From a virus, in IMG/VR virus record IMGVR_UViG_3300045020_000094, positions 1-43,390 of that record: DNA of 43,390 nt. One strand, 5' to 3'. The position numbers and the translations under genes were made by a program. Shown piece after piece: positions 1-43,390 of this stretch. The notes under the pieces are model-generated. The model searched no databases. It saw only the letters and a list, made by a program, of their open reading frames with translations, and had not been told where the DNA came from. Each line of letters opens with the position of its first letter. Positions within the stretch are counted from its first letter, which is position 1.

Positions 1-1475
1 CACGTCAGACAAGAAGATACTCCAGGTCGGTCCACGATGTGTACAACAAGATCATGTGTTGTACTATCTTTTTTAGTTCCTTTACATTTAATCTGTTTCG
101 GCTTAAAGATCTCATCAACAGCCGGGACGGTTTTGGTAATAGGTTTATCATATGGTCGTAGTCCGTTTGGTAATGTAGCTTCGATCTTTACAATTTGAGT
201 ATTCAAATCCTCTCGAATCTTCCCGAGTTTTGTATGATCTATCTTCAACCCGGTACGGTTCATATCTCGGCATACGTACGCGGCTGGGACACTTACGTTC
301 CAGTATATTGAATTTTGACCCCATTCGGAAAGTAACCGGAAGATTGGAGCTTCAGCTTGAAGACTTCCGTCCGTGTCACGAGCGTTATACAATCGCCAGG
401 CTTCATCTGAGCTAGTACAGCCGCCATATCCGCCGAACTGCCGAGGGATAGCGTCCGGAGAGTTCCAAGTTTTCCATTGTGCTCCAGTTGGTAGTATGGT
501 TCCATCTTCATCCTCATGTTCCTCTCCTTGACCTTTCCAGAATACTTTTGGTGTGAACACCGAGGCTACGAAGTGTAGCCCGTGCCGCATGTCCGGCTGG
601 ATCAGGTGTTGCGCGAGCATTGTGTCATGGAGTTTCGCGGTTACGTTCCACCCAAGTTGTTCGAAGTACCACGTATCCGCATCGACGATGTTATGCCCGA
701 TAAGAATTTCTGCTGATTCAAATATTCTTTTAAGCTCGGGAATAAACTCCCCCACGAACGGTACAACCGTAGCATGATAGAATCGATCCGAGAGTCCGCA
801 CATCGTGATCTTTCCCCACTCATCCCATTCGAAATCGAAAGAGAATACCGGAGCGCGAAATTGACGTACGGTCTCGATAGATGGATATAGATCATATATC
901 TCCGGGGGGATCTCCAGACTCTTGCGTAAATCTTGTACAGCCACACTAAACATCGATGCAGACCGCATTAGATACGCTGGATGCAACGTAGGCATAACAC
1001 GCGCACCCGCAGAGAGGGCAGTCTTCAAAGGTAACGGACTGCCCCTCCATAGGAGTATTCCATCCCGGCCAGTTAGCGATCTCAGGGCTTGTCCACCAAG
1101 GGCCACGATGCGGGCTGGTTGTAGTTCGTTTATCGCAGGCCATAGGTGATGTTTTCCACAATAATCAACTGCTTCCAATGCGGTACGACGGTCAGTGAGT
1201 TTCCATTTATCCGAGCCGGGATAGATATTTTCATGCGGCCGACAACCGATGGTGTTGATAATATTCAACGACGGACGTGATATATGTGCCGCCCGACACA
1301 TCGATGATAACCAGGACCCCGCACCACCGATGAACGGTTTACCAGCCGCGGCCTCATCTTCTCCGGAGGCTTCACCGACGAGGAGGGTATTTCCAGTACC
1401 ACGTTGGAGCGGAACGTAACCGGTAGTAAATCGTGTTATTGGGCAGTGGGTACAAAAATCTGGTTTTTGGATCAT
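1..1475 (-). CDS. UDG / 3'-5' exonuclease / family A DNA polymerase fusion (partial)
   Basis: Replicative polymerase of the phage, truncated by the window edge: the frame stays open from ATG 1475 to base 1. The N-terminus looks like a family 4 uracil-DNA glycosylase: CTHC iron-sulfur cysteines, GEASGEDEAAAGKPF, and HPAYL near residue 163. A DnaQ-like exonuclease follows, with FDFEWDEW (Exo I), IGHNIVDAD (Exo II) and YNARDTD (Exo III). The last visible part, MNRTGLKID, is where the PolA palm begins; motifs A-C would lie outside the window. The start overlaps the upstream stop in an ATGA. Known family: SPO1-type phage polymerases also carry a UDG domain. The glycosylase could keep uracil out of the product. 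Identity of UDG and exonuclease parts is strong; polymerase activity is inferred. Confidence 0.88.
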   Translation of the reverse strand, partial: MIQKPDFCTHCPITRFTTGYVPLQRGTGNTLLVGEASGEDEAAAGKPFIGGAGSWLSSMCRAAHISRPSLNIINTIGCRPHENIYPGSDKWKLTDRRTALEAVDYCGKHHLWPAINELQPARIVALGGQALRSLTGRDGILLWRGSPLPLKTALSAGARVMPTLHPAYLMRSASMFSVAVQDLRKSLEIPPEIYDLYPSIETVRQFRAPVFSFDFEWDEWGKITMCGLSDRFYHATVVPFVGEFIPELKRIFESAEILIGHNIVDADTWYFEQLGWNVTAKLHDTMLAQHLIQPDMRHGLHFVASVFTPKVFWKGQGEEHEDEDGTILPTGAQWKTWNSPDAIPRQFGGYGGCTSSDEAWRLYNARDTDGSLQAEAPIFRLLSEWGQNSIYWNVSVPAAYVCRDMNRTGLKIDHTKLGKIREDLNTQIVKIEATLPNGLRPYDKPITKTVPAVDEIFKPKQIKCKGTKKDSTTHDLVVHIVDRPGVSSCLT

Positions 1476-1627
1476 TTAGATTGGTATAGAGTCTCGATAC
1501 CTTCCAAGGTGTATTCTTCCTCTAACACCGGATCGTAGTCGGTGGCGTCATAAAACGGATACTGGGCGGCACGAAGTACACCGTGAACCGTATCGTCCGT
1601 ATCGTCAATGTAGATACATCTAATCAT
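1472..1627 (-). CDS. small acidic hypothetical protein (51 aa)
   Basis: Unrecognised acidic 51-residue protein beginning MIRCIYIDDTDD. I chose ATG 1627 over the longer frame because a GAGGAGG ribosome site lies five bases upstream. The stop overlaps the polymerase start (ATGA), so the two are probably translated together. No domain is visible. Confidence 0.6.
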   Translation of the reverse strand: MIRCIYIDDTDDTVHGVLRAAQYPFYDATDYDPVLEEEYTLEGIETLYQSK

Positions 1628-1766
1628 CCCAACCTCCTCGACCCCATAGTTCCCACATGGGGATTTTACATTCACACATTGAACATCCTTGGTTACCGTG
1701 ATCTAGTAGATCATGTTTGCAATGGGGGCATAGAATAGAGTATATAGTATTTCCAGTATGAGGCAT
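1620..1766 (-). CDS. 48-aa zinc-ribbon-like protein
   Basis: A short frame with a CPHC pair at residues 13-16 and a CSMCEC group at 28-33, spaced like a small zinc ribbon. It overlaps the start of the next gene by a few bases, as elsewhere in this arm. No strong ribosome site is visible. It belongs to a set of tiny cysteine-rich proteins scattered through the left arm; function unknown. Confidence 0.5.
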   Translation of the reverse strand: MPHTGNTIYSILCPHCKHDLLDHGNQGCSMCECKIPMWELWGRGGWDD

Positions 1767-1822
1767 CTATCAGTTTATCCCGTTCAACACCCGATCGATC
1801 ATCACGACCTCCAAGTTTACAA

Positions 1823-1855
1823 CAGGGATATAGGACGTTTATCCCTGCATTTTTT
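1823..1855 (+). terminator. hairpin followed by T-run, read rightward
   Basis: CAGGGATA (1823-1830) and TATCCCTG (1840-1847) form a perfect 8-bp stem with a 9-nt loop, followed by six T at 1850-1855 on the plus strand. This is terminator-like for rightward transcription, although neighbouring genes read left. It may stop antisense transcripts or act as a two-way hairpin. The rest of 1767-1933 shows no convincing gene; a 27-codon minus frame is possible but unsupported. Confidence 0.35.
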
Positions 1856-1933
1856 CAGATCAACACCTAACCCTCGGTTGGTTTCCCAACTGGCATCCAT
1901 GATTCCCTGAAAAACTAATCACATCAACTACCT

Positions 1934-2443
1934 CTACTGCACATCACCCGGCTGAATCCCGGCTTTCCACTCGATACGATTCGTATCCGATGGAGTTCCA
2001 TCAGGACGGACGGTCTTTGGGTTTGGTACAAACGTGCCATCCTTGAACGTTTTACCATCCGGGACCTTGCTAACTGATACCTTTACAACCGGCTGAGTCT
2101 GTGTCAACTCGGCGAGCCAGTCTTCCATACCTCCTACTTGCGGAATCCCCACCGCATCAGCCAACCGGTGGAGAACTACGAACGCAAAATTACCAGGAAA
2201 CAAAGTCTCAAAGATCTTCCGACCTGAGTACTTGTCATGTGCTACAACGGTAAACGCAAGAGCAACACGATCTTTTTCTGTGCCAGATTTTGCATCCGTA
2301 TACGATCGAAGTTCAGCTTTGGTCAACCGAAGGTTATAGATATCCGCATCGATCGGGTTGAACGTCGGATCAACATCCATCACGTTGACGTATTTAAAAC
2401 TATTCTCTTGGTCTGTGGTATCCAAGATTGCTGTCGTACTCAA
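1934..2443 (-). CDS. DUF669-like single-stranded-DNA-binding protein
   Basis: 169 residues resembling phage DUF669 proteins, which act as ssDNA-binding OB-fold partners of recombinases. Visible features are DADIYNLRLTKAEL, KYSGRKIFETL and the helix LHRLADAVGIPQ, with a proline-rich polar tail. The start is TTG at 2443, supported by AAGGAGG at 2453-2459. In many phages DUF669 neighbours a Sak4-like ATPase, and here one lies at 4031-4861. The role in coating replication or annealing intermediates is inferred from family and context, not from an active site. Confidence 0.6.
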   Translation of the reverse strand: MSTTAILDTTDQENSFKYVNVMDVDPTFNPIDADIYNLRLTKAELRSYTDAKSGTEKDRVALAFTVVAHDKYSGRKIFETLFPGNFAFVVLHRLADAVGIPQVGGMEDWLAELTQTQPVVKVSVSKVPDGKTFKDGTFVPNPKTVRPDGTPSDTNRIEWKAGIQPGDVQ

Positions 2444-2467
2444 TAGATAATTACCTCCTTAGAATCA

Positions 2468-2620
2468 GGGCTCTTTTACTCTTCAGGCGAGCCCAAGTTC
2501 CTAGAGAGAGTTTGTGGAGTATCTCACAACCAAGGGCATCGCACCCTTACGAAGGTCCCACCTTGGGAACCTTTAGCCCGAGGCAATGTGTCTACGCCTC
2601 ACCTACCGGTCCTTAGCCGG
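2468..2620 (-). ncRNA. string of six hairpins upstream of the SSB-like gene
   Basis: No ORF fits here. Six stems follow one another: GGGCTC 2468-2473 with 2489-2494; TTGTG(G)AG 2512-2519 with CTCACAA 2523-2529; AAGGG 2532-2536 with CCCTT 2544-2548; AAGGTCCCA 2552-2560 with 2564-2573 (one bulge); GAGGC 2580-2584 with 2596-2600; CCGG 2606-2609 with 2617-2620. Strand is not determined; minus is assumed because it would be the leader of the SSB-like gene. It could be a structured leader, a small RNA or an origin element. Confidence 0.4.
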
Positions 2621-2638
2621 AGCTTGATATGTCTACCG

Positions 2639-2779
2639 TTAAAACGTTACCGTCGCGGTTAACACTGCCGCCGCAGCCCAATAGATAGTATGTCGTAAAT
2701 CACCGTGGATCAGGTAACCTATACTCGCACCACCCACAAGGATGATATTCGCCACCGCAAGAACGCGCCCGATATTCAT
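2639..2779 (-). CDS. 46-aa two-TM membrane protein
   Basis: Start ATG 2779 shares an ATGA with the upstream stop. Two hydrophobic stretches (VLAVANIILVGGASIGYLI and IYWAAAAVLTATVTF) suggest a small hairpin in the inner membrane. With the membrane-anchored coiled-coil upstream it could form a lysis or inner-membrane pair, but nothing proves a holin role. Confidence 0.6.
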   Translation of the reverse strand: MNIGRVLAVANIILVGGASIGYLIHGDLRHTIYWAAAAVLTATVTF

Positions 2780-3069
2780 CGACCAAATCCTTGCGGAGCC
2801 CGATCCACCGCGGTTCCTGGAGGGATGATCCATTTGTAAGTCCAACGGATACGGGGAGAGGGTGATCCTAATTTCTCTACCACGGCTCGATACTGTTCAT
2901 GAAGATTGTTAAAATCGTGATCCGACTGCGCAAGCGCGTTAGATAAGGTAACTACTTCGTTACGGAGTTTAAACTCATTACTAGATACCGTAGAGGAGTT
3001 TTTAACACCCCATGGGGCTAGTAAGATTCCAAAACTGATCCCGAGTAAAAAACTAAAAAATGTTTTCAT
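2776..3069 (-). CDS. membrane-anchored coiled-coil protein (97 aa)
   Basis: One N-terminal hydrophobic helix (residues 3-20) ending LAPWG is followed by a heptad-like segment (about 32-68), then a proline-rich end. The topology resembles an inner-membrane spanin (Rz-like) or a YtxH-like protein; I cannot decide between them. Overlaps of four bases on both sides place it in an operon with the 46-aa membrane protein and the 69-aa zinc protein. Confidence 0.6.
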   Translation of the reverse strand: MKTFFSFLLGISFGILLAPWGVKNSSTVSSNEFKLRNEVVTLSNALAQSDHDFNNLHEQYRAVVEKLGSPSPRIRWTYKWIIPPGTAVDRAPQGFGR

Positions 3070-3275
3070 AGACCTGCTTTTTTATACCGTTCTCTGGCAC
3101 GTGCAATTCTACTATCCTTATTCTTTAATCGTGCTTCTGTTAAATTCTTTTTACAGGAAATACAATAGAAATCCCTATCCCAATAATATGTAGTCTTAGG
3201 TGTATCGTGTATAAAACACCATTCAGGATTTATCCGTCGTATCCACCAACGTTTCAAACTGTTCCACCACTCCAT
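3066..3275 (-). CDS. 69-aa zinc-finger-like protein
   Basis: Basic protein with WCFIHD and FYCISCKKN, a plausible C/H-C-C metal site, followed by a highly charged Lys/Arg helix. It overlaps the preceding frame by 53 bases, unusually long for this genome, and its stop overlaps the next start (ATGA), which supports it as real. Function unknown. Confidence 0.55.
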   Translation of the reverse strand: MEWWNSLKRWWIRRINPEWCFIHDTPKTTYYWDRDFYCISCKKNLTEARLKNKDSRIARARERYKKAGL

Positions 3276-3447
3276 ATACCCACGCTCCTGTGTCTAACCT
3301 TGCGGACCCGACCTCTTCATCTACCACACCCCATGCGGATACATACGGATCGTTATAGTACACCCCAGGTATCGCGAATGCCGAGTCTCCATAACCTCCG
3401 TAGAATATAATTCGATCACCTCGAAGAGGTTTCAATATATTATTCAT
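3223..3447 (-). CDS. 74-aa hypothetical protein
   Basis: Starts MNNILKPLRGDRIIFYGGYG and is rich in Gly, Tyr and Asp with no recognisable domain. The reading frame overlaps the 69-aa zinc protein by 53 bases. It is the first gene after the tRNA just upstream (3455-3527), so it may share that transcript. Confidence 0.5.
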   Translation of the reverse strand: MNNILKPLRGDRIIFYGGYGDSAFAIPGVYYNDPYVSAWGVVDEEVGSARLDTGAWVYGVVEQFETLVDTTDKS

Positions 3448-3454
3448 ATCCTAC

Positions 3455-3527
3455 TGCCAGGTGTAGGGCTCGAACCTACATTCCGTATACCTATCGTATA
3501 CGATCCTACCCTTTGAACGAACCCGGC
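3455..3527 (-). tRNA. tRNA with atypical anticodon loop (no U33)
   Basis: 73-nt cloverleaf: acceptor GCCGGGT with ACCTGGC (one GU pair), T-arm GTAGG-TTCGAGC-CCTAC, D-arm with A14, G18-G19 and A21, five-base variable loop. The anticodon stem GTATA/TATAC closes a loop CGATAGG, so position 33 is G, not U, and C32-G38 can pair to leave a five-base loop. By position the anticodon would be AUA (Tyr codon UAU), but GAU (Ile) is also contained in the loop. No CCA is encoded. The body looks like a real tRNA; decoding ability is doubtful. Confidence 0.65.
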
Positions 3528-3655
3528 TAAAAAAGCTTTCTAGTAGGCCAGGAACCTTATAACATGGCCCATCATTCTCGGATCGCGATATGCAGACTAA
3601 CTGCACCTACCCAGGCGAACGCCGTCGCGTTCGTGCTTTACCTGTTCTTGCAAGA
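3528..3655. other. structured intergenic stretch
   Basis: No gene seen. Two hairpins stand out: TGCAG 3591-3595 with CTGCA 3601-3605, and CGAACGC 3616-3622 with GCGTTCG 3627-3633 around a CGTC loop. It follows the unusual tRNA region and could be an RNA element or a processing leader. Confidence 0.3.
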
Positions 3656-3742
3656 TCAATCATCCCATAGATCGTTAAGATATTTAATACTTTTATAGGT
3701 TAGATATCCAACCAGGAAACCAATAAATAACGCTAAAATCAT
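3656..3742 (-). CDS. 28-aa single-TM peptide
   Basis: Start ATG 3742 lies just past the upstream stop (TAATATG arrangement). The peptide is almost all one transmembrane helix (ILALFIGFLVGYLTY) with a charged C-terminal tail. One of several tiny membrane peptides in this arm. Confidence 0.45.
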   Translation of the reverse strand: MILALFIGFLVGYLTYKSIKYLNDLWDD

Positions 3743-3743
3743 A

Positions 3744-4034
3744 TTAATGCTCCACGTCTCGTAGATCGAATATCTTTTTTGCCATACTTCGGCATTGTAA
3801 AAACTCACTTGCATCGTTACGAGGAGTGATTGTACAATCCTCTGGTTCGCGTGCTGTAGGCGGGCATCCAAACAGACCCTTTAGGTACGCCAACCAATGT
3901 TTATCAAACTCCATCATCAACCGGAGCCGTTCGTCGACATCGATCGTGTGGGGAGGTTTTTCTTGCGGAGCAGCTATTACTCGTGAAGCGAGCCCACCTA
4001 CGATCAGCGTGGTAAAAAATCCCTTACGGGTCAT
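3744..4034 (-). CDS. exported 96-aa protein with signal peptide
   Basis: The N-terminus has Arg/Lys, a hydrophobic core and a cleavage-like VIAAP (residues 1-22), suggesting Sec export. The mature part has three cysteines (FGCPP, EDCTI, LQCRS). Start ATG 4034 overlaps the upstream ATPase stop in an ATGA. It may act in the periplasm; function unknown. Confidence 0.6.
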   Translation of the reverse strand: MTRKGFFTTLIVGGLASRVIAAPQEKPPHTIDVDERLRLMMEFDKHWLAYLKGLFGCPPTAREPEDCTITPRNDASEFLQCRSMAKKIFDLRDVEH

Positions 4035-4861
4035 GGTTTTACTCCTTGAATTCTTGGAATGAAATACTTATCCCAAATCTCAACAAAATCACACGGCGCT
4101 TCGGGAGGTAGTACGTGGGTACGATCCCCGATATCTGCGATAGAGTCGTTTTTTGTAACGAACGTGTACCGGGGAACGCGGACTTTTTGAGCGGGGTTTA
4201 CACTACTCGGGACCACATCCATACGAATCAGTATCCGACCTACGGTTTGAAACATCGCGGTTACCCCATCACGAAGCTGACCAGGAAGATTGGTTTTGAT
4301 CGCTTTCAGGTTTCCATCATCATCTGAGAATTCTTTCTCAATCGCGGTCACTACGAGGTGTTTGCGAATATCCGGATTCGGATGGGTGGTGAGGTTGATC
4401 AGTTTGTTAAACTCTATCCGCCCAAACTCTCCCATGACGTTATAGTCGTCCCACACCGGGACTCCTTTGGATCGGGAAGGCGGGTTGGTTCGAGCAGGCA
4501 TTTTTAACGCCATGGGTTTTATGTATCGTTGTATAAGATCCGATGAGCTATCAACCACGACCCCAGCGTATTTTGTATCGCTTCCGAGTCCCGCGACAAC
4601 CGAGTTCCATTGTTCAAGGTTTTCCGGCTGGATGTAATCCACCCCGAGTTCTTGAATACTCATAGTACCCCCACCCTCTGCGCCTTCGGTCGCGATAAAC
4701 AGGGCGGGTTTACCAAAGAATTTTTTACACATGGTATCCAAGGTGGCCGCCATGCTTGTTTTACCGCGTTTTGGAGGGCCTTGGATGAGCGTACATATCT
4801 TGGTATTCGGCCCGATAAGATTTGCTGTATTGCGGATCTCTACTCCACCAATGGTAGACAT
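4031..4861 (-). CDS. Sak4-like RecA-type AAA ATPase (AAA_24)
   Basis: 276 residues of a phage P-loop ATPase related to Sak4 single-strand annealing or strand-exchange proteins. Walker A is GPPKRGKTS (28-36), Walker B is GVVVDSSSD near residue 100, and a sensor-like FVTKNDSIADIGDRTH lies near the C-terminus. It probably works with the DUF669-like SSB encoded 1.6 kb away. A consensus promoter sits about 95 bases upstream, so this gene heads a leftward operon. The annotation as a nucleotide-binding recombination protein is firm; the exact reaction is inferred from the family. Confidence 0.8.
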   Translation of the reverse strand: MSTIGGVEIRNTANLIGPNTKICTLIQGPPKRGKTSMAATLDTMCKKFFGKPALFIATEGAEGGGTMSIQELGVDYIQPENLEQWNSVVAGLGSDTKYAGVVVDSSSDLIQRYIKPMALKMPARTNPPSRSKGVPVWDDYNVMGEFGRIEFNKLINLTTHPNPDIRKHLVVTAIEKEFSDDDGNLKAIKTNLPGQLRDGVTAMFQTVGRILIRMDVVPSSVNPAQKVRVPRYTFVTKNDSIADIGDRTHVLPPEAPCDFVEIWDKYFIPRIQGVKP

Positions 4862-4951
4862 GAAGGGTTTTGGATATCCTATTCTAAGTTGTTGATTTGA
4901 TTGATCGCGCGTGGCCTGCCAGTGAGCTTGCTGCTCGAACCACTAGAGACT

Positions 4952-4990
4952 ATTTTAACATACTCCGGCTCGGATGTCAAGAGGCCGGAG
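4952..4990 (-). promoter_or_regulatory. sigma70 promoter with overlapping inverted repeat
   Basis: On the minus strand: -35 TTGACA (4980-4975), 17-bp spacer, -10 TAAAAT (4957-4952), directed at the Sak4-like gene. CTCCGGC (4963-4969) and GCCGGAG (4984-4990) form a 7-bp inverted repeat that brackets the -35 box and may be an operator. The leader to ATG 4861 is about 90 nt with no strong ribosome site. Confidence 0.7.
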
Positions 4991-5021
4991 GGGGTTATTT
5001 TTGTCAGCCAGATTACACCCC

Positions 5022-5267
5022 TCACCGCTTGATCCATTTGATTGTAAAAACGTGACCTAGCTTACACCGGCCGCGCCGTTGGCCATGGTCGATACCGATC
5101 TTGGGACCGTATTGTCCCATGGAGTATATCACAGGACACTCGGGACAGAACACCACGATCGATTCACCTGGGGAGGAGGGTTTTCGACCACCGCCACCCC
5201 GTGCAGCACGCCGGTTCATCTCTCGGTTGGTTTCATGTTTTGCGTTAAACGTTGCTTGACAGCTCAT
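5022..5267 (-). CDS. 81-aa zinc-ribbon-like protein
   Basis: Arg/Gly-rich N-terminus (RRAARGGGGRK) followed by FCPEC and, later, RCKLGH, a possible C-C/C-H metal site. It starts at ATG 5267 overlapping the RNA ligase stop (ATGA). The basic stretch hints at nucleic-acid binding; no function is known. Confidence 0.6.
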   Translation of the reverse strand: MSCQATFNAKHETNREMNRRAARGGGGRKPSSPGESIVVFCPECPVIYSMGQYGPKIGIDHGQRRGRCKLGHVFTIKWIKR

Positions 5268-5857
5268 GGGCGGGCTCCTTGTAGGGTCTTTGGGATTTCA
5301 TCACCAAGTAGGGTCTTTTTGAAATACGTGTTTGCCCCGGTGTGATAGACCACCACACCTTCGGCTTCAGACCTGGGGTTCGTTTCACGATCTCCTTCAA
5401 ACGGAAACACTTGAGAACCGTAGAATTTTAAATCCTCCAGGACCTCGTTGATACGCGAGGTATCAAACGGTCCGCGGTATAGTACTGGAACTATACCACA
5501 ACACTTTGGCCGGATCTCCGGATCACTCCATCGATCGGTGTTGAATAGAGAAAAATATTTATCCTTCACGCCGATGTATCGTTTATTTATTCCCGACCCC
5601 CACCATTCACCAAAATGGTGACCTGGGCCGAGACGTTTTAGATCTTCGGTGTTTGCTTCAACCCATCTGGCGAATCCGTGGTTATCGAGACCTTTCGTTG
5701 AATAGATCCACCGTGTTCGAGATCCAGCAAGAAGTTTCAACTCGCCTTCGGATTCGTAGATAAAAATCTGAGCGTTTGTGCCATCGATTTTTTCAGTTAT
5801 CACGATCTCCCGTGATAACCGAGGAATCTTTGGAAACCCTTGAAATAGGATATCCAT
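5264..5857 (-). CDS. RNA ligase, Rnl2-like
   Basis: 197-residue nucleotidyltransferase that would seal RNA ends through an enzyme-AMP intermediate. Motif I is EKIDGTN (adenylated Lys at about residue 22), motif IV is EAEGVVVY and motif V is YFKKT. Length is short compared with T4 Rnl2, so the C-terminal domain is probably reduced. I chose ATG 5857 because it overlaps the upstream nuclease stop as TAATG; the longer in-frame extension has no support. Phage RNA ligases often repair host tRNA cuts; that role is inferred. Confidence 0.8.
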   Translation of the reverse strand: MDILFQGFPKIPRLSREIVITEKIDGTNAQIFIYESEGELKLLAGSRTRWIYSTKGLDNHGFARWVEANTEDLKRLGPGHHFGEWWGSGINKRYIGVKDKYFSLFNTDRWSDPEIRPKCCGIVPVLYRGPFDTSRINEVLEDLKFYGSQVFPFEGDRETNPRSEAEGVVVYHTGANTYFKKTLLGDEIPKTLQGARP

Positions 5858-6891
5858 TACACTTCCTCCTTCAGCCCCATATAACCTTTCGAATCGATTC
5901 GTATAAACCCAAACGATCCATCGGGCTCGCGTCCGGCGATATCCGGTTCCGCGTAGACGCACCGAGAATGGTATCGGTTATTTATACAGTTATCTCGGTT
6001 TGGAACGACGGATAGTTTTCCGTTGTTGATCATATCTATCATGGATACCGCGACCTTACCGATCTCTCGGCGTGCCGTATCCAACTGCTCCGCAGTTCGC
6101 GTCGCAGTAATTCGATAAAACTCCGGGACCTTCGGGGATTTTGGTTCGTATGGGGAAAGTTTTTGTTTCATGGAACAACCAGGACAGGCGTATACTCCCC
6201 CCTCACCGGTGGTAAAAAACAACCCCATCTCGTACGACTCTTTACACCCCGTACATTTTCGTTTTGGGATATACTCGCGAGGTTTTTCCAGGACGCATAC
6301 CAGAATACCCTGAGGAGATTCTCCAACTTGCTCCCGTAACGCAAGCATTTGAAAATCCGCTTGCATTTTCGATTGCCATTCTTGAATCCAAGTTGCCCGA
6401 TCCGTGGACCAAGATTTAGTTTTATACTCCCGTCCCCAGATACCACGTTTCAGCCGGATCGTTTCTCCCGGGAGTCCCATATCGATAGTGGTATCGTTAT
6501 CGACTTGAAAAAACCCATCAAGTTTTGCAAGTCCCCGAGGGCCGATCGAGGATTGGTTGGAAAAGGATAGCCCAAACGTTAACGGTTGTTCAGTAGCCTC
6601 TACCGGCCATGGCTCGGATGGGTATTTTTGAATATACCCATGGACTAAAAGATTCGCAAGCTGCATGGTCTCCGGGGTAGGGGTGTACTCTCCGATCGCT
6701 CGATCGGATATCTCCGGCCGGTTGGTTTTTTTCCACACATCCAGACCATCATGAACGAGTCCACCGAGGGCTAGGGGATCGCGGCGCTGGCCAGTCCAAG
6801 ATTTTCCGATTTCTTCGACGTAGTTATACCACCATCGCCATGGACAGAACATCCAGGTGGAGTATTGAGAATAGTCGACTACATTAATCAT
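5857..6891 (-). CDS. PD-(D/E)XK exonuclease, Cas4/RecB-like
   Basis: 344 residues. The N-terminus SQYSTWMFCPWRWWYNY and LALGGLVHDGLD match the first helices of Cas4/AddB-type nucleases; KLDGFF and WGREYKTKS look like the catalytic Asp and the E-x-K. Cysteines at FCPW, KCTGC, ACPGC, DNC and SRC suggest both an iron-sulfur site and an inserted zinc ribbon (about 210-240). It probably resects DNA ends for the Sak4/SSB pair encoded nearby. It is coupled to small zinc proteins and the RNA ligase by overlapping codons. Confidence 0.75.
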   Translation of the reverse strand: MINVVDYSQYSTWMFCPWRWWYNYVEEIGKSWTGQRRDPLALGGLVHDGLDVWKKTNRPEISDRAIGEYTPTPETMQLANLLVHGYIQKYPSEPWPVEATEQPLTFGLSFSNQSSIGPRGLAKLDGFFQVDNDTTIDMGLPGETIRLKRGIWGREYKTKSWSTDRATWIQEWQSKMQADFQMLALREQVGESPQGILVCVLEKPREYIPKRKCTGCKESYEMGLFFTTGEGGVYACPGCSMKQKLSPYEPKSPKVPEFYRITATRTAEQLDTARREIGKVAVSMIDMINNGKLSVVPNRDNCINNRYHSRCVYAEPDIAGREPDGSFGFIRIDSKGYMGLKEEV

Positions 6892-7048
6892 CTCCCCATA
6901 CCTCGGTTTCTAGGGATTTAATCCGGTTAAGTAGATTCTGAATACAATCCGTATACCGGTGTTCGATTGATGAACCGTATCCGAATGGGATTTTTTCCTC
7001 GCACGCTGGGCATTCCCAGAATCTGTTATTCAGTATCAATTCCGGCAT
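6884..7048 (-). CDS. 54-aa zinc-finger protein
   Basis: Begins MPELILNNRFWECPACEE, with CPAC, His at 30 and Cys at 35 giving a possible C2HC site, then a leucine-rich helix. The stop overlaps the nuclease start (ATGATTAATG). Position suggests a partner of the Cas4-like nuclease, but there is no direct evidence. Confidence 0.55.
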   Translation of the reverse strand: MPELILNNRFWECPACEEKIPFGYGSSIEHRYTDCIQNLLNRIKSLETEVWGDD

Positions 7049-7050
7049 AC

Positions 7051-7635
7051 TTATACCATCACCAACTTGTTTGATGTTTTACCCATACTCACCATACATT
7101 CCTGCTCAATCGCATCCAGACCTCGATCTATCGCATCCGGAGGATCTTCGGTATCGGATACATACAATAGTATCCTAACACTCACCCCGGGTTTTCCAAA
7201 TACTCCATGGATCAAATCCTCTTGCATCCCCCAGGTAAAATCATCCAAGAACCTTGGCACCGCAACGATATCAGTGGTTAGCATGGTCAACCCCCGCATC
7301 GCGGACTCCAAAGCCTCCATGACTTCACGAAGTTTTACATCCCACAACCCTTGACGTACCGGGGTTGCCATGAGGTTTACCCCATCCAACGATCCGGATT
7401 CCGGAACAAACAGCATCGCGTCCCGGCATCGTCGACGAACGAAGTAATCCACGCATTTTGCTTCAAAACTCGGATACATAGCTCCGATACGTTTTTCTAG
7501 CAGCGTACGGGACTCCGGGAGATCTGGGTTTACTGTTACCGGGATCAATATCCCATCCGCGGGAGCTTCGAGAATATCGAAGGAAGGACCAATGTATTCG
7601 ATTTGAAACTTACCACCGAGGCGAACTTCGGGCAT
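7051..7635 (-). CDS. macro-domain-like protein
   Basis: 194 residues whose order of strands and motifs recalls phage macro domains, which bind or hydrolyse ADP-ribose derivatives: APADGILIPVTVNP near the start, LMATPVRQGLWD followed by a long helix in the middle, and IVAVPRFLDDFTWGMQEDLI near residue 122-141, where macro domains have a P-x-L-G-x-G-x-G-G-L-x-W loop. The Gly-rich binding loop is mostly lost, so activity may differ. Could alternatively be an unrelated Rossmann-like fold. Confidence 0.5.
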   Translation of the reverse strand: MPEVRLGGKFQIEYIGPSFDILEAPADGILIPVTVNPDLPESRTLLEKRIGAMYPSFEAKCVDYFVRRRCRDAMLFVPESGSLDGVNLMATPVRQGLWDVKLREVMEALESAMRGLTMLTTDIVAVPRFLDDFTWGMQEDLIHGVFGKPGVSVRILLYVSDTEDPPDAIDRGLDAIEQECMVSMGKTSNKLVMV

Positions 7636-7641
7636 GGGGTG

Positions 7642-7746
7642 TTATTCTCCGTAGAATTGGGTAAGATATTGCTCAAGAGACCATACATCAGTTAGATCAA
7701 CCGGGGTAAAGTTTTCTAACCGGTTAGAATATTTTTTACAACACAT
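7642..7746 (-). CDS. 34-aa hypothetical peptide
   Basis: Short frame MCCKKYSNRLENFTPVDL overlapping the end of the 127-aa gene (GATGTGTTGTAA). It fills the gap before the macro-like gene, in keeping with the dense packing. Two N-terminal cysteines; function unknown. Confidence 0.4.
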   Translation of the reverse strand: MCCKKYSNRLENFTPVDLTDVWSLEQYLTQFYGE

Positions 7747-8119
7747 CTCGGGTCCCCCCAAGGTTTTTAAGTCCTTGAATCAACAGCTCTTTACGCTCTG
7801 GATACAAAAAGAACTCTATCGGTTGTTCCCCTGTACACTGGGGGACATACACCACCGTAGTACCCATGTAATCTATTACACTTCGATGTTCGATCAGAAC
7901 AAGCATAGAACCCGCATAGAACGAATCATCGCAGGATAAAATCTGTACCTCGGTGGGATACCGTTTTGCCCATTGTTCTATGGCTTTCATGAGTTTATGA
8001 CCCTTGGTCTTAAACCCAAGCGAACTTTTTTCATCCCCAAATCTCCGGCGAAACCGATGATATACCAGATGTACATCATCATCCGGTGGTATATTAAACA
8101 ATCCTGTTAGCTTACTCAT
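7736..8119 (-). CDS. 127-aa hypothetical protein
   Basis: Not recognised. Alternating basic and hydrophobic segments with a C-terminal amphipathic helix. ATG 8119 is preferred to the in-frame GTG three bases upstream because GGAGG lies just before it; the ATG overlaps the upstream TGA. Confidence 0.65.
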   Translation of the reverse strand: MSKLTGLFNIPPDDDVHLVYHRFRRRFGDEKSSLGFKTKGHKLMKAIEQWAKRYPTEVQILSCDDSFYAGSMLVLIEHRSVIDYMGTTVVYVPQCTGEQPIEFFLYPERKELLIQGLKNLGGTRDVL

Positions 8120-8223
8120 CACACCTCCCTCGGACCTTTCGGTCCTTTACCCCCGTTAATTCCCAATGCGATCAACGTAAGTACCAATACCACCAACCAC
8201 ACCGCCCAGCCTTCGGTAATCAT
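8119..8223 (-). CDS. 34-aa single-TM peptide
   Basis: Begins MITEGWAVWLVVLVLTLIAL: one transmembrane helix followed by a Gly/Lys/Pro tail. Start overlaps the previous stop (TCATGA) and the stop overlaps the next start (TGATG), which supports translation. Confidence 0.5.
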   Translation of the reverse strand: MITEGWAVWLVVLVLTLIALGINGGKGPKGPREV

Positions 8224-8411
8224 GAAAAATACCCCACCGCTTCCTGGATCAGTTTTTGAACTTCAAACCTATAGAAATGATACCATCTTTCACAAATTTG
8301 ATCAGTCCGGCCTTCGTATTGAACCATCATTCGTTCTCGTTCTCCGGTCCATATACATAACCCGCTTATTGCCACACCCATCCGCTTCGACCAGGTTTCT
8401 CGGTTACTCAT
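8220..8411 (-). CDS. 63-aa hypothetical protein
   Basis: Charged, aromatic-rich protein; start MSNRETWSKR chosen for the ATGA overlap with the previous stop and the GGAGGG just upstream. No domain recognised. Confidence 0.55.
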   Translation of the reverse strand: MSNRETWSKRMGVAISGLCIWTGERERMMVQYEGRTDQICERWYHFYRFEVQKLIQEAVGYFS

Positions 8412-8743
8412 CCTTCCCTCCATTGTTTCATATACCTCGCCCTACAGGTCTTACACCACCTTGCCCAACCATCCGGTCTGGCGGAGTCTCGCGAGAACCC
8501 AGACCGAAGCGGGTTTTGTGACACGATTTTCACTTCCCAGCACCGGCGGCAAAGTTTAAACCCTTCAACTACCGCCCGCCACATTTTCGGGGTTTTGTAA
8601 TCCAGCATACAGTTTTGGCTCGGCCCCCTTGAACCACGACCGCCACGACCACGACCCCCCGACCCCCGGCCCCGTTTTGTGACACGATTTCCTCCCCCCG
8701 TACCCCCCACCTTGTGAAGTTTATGGATGGTGTAAAGTTTCAA
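8408..8743 (-). CDS. zinc-binding protein with Arg/Gly-rich N-terminus (HNH-like fragment)
   Basis: The C-terminal half has LCRRCWEVK and WCKTCRARYMKQW, the common phage pattern of paired CxxC knuckles seen next to HNH or recombination endonuclease VII folds. Residues 12-41 are almost only Gly and Arg with Ser/Thr, an RNA-binding-like RGG stretch encoded by a strongly skewed C-rich plus strand. A shorter start at residue 46 is possible. It carries one copy of a repeated sequence inside its coding region (8513-8530). Nuclease activity not shown: no clear HNH histidines. Confidence 0.55.
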   Translation of the reverse strand: MKLYTIHKLHKVGGTGGGNRVTKRGRGSGGRGRGGRGSRGPSQNCMLDYKTPKMWRAVVEGFKLCRRCWEVKIVSQNPLRSGFSRDSARPDGWARWCKTCRARYMKQWREG

Positions 8744-8797
8744 AAGTATATATAGTATATAATTTTACACCCTCCCCCAGGGGGAAATCGTGTCACA
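8513..8797. repeat. three copies of a GTGACACGATTT element with AT-rich core
   Basis: GTTTTGTGACACGATTT occurs at 8513-8529 and 8674-8690 and inverted as AAATCGTGTCACA at 8785-8797. Between the last two, GGTGTAAA and TTTACACC form an 8-bp inverted repeat around a 27-bp AT-only-like core (TATATATAGTATATAA). The 8744-8813 stretch is otherwise non-coding. The nested arrangement fits a promoter-operator or a replication start; which one is not decidable here. Confidence 0.5.
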
Positions 8798-8813
8798 CGC
8801 CGACCGTGCAGAT

Positions 8814-9047
8814 TCAACGGGTTACGGAGGTCGATGCACGTTTATGGCCAAAGTCGGGGCTCTGGGTCGTGTGTTTTACGGTTTTTGGTTCGTGTTTGGC
8901 AAGTTTCTTTAAAGCAGCATGTAAAGATCTATCGAGTTCATTTTGAAACGCTTTATCTTCATCGAGGAACTGCTTAAGATCGGAAACGTAAGTCAAAATA
9001 CACTCTCGGCAGGGGGACGATCTAATCTTCCGCGGTAATCGGTACAT
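8814..9047 (-). CDS. 77-aa helical hypothetical protein
   Basis: Has one CREC near the N-terminus and then a long charged helix (DLKQFLDEDKAFQNELDRSL). It overlaps the ATP-grasp stop by 26 bases. Not recognised; possibly a small coiled-coil partner. Confidence 0.45.
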   Translation of the reverse strand: MYRLPRKIRSSPCRECILTYVSDLKQFLDEDKAFQNELDRSLHAALKKLAKHEPKTVKHTTQSPDFGHKRASTSVTR

Positions 9048-9744
9048 AGGTTACTCCGAATTTTCGAGCTACCGCTTTCGCATATTGGATACAAGTATAC
9101 CGGTCCATCGCGGGAATTAGATTGACCTCAAGAATAACAATATCATTCCTGGCGATTCCAGCCTCGTGGTGAGGTTCTCCGGTTACCAGAAGGTCTACGG
9201 CTCCATGATCGTATCCGAGGGCTTCTACAGCCGCTATTGCCACGGGACGGATGCCTTTAGGCGGGTTCTCATCATGCCGCATTCGCCAGCCGTTGGCGCG
9301 GGATCGGATGGGAATGGGGAACCGGGCCTGCCGCGGTCGGCCTGTGGCCCCGTCCGGGAGCCATTTTAACCCTCGCGCTATCACCCGGCCAGATAGTACA
9401 TGGATTCTCCATTCGGTAAGAACACCGTCCACCGCCCTGGACCACCATGCCTTGTTAGGCCATCCGCGGTGGTCCGGGCCAACGATATCAGCGCCTCGTG
9501 TGTGAGCGAGATCCCGTCCAAGGACAAAAGCGCCTTGACGGACCCAGTCCTCGGCGAGAACCCGGTCAGTAGTAAACTCTGGGGTACGGAGGCCTCCATC
9601 CCGGAACCGGGTAAGCTGTTCGACGGCGATATGGGCACGTGCCCCAAATGGGTATCGGAAAGTATCGGTGCATTCGACACGGGATAACTCCTGTTGGAGG
9701 TTTCGAATTGAAGTCCACGGAGGACCGGTGATCGTGATCGGCAT
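9022..9744 (-). CDS. ATP-grasp ligase, phage type
   Basis: 240 residues with hallmarks of ATP-grasp carboxylate-amine ligases, which activate a carboxylate as acyl phosphate: EWRIHVLSGRVIARG in the central domain, a helix with ALGYDHGAVDLLVT, and VILEVNLIPAMD holding the metal-binding Glu and Asn. Phages related to phiEco32 carry such enzymes with amidoligases and glutamine amidotransferases (the family survey of Iyer and colleagues), and that is the context here. The likely product is an amide or peptide bond on an unknown substrate. Confidence 0.8.
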   Translation of the reverse strand: MPITITGPPWTSIRNLQQELSRVECTDTFRYPFGARAHIAVEQLTRFRDGGLRTPEFTTDRVLAEDWVRQGAFVLGRDLAHTRGADIVGPDHRGWPNKAWWSRAVDGVLTEWRIHVLSGRVIARGLKWLPDGATGRPRQARFPIPIRSRANGWRMRHDENPPKGIRPVAIAAVEALGYDHGAVDLLVTGEPHHEAGIARNDIVILEVNLIPAMDRYTCIQYAKAVARKFGVTYVPITAED

Positions 9745-9754
9745 GGGTGGTGCT

Positions 9755-10231
9755 CTAGTTGATTACGACGAGCGCGCCGGGGGCAGCGATGGTTGTATCC
9801 TCCGACCCGTCATCCGGCTCCGATTGCATGAGATCGATTATACTCGCAAGAGACAACATCGGGGATTTGCTCGCGATATCATCGAGAGGTTTGTAACTAC
9901 AGATCATCACGCCTCCCGGAGCTTCGCATTTACGATCCTCCGCGTATTGGATAATTTTCACCCGCACCCCGCACTGGCGAGCGGCGGCTTTTACATCCCG
10001 TGCGGTTAATCGAGGTCGGGTGTACACAAACCCTTCGCATTTTTCACACCACCGGATCATGTGCATGCCATCGCGTTTGAACGAGGATCTCGGTTGACCG
10101 TTCATCTCAAACGGCCACCCCATGTCGAGGTGTTTCAGGAGGTAATGAAACAACATTTGATTCTCGGCGGAGCCTTTGATTTTGATGCGGATGTGCGCAT
10201 CGTTGGATAGGTAATCGGATAGTCGTGACAT
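9755..10231 (-). CDS. 158-aa hypothetical protein
   Basis: Unrecognised. Start MSRLSDYL (ATG 10231) has AAAGGA upstream. A CEKC pair lies in the middle of the protein and a helix follows (ARDVKAAARQCGVRVKII). It lies ten bases before the ATP-grasp gene and may be part of the same pathway. Confidence 0.6.
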   Translation of the reverse strand: MSRLSDYLSNDAHIRIKIKGSAENQMLFHYLLKHLDMGWPFEMNGQPRSSFKRDGMHMIRWCEKCEGFVYTRPRLTARDVKAAARQCGVRVKIIQYAEDRKCEAPGGVMICSYKPLDDIASKSPMLSLASIIDLMQSEPDDGSEDTTIAAPGALVVIN

Positions 10232-10233
10232 GG

Positions 10234-10344
10234 TTAACGGTCCTTTGGGGGAGGGGCACATTTCGGACATACGATAGAAGTGACCTGGAGGAGGGTTTTT
10301 GAGCCCCCACAGCGGGCACAGGGTTTTTTACTTCGTCGGGGCAT
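10234..10344 (-). CDS. 36-aa zinc ribbon
   Basis: MPRRSKKPCARCGG followed by VCPKC: a minimal four-cysteine ribbon with a basic start. Its stop lies just before the next start codon. Tiny proteins of this kind recur in this genome; function unknown. Confidence 0.5.
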   Translation of the reverse strand: MPRRSKKPCARCGGSKTLLQVTSIVCPKCAPPPKDR

Positions 10345-10504
10345 GGGGGCTCCTCATGTTGAATCGGGTAACGGTGATTTTAAACATTTTTCCCCCAGGA
10401 TATCCCCATTTGTTGTTTTCCGTTTTGGGTGTTTTTGATCCAAATCCCTCATAGACCAGCTCTAAAGCGCGATGTTGGTTTCCGGTAATCACATATCTTG
10501 TCAT
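10328..10504 (-). CDS. 58-aa hypothetical protein
   Basis: Start MTRYVITGNQHRALELV chosen at ATG 10504 because it shares an ATGA with the upstream stop. The 3' end overlaps the 36-aa ribbon gene by 17 bases. No domain recognised. Confidence 0.5.
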   Translation of the reverse strand: MTRYVITGNQHRALELVYEGFGSKTPKTENNKWGYPGGKMFKITVTRFNMRSPHAPTK

Positions 10505-10869
10505 CTCGTTCCTCGTTTCTTTCCTTCCATCTCGGCGATCACATCTTCCATGGACATATCTTCCTCCTCGGGGTCCGGGGGGCTCGTGGCCCTTGGCATG
10601 AGCAGTTTCCCACAAGCTTCAACATTTCTCGTCAACGCGGCAAGTATGCCCGGCAGGGGCGCGGCCAACGAGATCAACGTATCCGGAGTGTTTGCTTCGG
10701 ACATTCGTTTTTCGATCGCGCCGATGGCTCGTTCCATGCAGCTACGAACGCGAGAACACAGCGACGCGGTTTCACGCATCTCCCGGCGGAGGATTTCCTC
10801 CGGCCCACCGCCCCCACGGGGCCGCCCGCCTCGGGATTTTTCGACTACGATCTCTTCAACAGGTTCCAT
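10501..10869 (-). CDS. 122-aa helical protein with GRP-type N-terminus
   Basis: N-terminus VEKSRGGRPRGGGG is an AT-hook-like basic stretch, followed by a long helical segment and an acidic tail (DPEEEDMSMEDVIAEMEGKK). The layout resembles DNA-binding adaptors such as some small terminase subunits, but it lies far from the terminase and this is weak. ATG overlaps the end of the gene upstream. Confidence 0.5.
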   Translation of the reverse strand: MEPVEEIVVEKSRGGRPRGGGGPEEILRREMRETASLCSRVRSCMERAIGAIEKRMSEANTPDTLISLAAPLPGILAALTRNVEACGKLLMPRATSPPDPEEEDMSMEDVIAEMEGKKRGTR

Positions 10870-11009
10870 AGGTTCTTTCTGATACGCGGGGGTCCGGCCG
10901 TAGCTCGCGGGCGGCCCCGCACCAATCGCACCACCACCGGGCGGTTATGAATCAAATCATCCAACACCGCGGATGTTCCGCGGTACGGAAACGGGAATTC
11001 TACGTTCAT
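10845..11009 (-). CDS. 54-aa basic hypothetical protein
   Basis: Start MNVEFPFPYRG at ATG 11009 shares an ATGA with the stop of the glutamine amidotransferase gene. The C-terminus is rich in Arg and Lys. Unrecognised; translationally coupled to the amidotransferase. Confidence 0.5.
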   Translation of the reverse strand: MNVEFPFPYRGTSAVLDDLIHNRPVVVRLVRGRPRATAGPPRIRKNLWNLLKRS

Positions 11010-12022
11010 GCGGTCCTCCCGGAGGTTCGAAACTCCTCGATCAACCGGCGCGTCTCGCGTATCGCGGATGTCATACAGCTCGGACACACCACTTCGTTTT
11101 TTCTCGATTGAACTTTATTCTCACACATGGATTTCATACATATATTTGCGTTAAAATCCGCCTCTCCGATGGTATGGATGGATTTTTGACCCCGCGGGGC
11201 GGGTCGTGATGCCGCGCTATGCCGTTCCGCACGGGCCGCACGTTCCCGCCAGCATCCGGGCCGGTATTCTTCCCAGTTTTCCCCGAACCCGGTCCCTCCC
11301 GCATACCGGTACCCAAACCGCATCTCACCGACCTTTCGAACCACGTCGATCGGCCCATCGGGGCCAGGTTCCAACCCGATCCGATACTCGGTATCCGCTT
11401 CGATTTTTAACTCCACTTGAATCTTTGCTCCAACTATCCCACAGGCGCGATCCAACGCTCGTCGGGTGCTCGCAAACAACACTTCCCCGGTGGTCAGCCG
11501 GACCACATGAAGATCTTCCATGTTGAATCGAGCCACCCGCAGCTCCCCGATATCGTTCTCCGGGGTATACAGATACCACGCGATCGCGCCCCAGCCTCGG
11601 ATCTCCCCGAGAGGCTGGCCCTCTGCGATATGAGCGAATATATGCATCGAATCGACTTCGAACTTACGCTTATACTTCGCGTTCAGTTCCCCGTGGGAGG
11701 ATATGCATCCATTATGCACACCGATCACGTATCGAACCCATTTTTGCTCCTTCCCTTCCCCGGTATACCCATCCGCATCAAACGGATGCGCGTTGGCTTT
11801 GGTAACCGCTCCGATTGAGGCCGCCCGGGTATGAAATATCCCTCGTGACCAGTCGTCGGGTAGCTCCCAGGACCCGGTAATCGGACCGATGTGCTTGATC
11901 GTATCGTATCCATTCGTGGCTCCCCAACTATCGGTTCCACGGGATTCAAGATCATACGCAAGAAACGGTAATATACGCCGAGTCGTTTCGGTAATCCGCG
12001 AGGCACCAAATATTCCACACAT
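11006..12022 (-). CDS. class II glutamine amidotransferase (Ntn hydrolase)
   Basis: 338 residues beginning MCGIFGA: removal of Met exposes the Cys nucleophile that releases ammonia from glutamine. Other family motifs are ESRGTDSWG, HTRAASIGAV with NAHPF, and HNGCISSHGEL. About residues 285-320 form a cysteine pair motif (MCENK, CPSC). No synthase domain is fused, so ammonia must be passed to a partner, most likely the amidoligase encoded immediately upstream (TAATG overlap) or the ATP-grasp ligase. This is the GAT-II gene expected in phiEco32-like amidoligase operons. Confidence 0.85.
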   Translation of the reverse strand: MCGIFGASRITETTRRILPFLAYDLESRGTDSWGATNGYDTIKHIGPITGSWELPDDWSRGIFHTRAASIGAVTKANAHPFDADGYTGEGKEQKWVRYVIGVHNGCISSHGELNAKYKRKFEVDSMHIFAHIAEGQPLGEIRGWGAIAWYLYTPENDIGELRVARFNMEDLHVVRLTTGEVLFASTRRALDRACGIVGAKIQVELKIEADTEYRIGLEPGPDGPIDVVRKVGEMRFGYRYAGGTGFGENWEEYRPGCWRERAARAERHSAASRPAPRGQKSIHTIGEADFNANICMKSMCENKVQSRKNEVVCPSCMTSAIRETRRLIEEFRTSGRTA

Positions 12023-13551
12023 TACACAGTCTCCTTGGTTTTTTTGGTCATTTTTTTATCCACCCAGTCCGCGATCATCGGAGGCATCCAGCGACGAGTA
12101 AAGGTTTGTAAATTTTCCACCCCCCGGGCCTCCCCATCTGTCATTCGGGTCACGTTATCCACCAGCCACCCGCACCACAACGGCCAGCATAGAATATCCT
12201 CCGGATCGGTGGAGGCTTCTTTCATACGGAATTCAATGGTTTTTCGATACATCCAGCTATGGATGTTTAGACCAAAATACCGGCACCATTCGTATTTCCC
12301 GCCTTTACGAGCCATCAGGGTTTGATATACCGATCGCCGAGCGTGATCATCCTCACCGGGTTCAAGCGAGATGCCGTACAGGTCCTCGTGGAGGATTCGT
12401 TTTATCTCGTTTGTGTTCTTCGCGATGGTGAGGTGACGTAAAATAACCTTCAACAACCGGGGGGTATGTTTATACCTTGTCCCATGTTGTTGTTCGTAGT
12501 AGATACACTTATCACATTTTGGATGTGACTTCGTCAACATCTGAGCGTAGTGGAGGACCGTGCCGGTTTTGGATCTCCACGGTTCGCATAGATACTGATA
12601 CACCTCCGGCTCGATTCGTTCCCAGATGTACAACAACCTACGGATCTCCCAGTATGATAGATCCGCAGCCCCGACGTGAACGTGATACCCACAGGTATGG
12701 TTGACCGTAGAGCCCGATACCGCTACCGCGGCCGCAAGCTCGGTAAGTATAGATACCAAACTATCCCCAGTCCCGGGCCAGACTGCCATCTCATGCTGTG
12801 ATGGTTCCACGCTACGGTCGAATTCTTTTTGATACGAATAGTGGCGTCGTTTGAACCGTTCGATTGTTCCCCAAGTGGCCAACTCCAACTCTACCCCGAC
12901 GGATCGTCGTAGTGGGTTGAGGATGTTTCCAAGGTTAGTATGTGGTACCACCGATCGTGTGATCGGGATGTTGTATCCAAAATGCGCGGTGTTCCGGCAT
13001 TTGCAGCAGGATTTTTTACACCTCCTACAGGTCCGGCAGATGACTGATGGGGTGTTTGGAATTCGCGACTGGCATTCGTTACAATAGACGCAGATACATT
13101 CACACCCTGAACATCTACGACAGGTCTCGCAAACCGCGGGTGGGATTTTCCACCCAGGGGGAACGATTTTTTGGGCCATGCGAGATTTACATCTCACGCA
13201 TGGGATGGTAAGTTTAGGCCGACGGGGTCCGCGGACCTCAGTAACAGTCGGGGGTGGGATATCAGGAAGCGTGTTTATTTGATTCGTTGCGGTACCCCAT
13301 GTAAATACCGGTTCCCCGGGATTCCTATATCTTAACGTATGACGATTTAGTGTAGGGATTCTTGTATCTACCGGACGATCTTCATTATCATCAGGCAACA
13401 CCCAACCCGGATTCCCCGTCACCACCCGCATTTCCTCCACATACCCCGGGGTCCCGTACTCGATCTCGACTCCCCGTTGATCCACCAACCGCCATAACCC
13501 GTGCCTATTCGTTTGCTGCCTTCCGTTTACCACGTTTCGTTTTATTGGCAT
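12022..13551 (-). CDS. Amidoligase_2-like enzyme with Cys-rich N-terminus
   Basis: 509 residues. The core has VGVELELATWG (about residue 217), HTCGYHVHVGAADL and an FGLNIHSWMYRKTIEFRM segment, as in glutamine-synthetase-fold amidoligases that join a carboxylate to an amine. Residues 135-205 hold many CxxC pairs (CVRC, CETC, CSGC, CNEC, CRTC, CCKC), probably several zinc knuckles that could recruit a substrate. GGAG lies eight bases before ATG 13551. It sits directly before the amidotransferase gene. Substrate unknown. Confidence 0.78.
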   Translation of the reverse strand: MPIKRNVVNGRQQTNRHGLWRLVDQRGVEIEYGTPGYVEEMRVVTGNPGWVLPDDNEDRPVDTRIPTLNRHTLRYRNPGEPVFTWGTATNQINTLPDIPPPTVTEVRGPRRPKLTIPCVRCKSRMAQKIVPPGWKIPPAVCETCRRCSGCECICVYCNECQSRIPNTPSVICRTCRRCKKSCCKCRNTAHFGYNIPITRSVVPHTNLGNILNPLRRSVGVELELATWGTIERFKRRHYSYQKEFDRSVEPSQHEMAVWPGTGDSLVSILTELAAAVAVSGSTVNHTCGYHVHVGAADLSYWEIRRLLYIWERIEPEVYQYLCEPWRSKTGTVLHYAQMLTKSHPKCDKCIYYEQQHGTRYKHTPRLLKVILRHLTIAKNTNEIKRILHEDLYGISLEPGEDDHARRSVYQTLMARKGGKYEWCRYFGLNIHSWMYRKTIEFRMKEASTDPEDILCWPLWCGWLVDNVTRMTDGEARGVENLQTFTRRWMPPMIADWVDKKMTKKTKETV

Positions 13552-14237
13552 AGATTCTCCAGCCGAATGATCTTTTTCACCAACCGTTCCGACCGACCCC
13601 CGGACCGAGCGATGATTCCTACGATTCGGTTTATCACGTCTTTCGCACCATCAGTGTTGATCTTATACGAAAACATCCTTGGAAACAACGCAGCGAAATC
13701 GAGAGAATCGATAATCTCGACAATCCGATCCCTCCCGTTCGTGATATTCGGTATCAACCTTCCCGGGAAACTGTGTAACCTCGTCCAAAACCCGTTCCAA
13801 TCCGCGGTGTTTCCGGTTCGTTTCAGTCTGGCATCTAACCATGTCGCGGATTCAACGATACTATTCAACCCGATTGTACCAGTTACCCCCATCGCCGTCT
13901 CCGGGGTTACCACTATCAACGATATCGGATTTGGCCCAAACAACCCGCCCGACCAGATTCCTGTCTGGTATTTATCCATATTCCCTTGATAGACATCTTG
14001 TTTATACCCCGAATACCACTGATTTCCAGGGATCGATATTACCTCTCCCATCGCGGATTCCAACCCGAAACTCCAGTATTTTAACACCTCTTTAACCTTA
14101 CGAGACACCTCATCCGCTTCGAGCACAAGGTGTTTTTCAACTATAAACCCCGAATACCGAAGGTATTTTTGTATATTCACCCATTCGGTCCGGGTTCCCG
14201 CGAGAACCAGATTACCTTGAACTACAACGTTGACCAT
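13542..14237 (-). CDS. 231-aa hypothetical protein of the amidoligase cluster
   Basis: Not recognised. Alternates hydrophobic strands and Gly-rich turns, with a central SIPGNQWYSGYKQDVYQG stretch and an Arg/Lys-rich end. GAGAGG precedes ATG 14237. Its stop overlaps the amidoligase start by ten bases, so its product is likely to act in the same pathway, perhaps as the modified substrate or a partner protein. Confidence 0.6.
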   Translation of the reverse strand: MVNVVVQGNLVLAGTRTEWVNIQKYLRYSGFIVEKHLVLEADEVSRKVKEVLKYWSFGLESAMGEVISIPGNQWYSGYKQDVYQGNMDKYQTGIWSGGLFGPNPISLIVVTPETAMGVTGTIGLNSIVESATWLDARLKRTGNTADWNGFWTRLHSFPGRLIPNITNGRDRIVEIIDSLDFAALFPRMFSYKINTDGAKDVINRIVGIIARSGGRSERLVKKIIRLENLCQ

Positions 14238-14551
14238 AGTAGCCTCTCATCCGGGGTGTTCTGAACCTGGTACCCGAAAAATCTCACCGGCAGGGTTTTG
14301 TTCTTTATCGATACCACCCGTACCGCGCAGATCGAACATCGCAACTCTCGCCCGACCATAGCCTCCTCGGGGGATGAGTTATGAACAGTTACGATCGTTT
14401 TGGTCTCCTCGATCACCCCGCCCCGGCAGGCTCTACACATCGGGTCGTTTTGGTATCGAATCTGGGCGATGAGCTTGAACAACTCCTCAGATATTGGTCT
14501 GAGGGTTATCCCGTCATGCACGATCCGATACGGGTTTTTCAACAATATCAT
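14222..14551 (-). CDS. 109-aa zinc-ribbon protein
   Basis: CRAC near residue 39 and CSIC near residue 72 make a likely four-Cys ribbon. AAGGAACAGG lies before ATG 14551. The stop overlaps the next gene. First gene of the segment after a 320-base stretch with no clear gene. Confidence 0.6.
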   Translation of the reverse strand: MILLKNPYRIVHDGITLRPISEELFKLIAQIRYQNDPMCRACRGGVIEETKTIVTVHNSSPEEAMVGRELRCSICAVRVVSIKNKTLPVRFFGYQVQNTPDERLLWSTL

Positions 14552-14871
14552 ACCCTGTTCCTTTCACGATCTTCCCTTCGATTCGATCTAGGCTTGGCAA
14601 GAGCTTTTAGACTATCATATAAAAACTACCCTCAACCGTCCAAAACAACCCGTTCCGATCATGCTAGTCGAGGTCTATGACCCGCTGTGATGTCGGAAAC
14701 ATTTGTTTCTTATCTGATCTCATTGAGAATAGTAGCCTTAACCAAACCCCCGCGAGATGGTACTTTATGGGTGACTAATCCATCCCCCACCAACATCTCC
14801 CAGCGATCGAATCGAAGGAAACTCAAACGGGGGAACGGGGATGTTTATCCCCCAAGTTCCCCCGGTCCTTG
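14552..14871. other. mostly non-coding stretch with strong hairpin
   Basis: No gene of normal quality; a 26-28 codon minus frame near 14700-14800 lacks support. At 14829-14863, GGGGGAAC pairs with GTTCCCCC and encloses GGGGAT pairing with ATCCCC, a very stable two-part stem. No T-run follows on either strand. It may end transcription from the ligase genes upstream or protect an mRNA end. Confidence 0.4.
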
Positions 14872-15054
14872 TTATAGAAAAGTCTCTACTTGCCATGGGT
14901 GGGGGTGTGGGCCGCTCCCACCCACGGTTCTATAATCTTCAAACCTCATGTCACCTTGAGATCGGTTAATCTCAACACGGGGGATCTCGGTCCCGCAAGA
15001 ATACTTTCCCGCACCCGAACGGAACAACCATTCGTGATTCCGGAATTTCTTCAT
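14872..15054 (-). CDS. 60-aa hypothetical protein
   Basis: Begins MKKFRNHEWLFRSG. Start ATG 15054 shares an ATGA with a tiny 18-codon frame (15051-15107) upstream. Its 3' end contains an 8-bp inverted repeat (14896-14903 with 14917-14924) that could be a terminator. Moderately supported only. Confidence 0.4.
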   Translation of the reverse strand: MKKFRNHEWLFRSGAGKYSCGTEIPRVEINRSQGDMRFEDYRTVGGSGPHPHPWQVETFL

Positions 15055-15144
15055 CGTAAAAACATTGTGTGCGATCTAGAACAGGGTGGAACCCGTTCCT
15101 CGTTCATCCAAGTTTGGTAGCGTAAGGTTTTATTCAAGGATAGG

Positions 15145-16473
15145 TTAGATTTTTTTTCGGGTTCTTTCGAACTCCGCGGAATCGTGGCTCCATCGAGGTT
15201 CGAATGGAAACGACGCATCGGCCGTCCCGAACTCCCAGTTTCTCGGAATATCCGTAGGATCGTCGATCATGATCGAGATACCATGGAATATCACATCCAT
15301 CGCGATCGCGATGAGGGACTTCGATGGCCCATAAATCACCCTCACCATCGCCTCCAAAACCGGACGATTTCGAGTAAGAATCTTTCTCGCGAGCCTTACA
15401 TCATACTCGTTGATCGTTTTTCTTACCTCCTCTTCCGTAGCATCCCACATGAACTGTTGACCTTTTAATCCCATCACTACAGCTTTCCGAGTGATATCCC
15501 ATACGAGATTATACGTTGCTGGATGCGCTCCCAGGGCCGGCCCTGGGACCCGCCATTCAAGCCCATACTTCGGCAATCGATACTCCCCCGCACGGCCGTA
15601 TATCTCCCTACGAACCGGGGTAGTCTGCCCTTCCAGACCTTGAAACATACTCGTCATCATCACCCCGCTGATCGCATCGCACATTTTTACCGCGTCGCGT
15701 AGTTTTTCCGGGGAGGGTTTTGGTATAACACTGCTCCCCATTCCAAAATGCATATGTTCCCCGGCGCTCCGCCAGGGCATACATCGAGGTTCCGGGATCT
15801 CTACCGGCGGGGCCCCATACGCGTTCAACGAAGGTTCGCATCCTAACGCCACATGCTCGGACGACGCTTGTTCCAAAACCTTCGGATCGATGAGAACCAT
15901 ATCGTCCAACACGAGCCGAGCCTCGAGGTTGTATTTCTGAAGCCGATTATGAATCCTCTTCAGCCCCAACCGCCGATCTCGGGTCATGTATCCCAAACAT
16001 CGATGTCCGGTCCCTACACCATACTTCACCACCTCCGGACATTCTAACCGCCATTCGGCTTGAAACCCGTCATAGTACTCCGCAGGATGCGATCCGGACG
16101 GTTTTTTCCCCAACCACTCATACGCGGGCACGACCTGGTTTCCAGCCTTGGCGAAAATCTCCGGATCGGTTCCGATGGTAAACCCACCAAAAGGACCAGT
16201 ACCCAAATCCGCAGCAGTCAAATCCGGGTTTTTCAAGAAACTCTTTCGAATTTTATCTCCCTTCGAACCCCGAAGGACGTTGACCCTTTGGGGAGGGGCC
16301 CAACGACCCACATAAGGTACCTGGATTTTACTACCCGAGATCCCATACACCCCATCATACCCCCGATCATCCGATCGAGTTTTTATCACATGCGTATCAT
16401 CCGGTTTGGTCAACCCGACCACCACCATCCCAGGTTCTAGATCCGTATACTCCACCACCTCTACATCACTCAT
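15145..16473 (-). CDS. phiEco32-type COOH-NH2 ligase (type 2)
   Basis: 442 residues from ATG 16473, which overlaps the upstream stop and has GAGGTGCGGGG before it. Family signs are GTDPEIFAKAG, WRLECPE, SAGEHMHFGMG with metal-binding His, and LPKYGLEWRVPGPALGAHP. These match glutamine-synthetase-like ligases described in phage phiEco32 that are predicted to form amide bonds in proteins or peptides. About 110 N-terminal residues precede the catalytic core. It is the second ligase of this fold in the window, so two different bonds may be made. Confidence 0.78.
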   Translation of the reverse strand: MSDVEVVEYTDLEPGMVVVGLTKPDDTHVIKTRSDDRGYDGVYGISGSKIQVPYVGRWAPPQRVNVLRGSKGDKIRKSFLKNPDLTAADLGTGPFGGFTIGTDPEIFAKAGNQVVPAYEWLGKKPSGSHPAEYYDGFQAEWRLECPEVVKYGVGTGHRCLGYMTRDRRLGLKRIHNRLQKYNLEARLVLDDMVLIDPKVLEQASSEHVALGCEPSLNAYGAPPVEIPEPRCMPWRSAGEHMHFGMGSSVIPKPSPEKLRDAVKMCDAISGVMMTSMFQGLEGQTTPVRREIYGRAGEYRLPKYGLEWRVPGPALGAHPATYNLVWDITRKAVVMGLKGQQFMWDATEEEVRKTINEYDVRLARKILTRNRPVLEAMVRVIYGPSKSLIAIAMDVIFHGISIMIDDPTDIPRNWEFGTADASFPFEPRWSHDSAEFERTRKKI

Positions 16474-16643
16474 CCCCGCACCTCCTCTCGAATTTCCGAT
16501 ATCGTCTGGGCGATCTGAAGATCCAACAGCTCTCGATCCACGATCGTTTGTTCGGTATGACGTACCAACGCGTCGATAGTTTCCGGCCGCCGTGCTCGAA
16601 GCGCTTCGATGATCGCGTAGCGTTCGGATGTTGAAAGTTTCAT
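16470..16643 (-). CDS. 57-aa helical protein
   Basis: Start MKLSTSERYAIIEALRARR; all-helical, charged, coiled-coil-like to the end. The stop and the ligase start share an ATGA. It could be a substrate peptide or adaptor for the ligase; no direct support. Confidence 0.55.
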   Translation of the reverse strand: MKLSTSERYAIIEALRARRPETIDALVRHTEQTIVDRELLDLQIAQTISEIREEVRG

Positions 16644-16648
16644 AGTTA

Positions 16649-17308
16649 TTACCACCCACCTTCTAGCGCAGGCAAGTATACCTGCACTTGTTTTCGAATT
16701 TCGTTCTCTACCGGGAGTTGGCTATACCGAGTTGCCCGAACAAACCATCGCCATTTCGCCGTTTTGGCTGGATTTCCTTTATGAAACGACTGCCAGTTAA
16801 ACTGAATCAGCCGATTCGGGGGGATTTGTTTTTCAGCTCTCGGTACGTATTCCAGATACTTATTTATTCGGTTGTTCCAGATTTTATACACAACCCCTTC
16901 CCCGTTTGGAACATCATACATCACAACCCTCCCAACCAAAAACGATGTCAACGAACAATCCCCAATAACCGCCATGATATGTTCCGCACGATATGCTGGA
17001 TTCAAATGATCCGGTTGACCATCTGGTCGAGTCCGAGGAACATCATCAAGATGCCATCCGGGAATACAAGGATACCAACCCGGCATTAACATATGCGATC
17101 GGGAATCGATCAAAAGATTCGTGTTCTTCCAATCGGAAGGGAGTAGGTTTATAAACTCCTGTGTTATCGGACCACCGTGTTCAACCGCGTATTTCACATC
17201 AGCCCGATAAAACATCGGTTCGTTTTTAATCGCGATCACATCCCGATGTGATAAAACTCCTGGAAGTATCGTATACTTCGATTCGAATTGGATAGGTTCA
17301 CCGGTCAT
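16649..17308 (-). CDS. 2OG-Fe(II) oxygenase-like protein
   Basis: 219 residues with the iron-binding triad pattern: GWHLDDV (HxD, His86 and Asp88), a distal His in QSFHKG, and an Arg in WRWFVRAT that would bind 2-oxoglutarate. Such enzymes hydroxylate peptides, nucleotides or lipids. Its place between the ligase and the cysteine peptidase suggests it tailors the same product. ATG 17308 shares an ATGA with the peptidase stop. Fold assignment is by motif spacing only. Confidence 0.6.
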   Translation of the reverse strand: MTGEPIQFESKYTILPGVLSHRDVIAIKNEPMFYRADVKYAVEHGGPITQEFINLLPSDWKNTNLLIDSRSHMLMPGWYPCIPGWHLDDVPRTRPDGQPDHLNPAYRAEHIMAVIGDCSLTSFLVGRVVMYDVPNGEGVVYKIWNNRINKYLEYVPRAEKQIPPNRLIQFNWQSFHKGNPAKTAKWRWFVRATRYSQLPVENEIRKQVQVYLPALEGGW

Positions 17309-17784
17309 CGTTCCATCCTTCTCACCTCGATATACCTCACCCCGTGCAACCCTTCATACCCAAACGGCCACGCCACATCCGGATCGGGATCATACACCCG
17401 CCCGCCCCACCATACCACCCAATGCCCGTCGTTATCCCCCGGGCCGAGCCAGATATCAAGCAACGCATGATCCACCGGCCGTGATCCCCATCGCATCGGA
17501 CGAATTCTACGATACCTCACCCCGAGCGCTCGCATTCCGCGATATAAATCTCCCGGATCGGTATCCCGATCATGACCGACCGCCGCGATCGCCTCATCGA
17601 TCCCACATCCCGCGATCATCGCGAGACAAGCTTGACCGCAGATATCCGAGCCCCTAGACTGATGAAGAATCCCCCCAGGGGGAATTACCGACCGTACGTT
17701 GTTCCACAGTCGCGCTTCCTCCTCAGAATACCGATGTTCCGGATATCCGTCCGGCCCGATCCGAATAACACGTTGTTGGTTCAT
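17305..17784 (-). CDS. C39-like / papain-fold cysteine peptidase
   Basis: 159 residues. Catalytic Cys53 in CGQACLAMIAG, His121 in GHWVVWWGG and Asp132 in VYDPD give the order and spacing of C39-type peptidases and related papain-fold enzymes. Such domains cut leader peptides after double glycine or act on isopeptide bonds. In the ligase cluster it may process or reverse the modification. No signal peptide or transporter domain. Confidence 0.65.
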   Translation of the reverse strand: MNQQRVIRIGPDGYPEHRYSEEEARLWNNVRSVIPPGGILHQSRGSDICGQACLAMIAGCGIDEAIAAVGHDRDTDPGDLYRGMRALGVRYRRIRPMRWGSRPVDHALLDIWLGPGDNDGHWVVWWGGRVYDPDPDVAWPFGYEGLHGVRYIEVRRMER

Positions 17785-17966
17785 TCGTCCCTATCCTCCA
17801 CCGGATGCCATATCCGATCCTCTAACGGGGTCCAGGTAAGATCCTCGATCTCTCGCGGGGTAGGACCATAAACCAGATCTAGATACTCGATATACGATAT
17901 CTCCCCCCGAGCGTGGGATTCTTGAAGCTCTTCAATCGACACGACGCCAGGTCCTTGAGCCGTCAT
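17781..17966 (-). CDS. 61-aa acidic protein
   Basis: Start MTAQGPGVVSIEEL at ATG 17966 with GAGGAG seven bases before. Acidic, helical front with the end TPLEDRIWHPVEDRDE. Its stop overlaps the peptidase start. Could be a precursor peptide, since it lies directly before the peptidase gene, but this is speculation. Confidence 0.5.
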   Translation of the reverse strand: MTAQGPGVVSIEELQESHARGEISYIEYLDLVYGPTPREIEDLTWTPLEDRIWHPVEDRDE

Positions 17967-18312
17967 AATCAAGCTCCTCTACGAACATCTCTGGGGCCGG
18001 TGGCCCGCTGGTTTTTATCTTGATCGACTTTACAAACTCTTCCGGCTCGGGAATGTTATACATCACGATCCGTTTTGTTCTCTGACGTGGTCGAACGATA
18101 AAACGAGGGCCGCGATCTATCGATACCATTACTCCCTCGGTCTCAACCGGTCCATTTAAACAAATAAACCTCTCTCCCGTACGAGCCGTGCGAAAGTCAA
18201 AAATCTCATCCTTCGGATCAAGGCACCTCGATACCTGAAACCCTACCCCATACACCTCACTCGGAGTCACAACACAACTCATATCCATCGGGAGACGGTT
18301 TTCGTTTTTCAT
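17932..18312 (-). CDS. 126-aa hypothetical protein
   Basis: Beta-rich sequence (RFICLNGPVETEGVMV, RFIVRPRQRTKRIVMYNI) with no recognised domain. Both ends overlap neighbours. Unknown role in the ligase cluster. Confidence 0.55.
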   Translation of the reverse strand: MKNENRLPMDMSCVVTPSEVYGVGFQVSRCLDPKDEIFDFRTARTGERFICLNGPVETEGVMVSIDRGPRFIVRPRQRTKRIVMYNIPEPEEFVKSIKIKTSGPPAPEMFVEELDYDGSRTWRRVD

Positions 18313-18452
18313 ACATGCACCTCGATCTCGATCACCTCGGCATTTGGCCCTGCCGCCCCTAGCACTTCATCCCCCGGACGTTCCACGTGGGAACTATGAA
18401 ACCCGAACGGGGTTTGGACCACGTATACCACCTCGGGGTTATTTTCTTTCAT
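18309..18452 (-). CDS. 47-aa hypothetical protein
   Basis: Start MKENNPEVVYVVQTPFGFH; the stop shares an ATGA with the next gene. Acidic and beta-like, not recognised. The start lies inside the 3' end of the 57-aa gene. Confidence 0.45.
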   Translation of the reverse strand: MKENNPEVVYVVQTPFGFHSSHVERPGDEVLGAAGPNAEVIEIEVHV

Positions 18453-18612
18453 ACAACACCTCGGCTTTGGCGATGGCCTTCGCGGCAATCTCGTAATCGT
18501 AGGTATTTTCCAATAGCCCAGGTACCTCGCCTTCAACCACGGCCAGCAGATTTTTCAACGCATCATACAAATCATGCAACGCGTGATGGTTAAGAATCTT
18601 TGGATCTTTCAT
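18439..18612 (-). CDS. 57-aa helical protein
   Basis: MKDPKILNHHALHDLYDALKN then a helical C-terminus (EIAAKAIAKAEVLYERK). ATG 18612 shares an ATGA with the stop of the gene upstream, a good sign it is translated. Function unknown. Confidence 0.55.
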   Translation of the reverse strand: MKDPKILNHHALHDLYDALKNLLAVVEGEVPGLLENTYDYEIAAKAIAKAEVLYERK

Positions 18613-18995
18613 CCCTGTCCTCCCGTTTGCTTATCGAGATATGTCCGTTTGAATAACTGACCGATTTCTGCAAATGTCATCTTACATTCATCGTTTGCGT
18701 ATGTTGTTTTAATCATGCTTCCCGAGTCAGTAATCAGCAACGGATCGGGTGCTAAACCGAAAAATTCTTGCACCCTTTTGGGAAGGTATGACTCCGCCCC
18801 AAGAAACGAATACCTATCAGAATATTCATTAAGAATAAAATTCTCCTTCCCGGTCATCCGTTGATACGTCACACAAGCAATCCCAAGAGGACAATAACCT
18901 TCATGGGTTTTTAACGCCCCCCGATCCTGTTTACGTTGTGTCTTTGATAGCTCCGATACAAAATCAGATATCCGATATCGTTGTTGTTTTGTCAT
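18609..18995 (-). CDS. conserved phage-type hypothetical protein (CPLGIA motif)
   Basis: 128 residues with the pattern GYCPLGIACVTYQRMTG, YLPKRVQEFFGL and a final TFAEIGQLFK that I recall from many phage and bacterial proteins of unknown function. More AT-rich than its neighbours, so possibly acquired separately. ATG 18995 overlaps the stop of the oxygenase downstream frame (ATGA). Confidence 0.6.
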   Translation of the reverse strand: MTKQQRYRISDFVSELSKTQRKQDRGALKTHEGYCPLGIACVTYQRMTGKENFILNEYSDRYSFLGAESYLPKRVQEFFGLAPDPLLITDSGSMIKTTYANDECKMTFAEIGQLFKRTYLDKQTGGQG

Positions 18996-19601
18996 GCTGA
19001 TCTCCCCCTATTGAACTCAAACCCCACCGGCAACGCGATCCGAAGAAACGACCGTTGGATCGGTTTATCAAACACCATTGATTCATGCACACAATCGGGA
19101 GATAACAGATACCCTACCCCCCCCCGGCAACACCTCCCCATCCCCAAGCTGGTCCTGTATATGAGACAAATCCCCACGATCCGTAGGCTGTCCTACAAAC
19201 TCCCCTCTCCACACCCGACATCCCTCAACACTTCCGGCAACAATCACCGGCATCCGGGCTATCGGTCCGGTTTGAATATCATTACAGTTATGTAACCATA
19301 CTCCCCCTGGGGAGTGAACCCAATCTCTCTTCATTCGACTAAAACATCCATCAACATGCGGTCCAGGCCGTCGTTGAGACATTCCAGCGGGAACGATCTT
19401 TTCGTCCACGGTCATATGACCCACCCCTCGTGTCGCGCCAACCGTTTGACAAAGCCGGACCACGAGATCAAAGTAATCCTCGTATCCCTCAGCCATAATT
19501 GGATTTCCAAGATCAAAAGTATGCATGTACTTTTGACGAGCTTTATACGGTAGAATTACCGGACATACCGCCCGAAAATCGCTTTGCAAGATTTGTTTCA
19601 T
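18992..19601 (-). CDS. 2OG-Fe(II) oxygenase-like gene with frameshift at a 9-G tract
   Basis: Frame 1 runs from ATG 19601 (GAGGT before it) and includes RRPGPHVDGCF (HxD, His82/Asp84). It meets a run of nine G (plus-strand C 19117-19125) and ends at 19083. The neighbouring frame carries on as YLLSPDCVHESM and RSFLRIALPVG, supplying the second His and the Arg, and ends at 18992 in a perfect ATGA with the next gene. Eight or eleven G would join the frames. Either phase variation, programmed slippage or a sequence error. As read here, the active site is incomplete. Confidence 0.6.
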
Positions 19602-19603
19602 TT

Positions 19604-19744
19604 TTAACCTCGTTTACATCTCACCTTCCGACACTGCCATCTCACCCGGACCCATACTAGCCCCGCAACCACCCACGGCCAGTTGGCCGGACGCAACACC
19701 CCGTGCGCCGGGCAGAACAAAAACTCCCAGAGATCCGAGATCAT
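19604..19744 (-). CDS. 46-aa membrane peptide
   Basis: MISDLWEFLFCPAHGVLRP followed by a Trp/Val-rich transmembrane stretch and a very basic Cys-containing tail. ATG 19744 overlaps the upstream TGA. Unknown. Confidence 0.45.
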   Translation of the reverse strand: MISDLWEFLFCPAHGVLRPANWPWVVAGLVWVRVRWQCRKVRCKRG

Positions 19745-19917
19745 TTCGAGCTTCCTACCACTCCCACTAAAGCCGCAAGCGACACCGCTCCGATGATTGG
19801 AAATACAATCCCAAAGTCGACCCCCAGTAGGAAACAAAACACCGTACTAAACAACCAAACAGACATTCCAAAAATCTTAAAAAATAGATTTCGGCGATAC
19901 TTTTGTTCTTTGGTCAT
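19741..19917 (-). CDS. 58-aa two-TM membrane protein
   Basis: MTKEQKYRRNLFFKIF, then two hydrophobic helices (VWLFSTVFCFLLGV and IVFPIIGAVSLAALVGVV). Basic front end suggests the N-terminus stays inside. Coupled with the next membrane peptide by ATGA. Holin-like size, but there is no lysis gene beside it. Confidence 0.55.
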   Translation of the reverse strand: MTKEQKYRRNLFFKIFGMSVWLFSTVFCFLLGVDFGIVFPIIGAVSLAALVGVVGSSK

Positions 19918-19929
19918 AGATCACCTTTT

Positions 19930-20118
19930 TCACACATGACCAGCTACCGGAAACGCTAACTCTGCTTGCTCGTCCCGCACCATCACGACCTTCACGCTCC
20001 CCAGCGCCGTTCCGACCAGCGAAATAAACCCGATCACCTCCCACCCCTCATCCGCCATCCGATCCAACCACGCCACGGTGATCTCTCCGATTTTCTTATA
20101 CTCCACCCGATGTTTCAT
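19930..20118 (-). CDS. 62-aa hypothetical protein
   Basis: Begins MKHRVEYKKIGEITVAWLDR with AAGGAG six bases before ATG 20118. The pattern VAWLDRMADEGWEVIGF resembles small phage DUF4177-like proteins (a Trp-Glu-Val strand after a helix). Function unknown. Confidence 0.6.
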   Translation of the reverse strand: MKHRVEYKKIGEITVAWLDRMADEGWEVIGFISLVGTALGSVKVVMVRDEQAELAFPVAGHV

Positions 20119-20128
20119 CGCGCGCTCC

Positions 20129-20224
20129 TTAAAAAATTCTCACCAACACCTGCACCAATACCACCACGTACACTGCAATCGCGATATACACCCACACCCC
20201 GATCCGGTCTCGATTACTCCTCAT
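20129..20224 (-). CDS. 31-aa single-TM peptide
   Basis: MRSNRDRIGVWVYIAIAVYV and more hydrophobic residues to the end; a basic N-terminus then one transmembrane helix. ATG 20224 overlaps the upstream stop (ATGA). Confidence 0.45.
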   Translation of the reverse strand: MRSNRDRIGVWVYIAIAVYVVVLVQVLVRIF

Positions 20225-20373
20225 GCGAGAACCTCCAGATCAAATACCCGGCCACCACAAGACACCATAGTTAACCATACAAGATTACCATTACATGCCG
20301 CAATGAACGCCCCAACGACCAAGCCGATAATCCCCCATCCGGCGATCCCCTGTACCTTATCCTCGTTATTCAT
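20221..20373 (-). CDS. 50-aa membrane protein
   Basis: Start MNNEDKVQGIAGWGIIGLVV; a Gly/Ala-rich helix ending in an AAC that is not a clear lipobox, then a second weaker hydrophobic part. The start overlaps the end of the 64-aa gene. Unknown. Confidence 0.5.
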   Translation of the reverse strand: MNNEDKVQGIAGWGIIGLVVGAFIAACNGNLVWLTMVSCGGRVFDLEVLA

Positions 20374-20560
20374 GATGCGGACACCCTTCATCCGCCATCC
20401 GCATGACCTCATGCTCATGGTTCGGCTCCTCACCCCGGACCATCTCTGCGTTCGGCCATACCTCAGCCCCATGAACCGTTCGAATGATATACTCAATCTC
20501 CCGGTTCGTATACGACAACGATGGCCGAAAATCATCACCAACAGCGTTCCGATATCTCAT
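20366..20560 (-). CDS. 64-aa hypothetical protein with His/Cys tail
   Basis: Acidic protein ending HEHEVMRMADEGCPHHE, a cluster that could bind metal. No recognised family. Confidence 0.5.
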   Translation of the reverse strand: MRYRNAVGDDFRPSLSYTNREIEYIIRTVHGAEVWPNAEMVRGEEPNHEHEVMRMADEGCPHHE

Positions 20561-20567
20561 ACCCCTC

Positions 20568-20747
20568 CTACGGTTTTGCTAAATTCATTACCCTTCCACC
20601 GACCCGAACCGCGTAGTTTTTATGCCCGTACCTCCGCGGCTCCCCACACTGCGTACACCGCCATCGAACCTCTTTCGATCCGCCTTCCGGCGGACACGGA
20701 TTATGCCAAGTCTGGGTTCCACATACCCCACAAACCTTCAACTTCAT
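20568..20747 (-). CDS. 59-aa zinc ribbon
   Basis: MKLKVCGVCGTQTWHNPCPP, then RCTQCGEPRR: four cysteines spaced as a zinc ribbon, with basic surroundings. GAGGGAAGAG precedes ATG 20747. Likely nucleic-acid or protein contact; unknown target. Confidence 0.6.
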   Translation of the reverse strand: MKLKVCGVCGTQTWHNPCPPEGGSKEVRWRCTQCGEPRRYGHKNYAVRVGGRVMNLAKP

Positions 20748-20764
20748 TCTCTTCCCTCCCTCAG

Positions 20765-20869
20765 GCAAGTGCTACGATCTCACGAGAATTCCAGCGTCCT
20801 CGTATTCCGATCCTACCACTGGGGATTTAGATCGGTATCATAACACTTGCGTAGGAGAGGGGCTCCTAC
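20765..20869. ncRNA. three-way-junction-like RNA fold plus hairpin
   Basis: GCAAGTG (20765-20771) pairs with CACTTGC (20844-20850) and encloses ACGAG/CTCGT and CCGATC/GATCGG stems. Directly after, GTAGGAG (20851-20857) pairs with CTCCTAC (20863-20869). No T-arm signature exists, so it is not a normal tRNA. The orientation is unknown. Lies between the 59-aa ribbon gene and a tRNA-like fold. Confidence 0.4.
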
Positions 20870-20894
20870 GAATGGCCACGCTTCAAATATGGCT

Positions 20895-20963
20895 TGAGGA
20901 TCGGAGAGATTCGAACTCCCATTGGGATTGGATACCCGCTTCCCGTTTGGCTGACGATCCTCA
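20895..20963 (-). other. tRNA-like fold with shortened D/anticodon region
   Basis: Nine-base ends TGAGGATCG/CGATCCTCA and a proper T-arm (GGGAG-TTCGAAT-CTCTC, one GU) mark a tRNA-like element on the minus strand. Only 34 bases remain between acceptor and T-stem, about seven fewer than a standard tRNA, and the anticodon stem is three pairs at best (GGG/CCC). It could be a decayed tRNA (Trp-like ATCCAAT loop) or a mimic. Confidence 0.4.
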
Positions 20964-20992
20964 TAAAATTCGAACTACCACCGGGCTACCTC

Positions 20993-21178
20993 CTACGCGT
21001 TATACTCCTTCAAAAACTCCTCGCCCGCCGCGATCTCCGCGATCCTCCGGGCCTTACGGACCATCTTTCGATCCTGATACCGAACCTGTCGCCCGATACT
21101 TCGTTGCATACCTTCCGACGCAAGTACCACATGCGGCAAAATCACCCACCGTATCTCACCCGCCCGAGTTTCATTCAT
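20993..21178 (-). CDS. 61-aa basic helical protein
   Basis: MNETRAGEIRWVILPHVVLA, then a basic helical half. Start ATG 21178 shares an ATGA with the upstream gene. May bind nucleic acid through its basic C-terminal half; unrecognised. Confidence 0.5.
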   Translation of the reverse strand: MNETRAGEIRWVILPHVVLASEGMQRSIGRQVRYQDRKMVRKARRIAEIAAGEEFLKEYNA

Positions 21179-21390
21179 ATCCTCTCCCTTACCGCCGAAT
21201 CTACCTTCCATCCTAACCCATCCGGCGTAAACGATGTAACCACCCCGCCGTAAATATCTCTCACTTGAAGCTTAACCGTATGGTTAAACCCAGCCGCTAC
21301 CCGCGCAACTATCGTTGCATCCCGGAGATTCGAAATCGATCTTGTTTCCCACACCCCAGGTGCGATCAACTCATGAATCTGATACCGCAT
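21175..21390 (-). CDS. 71-aa hypothetical protein
   Basis: Start MRYQIHELIAPGVWETRSIS (ATG 21390); the longer in-frame extension would run into the tRNA-His gene, so I reject it. Beta-rich, unrecognised. Confidence 0.55.
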   Translation of the reverse strand: MRYQIHELIAPGVWETRSISNLRDATIVARVAAGFNHTVKLQVRDIYGGVVTSFTPDGLGWKVDSAVRERI

Positions 21391-21417
21391 TCCAACACCC
21401 CCTCCCAACCATTCTAG

Positions 21418-21490
21418 GTGACCGACGGGATTCGAACCCGTATAAACTGGGACCACAACCCAGCGCATGAACCTATTCTGCCACGGTCAC
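21418..21490 (-). tRNA. tRNA-His (GUG)
   Basis: Acceptor GTGACCG/CGGTCAC, T-arm ACGGG-TTCGAAT-CCCGT, anticodon arm CTGGG-TTGTGGT-CCCAG with U33 and anticodon GUG. No CCA encoded. All helices are perfect apart from the D-arm, which is normal in layout. The first base G could serve as the His identity G. Confidence 0.92.
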
Positions 21491-21596
21491 AGTCTTAAGC
21501 AAGAATCGCTCAATGGTTGGAACAATCCAGACAAAGGTGACTCCTTTATCACCGAAGCCCTAGTCCGTAACATTCCCACCATTCAAAGATCCGAGC

Positions 21597-21746
21597 TTAC
21601 CGGCGGGCCAGAATCCGGTCCCTACTCAGATAACAGTTCCAACAGATATAAATCGCTTTTTTCCCTCGGAAGACCTTCACCGTGGGTGGAGTTTTACATT
21701 TGCCTTTTATATGAAATAAACTATCCAAACTACACTGACATTTCAT
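21597..21746 (-). CDS. 49-aa zinc-finger protein
   Basis: MKCQCSLDSLFHIKGKCKTP and YICWNCYLSRD; AAGGAG six bases upstream of ATG 21746. Likely a small zinc knuckle. The 21491-21596 stretch upstream of tRNA-His holds no gene. Confidence 0.55.
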   Translation of the reverse strand: MKCQCSLDSLFHIKGKCKTPPTVKVFRGKKAIYICWNCYLSRDRILARR

Positions 21747-21882
21747 GCTTCTCTCCTTGCGACAATCCGAGATCCGAGATCCTTCCAACGGATCAGAACA
21801 CAGATGACGGTACCTTCGATCCGTGTTCCTGATGTCTTTAATGACGATCCGTCGGCACTACAGTCCCCTTCTCATAGGGGGG

Positions 21883-21923
21883 GGTAAGCGTACGCCAGTC
21901 CATACTGGTATCGTACGCTTACC
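21883..21923. terminator. very stable hairpin downstream of the 210-aa gene
   Basis: GGTAAGCGTACG (21883-21894) pairs perfectly with CGTACGCTTACC (21912-21923), and inside it CCAGT pairs with ACTGG. It is flanked on both sides by runs of seven or more G on the plus strand. It lies 17 bases past the stop of the 21940-22572 gene and could end its transcript, although no U-run follows. Confidence 0.5.
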
Positions 21924-21939
21924 TGAGGGGGGGTAAAAC

Positions 21940-22572
21940 TTAAACTTGTTGACTACGCTCCGCCCGGATTCTTGCCGCTTCCGCGTACCCCGCTAGAAGC
22001 GAATCCAGCTCCGCTGCCCTTGCCGCTTCACGTTTATCATCACGCATGGTCTGAACGTGTACGCTAGGATCATACGCGATAGGCGGTTGCCCATGACCGT
22101 TCAACACTGTTGGTACTGTTTTCTCGATAGGTATCGTACCCCGTCTCGTTACTGGTACAGGTCCACTCGTTGCGGGCATCTCCGTCCCCGGTTTCGGAAA
22201 CCGTGACATATTCCACCCGCTAGCACGTGCAAACTCCCACATGTCCGCATACGTGAACCCGAACTGCGCAGCTAGCGACTTTGCCGCGACAATACTCGGC
22301 TCCGTGGTACGCTTGACCGTGACCTTTGCCCGTGGGTCAGTCTCATAGTAGTCCGTTTCAAGGTTATCCCGTAGGACCATCATAATCCTACCGAACTGCA
22401 CCGCGCTACGGAAACTAGGCGCTTTACGTTTGACTGGATCGCCACGCCTACGCGCAGTCCACCAATCAATGAGTCTAAAATCCGCAGCATGTTGCTGTCG
22501 GATCTCCTTAGACTCCGTACGCCTTCGTTTTTCATCCACGAGCGACCATAGACGATTTGCATCGTTCCACAT
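21940..22572 (-). CDS. 210-aa hypothetical protein
   Basis: Not recognised. Basic, helical N-terminal half (WSLVDEKRRRTESKEIRQQH), a central Ala/Phe-rich helix (AKSLAAQFGFTYADMWEFAR), a proline-rich linker and a final charged coiled helix. AGGAG lies seven bases before ATG 22572. Genes here are spaced apart, unlike the rest of the arm, and may be separately controlled early genes. Confidence 0.65.
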   Translation of the reverse strand: MWNDANRLWSLVDEKRRRTESKEIRQQHAADFRLIDWWTARRRGDPVKRKAPSFRSAVQFGRIMMVLRDNLETDYYETDPRAKVTVKRTTEPSIVAAKSLAAQFGFTYADMWEFARASGWNMSRFPKPGTEMPATSGPVPVTRRGTIPIEKTVPTVLNGHGQPPIAYDPSVHVQTMRDDKREAARAAELDSLLAGYAEAARIRAERSQQV

Positions 22573-22624
22573 AGGTTACTCCTGATGTTAGGATTTTTTA
22601 GATCGTGCTGCTCGCCGGAAAAAC

Positions 22625-23300
22625 CTAGGTGTGATTCTCGCTTCTGTCTACCCCAATCGGCGCCGCCTTGGAACCGGATCTACTTTTTCATGAACAGGAA
22701 CATCAGGCCGGGCCTTGTCTGCTTTGCCCGTTCCTTGTCCCCCCATGTTAACAGCAGATCGATCGTGGGCAGATCAACGGCAATGTTATAACCGGTAATC
22801 GTACCCTTGGCGTTCGGCTTGTTTGCCTTGACGAACTTCATCACGTTGATCGCTTGAGGGATAATTACGTGAATCTCCGTCGAAATCGACCCTTCCGGGT
22901 TGTCCTCCGTAGGCGGAGCCGTTACGTCCACGTATTCCACTCGACACGCCAACCGTTCGCCTTTCGGCGTGGTGACCGTATCGTCATCCGTGAACATTCC
23001 CTCAATTAATGCAAGTGTCGCATCGTCTGTTTTTGGTGCAGGAACCTCCGCCGTACGCGGTACGTCCCTGATTGGAGTAATCGTGCGAGTGCTTTCCATA
23101 GCTTTTATTCACCTCATGCGTAGGTCACGATAAGACCCTACCAAGGGAACTAAACACGCTCACGGTCTTACGGATACGGTTACGGTTATACCGTTATACC
23201 GTTCACTAGTCCGGACCGATGCGTCGTAGACCCTCAAGGCAGTCACAAACTACAAACATGACCTACCCATGAGATAAACAAAAGCGAGAATCACACCTAG
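22625..23300. repeat. 19-bp perfect inverted repeat around one gene
   Basis: CTAGGTGTGATTCTCGCTT at 22625-22643 is repeated in reverse at 23282-23300 (19 of 19). The 638-base interior holds a single 139-aa gene and its leader, which has tandem CGGTTATACCGTTATACCG. Layout recalls terminal inverted repeats or paired operator sites; no transposase is inside. Confidence 0.65.
22680..23099 (-). CDS. 139-aa hypothetical protein
   Basis: Unrecognised acidic protein. Front: MESTRTITPIRDVPR; later ISTEIHVIIPQAINVMKFVK and a basic end. GAGGTGAAT precedes ATG 23099. It is the only gene within the 19-bp inverted repeats. Confidence 0.6.
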   Translation of the reverse strand: MESTRTITPIRDVPRTAEVPAPKTDDATLALIEGMFTDDDTVTTPKGERLACRVEYVDVTAPPTEDNPEGSISTEIHVIIPQAINVMKFVKANKPNAKGTITGYNIAVDLPTIDLLLTWGDKERAKQTRPGLMFLFMKK

Positions 23301-23310
23301 AACGGGGGAA

Positions 23311-23546
23311 TAGTGTATACTGCGAGGGTTACTCGCAGTCGTCCACACGCACAACCTTGTACGTGTATCCGGGTTTGTTTCTAGACGCTAAACGGTCTCT
23401 CTCCATTTTAGCGGCATCGTAACTCCTAAACGGGTATGCCGTACGGATATATCGTGCGATATTTCCGTTTTCCGAGGTACAAGAAACACAAATATACCAC
23501 GCGTTCGTTTCAACTATCATACCGAGAACCCTCCCAGTATACACTA
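23311..23546. repeat. 20-bp inverted repeat around the 63-aa gene
   Basis: TAGTGTATACTGCGAGGGTT at 23311-23330 recurs inverted at 23527-23546 with one mismatch. The left copy also forms an 8-bp hairpin at 23319-23339 (ACTGCGAG/CTCGCAGT) across the gene's stop. The TATACT inside each copy could be a -10 box, so the pair may be facing promoters or operators. Confidence 0.6.
23329..23520 (-). CDS. 63-aa hypothetical protein
   Basis: MIVETNAWYICVSCTSENGN, then YPFRSYDAAKMERDRLASRN and VVRVDD; a compact alpha/beta domain by appearance. GGGAGGG lies eight bases before ATG 23520. First leftward gene next to the control region, hence a candidate immediate-early gene. Confidence 0.6.
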   Translation of the reverse strand: MIVETNAWYICVSCTSENGNIARYIRTAYPFRSYDAAKMERDRLASRNKPGYTYKVVRVDDCE

Positions 23547-23766
23547 CTCCCCTAACCCCTTGCCGCGATTGCGAGTCACAAGGGTAACGAAAAACCCAGT
23601 TAAAGCGTAGTTTCCACCCCGCGTGCCTATGGACACATTGCCGTCGGCAGAGGCAGGGATTGTTTACTTCGGCTAGACTCCCTGGATTTCCGTTTTTTTG
23701 CTCCGTTCGCCTTTCGGCTCTCGGACGGCGCTTCTAGTGCAAGCCTGCCGCCATTCGGCCAACCCT

Positions 23767-23877
23767 TTGTTTTCAACCACTTACGCCGCTCCCCCAGCTA
23801 GCTCGGTGTGAAAATCTTACCGCAATCTGGCTTACACTTCGCCGGTAACCTGCTTGTTTTCAACCACTTGCGCTGCT
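23767..23877. repeat. tandem 87-bp repeat, iteron-like
   Basis: A 24-bp block beginning TTGTTTTCAACCACTT lies at 23767-23790 and again at 23854-23877 (two mismatches). Each is followed by TGTGAAAAT and then a CTTACACTT element, so a unit of about 87 bp is present twice. Iteron-like spacing fits an initiator-binding region. Confidence 0.55.
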
Positions 23878-24123
23878 GTGAAAATTCGGCACGTTGTGCA
23901 GCTTACACTTTCACACCCCTGCCACGGCGGTCTGCCGCCCCCTACCCCACACTGCCGCCTTGCCGCTGCTGGCCTGTTTCCGCCCCACCACGGCCCTAGC
24001 TCGCCGACCCCCTACCCTACAGGCCGCCGTGGCCCGCCGGCCCCTCCTACCGCCCCGTATCAATTTGGCCCTTGAATTGCTCTTACGCGTGGTGCGTTAC
24101 GTATCGTGTCGTATCGCCCCACG

Positions 24124-24192
24124 TGTAACATTGTTACATCACGTATGTTACACCACGTTTCTTTCACATTTCCCCCATGTAACATTGTTACA
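24124..24192. promoter_or_regulatory. operator-like near-palindromes, two copies
   Basis: TGTAACATTGTTACA occurs at 24124-24138 and 24178-24192, and a half-site TGTTACA lies between (24146-24152). Dyad sites of this size are typical for a helix-turn-helix repressor dimer. No repressor gene is seen in the window. Confidence 0.6.
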
Positions 24193-24339
24193 CACCCTCG
24201 CGCATCACCCGGGGGCAGGCCGAATCGAAGCGCGTGCGCGCGCCGGCGGGAGGCAGCGCTAAGTCACTGTGTGTCATACGGTTACAGAGAAAAAATTTTT
24301 AGAAAATTTACAAAATTCACGAACAACGAGAATAAAGGA

Positions 24340-24357
24340 GTGTAATCTAGATTACAC
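24340..24357. promoter_or_regulatory. 18-bp perfect palindrome
   Basis: GTGTAATCTAGATTACAC is a perfect palindrome with half-sites (GTGTAA) like those of the upstream near-palindromes. It lies 66 bases before the -35 box of the rightward promoter and is probably an operator. Confidence 0.65.
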
Positions 24358-24423
24358 ATATCACGCCTAAATAACTGGGGGTTTTGGTTGTAAAGGAAAC
24401 TTGTCATTTTTACTGTAAGATAC

Positions 24424-24453
24424 TTGACAATCAACGAGATAGTGTGGTATAAT
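24424..24453 (+). promoter_or_regulatory. consensus sigma70 promoter for the right arm
   Basis: TTGACA (24424-24429), 18-bp spacer, TATAAT (24448-24453). Transcription would begin near 24460, 30 bases before the first rightward gene. Both boxes match consensus, so host RNA polymerase should read it. Confidence 0.85.
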
Positions 24454-24492
24454 GGGTATGTAGTCAAAAGAGGTTTTGCGGGGGTTTTGGGG

Positions 24493-24930
24493 ATGGGTGA
24501 GATAGGTTTGGGGCAGGCCGCGGGGGTTGTGGAAACCCCGGTTACCGGGGTGGATTCTGACGCTACAGGGTGGAAAGAACCCGAGGTCGTGCCGGAGTTA
24601 TTTCCGGAAGTCGCCCAGGTTCGGTTTTGTTCGGAGAACGTATGCACCGCCGGGCACGCTTGGACTCCGGTGATGGCGGTTGGGCAGTGTCCGGGATGTA
24701 AAGCCCCGGTGCTAGCGGTCCAAATGACCCAGTGCCCGTTTTGTAATGAGCCGGTTGCGAGAATACGATACCGACAGGATCATGTGCCGCGAGGAGCGGG
24801 AATCGTTCCGATGTGTAAACCTGGAGCGCTAAGCGCCGGAGAGGTTACCGAGGTCGCGATGGAACGGGGGCGATGGAGAGAAGTGGAACGTGGGGATATA
24901 GAAAAAGGAGCAGGTGTGATAAATGGGTAA
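24493..24930 (+). CDS. 145-aa double zinc-ribbon protein
   Basis: First gene of the right arm. ATG 24493 is used because the upstream in-frame TTG is the -35 box itself. Cysteine pairs GQCPGCKAP and TQCPFCNEP form two ribbons in the middle, with further Cys near NVCTAGH and VPMCKPG. May bind nucleic acid or host transcription factors as an early product; function not recognised. Confidence 0.6.
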   Translation: MGEIGLGQAAGVVETPVTGVDSDATGWKEPEVVPELFPEVAQVRFCSENVCTAGHAWTPVMAVGQCPGCKAPVLAVQMTQCPFCNEPVARIRYRQDHVPRGAGIVPMCKPGALSAGEVTEVAMERGRWREVERGDIEKGAGVING

Positions 24931-25228
24931 AAATATGACAGCCGGACAAGGTCCGGAACGAGGCGATTCGCAGTTTGGTAACACCGGGATGCGAAAGGTC
25001 ACGATTGTCCCTGAGGCGGAGGCGAGGCCGTTTAAGCGGTGTGCGGGATGCGGGGGGTTTGTAGTTCCAGATACCCCGGAGTTGTGTTACGAATGTGCTA
25101 GGGCACGGCAGTTTTCAAACGCCGGTCCAAACGACTGGGCGGGGAACAAAGCGGATCAAGGTCCGTGTATGAATTATGAATCGAACGACGGTAAAGAAGG
25201 CCAGAGCCGTAAAGGGGATAAAGAGTAA
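24923..25228 (+). CDS. 101-aa zinc-ribbon protein
   Basis: KRCAGCGGFVV and LCYECARARQ form one four-Cys ribbon; the rest is polar and Gly-rich. It overlaps the previous stop (AAATGGGTAA) with AAAAGGAG upstream. Unknown. Confidence 0.6.
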   Translation: MGKNMTAGQGPERGDSQFGNTGMRKVTIVPEAEARPFKRCAGCGGFVVPDTPELCYECARARQFSNAGPNDWAGNKADQGPCMNYESNDGKEGQSRKGDKE

Positions 25229-25383
25229 TGCCGAAGGAGTTAGAAGCGAAGTTGAAGGCCAAGTACGGAGCGAAGTCGGATATTCCGTATAAGATCATGA
25301 ACTCGATGGGGTTTATGCATGGGTCTAAGGAGACCGCGAAAGGTGCGGCGGCTGAGCGTAAGATGGAAGGAAAAAAGAAGTGA
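25228..25383 (+). CDS. 51-aa basic small protein
   Basis: MPKELEAKLKAKYGAKSDIP, then MGFMHGSKETAKG and a Lys-rich end. Small proteins with this MPKxLExxL start and a GxMxG stretch are common near phage packaging genes. TAATG overlap upstream and GTGA overlap downstream. Confidence 0.6.
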   Translation: MPKELEAKLKAKYGAKSDIPYKIMNSMGFMHGSKETAKGAAAERKMEGKKK

Positions 25384-25700
25384 GGGAGCTTTGGGAGGCG
25401 TTTAAAAATAGAGATCCGATTGTTTTTTTGGGTCTGTTTTGTTTTCTTTTTCTTGGAGTAAGTGTTGTTATTGCGGAGGTTAAGCCTCCGGTTAAACCTA
25501 CAATCACCATCGAACAGCAACTTGAATGGGTCCAGGCTAAAAAGGATCTTGCGGAGATTAAAGTTCAATCGCAGATTAATATCGATACCGCTCAGAACAA
25601 GGTAATCCAGATCGAACAGAATCTCGCGAATATCTGTCCTCTAAAACTAAACACCAAAGGCCTCCCAGTATGTCAAGAACCTCCGGCCCAAGGAAAGTAG
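25380..25700 (+). CDS. membrane-anchored coiled-coil protein, spanin-like
   Basis: 106 residues from GTG 25380. One transmembrane helix (IVFLGLFCFLFLGVSVVIA, about 14-32), a short proline hinge, a long coiled coil (about 42-84) and a two-cysteine tail. The layout matches inner-membrane spanins (Rz); a small lipoprotein that could be the outer partner is encoded about 0.8 kb downstream. Lysis role is inferred. Confidence 0.55.
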   Translation: MRELWEAFKNRDPIVFLGLFCFLFLGVSVVIAEVKPPVKPTITIEQQLEWVQAKKDLAEIKVQSQINIDTAQNKVIQIEQNLANICPLKLNTKGLPVCQEPPAQGK

Positions 25701-25945
25701 AAGTTACCTGGCAGGATGCGTGTTTTAATCCTACAAAGGTGATTGATGCGGTGGATTTGGATTCCATGAAAGCTGGAACGTATCCGTTTGGGGTAGAAAA
25801 TATCACACTTGGATGGTTGGTTCATAAGGACGATAACTTTGTGGTCGTGGCTATGGAAGTGGATAACCAGGGCGTTACACCGTCATATCGGCATACTTGT
25901 GAAATCCCAACAAGCTGGGTAAAGAAAATTAGGACTCTACGATGA
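25670..25945 (+). CDS. 91-aa hypothetical protein
   Basis: MSRTSGPRKVEVTWQDAC, beta-rich middle (VVVAMEVDNQGVTPSYRH). Overlaps the spanin-like gene by 31 bases and the next gene by an ATGA. Resembles small conserved phage proteins of unknown role. Confidence 0.55.
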   Translation: MSRTSGPRKVEVTWQDACFNPTKVIDAVDLDSMKAGTYPFGVENITLGWLVHKDDNFVVVAMEVDNQGVTPSYRHTCEIPTSWVKKIRTLR

Positions 25946-26163
25946 CTCTAGACCGCCCGGTGATTACCACGATCCAAACGCTTGTTGCGTTGTTTAAAGA
26001 TTATTTTCCCGATGAGGATATTCCAGACGACGCGAAAGCGATTAAACTTATGATTCATCCAACAACGAAACGGCTTGGGATACAGGTCGTATCGGATACC
26101 TGGGACGGTCCGCAGGTTCCGTTGGATGTGAAGTTTGAGATAAAAAGGGTGTATAGTGTATGA
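25942..26163 (+). CDS. 73-aa hypothetical protein
   Basis: MTLDRPVITTIQTLVALFKD; helical front, then a beta pair (LGIQVVSDTW, DVKFEIKRV). Starts and stops overlap neighbours. No family recognised. Confidence 0.55.
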   Translation: MTLDRPVITTIQTLVALFKDYFPDEDIPDDAKAIKLMIHPTTKRLGIQVVSDTWDGPQVPLDVKFEIKRVYSV

Positions 26164-26246
26164 TAGGTTTTATAAACGTTATTATTATTCCTCCGATTTT
26201 TCTAGGCCGAACTATAGAACCCGGAAACCACGATGGCTGGAACTAG
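26160..26246 (+). CDS. 28-aa hydrophobic peptide (doubtful)
   Basis: ATG 26160 overlaps the previous stop and the frame is mostly hydrophobic at the start (MIGFINVIIIPPIFLG). Too short to be sure; it bridges to the 103-aa gene. Confidence 0.3.
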   Translation: MIGFINVIIIPPIFLGRTIEPGNHDGWN

Positions 26247-26544
26247 ACTTATATCATTCGATCCTCGGAACCTGCTTCACCTCCTGATCCATTATACCCA
26301 GGATCATGAAAACCAGATCCCGCTCGACGGGGAGGTTATCGGCTGCGGGGTAAGCCCGGTCCTATCCCACTGGCTTTGCCTTACGGTTCGATCCTCGAAA
26401 TGGAACGATCCTGGAGTTGACGCGGCTGGACAACCGTTACCACTTCATATCCGATACGAAGGTAAGAAAACCATGGCGTGGGGTTCAAAGGGGGAGACCA
26501 AAGGTGAATGGAAGGATGGAATTGAGGGACCGAATGGATCGTAG
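26233..26544 (+). CDS. 103-aa hypothetical protein
   Basis: MAGTRLISFDPRNLLHLLIHYTQ and a beta-like WLCLTVRSSKW segment; polar tail. Resembles the preceding two genes in general style, unrecognised. Confidence 0.55.
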   Translation: MAGTRLISFDPRNLLHLLIHYTQDHENQIPLDGEVIGCGVSPVLSHWLCLTVRSSKWNDPGVDAAGQPLPLHIRYEGKKTMAWGSKGETKGEWKDGIEGPNGS

Positions 26545-26644
26545 TGGAATAGCAATCCTCATTACTCTTATACTACTCGGAATTTGGTTGATGATCGGAG
26601 CCTGTTCGTCTGACGGTGACGACGATCAGTCTTGGAGAAAGTAG
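26534..26644 (+). CDS. 36-aa small lipoprotein, possible outer spanin
   Basis: MDRSGIAILITLILLGIW then LMIGAC, a good lipobox with Cys after Gly-Ala, and an acidic tail ending DDDQSWRK. After lipidation only a dozen residues remain. ATG 26534 was chosen over an upstream in-frame start because the signal then begins correctly. Small size would be unusual but not unknown for an o-spanin. Confidence 0.45.
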   Translation: MDRSGIAILITLILLGIWLMIGACSSDGDDDQSWRK

Positions 26645-26650
26645 ATTTAC

Positions 26651-26741
26651 GGGCCACCGGCCCGCCCGATCCCACCTGCCAAAGTCACGCCGCATGAGAT
26701 TCCCCATCTTAGTCTTACACCTCCAGGACACGCGGCGTGAC
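26651..26741. repeat. hairpin and 10-bp inverted repeat before the sugar cassette
   Basis: GGGCC/GGCCC (26651-26663) is followed by GTCACGCCGC (26684-26693) and its perfect inverse GCGGCGTGAC (26732-26741), 38 bases apart. The second arm covers an in-frame GTG of the HAD gene. This lies exactly at the boundary between small genes and the heptose cassette and may be a terminator, an operator or an insertion scar. Confidence 0.5.
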
Positions 26742-26757
26742 GGCTAAAATAACTAAT

Positions 26758-27024
26758 ATGTTTATTGCACTTGATTATGATGATACCTATACACGAGATC
26801 CAGGTCTTTGGAACCAGTTTATTGAGCTAGTTAAAAACGCAGGCCATGATATATCTATTGTTACAAAACGAGGCCCTTCTAACCAGGGACCGATCCCGGT
26901 AGAGATTTCATGTCCAATAGTATATTGTGATCGGGCCGCAAAAGCTTATTACTGCCGAGATCATAATATTCATATCGATATATGGATTGATGATGCGCCT
27001 CAGAATTTATATCAAGACGGATAA
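26758..27024 (+). CDS. HAD-family phosphatase, small
   Basis: MFIALDYDDTYTRDPGLW has the DxDxT nucleophile motif; IVTKR supplies the Thr and Lys-like region and IDIWIDDAP the acidic motif IV. At 88 residues it is a capless HAD. GmhB in heptose synthesis is also a HAD phosphatase, and this gene lies directly before an HldE-type kinase, so it may dephosphorylate the sugar bisphosphate. More AT-rich than the kinase. A GTG at 26737 is an alternative start. Confidence 0.65.
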   Translation: MFIALDYDDTYTRDPGLWNQFIELVKNAGHDISIVTKRGPSNQGPIPVEISCPIVYCDRAAKAYYCRDHNIHIDIWIDDAPQNLYQDG

Positions 27025-27033
27025 ACTATAGAC

Positions 27034-27807
27034 ATGTCATACCAACCCACAATCCCTGTGATAGGCGATGCGTTTACCGACCGTTACCATATCGGCGAAT
27101 CCACCCGGCTTTCCGCCGAGGCCCCGATTCCGGTAGTTAAGATTACCAAAACCTTTGATCTCCCCGGTGGGGCGGGTAACGTGGCTCGGAATCTCGACGC
27201 GCTTGGAGCCCGGGTATTACAAGGATATATCGGCCCGTTCCCGATTAAGAATCGGTTGATGATCGACGACCATCAGATCGCACGGTGGGACGAGAATGAT
27301 ACCTGTCAATCAAACCGGCTGATCGTTCCAATCCTTCGAACCGCGGATGCTATCGTTATCGCGGACTATGCAAAAGGATCGGTCACCCCGGAGATTATTC
27401 AAACCATCGGAAACTGGATGTTTGATACCGGAAAGCCGGTATTTGTGGATACCAAACGAGCCCCGGGGTATTTCTACGGACTCGATAAATGGTATACTAT
27501 ATTCTTTCCAAACCAAAAGGAACACGATGAATTCAATTACGATATATCGGGGGTTAGATATATCCTCAAACGAGGACGGGACGGAATACAGTATGATGAT
27601 CGAACCTTACCATCTACCGCACGATTTGTTCGTTCAGTTAATGGAGCGGGGGACAGCGTCATTGCAAGTTTCGCGTTCGCCACGGTCACCGGGTACTCTG
27701 ATCCACTCGCTTTTGCCAATACCGCGGCGGGATTAGTGGTAGAGAAACCGTATACGGCAGTGGTAACGAAAGAGGAGATAGAAAGTGCCCTTCAAATCAA
27801 ACTATAA
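27034..27807 (+). CDS. HldE N-domain-like sugar kinase (PfkB family)
   Basis: 257 residues. GDAFTDRYHIGESTRLSAEA and VVKITKTFDLPGGAGNVARN are the signature start of heptose-7-phosphate kinases; VNGAGDSVIASF carries the GAGD catalytic base. The family is usually about 315 residues, so a middle part is shortened. In bacteria this domain is fused to an adenylyltransferase as HldE; here the partner domain is a separate gene 1.4 kb on, beyond a terminase gene. Likely phosphorylates a heptose phosphate at C1. Confidence 0.8.
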   Translation: MSYQPTIPVIGDAFTDRYHIGESTRLSAEAPIPVVKITKTFDLPGGAGNVARNLDALGARVLQGYIGPFPIKNRLMIDDHQIARWDENDTCQSNRLIVPILRTADAIVIADYAKGSVTPEIIQTIGNWMFDTGKPVFVDTKRAPGYFYGLDKWYTIFFPNQKEHDEFNYDISGVRYILKRGRDGIQYDDRTLPSTARFVRSVNGAGDSVIASFAFATVTGYSDPLAFANTAAGLVVEKPYTAVVTKEEIESALQIKL

Positions 27808-28042
27808 AAATATAAACGAGTTTAGAGTAAAATGTTGGCCAGAGGATAATGGTAAGGTAGTGATAGGATTTTATAAAACCGATCAGGATGGTTACGAATC
27901 AGGAGACACACTTGAGTTTCCTAGTATTCCAGCGGCTTTATCGGCTATCGACGATCTGCGGAGTAGTATAGAAAACCTCCCAAGGTTATGGAAAGAACAA
28001 CGAGAATATCATGCCCTACGAAACACAAGCCCAGGATCGTGA
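27785..28042 (+). CDS. 85-aa hypothetical protein in the sugar cassette
   Basis: GTG start at 27785 with GAGGAG before it, overlapping the kinase end by 23 bases. AT-rich, charged (NEFRVKCWPEDNGKVVIGFY), ending in a helix. Overlaps the cupin gene by 32 bases. Unrecognised. Confidence 0.55.
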   Translation: MPFKSNYKNINEFRVKCWPEDNGKVVIGFYKTDQDGYESGDTLEFPSIPAALSAIDDLRSSIENLPRLWKEQREYHALRNTSPGS

Positions 28043-28397
28043 GTTTATAACAAAAGTCTGGGGGGCTGAGGAGGTTCTTGTCAATAACGACAAGTACTGT
28101 TCGAAAATTCTCCATATCCGCAACAGATACCGATGCTCGCTACATTACCACCCGACAAAAGACGAAACATTCATCGCTCTTGAAGGTATGGTTAAAGTAG
28201 AATACTCCCCGGTTCCGTATAACAAAAAACACGAGGCGATTCTATCTGGTAAGTTTCGTGACGCGATTCACATCCCACCAAATACCCTACACCGGTTTCA
28301 GTCCTTCGCGGGCGACGCGATGCTTCTTGAAGTATCCACCCCGCATTCTGATGAGGATGTTGTTCGTTTAGAACCGTCCGGAGAAATTCCCACGTGA
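28011..28397 (+). CDS. cupin, sugar-isomerase type
   Basis: 128 residues. KVWGAEEVLVNNDKYCSKIL, then SLHYHPTKDETFIALEG with the His/His/Glu metal set of cupin motif 1, and HIPPNTLHRF for motif 2. The WG-E-LV-N-YC-K pattern is typical of cupins encoded with heptose or mannose nucleotide-sugar genes (ManC-like). It could isomerise or epimerise the sugar phosphate, perhaps instead of GmhA, which is missing. Stop overlaps the terminase GTG (GTGA). Confidence 0.75.
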   Translation: MPYETQAQDREFITKVWGAEEVLVNNDKYCSKILHIRNRYRCSLHYHPTKDETFIALEGMVKVEYSPVPYNKKHEAILSGKFRDAIHIPPNTLHRFQSFAGDAMLLEVSTPHSDEDVVRLEPSGEIPT

Positions 28398-29248
28398 GTC
28401 TTGAGCTTACCGCGGATCTAGTTCGTTGGCTAGGAGCACAAAAACCGGCTCGGCGTAACAAATACTACGCCGCGATAGGCCAGATCGAATGGTCCCGATG
28501 CGCGGATGATATACTCTACTGGCTAGATCCGGCTCGTCACCTATTTCCCTACGTTCACACCCGAGACCCTAAACCACTTTACTCCTGTCGGATTTGTAAA
28601 AACACCGCCACCCATACCTTCGACCAACGACACACCCACTTACAGTTTCGCCATTCTATCGACGATGAAATCCCCGAATCGGGTCTCCGAACGTATTTTG
28701 AAGAACTTCCTCGTACCCGACCGTTCACGATGTTTCCGTACGTCGAGCCGATTGTAAAATACTGGCAACGTGAAAAGATAGTGTTTATCGAGAAATCCCG
28801 AGACATGATGGTAACCTGGCTTACAGTTGCGATGTACACTTGGGACACGATATTTCATGAAAACCGAGAAAACATTTTCCAATCCGATGACGCCACAAAA
28901 ACAGGAGATCTTGTTGAACGAGCGTATTTCATATATGCTAACCAACCCAAGTTTTTACGCGATATACATAAAGCCCAATTCGGTCTTGGCACAACTCGCT
29001 CGGGAGTTCTTAGGGTGCCATCTCTCAATAGCGTCGTTCTCGGGTTTCCGCAAGGGCCAGATCAGGTCCGGCAGTATCACCCCTCTGGGGTCTTTGTAGA
29101 TGAGGCTGCGTTTCAGATCCAGGCTGGGGATGCGTTTATGGCTGTGAAACCGGCTATCCAATCTGGTGGTCGATATACGGCTGTGTCATCCGCGAACCCG
29201 GGGTTTTTTATGATGGCTTGCCGAGATACTCTTGAAGGCGCAATATAA
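28394..29248 (+). CDS. terminase large subunit, ATPase part only (split TerL)
   Basis: 284 residues from GTG 28394. A front domain with CRICKN precedes the packaging ATPase: a degenerate Walker A EKSRDMMVTW (about 133), Walker B GVFVDEAAF (about 232) and the coupling motif YTAVSSANP (about 261). It stops shortly after, exactly where TerL normally enters the linker to the nuclease. The nuclease half is a separate gene at 30768. The ATG of the nucleotidyltransferase overlaps this stop (TAATG), so the break is a real gene end, not a random stop. Confidence 0.85.
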   Translation: MSLELTADLVRWLGAQKPARRNKYYAAIGQIEWSRCADDILYWLDPARHLFPYVHTRDPKPLYSCRICKNTATHTFDQRHTHLQFRHSIDDEIPESGLRTYFEELPRTRPFTMFPYVEPIVKYWQREKIVFIEKSRDMMVTWLTVAMYTWDTIFHENRENIFQSDDATKTGDLVERAYFIYANQPKFLRDIHKAQFGLGTTRSGVLRVPSLNSVVLGFPQGPDQVRQYHPSGVFVDEAAFQIQAGDAFMAVKPAIQSGGRYTAVSSANPGFFMMACRDTLEGAI

Positions 29249-29787
29249 TGCAATACATAAAACGTCCCCAACGAATCGATAACTACTATATCGCCCGAAA
29301 CTCCATGGACCCGGTGATCGAGGAACCGGTATGGTTACGGCCAAAAGATTTTAAAGGTCTTCATCTCCCTGGTCCGGTGGTACTATGCAACGGGGCATTT
29401 GATCTTCTACACGTCGGGCACATGCGAGTCCTATTCCGAGCGCGCCGCGGTGTGATCGAAAACCACCGGCATGTTCCAACAAAAACTCTTGTAGTCGCGC
29501 TTGATTCAGATCGTAAGTGCGCGATGAAAGGTCCCGGGCGGCCGATTTTATCATTCATCGAACGAGCCGCGGCGTTGGCGTATATGCCGGTAGACTATAT
29601 TGTAGAAATCGATACCGAGCGGGATATGTATGATCTGGTAAAATACCTCTCCCCAGATCTTCGAGTCCAGGGGCCGGATTATCTTAACCGACCTACCCGG
29701 TTCCCGTATATCCGGAGATGTATTGTAAAAGATTACTCAGGAATGAGAACGAGTGAAATTATAAGGAGATGTAAACTTGTTAAATGA
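29248..29787 (+). CDS. HldE C-domain-like nucleotidyltransferase
   Basis: 179 residues. VVLCNGAFDLLHVGHMRVLF holds the HxGH motif; VALDSDRKCAMKGPGRPI, VDYIVEI, LRVQGPDYL and a final SGMRTSEIIRR match the adenylyltransferase domain of HldE, which makes ADP-heptose from heptose-1-phosphate. About 42 extra residues precede the domain. Its natural partner kinase is at 27034. The nucleotide used cannot be told from sequence. It lies between the two terminase halves. Confidence 0.8.
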   Translation: MQYIKRPQRIDNYYIARNSMDPVIEEPVWLRPKDFKGLHLPGPVVLCNGAFDLLHVGHMRVLFRARRGVIENHRHVPTKTLVVALDSDRKCAMKGPGRPILSFIERAAALAYMPVDYIVEIDTERDMYDLVKYLSPDLRVQGPDYLNRPTRFPYIRRCIVKDYSGMRTSEIIRRCKLVK

Positions 29788-30070
29788 TAACGGTTCTGAA
29801 TCATACGGAACTATACCCGAAATTGAAAATATCAACTCACTACAAATGAGTATTCTTAACCGGTTATGGCTCAACGAGCGAAAACGAAAGGAAAAGAAAA
29901 AGAGACTGTTTAGCCTGGTAGAAACGAATATTAACGGCGCACGAAAGTATATTGATGAATTACTTTCTCAGATCGAATATGACCCGTCAAATTATACTTT
30001 AGGTAGTCATAACCACAAGGTTCTTAAATCCTGGTTAGAAACATTTCCTTTTGAGGATATTTGGTTCTAA
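29777..30070 (+). CDS. 97-aa hypothetical protein inside the terminase split
   Basis: TTG start at 29777 with AAGGAG (29763-29768) eight bases before it; no usable ATG nearby. AT-rich, with a Lys/Arg-rich helix NERKRKEKKKRLF and an aromatic end. The stop overlaps the methyltransferase ATG (TAATG). Unrecognised; composition suggests separate origin. Confidence 0.55.
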   Translation: MLNDNGSESYGTIPEIENINSLQMSILNRLWLNERKRKEKKKRLFSLVETNINGARKYIDELLSQIEYDPSNYTLGSHNHKVLKSWLETFPFEDIWF

Positions 30071-30801
30071 TGAACGAAGCCACAAAAGTCCGTGAACGTT
30101 GGAAACGCGAAGGTATAATCGATCGTTATATCACCGGTAAAGTTCTAGATATCGGATGTGGAGAGGATAAAATCGTCCCGCAAGCGGTTGGTTTCGACCG
30201 CGCAGACGGCGATGCGCAGTATCTTAAAACCCTTGAAAACGAATCATTCGATACGGTATTCAGCTCCCACACCCTCGAACACATGCGGGACCCGCTGGAA
30301 GCGGTTCTAAACTGGTGGAGAGTACTTCGGCCCGGCGGGTTCATGGTCATCATCGTTCCCGATGAGGATCTATACGAACAAGGCCTTTGGCCATCGCCGT
30401 GGAACCCGGATCATAAATTTACCTACACAATCAGCAAATCCAAATCATGGTCTCCTACCTCGCGTAATCTCATCACCCTTCTTTCCCACCTTCCGGATCA
30501 TAAAATCGTATACATCAAAACCCTCGATCAAGGATTCGATTACGACCCGGGGTGTTATAAAGACCAAACTCTCCGTGGAGCCGAGGCCGCGATCGAAGCG
30601 GTCATCCACAAACACACTGAACAACTTACCCTATATTCCGGTCTTAAAGACCTGTTCCGATGCCCAGACTGTGAACAATCTCAACTTCGGGTGTTCGGAA
30701 TTACCAAAGAATCTAAAATCGATATCCGATGTTACAACTGCGGTTGGACCGGAACTTGCGAGATCCCATGCCGGAAGTGCTCCACCAATCCGACGGACTA
30801 A
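30070..30801 (+). CDS. class I SAM methyltransferase with C-terminal zinc ribbon
   Basis: 243 residues from ATG 30070. VLDIGCGEDK is the SAM-binding motif I, FDTVFSSHTLEHM motif IV and VLRPGGFMVIIVP the next strand, as in sugar or LPS-type methyltransferases. The last 40 residues have FRCPDCEQS and RCYNCGWTG, a zinc ribbon. It may methylate the activated sugar or the final glycan. The final 34 bases overlap the terminase nuclease gene. Confidence 0.8.
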   Translation: MNEATKVRERWKREGIIDRYITGKVLDIGCGEDKIVPQAVGFDRADGDAQYLKTLENESFDTVFSSHTLEHMRDPLEAVLNWWRVLRPGGFMVIIVPDEDLYEQGLWPSPWNPDHKFTYTISKSKSWSPTSRNLITLLSHLPDHKIVYIKTLDQGFDYDPGCYKDQTLRGAEAAIEAVIHKHTEQLTLYSGLKDLFRCPDCEQSQLRVFGITKESKIDIRCYNCGWTGTCEIPCRKCSTNPTD

Positions 30802-31673
30802 AAATCGTCCGTAACGATAAAAATAAATTCTGCATCGTTACCCTTCACTACACCGCGGACCCGATTAAACGTACCCCGGAGTGGAAAGCTGAAGCCTCGG
30901 CTGGAATGCAAGGGGCAAAGTGGGATAAAGAATACGAGATCAACTACACAGCCCTCTACGGCCAACGGGTGTTCCCGGAGATTCAAACCAACCGGGAAAA
31001 AATAGTAGTCCAACCCCCGTATCCCGACTTCCCTCCTACCCAAATCTTCTGGGCCGGGTTCGATTTTGGCTCCCGAAACCCTAGCTCGTTTCATGTTTAC
31101 ACCGTCTCAGACGGCGTGATCTACGCGATCTGGGAACTATACGAACCTTGTAAAAACATTCCTGACCTCGCAGGAAAGATCCTTGGGTGCCCGTATTATA
31201 GTAATATAAAATACATCGCTTGCGACCCGGTCATTACGAACCAAAAATCTCGTACGAATAAATTCGGCGATCTTGTTACTCTTAACGATCTTTTGATCGA
31301 GCAGGGGATTAAAAAACTCCGTCAAGGAGACACCAACGAGTCCACTTGGCTTGCTGAAATCCGAAAACGGTGGTCCTCTCCGGAAGACCCAACGTTCCAA
31401 ATCTACGCCTCCTGCCCAGCGATGATTCAAGAATTCGAAAACGCGGTCTACGCATCTCAAAACGAACGCGAACTCCTTACCCAAACGTATCGAGAGAACC
31501 TTGCGGACATAAACAACCACGCTCTAGACGATAACAAATACTTCATAAACTCCCGCCCTATCACCACCCAACACGCTTTTACCGACCCGGAGATGTGGCG
31601 GCGGTGGGTTCGTCAACATGAGATCGGTTCTGGCCCGCGCCGGACCGAGCGTGTCCGAGGCCCCAAGTGGTAA
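30768..31673 (+). CDS. terminase large subunit, nuclease part (split TerL)
   Basis: 301 residues from ATG 30768. FCIVTLHYTADPIKRTPEW is the TerL linker that usually follows the ATPase domain, then WDKEYEINY and an RNase H-like nuclease: FAGFDFGSRNP-type first Asp (seen as GFDFGSRNP), YIACDPVI and a late DDNKYFI acidic pair. No clear ribosome site; translation may depend on coupling to the methyltransferase. With the ATPase gene it would rebuild one TerL from two chains. Confidence 0.85.
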   Translation: MPEVLHQSDGLKIVRNDKNKFCIVTLHYTADPIKRTPEWKAEASAGMQGAKWDKEYEINYTALYGQRVFPEIQTNREKIVVQPPYPDFPPTQIFWAGFDFGSRNPSSFHVYTVSDGVIYAIWELYEPCKNIPDLAGKILGCPYYSNIKYIACDPVITNQKSRTNKFGDLVTLNDLLIEQGIKKLRQGDTNESTWLAEIRKRWSSPEDPTFQIYASCPAMIQEFENAVYASQNERELLTQTYRENLADINNHALDDNKYFINSRPITTQHAFTDPEMWRRWVRQHEIGSGPRRTERVRGPKW

Positions 31674-31699
31674 CTATAACTCTCTCAATCGTATAACTA

Positions 31700-31708
31700 T
31701 GCTATAAT
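31700..31708 (+). promoter_or_regulatory. extended -10 promoter
   Basis: TGCTATAAT (31700-31708) is an extended -10 with a poor -35. It is followed by an A/T run and CTAGG, a pattern seen again at 40836. The predicted start is about three bases before ATG 31718, so the mRNA would be leaderless or nearly so. Confidence 0.6.
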
Positions 31709-31717
31709 ATATCTAGG

Positions 31718-32356
31718 ATGGCCGATCCCTACGTCGAGGCGTTTCAAAAACTACTAGGTCAATCCGGACCGACGTGGGCTCAAAGTCGGGCTACCCGGGC
31801 GAATTTGTTATACACCCCTATCGCAGAAAATAACGTAGTTGGACAAGACCCCGCGGATCGGGAGACGCTATACGGTTACGCAGTTCCTCCAGGGAATAAC
31901 CCAAGCCCGCTTAAACGCCCCGAGCCTTGGGATATGTTGAGTCACATACGTGATACTCTTACCTCCGCGGCGTTGTATCAAAGTATCCGAGATAACAAAA
32001 CCGGCACTCTCGTAATGGACCCGGTTCAGGCGGTTAAAGACAACGTGGATCTTAACTCTACCCGTCGGCATGAACTTATCCACAACGCGATCGATCAATC
32101 AAACATAAGCGATCAAACACTTGCAAGACTTGCTAAGTACGACCCTAACGGTCAAAAACTTTCGAAACTATTCGCAGACTCTCCGGCCGCAGGCCATGTA
32201 GGGAACGAACTTCCCGCATACATGCTTGAATACCACCCTGGCGAAATCGCCGGTGTGACCCCGTCCCTCCGTCAGGGTTACATTGATGCGCTCTACAAAC
32301 GACTCGGGCAGATCGACCCGAAACTCCCCAACCGACTTCGTGCGATAGTAAAATAA
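31718..32356 (+). CDS. HExxH zinc metallopeptidase-like protein
   Basis: 212 residues with RRHELIHNAID (His118, Glu119, His122), the zinc-binding helix of metallopeptidases, and NELPAYML at about 163, where a third Glu ligand is often found. It lies between the terminase and portal genes, where many phages place head genes. It may mature the head or be injected. No signal peptide. Activity inferred from the motif. Confidence 0.55.
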   Translation: MADPYVEAFQKLLGQSGPTWAQSRATRANLLYTPIAENNVVGQDPADRETLYGYAVPPGNNPSPLKRPEPWDMLSHIRDTLTSAALYQSIRDNKTGTLVMDPVQAVKDNVDLNSTRRHELIHNAIDQSNISDQTLARLAKYDPNGQKLSKLFADSPAAGHVGNELPAYMLEYHPGEIAGVTPSLRQGYIDALYKRLGQIDPKLPNRLRAIVK

Positions 32357-32357
32357 C

Positions 32358-34742
32358 ATGCCAAACGCGTTTCTATCCGTTCCTGCCGAGTTTGTATCAG
32401 ATCAAAACCCCGAGACTGAATCTCAAGGGGCTCAAAACCAAACCGATGAGCAGCGCAAACGTGCCGCGGATAACCAAAAAGTTCGTCAGTATGTGATCAG
32501 TTGGCGTAACCAGCTTCGACAGTACCGATATGAAAAACTCGCAGTCTGGAACGAATGCTGGCAGTTGTACCGTGGTGCGGAGGACTGGACGGATAAAGAA
32601 GACTGGCAATCGAAGATCACTCTTCCAAAAGCGTTCTCTTCGGTAAAACAAGCTACGAATGTGATTAAGCGGTTACTCAATGCCGCCAAGAAACCATATA
32701 ACATCGAAGCAGAAAACCCAAACGATCAAGTAACCGTCATCCGCTCCGAGCAGATGACCCACATCACTCAGGTCCTTCTTGAAAAAGCAAAGTTCATCGA
32801 GGAGTTTACCACCGGGCTTGAGGCGGGGTTTATTCAAGGTGTAGGAATCTGGAAACTTTGGTGGGGACTTGTCCCACGCGTTGTTACGAAGGTCCAGACA
32901 AAAATAGTTCCGGGACAGCCGGTACAAGGCGTAGAGCAGGGTGGTCTGGCTGCGGCCCAAAGCGTGCAGCCGGTCGCAACGCCTACACAATCTCCTGCTG
33001 CCACGAATCCGCAGTTCCCTGAAGCCCCTGAAGCTCAACCTATCGGCGGAGGAGTTCCTATTGAAGCCCCGGCGTCGAATCGCACAGCCCAGCCGGTTGG
33101 TCAGTTACCGAAAGATCTCATCCGACAAGATCAACGCGTATACCCAACCCAGCTAGGACAAGAAGCGATTAACCCGATGAATCTCCCGGGTCCTGGTGGC
33201 GCGGGCCAAGGTGGTCTCCAACTTCCTCAGATCCCAATGGTTCAACAGAAATCTATCGTCCGGGAGGAGATTCTTGAGGGGAAACTATTTATCAAAGCCG
33301 TAGATCCCTACAACTTCTACTGGCTCCCGGGTTCCAAAATGAACCGTTGGACCGGCACGATCGAAGAGATCGAAGTTCCTAAATGGGAACTTATCGAAAT
33401 GGCGGATCTTGGGGTATTTGATAAAAAACTCGTCAAAGAAATCCAGCCGATGAAAATCGAAGAAGGCCAAAAACAATCCTGGCTTCGGTGGGGTGAAATG
33501 CCTCGAACCACAAACGGCCCAACCGCGGATACTGGAGTCGTAAAACTTACCGAATACTACGGTCCTATTGTTCTTGAAGGAGAGATGGTCGAAAAAGACG
33601 GTCATGTTCTCGTCGCAAATGACACAGTCGTTTTAATCAACGGCAAGAACCAGTTCTGGCATCGTAAAGCCCCATACGTTGGATACTCCCCGGTAGGTAT
33701 TCCGTTCCGCACCGAAGGTATTGGTCTCATTGAGATGGTGCGCCAGATCGATAAAGCTTTAAACCGTCTCGCAAACATGTCCGTAGACACTCTCATGTTT
33801 CGGCTTATGCCGATCTTCGAAATGACCCCGGATGTTTACGAGAACCCCCAGGACTTTGATACAGGCATGGTCCCTGGAAAGATCTTTCGCCGTAACGCCC
33901 AATACCCCGGCCAGCCCGGACTTAAACCCATCACGATGGAAGATATCTCCCAAGGTACCGTTCAAGTTCAAGGTATCCTCGATCGAGCCCATCAAGAAGG
34001 CGCGTTAGTCTCCGAAATCCAGCAGTCGCTTCCACGATTCCGAGGTGCCCAAACCGCGACGGAAACCGAAACCATGCAAACGAACCAACAGTCGTTTTTT
34101 GGTTCGATGGCCGCGGATATCGAGATTCAAGCCGTCGGGCCGATTGTCGAGATGGCGCTTGATCTTATTCTTCAATTCATCGATACCACGCAAGATCCCC
34201 GAATCGCATCGATCCTTGGAATCGAAGCGGGAGTTCTTGCCGGAATGTCTCGTGAAGAGGTGATGGAGCTAATCCAGGGAGATTATAAAGTCCACGTCCG
34301 TGGGATTACTGGTCAACTTGAAAAAGCCGACATGCTTCAAAACCTTGTCCAATTCATGAACCTCATAGGACAAAACCCGCAAGCATGGTTACCTTACATC
34401 AACCAATCCAAACTTCTCCAACGGATTCTTGAAGCGTTCCGTCCCGCGATTCACGACATCGAACAGATCATTGCGGACCCAGAAACGGTTGAAGCAAACA
34501 AACAAGCGATGCTCGGTGAACAAATCACACCGGATCTTTTGAAACTTATCCCGCAACTGATTCAAGTCAAACACGACGCGGCGGCCGCTCAGTTCGATCA
34601 AGCCCAGGCAGTAGCCGACCAGACTCATGCCCACCATGTTACCGATGTCCAACAAGGTCTTGATATCGCACGGCTCCAACATGATCGCGAAACGGCAAAT
34701 CTTAACCAGCCCGGAAACCAACCGTCATCCTCAGCACGATAG
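32358..34742 (+). CDS. portal protein
   Basis: 794 residues, in line with long podovirus-type portals. Evidence: position after terminase, YVISWRNQLRQYRYEKL clip-side helix region, WQSKITLPKAFSSVKQAT, VDPYNFYWLPGSK, GYSPVGIPFRTEGIGLIEM and a long helical C-terminus. Residues of about 190-300 form a Pro/Gln/Ala/Gly-rich insertion that is probably disordered. The dodecameric ring would bind terminase and the neck. Start follows the peptidase stop by two bases. Confidence 0.85.
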   Translation: MPNAFLSVPAEFVSDQNPETESQGAQNQTDEQRKRAADNQKVRQYVISWRNQLRQYRYEKLAVWNECWQLYRGAEDWTDKEDWQSKITLPKAFSSVKQATNVIKRLLNAAKKPYNIEAENPNDQVTVIRSEQMTHITQVLLEKAKFIEEFTTGLEAGFIQGVGIWKLWWGLVPRVVTKVQTKIVPGQPVQGVEQGGLAAAQSVQPVATPTQSPAATNPQFPEAPEAQPIGGGVPIEAPASNRTAQPVGQLPKDLIRQDQRVYPTQLGQEAINPMNLPGPGGAGQGGLQLPQIPMVQQKSIVREEILEGKLFIKAVDPYNFYWLPGSKMNRWTGTIEEIEVPKWELIEMADLGVFDKKLVKEIQPMKIEEGQKQSWLRWGEMPRTTNGPTADTGVVKLTEYYGPIVLEGEMVEKDGHVLVANDTVVLINGKNQFWHRKAPYVGYSPVGIPFRTEGIGLIEMVRQIDKALNRLANMSVDTLMFRLMPIFEMTPDVYENPQDFDTGMVPGKIFRRNAQYPGQPGLKPITMEDISQGTVQVQGILDRAHQEGALVSEIQQSLPRFRGAQTATETETMQTNQQSFFGSMAADIEIQAVGPIVEMALDLILQFIDTTQDPRIASILGIEAGVLAGMSREEVMELIQGDYKVHVRGITGQLEKADMLQNLVQFMNLIGQNPQAWLPYINQSKLLQRILEAFRPAIHDIEQIIADPETVEANKQAMLGEQITPDLLKLIPQLIQVKHDAAAAQFDQAQAVADQTHAHHVTDVQQGLDIARLQHDRETANLNQPGNQPSSSAR

Positions 34743-34750
34743 GAAAAATC

Positions 34751-34954
34751 ATGGCAAGTATTAATACTAATGAAATCGTTGGAATCGTTCATAGCTTGTA
34801 TAAAGCTGCTAGCACTTCGATAAATACAAGCGCGAAGCTTGCAGAATACATTCTCGCTCAACTATACGATACCGAACAAACTAAAGGTGAGCATCGAAAA
34901 CAGCTTAAAGACGCGATCACACTAATCTGCGAACTTAAAGCAGGTAACATCTAA
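34751..34954 (+). CDS. 67-aa helical hypothetical protein
   Basis: MASINTNEIVGIVHSLYKAA; entirely helical, AT-rich compared with the portal gene. Unrecognised; between portal and structural genes. Confidence 0.6.
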   Translation: MASINTNEIVGIVHSLYKAASTSINTSAKLAEYILAQLYDTEQTKGEHRKQLKDAITLICELKAGNI

Positions 34955-34995
34955 CCGTTGCGGACGTACCGCTACTTTTGCAAAAGGAAAACACA

Positions 34996-35262
34996 ATGAA
35001 GAATCTTGATAACTACGGCACCAAGCCAACCTCGGAATCGCAGGCCGGTGGCGGGGGAAACCCGACCTCCAGTCCTGATAAAGCAGGCAACTCCCAGTTG
35101 AATCTATTTCGTATCGACACCGATGCGGGCCAACGCACCGCCGAAGGTAGTCGTGCGGGTTATGGCTGCGAGCCGAAGGCTGAAGGCCATCCTTCCGGCG
35201 GACATAACATCGATGCTCATAATCAGTATACTGTAAAAATGCCTCGTGGTAGTTCTCTATAA
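34996..35262 (+). CDS. 88-aa polar Gly/Ser-rich protein
   Basis: Start MKNLDNYGTKP with AAAGGAAA before ATG 34996. Low-complexity (Gly, Ser, Asn, Pro), probably disordered; a single Cys. May be a small virion or linker protein. Confidence 0.5.
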   Translation: MKNLDNYGTKPTSESQAGGGGNPTSSPDKAGNSQLNLFRIDTDAGQRTAEGSRAGYGCEPKAEGHPSGGHNIDAHNQYTVKMPRGSSL

Positions 35263-35271
35263 GGAGCCATC

Positions 35272-35595
35272 ATGCCGGTAGGATTATCGCGGATATATTC
35301 CAATATCGATAACCCAGTATCCACATTAACAGTTCCCGGAGGGTTATACAACTCCGGGGACGCGTTATTCACGGTAACTACACAGGATCAGGTTGGGAAT
35401 ACTGTATCAACCATGGCCGGGGGCGGTACCTCCGCGGCTGCGTCGTTTATCGACCGTATCACCGGGGCTACCACGGTTTCTGAGATCTGGTATCTTGGAA
35501 TCTCAAACGGAGGAAATTTTGATGTAACCGTAACTTGGAGCGGTGTTGGAAAAATTTCAATGGATGTAATTGCGTTATCGGGAGTGGGAGTATAA
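35272..35595 (+). CDS. 107-aa beta-rich protein
   Basis: MPVGLSRIYSNIDNPVSTL; many short beta strands (NFDVTVTWSGVGKISMDVI) and small residues. AAGGAGCC before the ATG. Possibly a head-decoration or fibre-tip protein by position. Confidence 0.5.
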   Translation: MPVGLSRIYSNIDNPVSTLTVPGGLYNSGDALFTVTTQDQVGNTVSTMAGGGTSAAASFIDRITGATTVSEIWYLGISNGGNFDVTVTWSGVGKISMDVIALSGVGV

Positions 35596-35599
35596 TAGT

Positions 35600-36004
35600 A
35601 TGGGTTGGTTTAGAGTATTAATTCTCGGGTTGGTTTTTTCATTCACCGGACTAGCCCAGATTCCAGTAAAGATTACAGACGGCTCTACAAACGAACGGAT
35701 TACCGCGGCAGCGGGAAAATCATACGATTCTACAATCACAACGTTGACTAACTCCGCGGTGGTGCTAACCGGAACTAAGACATACGTTCAATTAATTTTC
35801 TGCGCAAATACCACAGCCGGTGCAGTTACACTTACGATCACAGATAACCAAGGTTCTCCGGCGACCTATTTTCCTGCCGTAAGTCTTCCTGCTAACTCAG
35901 TAACGGCTCTATATAACTCCCCAATTGGATTGCCTATGCAAGGAATCAAATGGAACGCATCGGCTAATAATAGTGTAAACTGCCAACTTGTCGGAGTCCA
36001 ATAA
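35600..36004 (+). CDS. secreted 134-aa beta-rich protein
   Basis: Start MGWFRVLILGLVFSFTGLAQ: a Sec signal peptide with cleavage after LAQ likely. Mature part beta-rich (YVQLIFCANTTAGAVTLTI). Start ATG 35600 rather than the longer frame because the signal then starts at the N-terminus. Role unknown; signal peptides are unusual in virion genes. Confidence 0.55.
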   Translation: MGWFRVLILGLVFSFTGLAQIPVKITDGSTNERITAAAGKSYDSTITTLTNSAVVLTGTKTYVQLIFCANTTAGAVTLTITDNQGSPATYFPAVSLPANSVTALYNSPIGLPMQGIKWNASANNSVNCQLVGVQ

Positions 36005-36981
36005 TGCGTAAGTTTTTATTGGGGGCAATATTCGTTTTTGGTACTGGACTTGCTCAGTTAACTCAGATTCCACTTAGTGGTGGTTCCGGTGGAACTGTTA
36101 CTTCCGTTGGGCTTCTTGGAACCGTAAATCAACTCACGGTTACAGGGACCTCTCCGATCACTTCCTCTGGTTCATGGACACTTAGCCTTCCATCGGTTCT
36201 CACGCTACCTGGAACGGTCAATAAGATCACGCTAACGCCGCCAACGACGGCTTGGACGATCACGCCGGTAGCCGATAACCAAGTTACAAATGTCCCCGCC
36301 GGCACCCTCGTCCCCAATAGTGTCACCGTAAATGGCCACGCACTCAGCTCTAACGTTGTCGTTTCAGCCTCCGATATCACCACCGGCACCCTTCCGGCGG
36401 CTCAACTTCCCAACGCCGGAGTCTTCACCGGAGATGCGAATACCACCTTCCCGGCACTAACGGTTTCCGCGATCGGCGGAAAGACGATCTCTCTCGCGAA
36501 CTCCTTCACGACCGCAGGCAACTTTGCGCTCACCATCACGACGACGGCGACCAGCAACTTCACGATTCCAGCGGGCACGCACACCGGCGCGATCACCGAC
36601 GCCGCTCAAACATTCGCGGGAGTGCAGATCTTCTCAGGCCACATCACTACCAGCGGGTCCGCTCCTGGCGCCGTCTGCACGGGGCTCGGCTCAGGATCGT
36701 GCTCCGTCGCGGGCAATGACAACGCGTTTGAAGTGACCCTCTCCCCCACCGGCTCGCCGGGCGGCACCGGAAACATCACGATCACCTGGAACACGTCGGT
36801 GCCAACTGTGATGGAGTGCGGCAACACTTTTCGCAATGGGACAGGAACGTGGGGCGCGGGGCTGCTTCCGCTAGTCGTCACCACCGACAATACAACCACG
36901 GAGCTTTTCGTCTGGGCGCAGACGGGAGCGCTCACAGCAGGAAGCACGTACCTGATCGCGTTCACGTGCCATGCGCGGTAA
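36004..36981 (+). CDS. fibre-like protein with signal peptide, mosaic composition
   Basis: 325 residues. Signal-like MRKFLLGAIFVFGTGLAQ, then Thr/Ser/Gly/Val-rich fibre repeats (GTLPAAQLPNAGVFTGDANT) and a C-terminal domain with Cys pairs. From about 36290 the coding turns distinctly GC-rich with GGC, CGC and ACG codons, unlike the first third. This suggests a swapped distal domain, as in host-range fibres. Confidence 0.6.
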   Translation: MRKFLLGAIFVFGTGLAQLTQIPLSGGSGGTVTSVGLLGTVNQLTVTGTSPITSSGSWTLSLPSVLTLPGTVNKITLTPPTTAWTITPVADNQVTNVPAGTLVPNSVTVNGHALSSNVVVSASDITTGTLPAAQLPNAGVFTGDANTTFPALTVSAIGGKTISLANSFTTAGNFALTITTTATSNFTIPAGTHTGAITDAAQTFAGVQIFSGHITTSGSAPGAVCTGLGSGSCSVAGNDNAFEVTLSPTGSPGGTGNITITWNTSVPTVMECGNTFRNGTGTWGAGLLPLVVTTDNTTTELFVWAQTGALTAGSTYLIAFTCHAR

Positions 36982-36999
36982 CCTGGATTGGAAGCCTCT

Positions 37000-37167
37000 G
37001 TGAAGCGGATCGTCATTCTCGCCGCGCTCGGCATCGCCGCGGGCCGCGATCTCGTTGCCGCCGCAAGTGCCGCCGTACTTCCCAACAGCCCCACGTATAG
37101 CAACGGCGTCAGCGGAGTAGGCGCGACGTTAACATGGCGATGGGGTGTTTCAAGTGACGTACACTAA
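37000..37167 (+). pseudogene. truncated remnant of an exported structural protein
   Basis: GTG frame MKRIVILAALGIAAGRDLVA, a signal-like start, then LPNSPTYSNGVSGVGATLTW: the GVGATLT pattern is the N-terminal start of several phage structural proteins, but the frame ends after 55 codons. It shares the GC-rich composition of the fibre end upstream and stops where composition returns to normal. Probably a recombination leftover. Confidence 0.5.
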
Positions 37168-37171
37168 CCAT

Positions 37172-39169
37172 ATGCGAATCCTTTTCGGTGCTTTTATGAA
37201 ACTTTTTATAACACTAATTCTATCACTTAAGATAATGTTTTCTCAAACCACCGGATTCCCCTCTAGTCTTGATGGAAACTCGTTCTTTCGTGTAGGTGTA
37301 AATAACATATCAACCACAACTACCGGGACTCTTACCTCTAATGGTACCTCAGTAACCCTCGCAAGTACCACAGGTATCGTTCAAAACATGCTTCTCACTA
37401 TCGATGCTGAAGCGGTAGCGGTGTGTAATGTATCCGGGCTTACGGTTACGTTTGGATATTCATCCTGTCCAAACGTGGATGGTCGTGGATTTGATGGAAC
37501 CACGGCCGTGGCACATAACTCTACAGCTATTGTAAAAGGCTACATCGATGCTTGGCATCACAACTCTTTAGTATCCGCGGTTAATAAAATCGAATCAGTT
37601 CTTGGTGGTGGTATAAAAACCGATGCGGATATTACGTCCGCGATCACCGCTTGTGGTGGTTCCCCCTGCACGATCCTACTTCCAGCCGGAACGATTACGA
37701 TGAACGGTAAAATCTCCGTTCCGTCTAACGTTACAATACGAGGTCAGGGACGAAATATTACCGTTCTTCAAATCCCTACGAACGGGTGGCCCTCCTCCGG
37801 AGCAGCTTCATCTAGTACCTACTGGTGTACTAATTCATGGACTAACCAAATCTGTGTCATCACCTCCGCGGATAACGCAACTAATGTTTGGTTACAAGAT
37901 TTCACTCTAGATCTTAATGGAGCAAATCAAAACCAAACCGCGATTGGGTATGATATATACTTTCCAAACTGTACCGACTGCGGAGCTTCTCGGATTCTTG
38001 TAAAAAACATGAAACACTCCGGAGCCGCATTCAACGAATCCGGACCAAATGGTGCCAATAACGTATTCAACCAGCTTATAATTCACGGTTTCGATTCCGG
38101 TCCTTGCGCGGGTGGAATTCTATTCCAACACGGATTAGTGATTAATAGTTATTTTGATAAAATTTGTGATAGCTCGGTGGCTTCAAACGGCGCAACCGGT
38201 AACGGTTCTAAAACTCGAACCATCGCGGCATACAATACCGTTATTAACGATAGTAACTCTGGTAATATGTTTACCGTTGAGGGTACTACCGATGCCGAGT
38301 TTATTGGCAACATCGCTACCGGACCCGCGACGGCCGGATGTTATCGCATCGATGCTAACATCGTTCCTCAGTCGATAGGATCGGTTAGGTTTGTACATAA
38401 CCTATGCGACAGCAACGCAAACGGGTCACCAACGTTTGGGGTTGTAACCGCTGCTTCAGCGTCAAATACCGTTAGCCGGATTACACTTGAGGATAACCTG
38501 TTTGGGAATACAATTGGAAACTGTATTCAAGTTGGTGGTAACAGTAACTCCGTCGCGGTATCTAACATTCTAATGTCTAAAGATCATCTATACTCATGTG
38601 GTAACGCGGGGATATTTGTAAACCAAGGCTCAAAGAATGTCAACATTATCGATGAATCGATTATCAGCGCTGTAGGCAACGGTATTGTTATAGCCGCTAC
38701 TGGAACAAGTAATATCTCGATTGGTTTAAATAACATTACCCTCGATGGCGGGGTAGCGATATCCGACGGGTCAGGTGCGGCAAACGTATTTTTAAACCCT
38801 ACGGATGAAGCTTTCAACATGGTTTCACAACTTTCTCCGTTGTTGTTTCAAACCATGACTCTTGTTAACGGGGCAAATGAGAACATCAGCACCCTCATCG
38901 GAGCGGTAAACTCTGGTCAGATTTACTACCGTATCGCTGGACCGTCCGGATCGTTCTCGGTCGGAGGATTTGCAAATCCCACAAATCAAAAAGTTTTATA
39001 TCTCTCCAACCAGTCCGGTCAGACTTTTACCATCACCCATCTCGATGCCAGCTCAACCGCCGCGAATCGAATCTATGTCCCAGGGGGATCGAGTATCTCC
39101 CCCGTACTATCCGCGATTCTTATTTACGATCAAGCATTAACTAACTGGGTCGTAGTTGCTTGGCATTAA
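37172..39169 (+). CDS. tailspike-like protein with pectate-lyase-type beta-helix
   Basis: 665 residues from ATG 37172 (ATG 37196 also possible). Front: MKLFITLILSLKIMFSQ, signal-like. Then GGIKTDADITSAITACGG and VPSNVTIRGQGRNITVLQ, the typical start of a right-handed beta-helix, and many short repeats (SRILVKNMKHSGAAFN, VSRITLEDNLFGNTIGN). A beta-sandwich-like end follows. It likely binds or cuts a surface polysaccharide; no catalytic residues can be assigned. Confidence 0.7.
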   Translation: MRILFGAFMKLFITLILSLKIMFSQTTGFPSSLDGNSFFRVGVNNISTTTTGTLTSNGTSVTLASTTGIVQNMLLTIDAEAVAVCNVSGLTVTFGYSSCPNVDGRGFDGTTAVAHNSTAIVKGYIDAWHHNSLVSAVNKIESVLGGGIKTDADITSAITACGGSPCTILLPAGTITMNGKISVPSNVTIRGQGRNITVLQIPTNGWPSSGAASSSTYWCTNSWTNQICVITSADNATNVWLQDFTLDLNGANQNQTAIGYDIYFPNCTDCGASRILVKNMKHSGAAFNESGPNGANNVFNQLIIHGFDSGPCAGGILFQHGLVINSYFDKICDSSVASNGATGNGSKTRTIAAYNTVINDSNSGNMFTVEGTTDAEFIGNIATGPATAGCYRIDANIVPQSIGSVRFVHNLCDSNANGSPTFGVVTAASASNTVSRITLEDNLFGNTIGNCIQVGGNSNSVAVSNILMSKDHLYSCGNAGIFVNQGSKNVNIIDESIISAVGNGIVIAATGTSNISIGLNNITLDGGVAISDGSGAANVFLNPTDEAFNMVSQLSPLLFQTMTLVNGANENISTLIGAVNSGQIYYRIAGPSGSFSVGGFANPTNQKVLYLSNQSGQTFTITHLDASSTAANRIYVPGGSSISPVLSAILIYDQALTNWVVVAWH

Positions 39170-39462
39170 TTCTTCGGTTAATTGCGATTTTTGGATCTAC
39201 GATATTCGGATCGGAACCGGTTCCGGTTACCTATGATCCTATTCAAATATTTGGAAGTTCAGTATTCGGTTCTGATCGGCCTCAACCGGTCCGGGATTGT
39301 AACACCCCACCACCCGAGGTCATAACCTCAGTCGACCCACGTTGGGTTTGTGAAGGAGTTTACTATTGCTGTTTAGATATTCATAACCAGTATTCGCATA
39401 TTCCTATATGCCCATCTACCGGGGTATGTATAAACCCATACCCACTTTACTATAACCATTAA
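39160..39462 (+). CDS. 100-aa Cys-rich protein
   Basis: TTG 39160 overlaps the tailspike stop. A short hydrophobic front (LILRLIAIFGSTIFG) with a second IFGSSVFGSD copy, then a Cys-rich end (DCNTPPPE, CEGVYYCCLD, CPSTGVCI) suited to disulfides outside the cytoplasm. Unrecognised. Confidence 0.45.
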   Translation: MALILRLIAIFGSTIFGSEPVPVTYDPIQIFGSSVFGSDRPQPVRDCNTPPPEVITSVDPRWVCEGVYYCCLDIHNQYSHIPICPSTGVCINPYPLYYNH

Positions 39463-39473
39463 GGAAAAAAACT

Positions 39474-39947
39474 ATGACTCCAACTACTCCCCCAACCTCG
39501 GTTCAAACCGCCGTAGGTTTACTTAAACAGGCGCTTACGTTGCTGGATACCCCCGCTGGGGTTGATCCGGTTGTTTTGAAGAAACAAGCCGCGGCCCTCA
39601 TCGCGGCCCAAAGTATCGGTCTCGCCGATTTTGATACCGCACAGATTAAGTTTGGCGATCCTGGCGGGGTCGTTAAAGCGTATCGGTTTATCAAACGAGA
39701 TGATAACATCGATACCAGTGCGAATGGTACTCCTCTCGGGGTGATCACATTCGACGCTCCAGGGGAAGGTTTGTTTACCGCCCAGGGAACCACCGATGTA
39801 TCCGCGGTTCGTAAACAGCTTGCTCAAGGCCCGGCGGAGCTTGAATTTCTTGTTACCGCTGGTTGGGTAAACGCTGTGACCGGTAAGATCAACACTGAAC
39901 TTGCTCGCCAGGATGGTAGCGCCCAGCTCGTTTTCGCAAAGGCCTAA
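39474..39947 (+). CDS. 157-aa hypothetical virion protein
   Basis: MTPTTPPTSVQTAVGLLKQA; helical first third, then a beta domain (KAYRFIKRDDNI, LGVITFDAPGEGLFTAQG). AAGGAAAA before the ATG. Position before the scaffold suggests a head component; not recognised. Confidence 0.55.
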   Translation: MTPTTPPTSVQTAVGLLKQALTLLDTPAGVDPVVLKKQAAALIAAQSIGLADFDTAQIKFGDPGGVVKAYRFIKRDDNIDTSANGTPLGVITFDAPGEGLFTAQGTTDVSAVRKQLAQGPAELEFLVTAGWVNAVTGKINTELARQDGSAQLVFAKA

Positions 39948-40484
39948 ATGCTTCGATTCGTTTTATCGATACTGTTCTGTCTATCCCTAGCGGCCGAAAC
40001 CGCTACGATAAACGTCGTCCTAAAACCACAATGTGGTCCGATAGGATGCAGCATTTATACAGTCACATTCGATAACGAATCTCCTCACGGGGTTACATTT
40101 TCTCGGGGTAAAGTTCTTATCCACGCGGTAGGTGTAACCCCTCTACTTAAATCACAACTTACAAACCACCAATCTAACGGGCCGATACCTGTCCTTGCCC
40201 GAACCGCGCAAGAGCTTACCCTCCTCGCTCCAGGAGTTCTTAACGGTGTTGGGATTGCCACTAAGAACCAATCCATGGGGTGGGCCGGGTTTGGGTTAGG
40301 ATTTATAACCTACATCGTTCAACGGCTTACAGTTCGTTCTCAATCGGTTAACTACAATGACGAGCTTCCAGATACGATCGCCCTATCCCCATTAGGAGGG
40401 GCTGAATATCAGATCCATACTAAACGAGTCCCAAAAAACCAAGCGGTTCCGATTGTATTCCAGCTTACTATACCAACCCCATAA
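39948..40484 (+). CDS. 178-aa exported protein
   Basis: Signal-like MLRFVLSILFCLSLAAETAT; two Cys (QCGPIGCSI), then beta strands and one more hydrophobic helix (MGWAGFGLGFITYIVQRL). Could be an outer-face or periplasmic protein made from a virion gene block. Unrecognised. Confidence 0.55.
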   Translation: MLRFVLSILFCLSLAAETATINVVLKPQCGPIGCSIYTVTFDNESPHGVTFSRGKVLIHAVGVTPLLKSQLTNHQSNGPIPVLARTAQELTLLAPGVLNGVGIATKNQSMGWAGFGLGFITYIVQRLTVRSQSVNYNDELPDTIALSPLGGAEYQIHTKRVPKNQAVPIVFQLTIPTP

Positions 40485-40486
40485 CC

Positions 40487-40813
40487 ATGCCCCGCCCCAC
40501 ACTTGACGATCTTGCTCTCGACGCTCTTAAATCCGACGACGTATCCGATCTTCTTAACCACATCGGCTGGACAGAAACAATCCGCCCCGCACTCCTCGCC
40601 ACTCGGGATCACTACACCAAACAACTTGTATCCGCGACCCTTGGGACACCTATCGAGTCTGAAACTCGACTAGGCCATTCAGTTGTTATATCCCCAGAGC
40701 AACTTGCCGGTCGAATATCCGGTATCGATTATATCATGGATATATTCACCAAAATCCTCACCAAAGGCAAACACGCCTCCGAAGAACTACGAAAATTAAA
40801 CATCAATCTATAA
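40487..40813 (+). CDS. 108-aa helical protein
   Basis: MPRPTLDDLALDALKSDDVS, helical throughout, no cysteines. Located just before the scaffold promoter. The style resembles small head-assembly proteins, but no family is clear. Confidence 0.55.
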   Translation: MPRPTLDDLALDALKSDDVSDLLNHIGWTETIRPALLATRDHYTKQLVSATLGTPIESETRLGHSVVISPEQLAGRISGIDYIMDIFTKILTKGKHASEELRKLNINL

Positions 40814-40835
40814 CCTAGCTTACTATGTAAGTTAT

Positions 40836-40843
40836 GCTATAAT
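40836..40843 (+). promoter_or_regulatory. extended -10 promoter for the capsid block
   Basis: TGCTATAAT-type box ending at 40843 (G at 40836, TATAAT 40838-40843), followed by AATACTAG. Same layout as 31700-31708. Start codon of the scaffold-like gene lies 14 bases after the box, so the leader is at most about eight bases. Confidence 0.6.
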
Positions 40844-40857
40844 AATACTAGACAGTT

Positions 40858-41742
40858 ATGACCCCTACTACCTCCGAACCGCCCGTCGCAACAGGGCAAG
40901 AACAAACCCCTCCGATAACCCCACCCGCATCACCCCAAGACTCAAACCGGGCTGAACTATACCAGCGGATTTACGGTTCTACTGAGCAGCAGCCATCGGC
41001 TACGCCCCCGGTACCAGATCCCACAGCGCAGGTGGCGACACCTCCGGTCGTTCCGTCAGCCCCGGCTGCTCCGGATCTTGCTAGTGAGATTGCTGTATTA
41101 AAAGCACAGCTTACTACGCTTACTGAGGCCCTTAAACCCGTCCCGCAGGTCACGGCCCCCCAGACTCCCGCGCCCCCCGCGCCCCAACCTACCTTTGTTG
41201 ATTTACTCCGCGAAGGTAAATTCGACGAAGCAGAGAAGCTCATCATCGACAAAGCCACCGCTCAGATCCGATCGACCATGGTGCCCGAGGTTCTCGAATC
41301 CTCAGTCGCTCAGAACCGATCCATCGCACGAGCCGAAGCGGAAATTGAAAAGTTCGTCAACCAAGTTCGTACTGAAAACGCAGACCTCGCACCCTTCGAG
41401 GGATACGTTGTATACCAAGCTGAACAAGCTATGGCGCGGCAACGTGCCGAAGGGAAGATCAACTCGACCGAGGATCTTGTAAAAGCTTACAAAGAAAACG
41501 TCCTCGAAGCTCTTAAAAATACACGAACAATCGCTCAGACGTTCCGTGGCGCTGGCAAACAAGAAGCAATGACAACTCGATCTGAGGTGTTATCGACTTC
41601 TACGGTTCCTCCAAACGGGGTGGATACATCCCGAGGCCAAGTCCAGCAAACCGAAGATCAACCGCTCAAAGAGCCTACGGTCTCGGATTATCTTGCTGCT
41701 CGAACAGCCCAACAGAACCGTAATAAACAGTTAGTGAGTTAA
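40858..41742 (+). CDS. capsid scaffold-like protein
   Basis: 294 residues. Pro/Thr/Ala-rich front (about 1-110), a short coiled coil (EIAVLKAQLTTLTEAL), then a long charged helical region (about 115-230). Directly upstream of the major capsid gene, the place of scaffolds. It has no protease motif. Assembly role inferred from context and composition. Confidence 0.65.
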   Translation: MTPTTSEPPVATGQEQTPPITPPASPQDSNRAELYQRIYGSTEQQPSATPPVPDPTAQVATPPVVPSAPAAPDLASEIAVLKAQLTTLTEALKPVPQVTAPQTPAPPAPQPTFVDLLREGKFDEAEKLIIDKATAQIRSTMVPEVLESSVAQNRSIARAEAEIEKFVNQVRTENADLAPFEGYVVYQAEQAMARQRAEGKINSTEDLVKAYKENVLEALKNTRTIAQTFRGAGKQEAMTTRSEVLSTSTVPPNGVDTSRGQVQQTEDQPLKEPTVSDYLAARTAQQNRNKQLVS

Positions 41743-41767
41743 TCAATTCTAAAGGATGTTTTAAACT

Positions 41768-43193
41768 ATGCCTGGACAGGTATATAGTGTTAACACGTTC
41801 GGCGGCAATTGGTCTCAGCCCTATCTGTCTGAGCGAATCCGTCACATTGCACAACCGATGTTTCGGTTCAGACAGTTTGTTGACGTTGACAATCGATCTT
41901 AAATGTGCTATACTAGTACTAGGATCGAAATGGCGTCGTAACTTCGCTATATGCTGGAATAGCCTTAGAGCTAAAACTACTAGAAATAGTAATAATGTTT
42001 TAGATTGGCCAATCAGCAGGTAACTTCATAGAAAAGAAAAGGAAAGTATGAGATATCAAAAAGGTAATGAAAGTAAAGAACAGTCCGCCTACTGTATGGT
42101 AGGCAATATAAAGAAACTTGAGGGAAGAATTTTAACTCTTCTCGATGCAAGTTTTGAGGATAAAGATAAACTTATTGCTCTTAAAAATCTTGTTAAGCGA
42201 GAATTCAGTCTTAGTATGAGTTACGCTACAGGATTTTTTGGGCAAGTACCTCCTCCGAATCCCCAATTTGAAGGCACCTCAGAGACTACACGCGAAGCTC
42301 TCTTAACCTATTAGAGATGAAGATATAGTCCATCCCGCCGTGAAAATAGGCGGATAAGATGCAAAGAAGCTATCGGAAAACAGCGTGGTGACACGTGGCT
42401 TTTCGATAAGGCTGGAAACGTTCAAACACAGGGTGGTCAGTTGACAGAAACCAACACGATCCCTGAGACTCAGTTTGTCACGAACCAGGGTACTGGTCAG
42501 ATTTTCGAATACGGAAACGCCGTGCCTTTTACCCAAAAACTGCAAAACCTTGCGCAGTTCCAGATCGAGCCAGTCACCGAGCAGAAGTTGCGCGATGATA
42601 TGGTTAAAGTTTTGGAATCCGCATGTGGCGGGCAGTATGTTCTAACGGATTTTGTCGCCGTTCAATCGGCCACGAACTCTGTGGTATTTACAACCAACGG
42701 TACAGCTACCGCTACTGCAACCGCGAATCTTACGGCGTATAACACCCGTCAGATTGTGGATTTCATGAAGAAAAAGCTGATCCCGAAGTACGATGGGCGT
42801 AACTACGTTTGTATCGCTTCGGTTGGCGCGTTGTCCGGAATGCACTCGGATACCGGCACAGGGGGTTGGGTCGACGTATCGAAATATACGGTTACCTTTG
42901 CCCCGAATATCTTCAACGGCGAGGTCGGTAATTATTACATGACCCGGTTCGTTGAGGAAACTGGATATTTGAGTAACGTGATTGGTAACGCCGCGTCCTA
43001 TGGACAAGCGTTGTTCTTTGGATCGGATATCGTTTACGAAGCGGTAGCGGTTCCAGAGGAAATTCGCGTTAAAATTCCTACGGACTTTGGCCGTGACCAA
43101 GGGCTGGCGTGGTATAGTTTGCTTGGGTTCAAGTTGGTCTGGAGTTTCTCGACCGACTCCGAGCAGCATATCGTGTACGTAACGAGCGCGTAA
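41768..43193 (+). CDS. major capsid protein, interrupted by a group I intron
   Basis: Exon 1 41768-41886 and exon 2 42362-43193 join to 951 bases (316 residues) reading RQFVDV-KEAIGKQRGDTW across the junction. Without splicing the frame ends four codons after Val-44-type Ser at TAA 41900. The downstream part (DTWLFDKAGNVQTQGG, LTETNTIPETQF and a beta-rich body with GNYYMTRFVEETGYL) has the look of N4-gp56-like HK97-fold capsids; this family label is tentative. Ribosome site AAAGGATG before ATG. Followed by the next virion gene. Confidence 0.8.
41886..41914 (+). promoter_or_regulatory. sigma70-like promoter at the intron 5' end
   Basis: TTGACA (41886-41891), 17-bp spacer, TATACT (41909-41914), within the P1 region of the intron. 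It is followed by AGTACTAGG, which resembles the sequence after the other two extended -10 boxes. It could drive the intron ORF and the second exon without the first. Confidence 0.6.
41887..42361 (+). ncRNA. group I intron in the capsid gene
   Basis: 475 nt. Pairings: P1 exon 41881-41886 with 41933-41938, U41886-G41933 at the 5' site; P3 CTTCGC 41942-41947 with 42292-42297; P4 GCTG 41953-41956 with 42014-42017; P5 extension CTAAAAC/GTTTTAG; P6 AGGT 42018-42021 with 42276-42279; P7 GACTA 42284-42288 with 42326-42330; P8 CTCT 42298-42301 with AGAG 42313-42316; P9 42335-42339 with 42349-42353. The final base is G42361. Core elements AATCAGCAGG, TCAGAGACTA and AAGATATAGTCC match group IA-type introns. 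Confidence 0.9.
42048..42314 (+). CDS. 88-aa intron ORF, not a recognisable homing endonuclease
   Basis: Start MRYQKGNESKEQSAYCMVGN after AGGAAAGT. A central helix EGRILTLLDASFEDKDKLIAL resembles short phage proteins of unknown function; the end is a proline-rich FFGQVPPPNPQFEG. No LAGLIDADG, GIY-YIG, HNH or PD-D/E-XK motif. The ORF lies in the P6 loop and its last 13 codons cover P6, P7, P3 and P8 strands, so translation must compete with folding. AT-rich compared with the exons. Confidence 0.65.
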   Translation: MRYQKGNESKEQSAYCMVGNIKKLEGRILTLLDASFEDKDKLIALKNLVKREFSLSMSYATGFFGQVPPPNPQFEGTSETTREALLTY

Positions 43194-43205
43194 AGGAGAA
43201 ATACT

Positions 43206-43390
43206 ATGGGTTATTCCGATCAGAAATTCCAAACGCGTCCGCTAGTTAAAGAGGCGTCGATTAACTTTAGTACGTTCACCGGTGCGGGTACTGCAAGTAA
43301 TAGTCTTGGTATCCCGGCGGGAACGTATCTTCCAAAGTTTATCAAACGTACCGCGATTAAAAACGTTCGTCTATGTGCGACAACGATTCC
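43206..43390 (+). CDS. virion protein, start only (partial)
   Basis: ATG 43206 with AAAGGAGA before it; 61 codons are seen before the window ends. MGYSDQKFQTRPLVKEASIN, small and beta-like. It follows the capsid gene, where head or decoration proteins usually sit; too short to identify. Confidence 0.6.
   Translation, partial: MGYSDQKFQTRPLVKEASINFSTFTGAGTASNSLGIPAGTYLPKFIKRTAIKNVRLCATTI

Follow-up and report, generated by a model that had tools for sequence, protein, structure and literature searches.

The coding sequence of the large terminase subunit (TerL) is interrupted in Bastillevirinae phages, cyanophage Mic1, Campylobacter phage IBB_35 and the herpesvirus gene UL15, which is a two-exon gene, and in all of these the parts are spliced to one protein. 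Other essential phage enzymes, encoded by Aeh1 nrdA/mobE, T4 genes 39/60 and phage 25 gene 43, are made as two reassembling chains; NrdA of Aeh1 is fully active although split, and the two gp43 chains co-purify (PMC2988022). Searching the literature, we found no match for a split terminase under that name, and papers on a two-gene TerL were reached otherwise. They describe the Arthrobacter cluster AY phages (BillyTP, PP978841, and BlueShadow), which are viable isolates (PMC11920828, PMC12820723). The AY genes are consecutive with a 17-nt overlap and are cut at the true interdomain linker; one encodes a complete ATPase of ~360 aa and the other a nuclease of ~198 aa. Like the AY phages, the virus studied here draws the ATPase and nuclease parts from separate genes; unlike them, it has the cut inside the ATPase domain and other genes between the halves. 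A two-gene TerL as such is already known, and these two features are what is new here. The AY phages were considered as relatives and rejected: alignment puts their break elsewhere, and theirs is a convergent, separate event.

The window (the whole stretch of DNA analysed; 43,390 nt, IMG/VR record IMGVR_UViG_3300045020_000094) carries the TerL halves as two ORFs with 1519 nt between them (Table 1). The first-pass annotation, made from the sequence alone, had read the TerL ATPase and nuclease as separate genes with a nucleotidyltransferase, a small ORF and a methyltransferase between them. This layout holds: all five are open frames, the TerL halves have family and fold matches, and the two enzymes match PF01467 and PF08241. 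Of the three genes it had placed before the ATPase gene, the kinase and the cupin stood in position and in their PfkB and cupin matches; the HAD gene stood in position, while its HAD-like label came from that annotation and the gene matches unnamed phage families only. The overlapping starts and stops described there were also seen. GTGA at 28394 joins the cupin stop to the ATPase start, TAATG at 29246-29250 joins the ATPase stop to the nucleotidyltransferase start, and the methyltransferase and nuclease genes overlap by 34 nt. For the nuclease start, the ATG at 30768 agrees with the relatives better than the ATG at 30729. Pfam and PHROG profile searches gave no convincing family for the 97-aa ORF and no family for the 85-aa ORF, and promoter and terminator scans yielded chance-level signals only.

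Table 1. Features of the split TerL locus in the window.
Feature	Coordinates	Strand	Remarks
Putative HAD-like phosphatase	26737..27024	+	95 aa; phrog_4256 4e-23, phrog_4919 7e-23
HldE-domain-I-like PfkB sugar kinase	27034..27807	+	257 aa; PF00294 1e-10; homologues in cyanophages
Small ORF, function unassigned	27785..28042	+	85 aa; open frame
Cupin, sugar-isomerase-like	28011..28397	+	PF01050 3e-6; phrog_7851 2e-22
TerL chain 1	28394..29248	+	284 aa; GTG start overlapping cupin stop
C2H2 zinc-finger motif, chain 1	28586..28654	+	C65-x2-C68-x13-H82-x4-H87
Chain 1 end past coupling motif (FFMMACRDTLEGAI-stop)	29206..29248	+	Upstream edge of break; homology stops there in all split relatives checked
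HldE-like nucleotidyltransferase, first gap gene	29248..29787	+	PF01467 (CTP_transf_like) 1.9e-7; phrog_7878 9e-16
Small ORF, function unassigned	29777..30070	+	97 aa; open frame
SAM methyltransferase	30061..30801	+	PF08241 (Methyltransf_11) 5e-12; C-terminal Cys-rich, zinc-ribbon-like tail
TerL chain 2	30768..31673	+	301 aa; last ATPase strand (FCIVTLHYTADP), lid, linker, RNase H-like nuclease
Portal-like protein, 3' of nuclease gene	32358..34742	+	phrog_332 6e-24; conserved position

Performing profile searches, we found that both halves match TerL families: the ATPase ORF matched phrog_5989 (5e-7) and phrog_2 (0.002), and the nuclease ORF matched phrog_5653 (6e-5) and phrog_10250. The AF2 model of chain 1 (pLDDT 95, pTM 0.91) has a fold that matches the T4 gp17 ATPase in Foldseek (E 3e-10). 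The model of chain 2 (pLDDT 88), in which the N-terminal strands are well predicted, matches the TerL proteins of D6E, SPP1 and P22 (E 3e-10 to 1e-8). From N to C terminus, chain 1 shows an N-terminal region with a C2H2 zinc finger, Walker A, Walker B (VDE) and the coupling motif (SSAN). K134, S135, R136, D236 and E237 are invariant in 36/36 chain 1 sequences, and the KSR, DE and S-S/T-A-N elements expected of a TerL ASCE ATPase are conserved. Its Walker A is deviant (KSRDMMVT): the glycine of the motif and the lysine usual in P-loops are replaced, a point against the two-chain motor proposed below, and the P-loop would be lambda-like. Chain 2 carries the RNase H-like acidic triad, D99, D153 and D254, invariant in 34/34 sequences. 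T4 gp17 and D6E TerL share with the window the fold, the motif order and an RNase H-like nuclease with conserved aspartates. However, both are single polypeptides with no C2H2 finger noted, and gp17 has a canonical P-loop where the window has KSRDMMVT. The TerL hallmark of both domains on one polypeptide is thus lacking here, as it is in 47 groups of relatives. The portal is the usual neighbour of TerL, and a portal-like gene is conserved near the TerL genes in the clade relatives whose contigs are long enough. No second TerL turned up when the record and 8 relatives were searched with the two halves and phrog_2; the record is a linear 43-kb contig that is possibly incomplete, so that a divergent second TerL may lie beyond its ends. 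What these searches recovered was the halves themselves, and the single hit in relative L104 falls inside L104's own ATPase half.

The first-pass annotation had put the break in the TerL linker. The alignments move it upstream: chain 2 residues 25-262 align to D6E TerL 197-417 in the HMM match, beginning before the D6E linker at 230-241, and the chain 1 profile ends at T4 gp17 residue 288. Every split row of the alignment has its break after the coupling-motif segment (..SSANPGWF..) and before the strand FxVxxLHYTADP. This position is a loop of the ATPase domain that follows the coupling motif, and not the interdomain linker. Therefore, the nuclease chain carries the last ATPase strand, of which the LHYTADP segment is conserved, together with the lid.

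Counting groups at a nuclease identity below 95%, we obtained 47 split groups in which the two halves are separate ORFs. Among them, 29 form a clade with the gene order of the window (kinase-cupin-ATPase-NTase-methyltransferase-nuclease-portal), and the 18 deeper groups are without sugar genes. The gap holds the nucleotidyltransferase in 23 of the 29 clade groups and a methyltransferase (of the window type, FkbM or TylF) in 25. Independent contigs with 44-64% identity repeat this order, which thus reflects neither chance nor assembly chimeras; being conserved over the whole clade, it also does not fit the earlier description of genes 'shuffled together'. At the sequence level, both TerL halves are under purifying selection, with dN/dS far below 1 in the pairs L105/L106 (0.005, 0.020), L108/L109 (0.033, 0.020) and L049/L050 (0.040, 0.107). 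The contigs are metagenomic, and L149 and L103 could hold frameshift errors. Nevertheless, reading the split as breakage or decay of the terminase, or as an artefact of assembly or frameshift, is scarcely credible and is refuted for the split-TerL family: the break point is common to 47 independent groups, the catalytic residues are intact, dN/dS is low, and whole genes lie between the halves. Simple stop-codon recoding was likewise rejected: in many relatives the two halves are in different frames, and whole genes intervene. The phage collection searched held no isolate of the family, and 250 genomes from the order of L137 held no further copy.

Could the halves be exons, with an intron or another splicing element removing the intervening genes and joining the ATPase to the nuclease? 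Group I introns in phage TerL are known and spliced (Bastillevirinae; PMC11878797), and HNH endonucleases occur in the gap of some relatives. Against this, no Rfam match at E<=5 was found in 26500-32500 or in the HNH-bearing relatives; the absence of a group I core at the edges, remarked on from the sequence alone, agrees with the lack of any Rfam intron at the locus or in relatives. Unlike the TerL genes with introns or inteins, the window has no splicing element that we could find, and a start and a stop codon are present in each half. In all split rows, homology extends to the chain 1 stop codon and takes up again at the chain 2 start codon. The gap ranges from 0.75 to 4.9 kb with differing gene content, and in L137 the chain 2 ATG overlaps the chain 1 stop (ATGA, 4 nt), which leaves no room for an intron there. 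We consider splicing very unlikely. A split intein could instead join the chains post-translationally by protein trans-splicing, since TerL inteins are known from cyanophage Mic1 (PMC7156551) and Campylobacter phage IBB_35 (PMC3322345). However, the homologous blocks are flanked by few non-conserved residues at the chain 1 end and the chain 2 start and thus leave no room for intein halves, and Pfam detects no intein (Hint) domain among the gap genes. We give this explanation almost no weight.

The two-chain motor, which the first-pass annotation had named as a possibility, now appears to be the best reading of the locus. We hold with good confidence that TerL consists here of two separately translated chains with a composite ATPase, following an old split and a later invasion by a sugar cassette. 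The two chains would associate without covalent joining and package the phage DNA, an arrangement resembling the reassembling enzymes of Aeh1, T4 and phage 25. The ATP site would lie on chain 1, with its two Walker motifs, the catalytic glutamate of Walker B and the coupling motif. Chain 2 would complete the ATPase core with its last strand and add the lid, together with the linker and the RNase H-like nuclease. A working ATPase domain would form only once both chains meet. In two acidobacterial ORFs that fall within the split clade, the halves are fused in a single frame with the TerL order kept, and these natural fusions argue that the halves are partners. The distances of the two halves agree better with each other (r 0.75) than those of either half with the intervening nucleotidyltransferase (0.57 and 0.37); on the other side, the half-to-half value is no higher than the nuclease-portal agreement (0.76).

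Alternatively, the split could be real with no composite ATPase: chain 1 would form the entire motor, and chain 2 would work independently as a headful nuclease, at initiation and termination only. TerL requires its nuclease activity only when packaging begins and ends. On its own, chain 1 is predicted to fold with very high confidence (pLDDT 95) and so could act by itself, which counts against the two-chain reading. Yet it is chain 2 that carries the conserved last ATPase strand (LHYTADP) and the lid, proposed to act as the transmission element of TerL motors, and the natural fusions preserve the TerL order. We regard an independent nuclease as improbable.

Under the composite-ATPase reading, a TerL gene with a long loop past the coupling motif would have been cut in that loop, giving two adjacent genes. 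The split is old and probably a single event, and an HNH endonuclease may have made the original cut: HNH-like genes lie at the break in relatives L120, L054, L026, L098 and L103, and none lies there in the window. Compared with the genes-in-pieces made by free-standing homing endonucleases (PMC2988022), the window has no endonuclease left at its break, the insert is mostly metabolic, and the arrangement is inherited clade-wide. In one descendant clade, a cassette of nucleotide-sugar and methyltransferase genes would have entered at the new gene boundary, so that the ATPase gene came to lie between the kinase/cupin and the nucleotidyltransferase. Chain 1 of the same clade would have gained the C2H2 zinc finger. 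The motif is invariant in 28/28 members of the interleaved clade, absent in the 8 basal split members aligned and without a match in the one-ORF outgroups, so that a gain in this clade is the best reading; in the AF2 model, the region is a beta-hairpin plus helix. A more tentative extension, which we rate as rather doubtful, is that, with the ATPase core shared by a P-loop chain and a lid/nuclease chain, the latter may be a regulated, exchangeable subunit docked with help of the clade-specific finger, so that motor coupling and DNA cutting would be dosed by the chain amounts.

The sugar genes had been described as a broken HldE, and this claim is not supported by the profile scores. The kinase scores 153 bits against TIGR02198 (curated cut-off 345), the nucleotidyltransferase scores 63 bits against TIGR02199 (curated cut-off 181.5), and the genes matching them in cyanophages P-TIM68 and S-CAM3 are separate too. 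HldE-type active-site motifs are present, NGAGDS in the kinase (GAGD) and HVGH in the nucleotidyltransferase (HxGH), and the pair appears HldE-like with heptose as a putative substrate. The P-TIM68 and S-CAM3 cassettes resemble that of the window in clustering an HldE-like kinase, a separate HldE-like nucleotidyltransferase and a cupin. However, they adjoin no terminase gene in the stretches read, whereas the window's cassette surrounds the TerL ATPase gene. The sugar genes most likely act during infection by making or modifying a sugar nucleotide, and would take no part in the mechanics of packaging.

How TerL's ATPase, lid and nuclease communicate while DNA is being packaged is a long-standing question, mostly probed in single-chain motors. 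A natural cut between the coupling motif and the lid would make the ATP-site and lid/nuclease chains separately titratable, swappable and mutable. Since fused, adjacent, interleaved and gap-lost forms of one break all occur naturally, the order of events can be tested. The family also shows that metabolic cargo can settle inside an essential gene, and that metagenome annotation will overlook or mislabel two-gene TerLs. Shine-Dalgarno-like motifs precede 17 of the 47 nuclease starts against a background of 23%, a mildly positive result that we did not use as support.

The window is the whole of a linear virus record (43,390 bases), and the genes listed around the terminase in the first-pass annotation are all present there as open frames. 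The HAD label of the most upstream gene comes from that annotation; in the family searches this frame matched solely unnamed phage families. The described overlaps between neighbours were also found: GTGA at 28394, TAATG at 29246-29250, and 34 nt shared by the methyltransferase and nuclease genes. We set the nuclease start at 30768, not 30729, because the start motif of the relatives (M-PE-[VIL]-L) fits there.

Features of the split TerL locus in the window and endonuclease genes at the TerL break of relatives
Feature	Position	Basis or detail
HAD-like gene	26737-27024	phrog_4256/4919
PfkB kinase	27034-27807	family search
Cupin	28011-28397	family search
TerL ATPase (chain 1)	28394-29248	family search
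C2H2 zinc finger, TerL ATPase chain	28586-28654	C65, C68, H82, H87
Nucleotidyltransferase (NTase)	29248-29787	family search
97-aa ORF without assigned function		between NTase and methyltransferase
Methyltransferase	30061-30801	family search
TerL nuclease (chain 2)	30768-31673	family search
Portal-like protein	32358-34742	family search
HNH-like endonuclease	L120:1555-2157	at TerL break
HNH-like endonuclease	L054:8506-9039	at TerL break
HNH-like endonuclease	L026:1083-1598	at TerL break
HNH-like endonuclease	L098:6176-6547	at TerL break
HNH-like endonuclease	L103:6044-6490	at TerL break

The break had been placed in the TerL linker. Aligning the chains with single-chain terminases, we find that it lies tens of residues away, inside the ATPase domain. 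The chain 1 profile covers T4 gp17 residues 139-288 and its alignment ends at the coupling motif, while chain 2 residues 25-262 align with D6E TerL 197-417. The D6E interdomain linker spans 230-241 (PMC5727402). Chain 2 aligns from before this linker and therefore bears the final part of the ATPase domain together with lid, linker and nuclease. The mechanism thus differs from that of a linker break, since it is the ATPase domain that is divided between the chains. AF2 modeled chains 1 and 2 with pLDDT 95 and 88, respectively, with chain 2 strands at residues 3-8, 11-15 and 22-26; in Foldseek searches, chain 1 matched gp17, and chain 2 matched D6E, SPP1 and P22 TerL. A two-gene TerL has already been published for the Arthrobacter AY phages. 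However, their genes are consecutive and cut at the linker, so that split is a separate event. We found no report, mainly in openly accessible literature, of a TerL broken within its ATPase domain or with other genes standing between its parts.

Both halves are intact and under selection. Walker A K134-S135-R136, Walker B D236-E237 and nuclease D99, D153 and D254 are invariant in the aligned members, and dN/dS was ≤0.11 for either half in every computable close comparison. The chain 1 P-loop is deviant (KSRDMM[VA]T), carrying its lysine at the start and not at the gp17 position; the lambda gpA P-loop likewise has its lysine at the start. Evolutionary distances agreed better between the halves (r 0.75) than between the halves and the NTase (0.57, 0.37), although nuclease and portal agreed equally well (0.76), so the halves are co-inherited while the cargo swaps. 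A physical association of the two chains is putative. Chain 1 also bears a C-x2-C...H-x4-H motif, modeled as a hairpin plus helix, which is invariant in 28/28 aligned members of the window's clade, absent from 8/8 aligned deeper-branching split members and unmatched among one-ORF outgroup TerLs. As a guess, this finger might dock chain 2 or contact DNA.

Scanning viral and genome contigs and mapping the halves by HMM, we obtained 71 loci with TerL halves in different ORFs, forming 47 groups (nuclease identity <95% between groups), all on metagenomic or MAG contigs. The window's clade comprises 29 of these groups, and its order, [HAD]-kinase-cupin-ATPase-NTase-...-methyltransferase-nuclease-portal, recurs across the clade, as had been asked of relatives. 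The gap contains the NTase in 23/29 groups and a methyltransferase in 25/29. The kinase lies upstream of the ATPase gene in all 21 groups with sufficient upstream sequence; the other 8 contigs start <740 nt from that gene. The remaining 18 split groups, which branch deeper, have no sugar genes nearby, and their halves are adjacent in most. The methyltransferase before the nuclease gene is swapped among three unrelated families, Methyltransf_11, FkbM PF05050 and TylF PF05711 (window 30061-30801, a Methyltransf_11 gene; also L028:3630-4160 and L012:4433-5269), hinting that the methylation step rather than any particular protein is under selection. The phage collection yielded no isolate of this family. 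A tentative pointer to the host is one Bryobacteraceae MAG contig (L137); 250 genomes of its order held no further copy.

The gap in the clade measures 0.75 to 4.9 kb except in L137, whose halves share an ATGA overlap with no gene between. The evidence goes against splicing as the means of joining the halves: homology extends up to the chain 1 stop codon and the chain 2 start codon, the gap cargo is variable, L137 has no gap, and Rfam scans, even with lenient cut-offs, matched nothing close to the break. L137 is nested in the interleaved clade, sister to L037 (99/97), and its adjacent halves therefore probably reflect loss of the insert.

In trees computed without junction columns, the split TerLs form one side of a branch (SH-aLRT 94 in one tree; 93/81 and 90% of bootstrap trees in another). 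Their neighbour, L130, is a one-ORF TerL that shares the GLxIxxN..FxVVRLHYTADP signature with them and has a long loop where they are cut. Two one-ORF TerLs of an acidobacterial genome (G011), once added, fall within the split clade beside L043 (100/99). One split and one re-fusion is the simplest reading of these sequences; several independent splits may also have occurred. The two G011 ORFs, with ATPase and nuclease in one frame, lie on contig C45 (L171:7822-10026 and L172:4486-6828, both minus strand), near a third ORF that encodes the nuclease part alone; their N-terminal tandem HTH segments resemble a DNA-binding domain of the small-terminase or transposase type. L149:7860-9382, on a chromosomal contig of 2.2 Mb, appears split at the same loop with an ATGA overlap, independently of the clade, or possibly by a frameshift error.

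HNH-like genes occur at the break in five groups. Those of L120 and L054 fill it and have Pfam HNH matches; those of L026, L098 and L103 gave no such match and are HNH-like by their Cys/His motif and their similarity to one another. Their presence in unrelated members suggests a recurrent homing site. Endonuclease insertion splits phage genes that keep working in pieces, as in Aeh1 nrdA and phage 25 gene 43 (PMC2988022). By analogy, we infer such an insertion as the likeliest source of the TerL split; the endonuclease genes could just as well have come in afterwards.

The kinase and NTase best match the two HldE domains, with scores far under the curated cut-offs (153/345 and 63/181.5 bits), so we use "HldE-like" in preference to "HldE". 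The proposed breakage of a fused HldE in this phage is without support, since in cyanophages P-TIM68 and S-CAM3 the kinase, NTase and cupin likewise find their matches in separate neighbouring genes. In the lineage of L001, the NTase (L001:8842-9384) has TASH in place of HxGH, so it may be inactive there.

Elsewhere in the window, ARAGORN predicted two minus-strand tRNAs, tRNA-His (GTG, 21417-21490), the only one with Rfam support, and a tRNA-Tyr with an unusual ATA anticodon (3455-3527). The minus strand at 9022-17308 carries a cluster of ATP-grasp/RimK-like, amidoligase, glutamine-amidotransferase-like and COOH.NH2-ligase genes (phrog_2599, 4736, 2443, 3815), possibly a phage pathway that forms peptides or amides.
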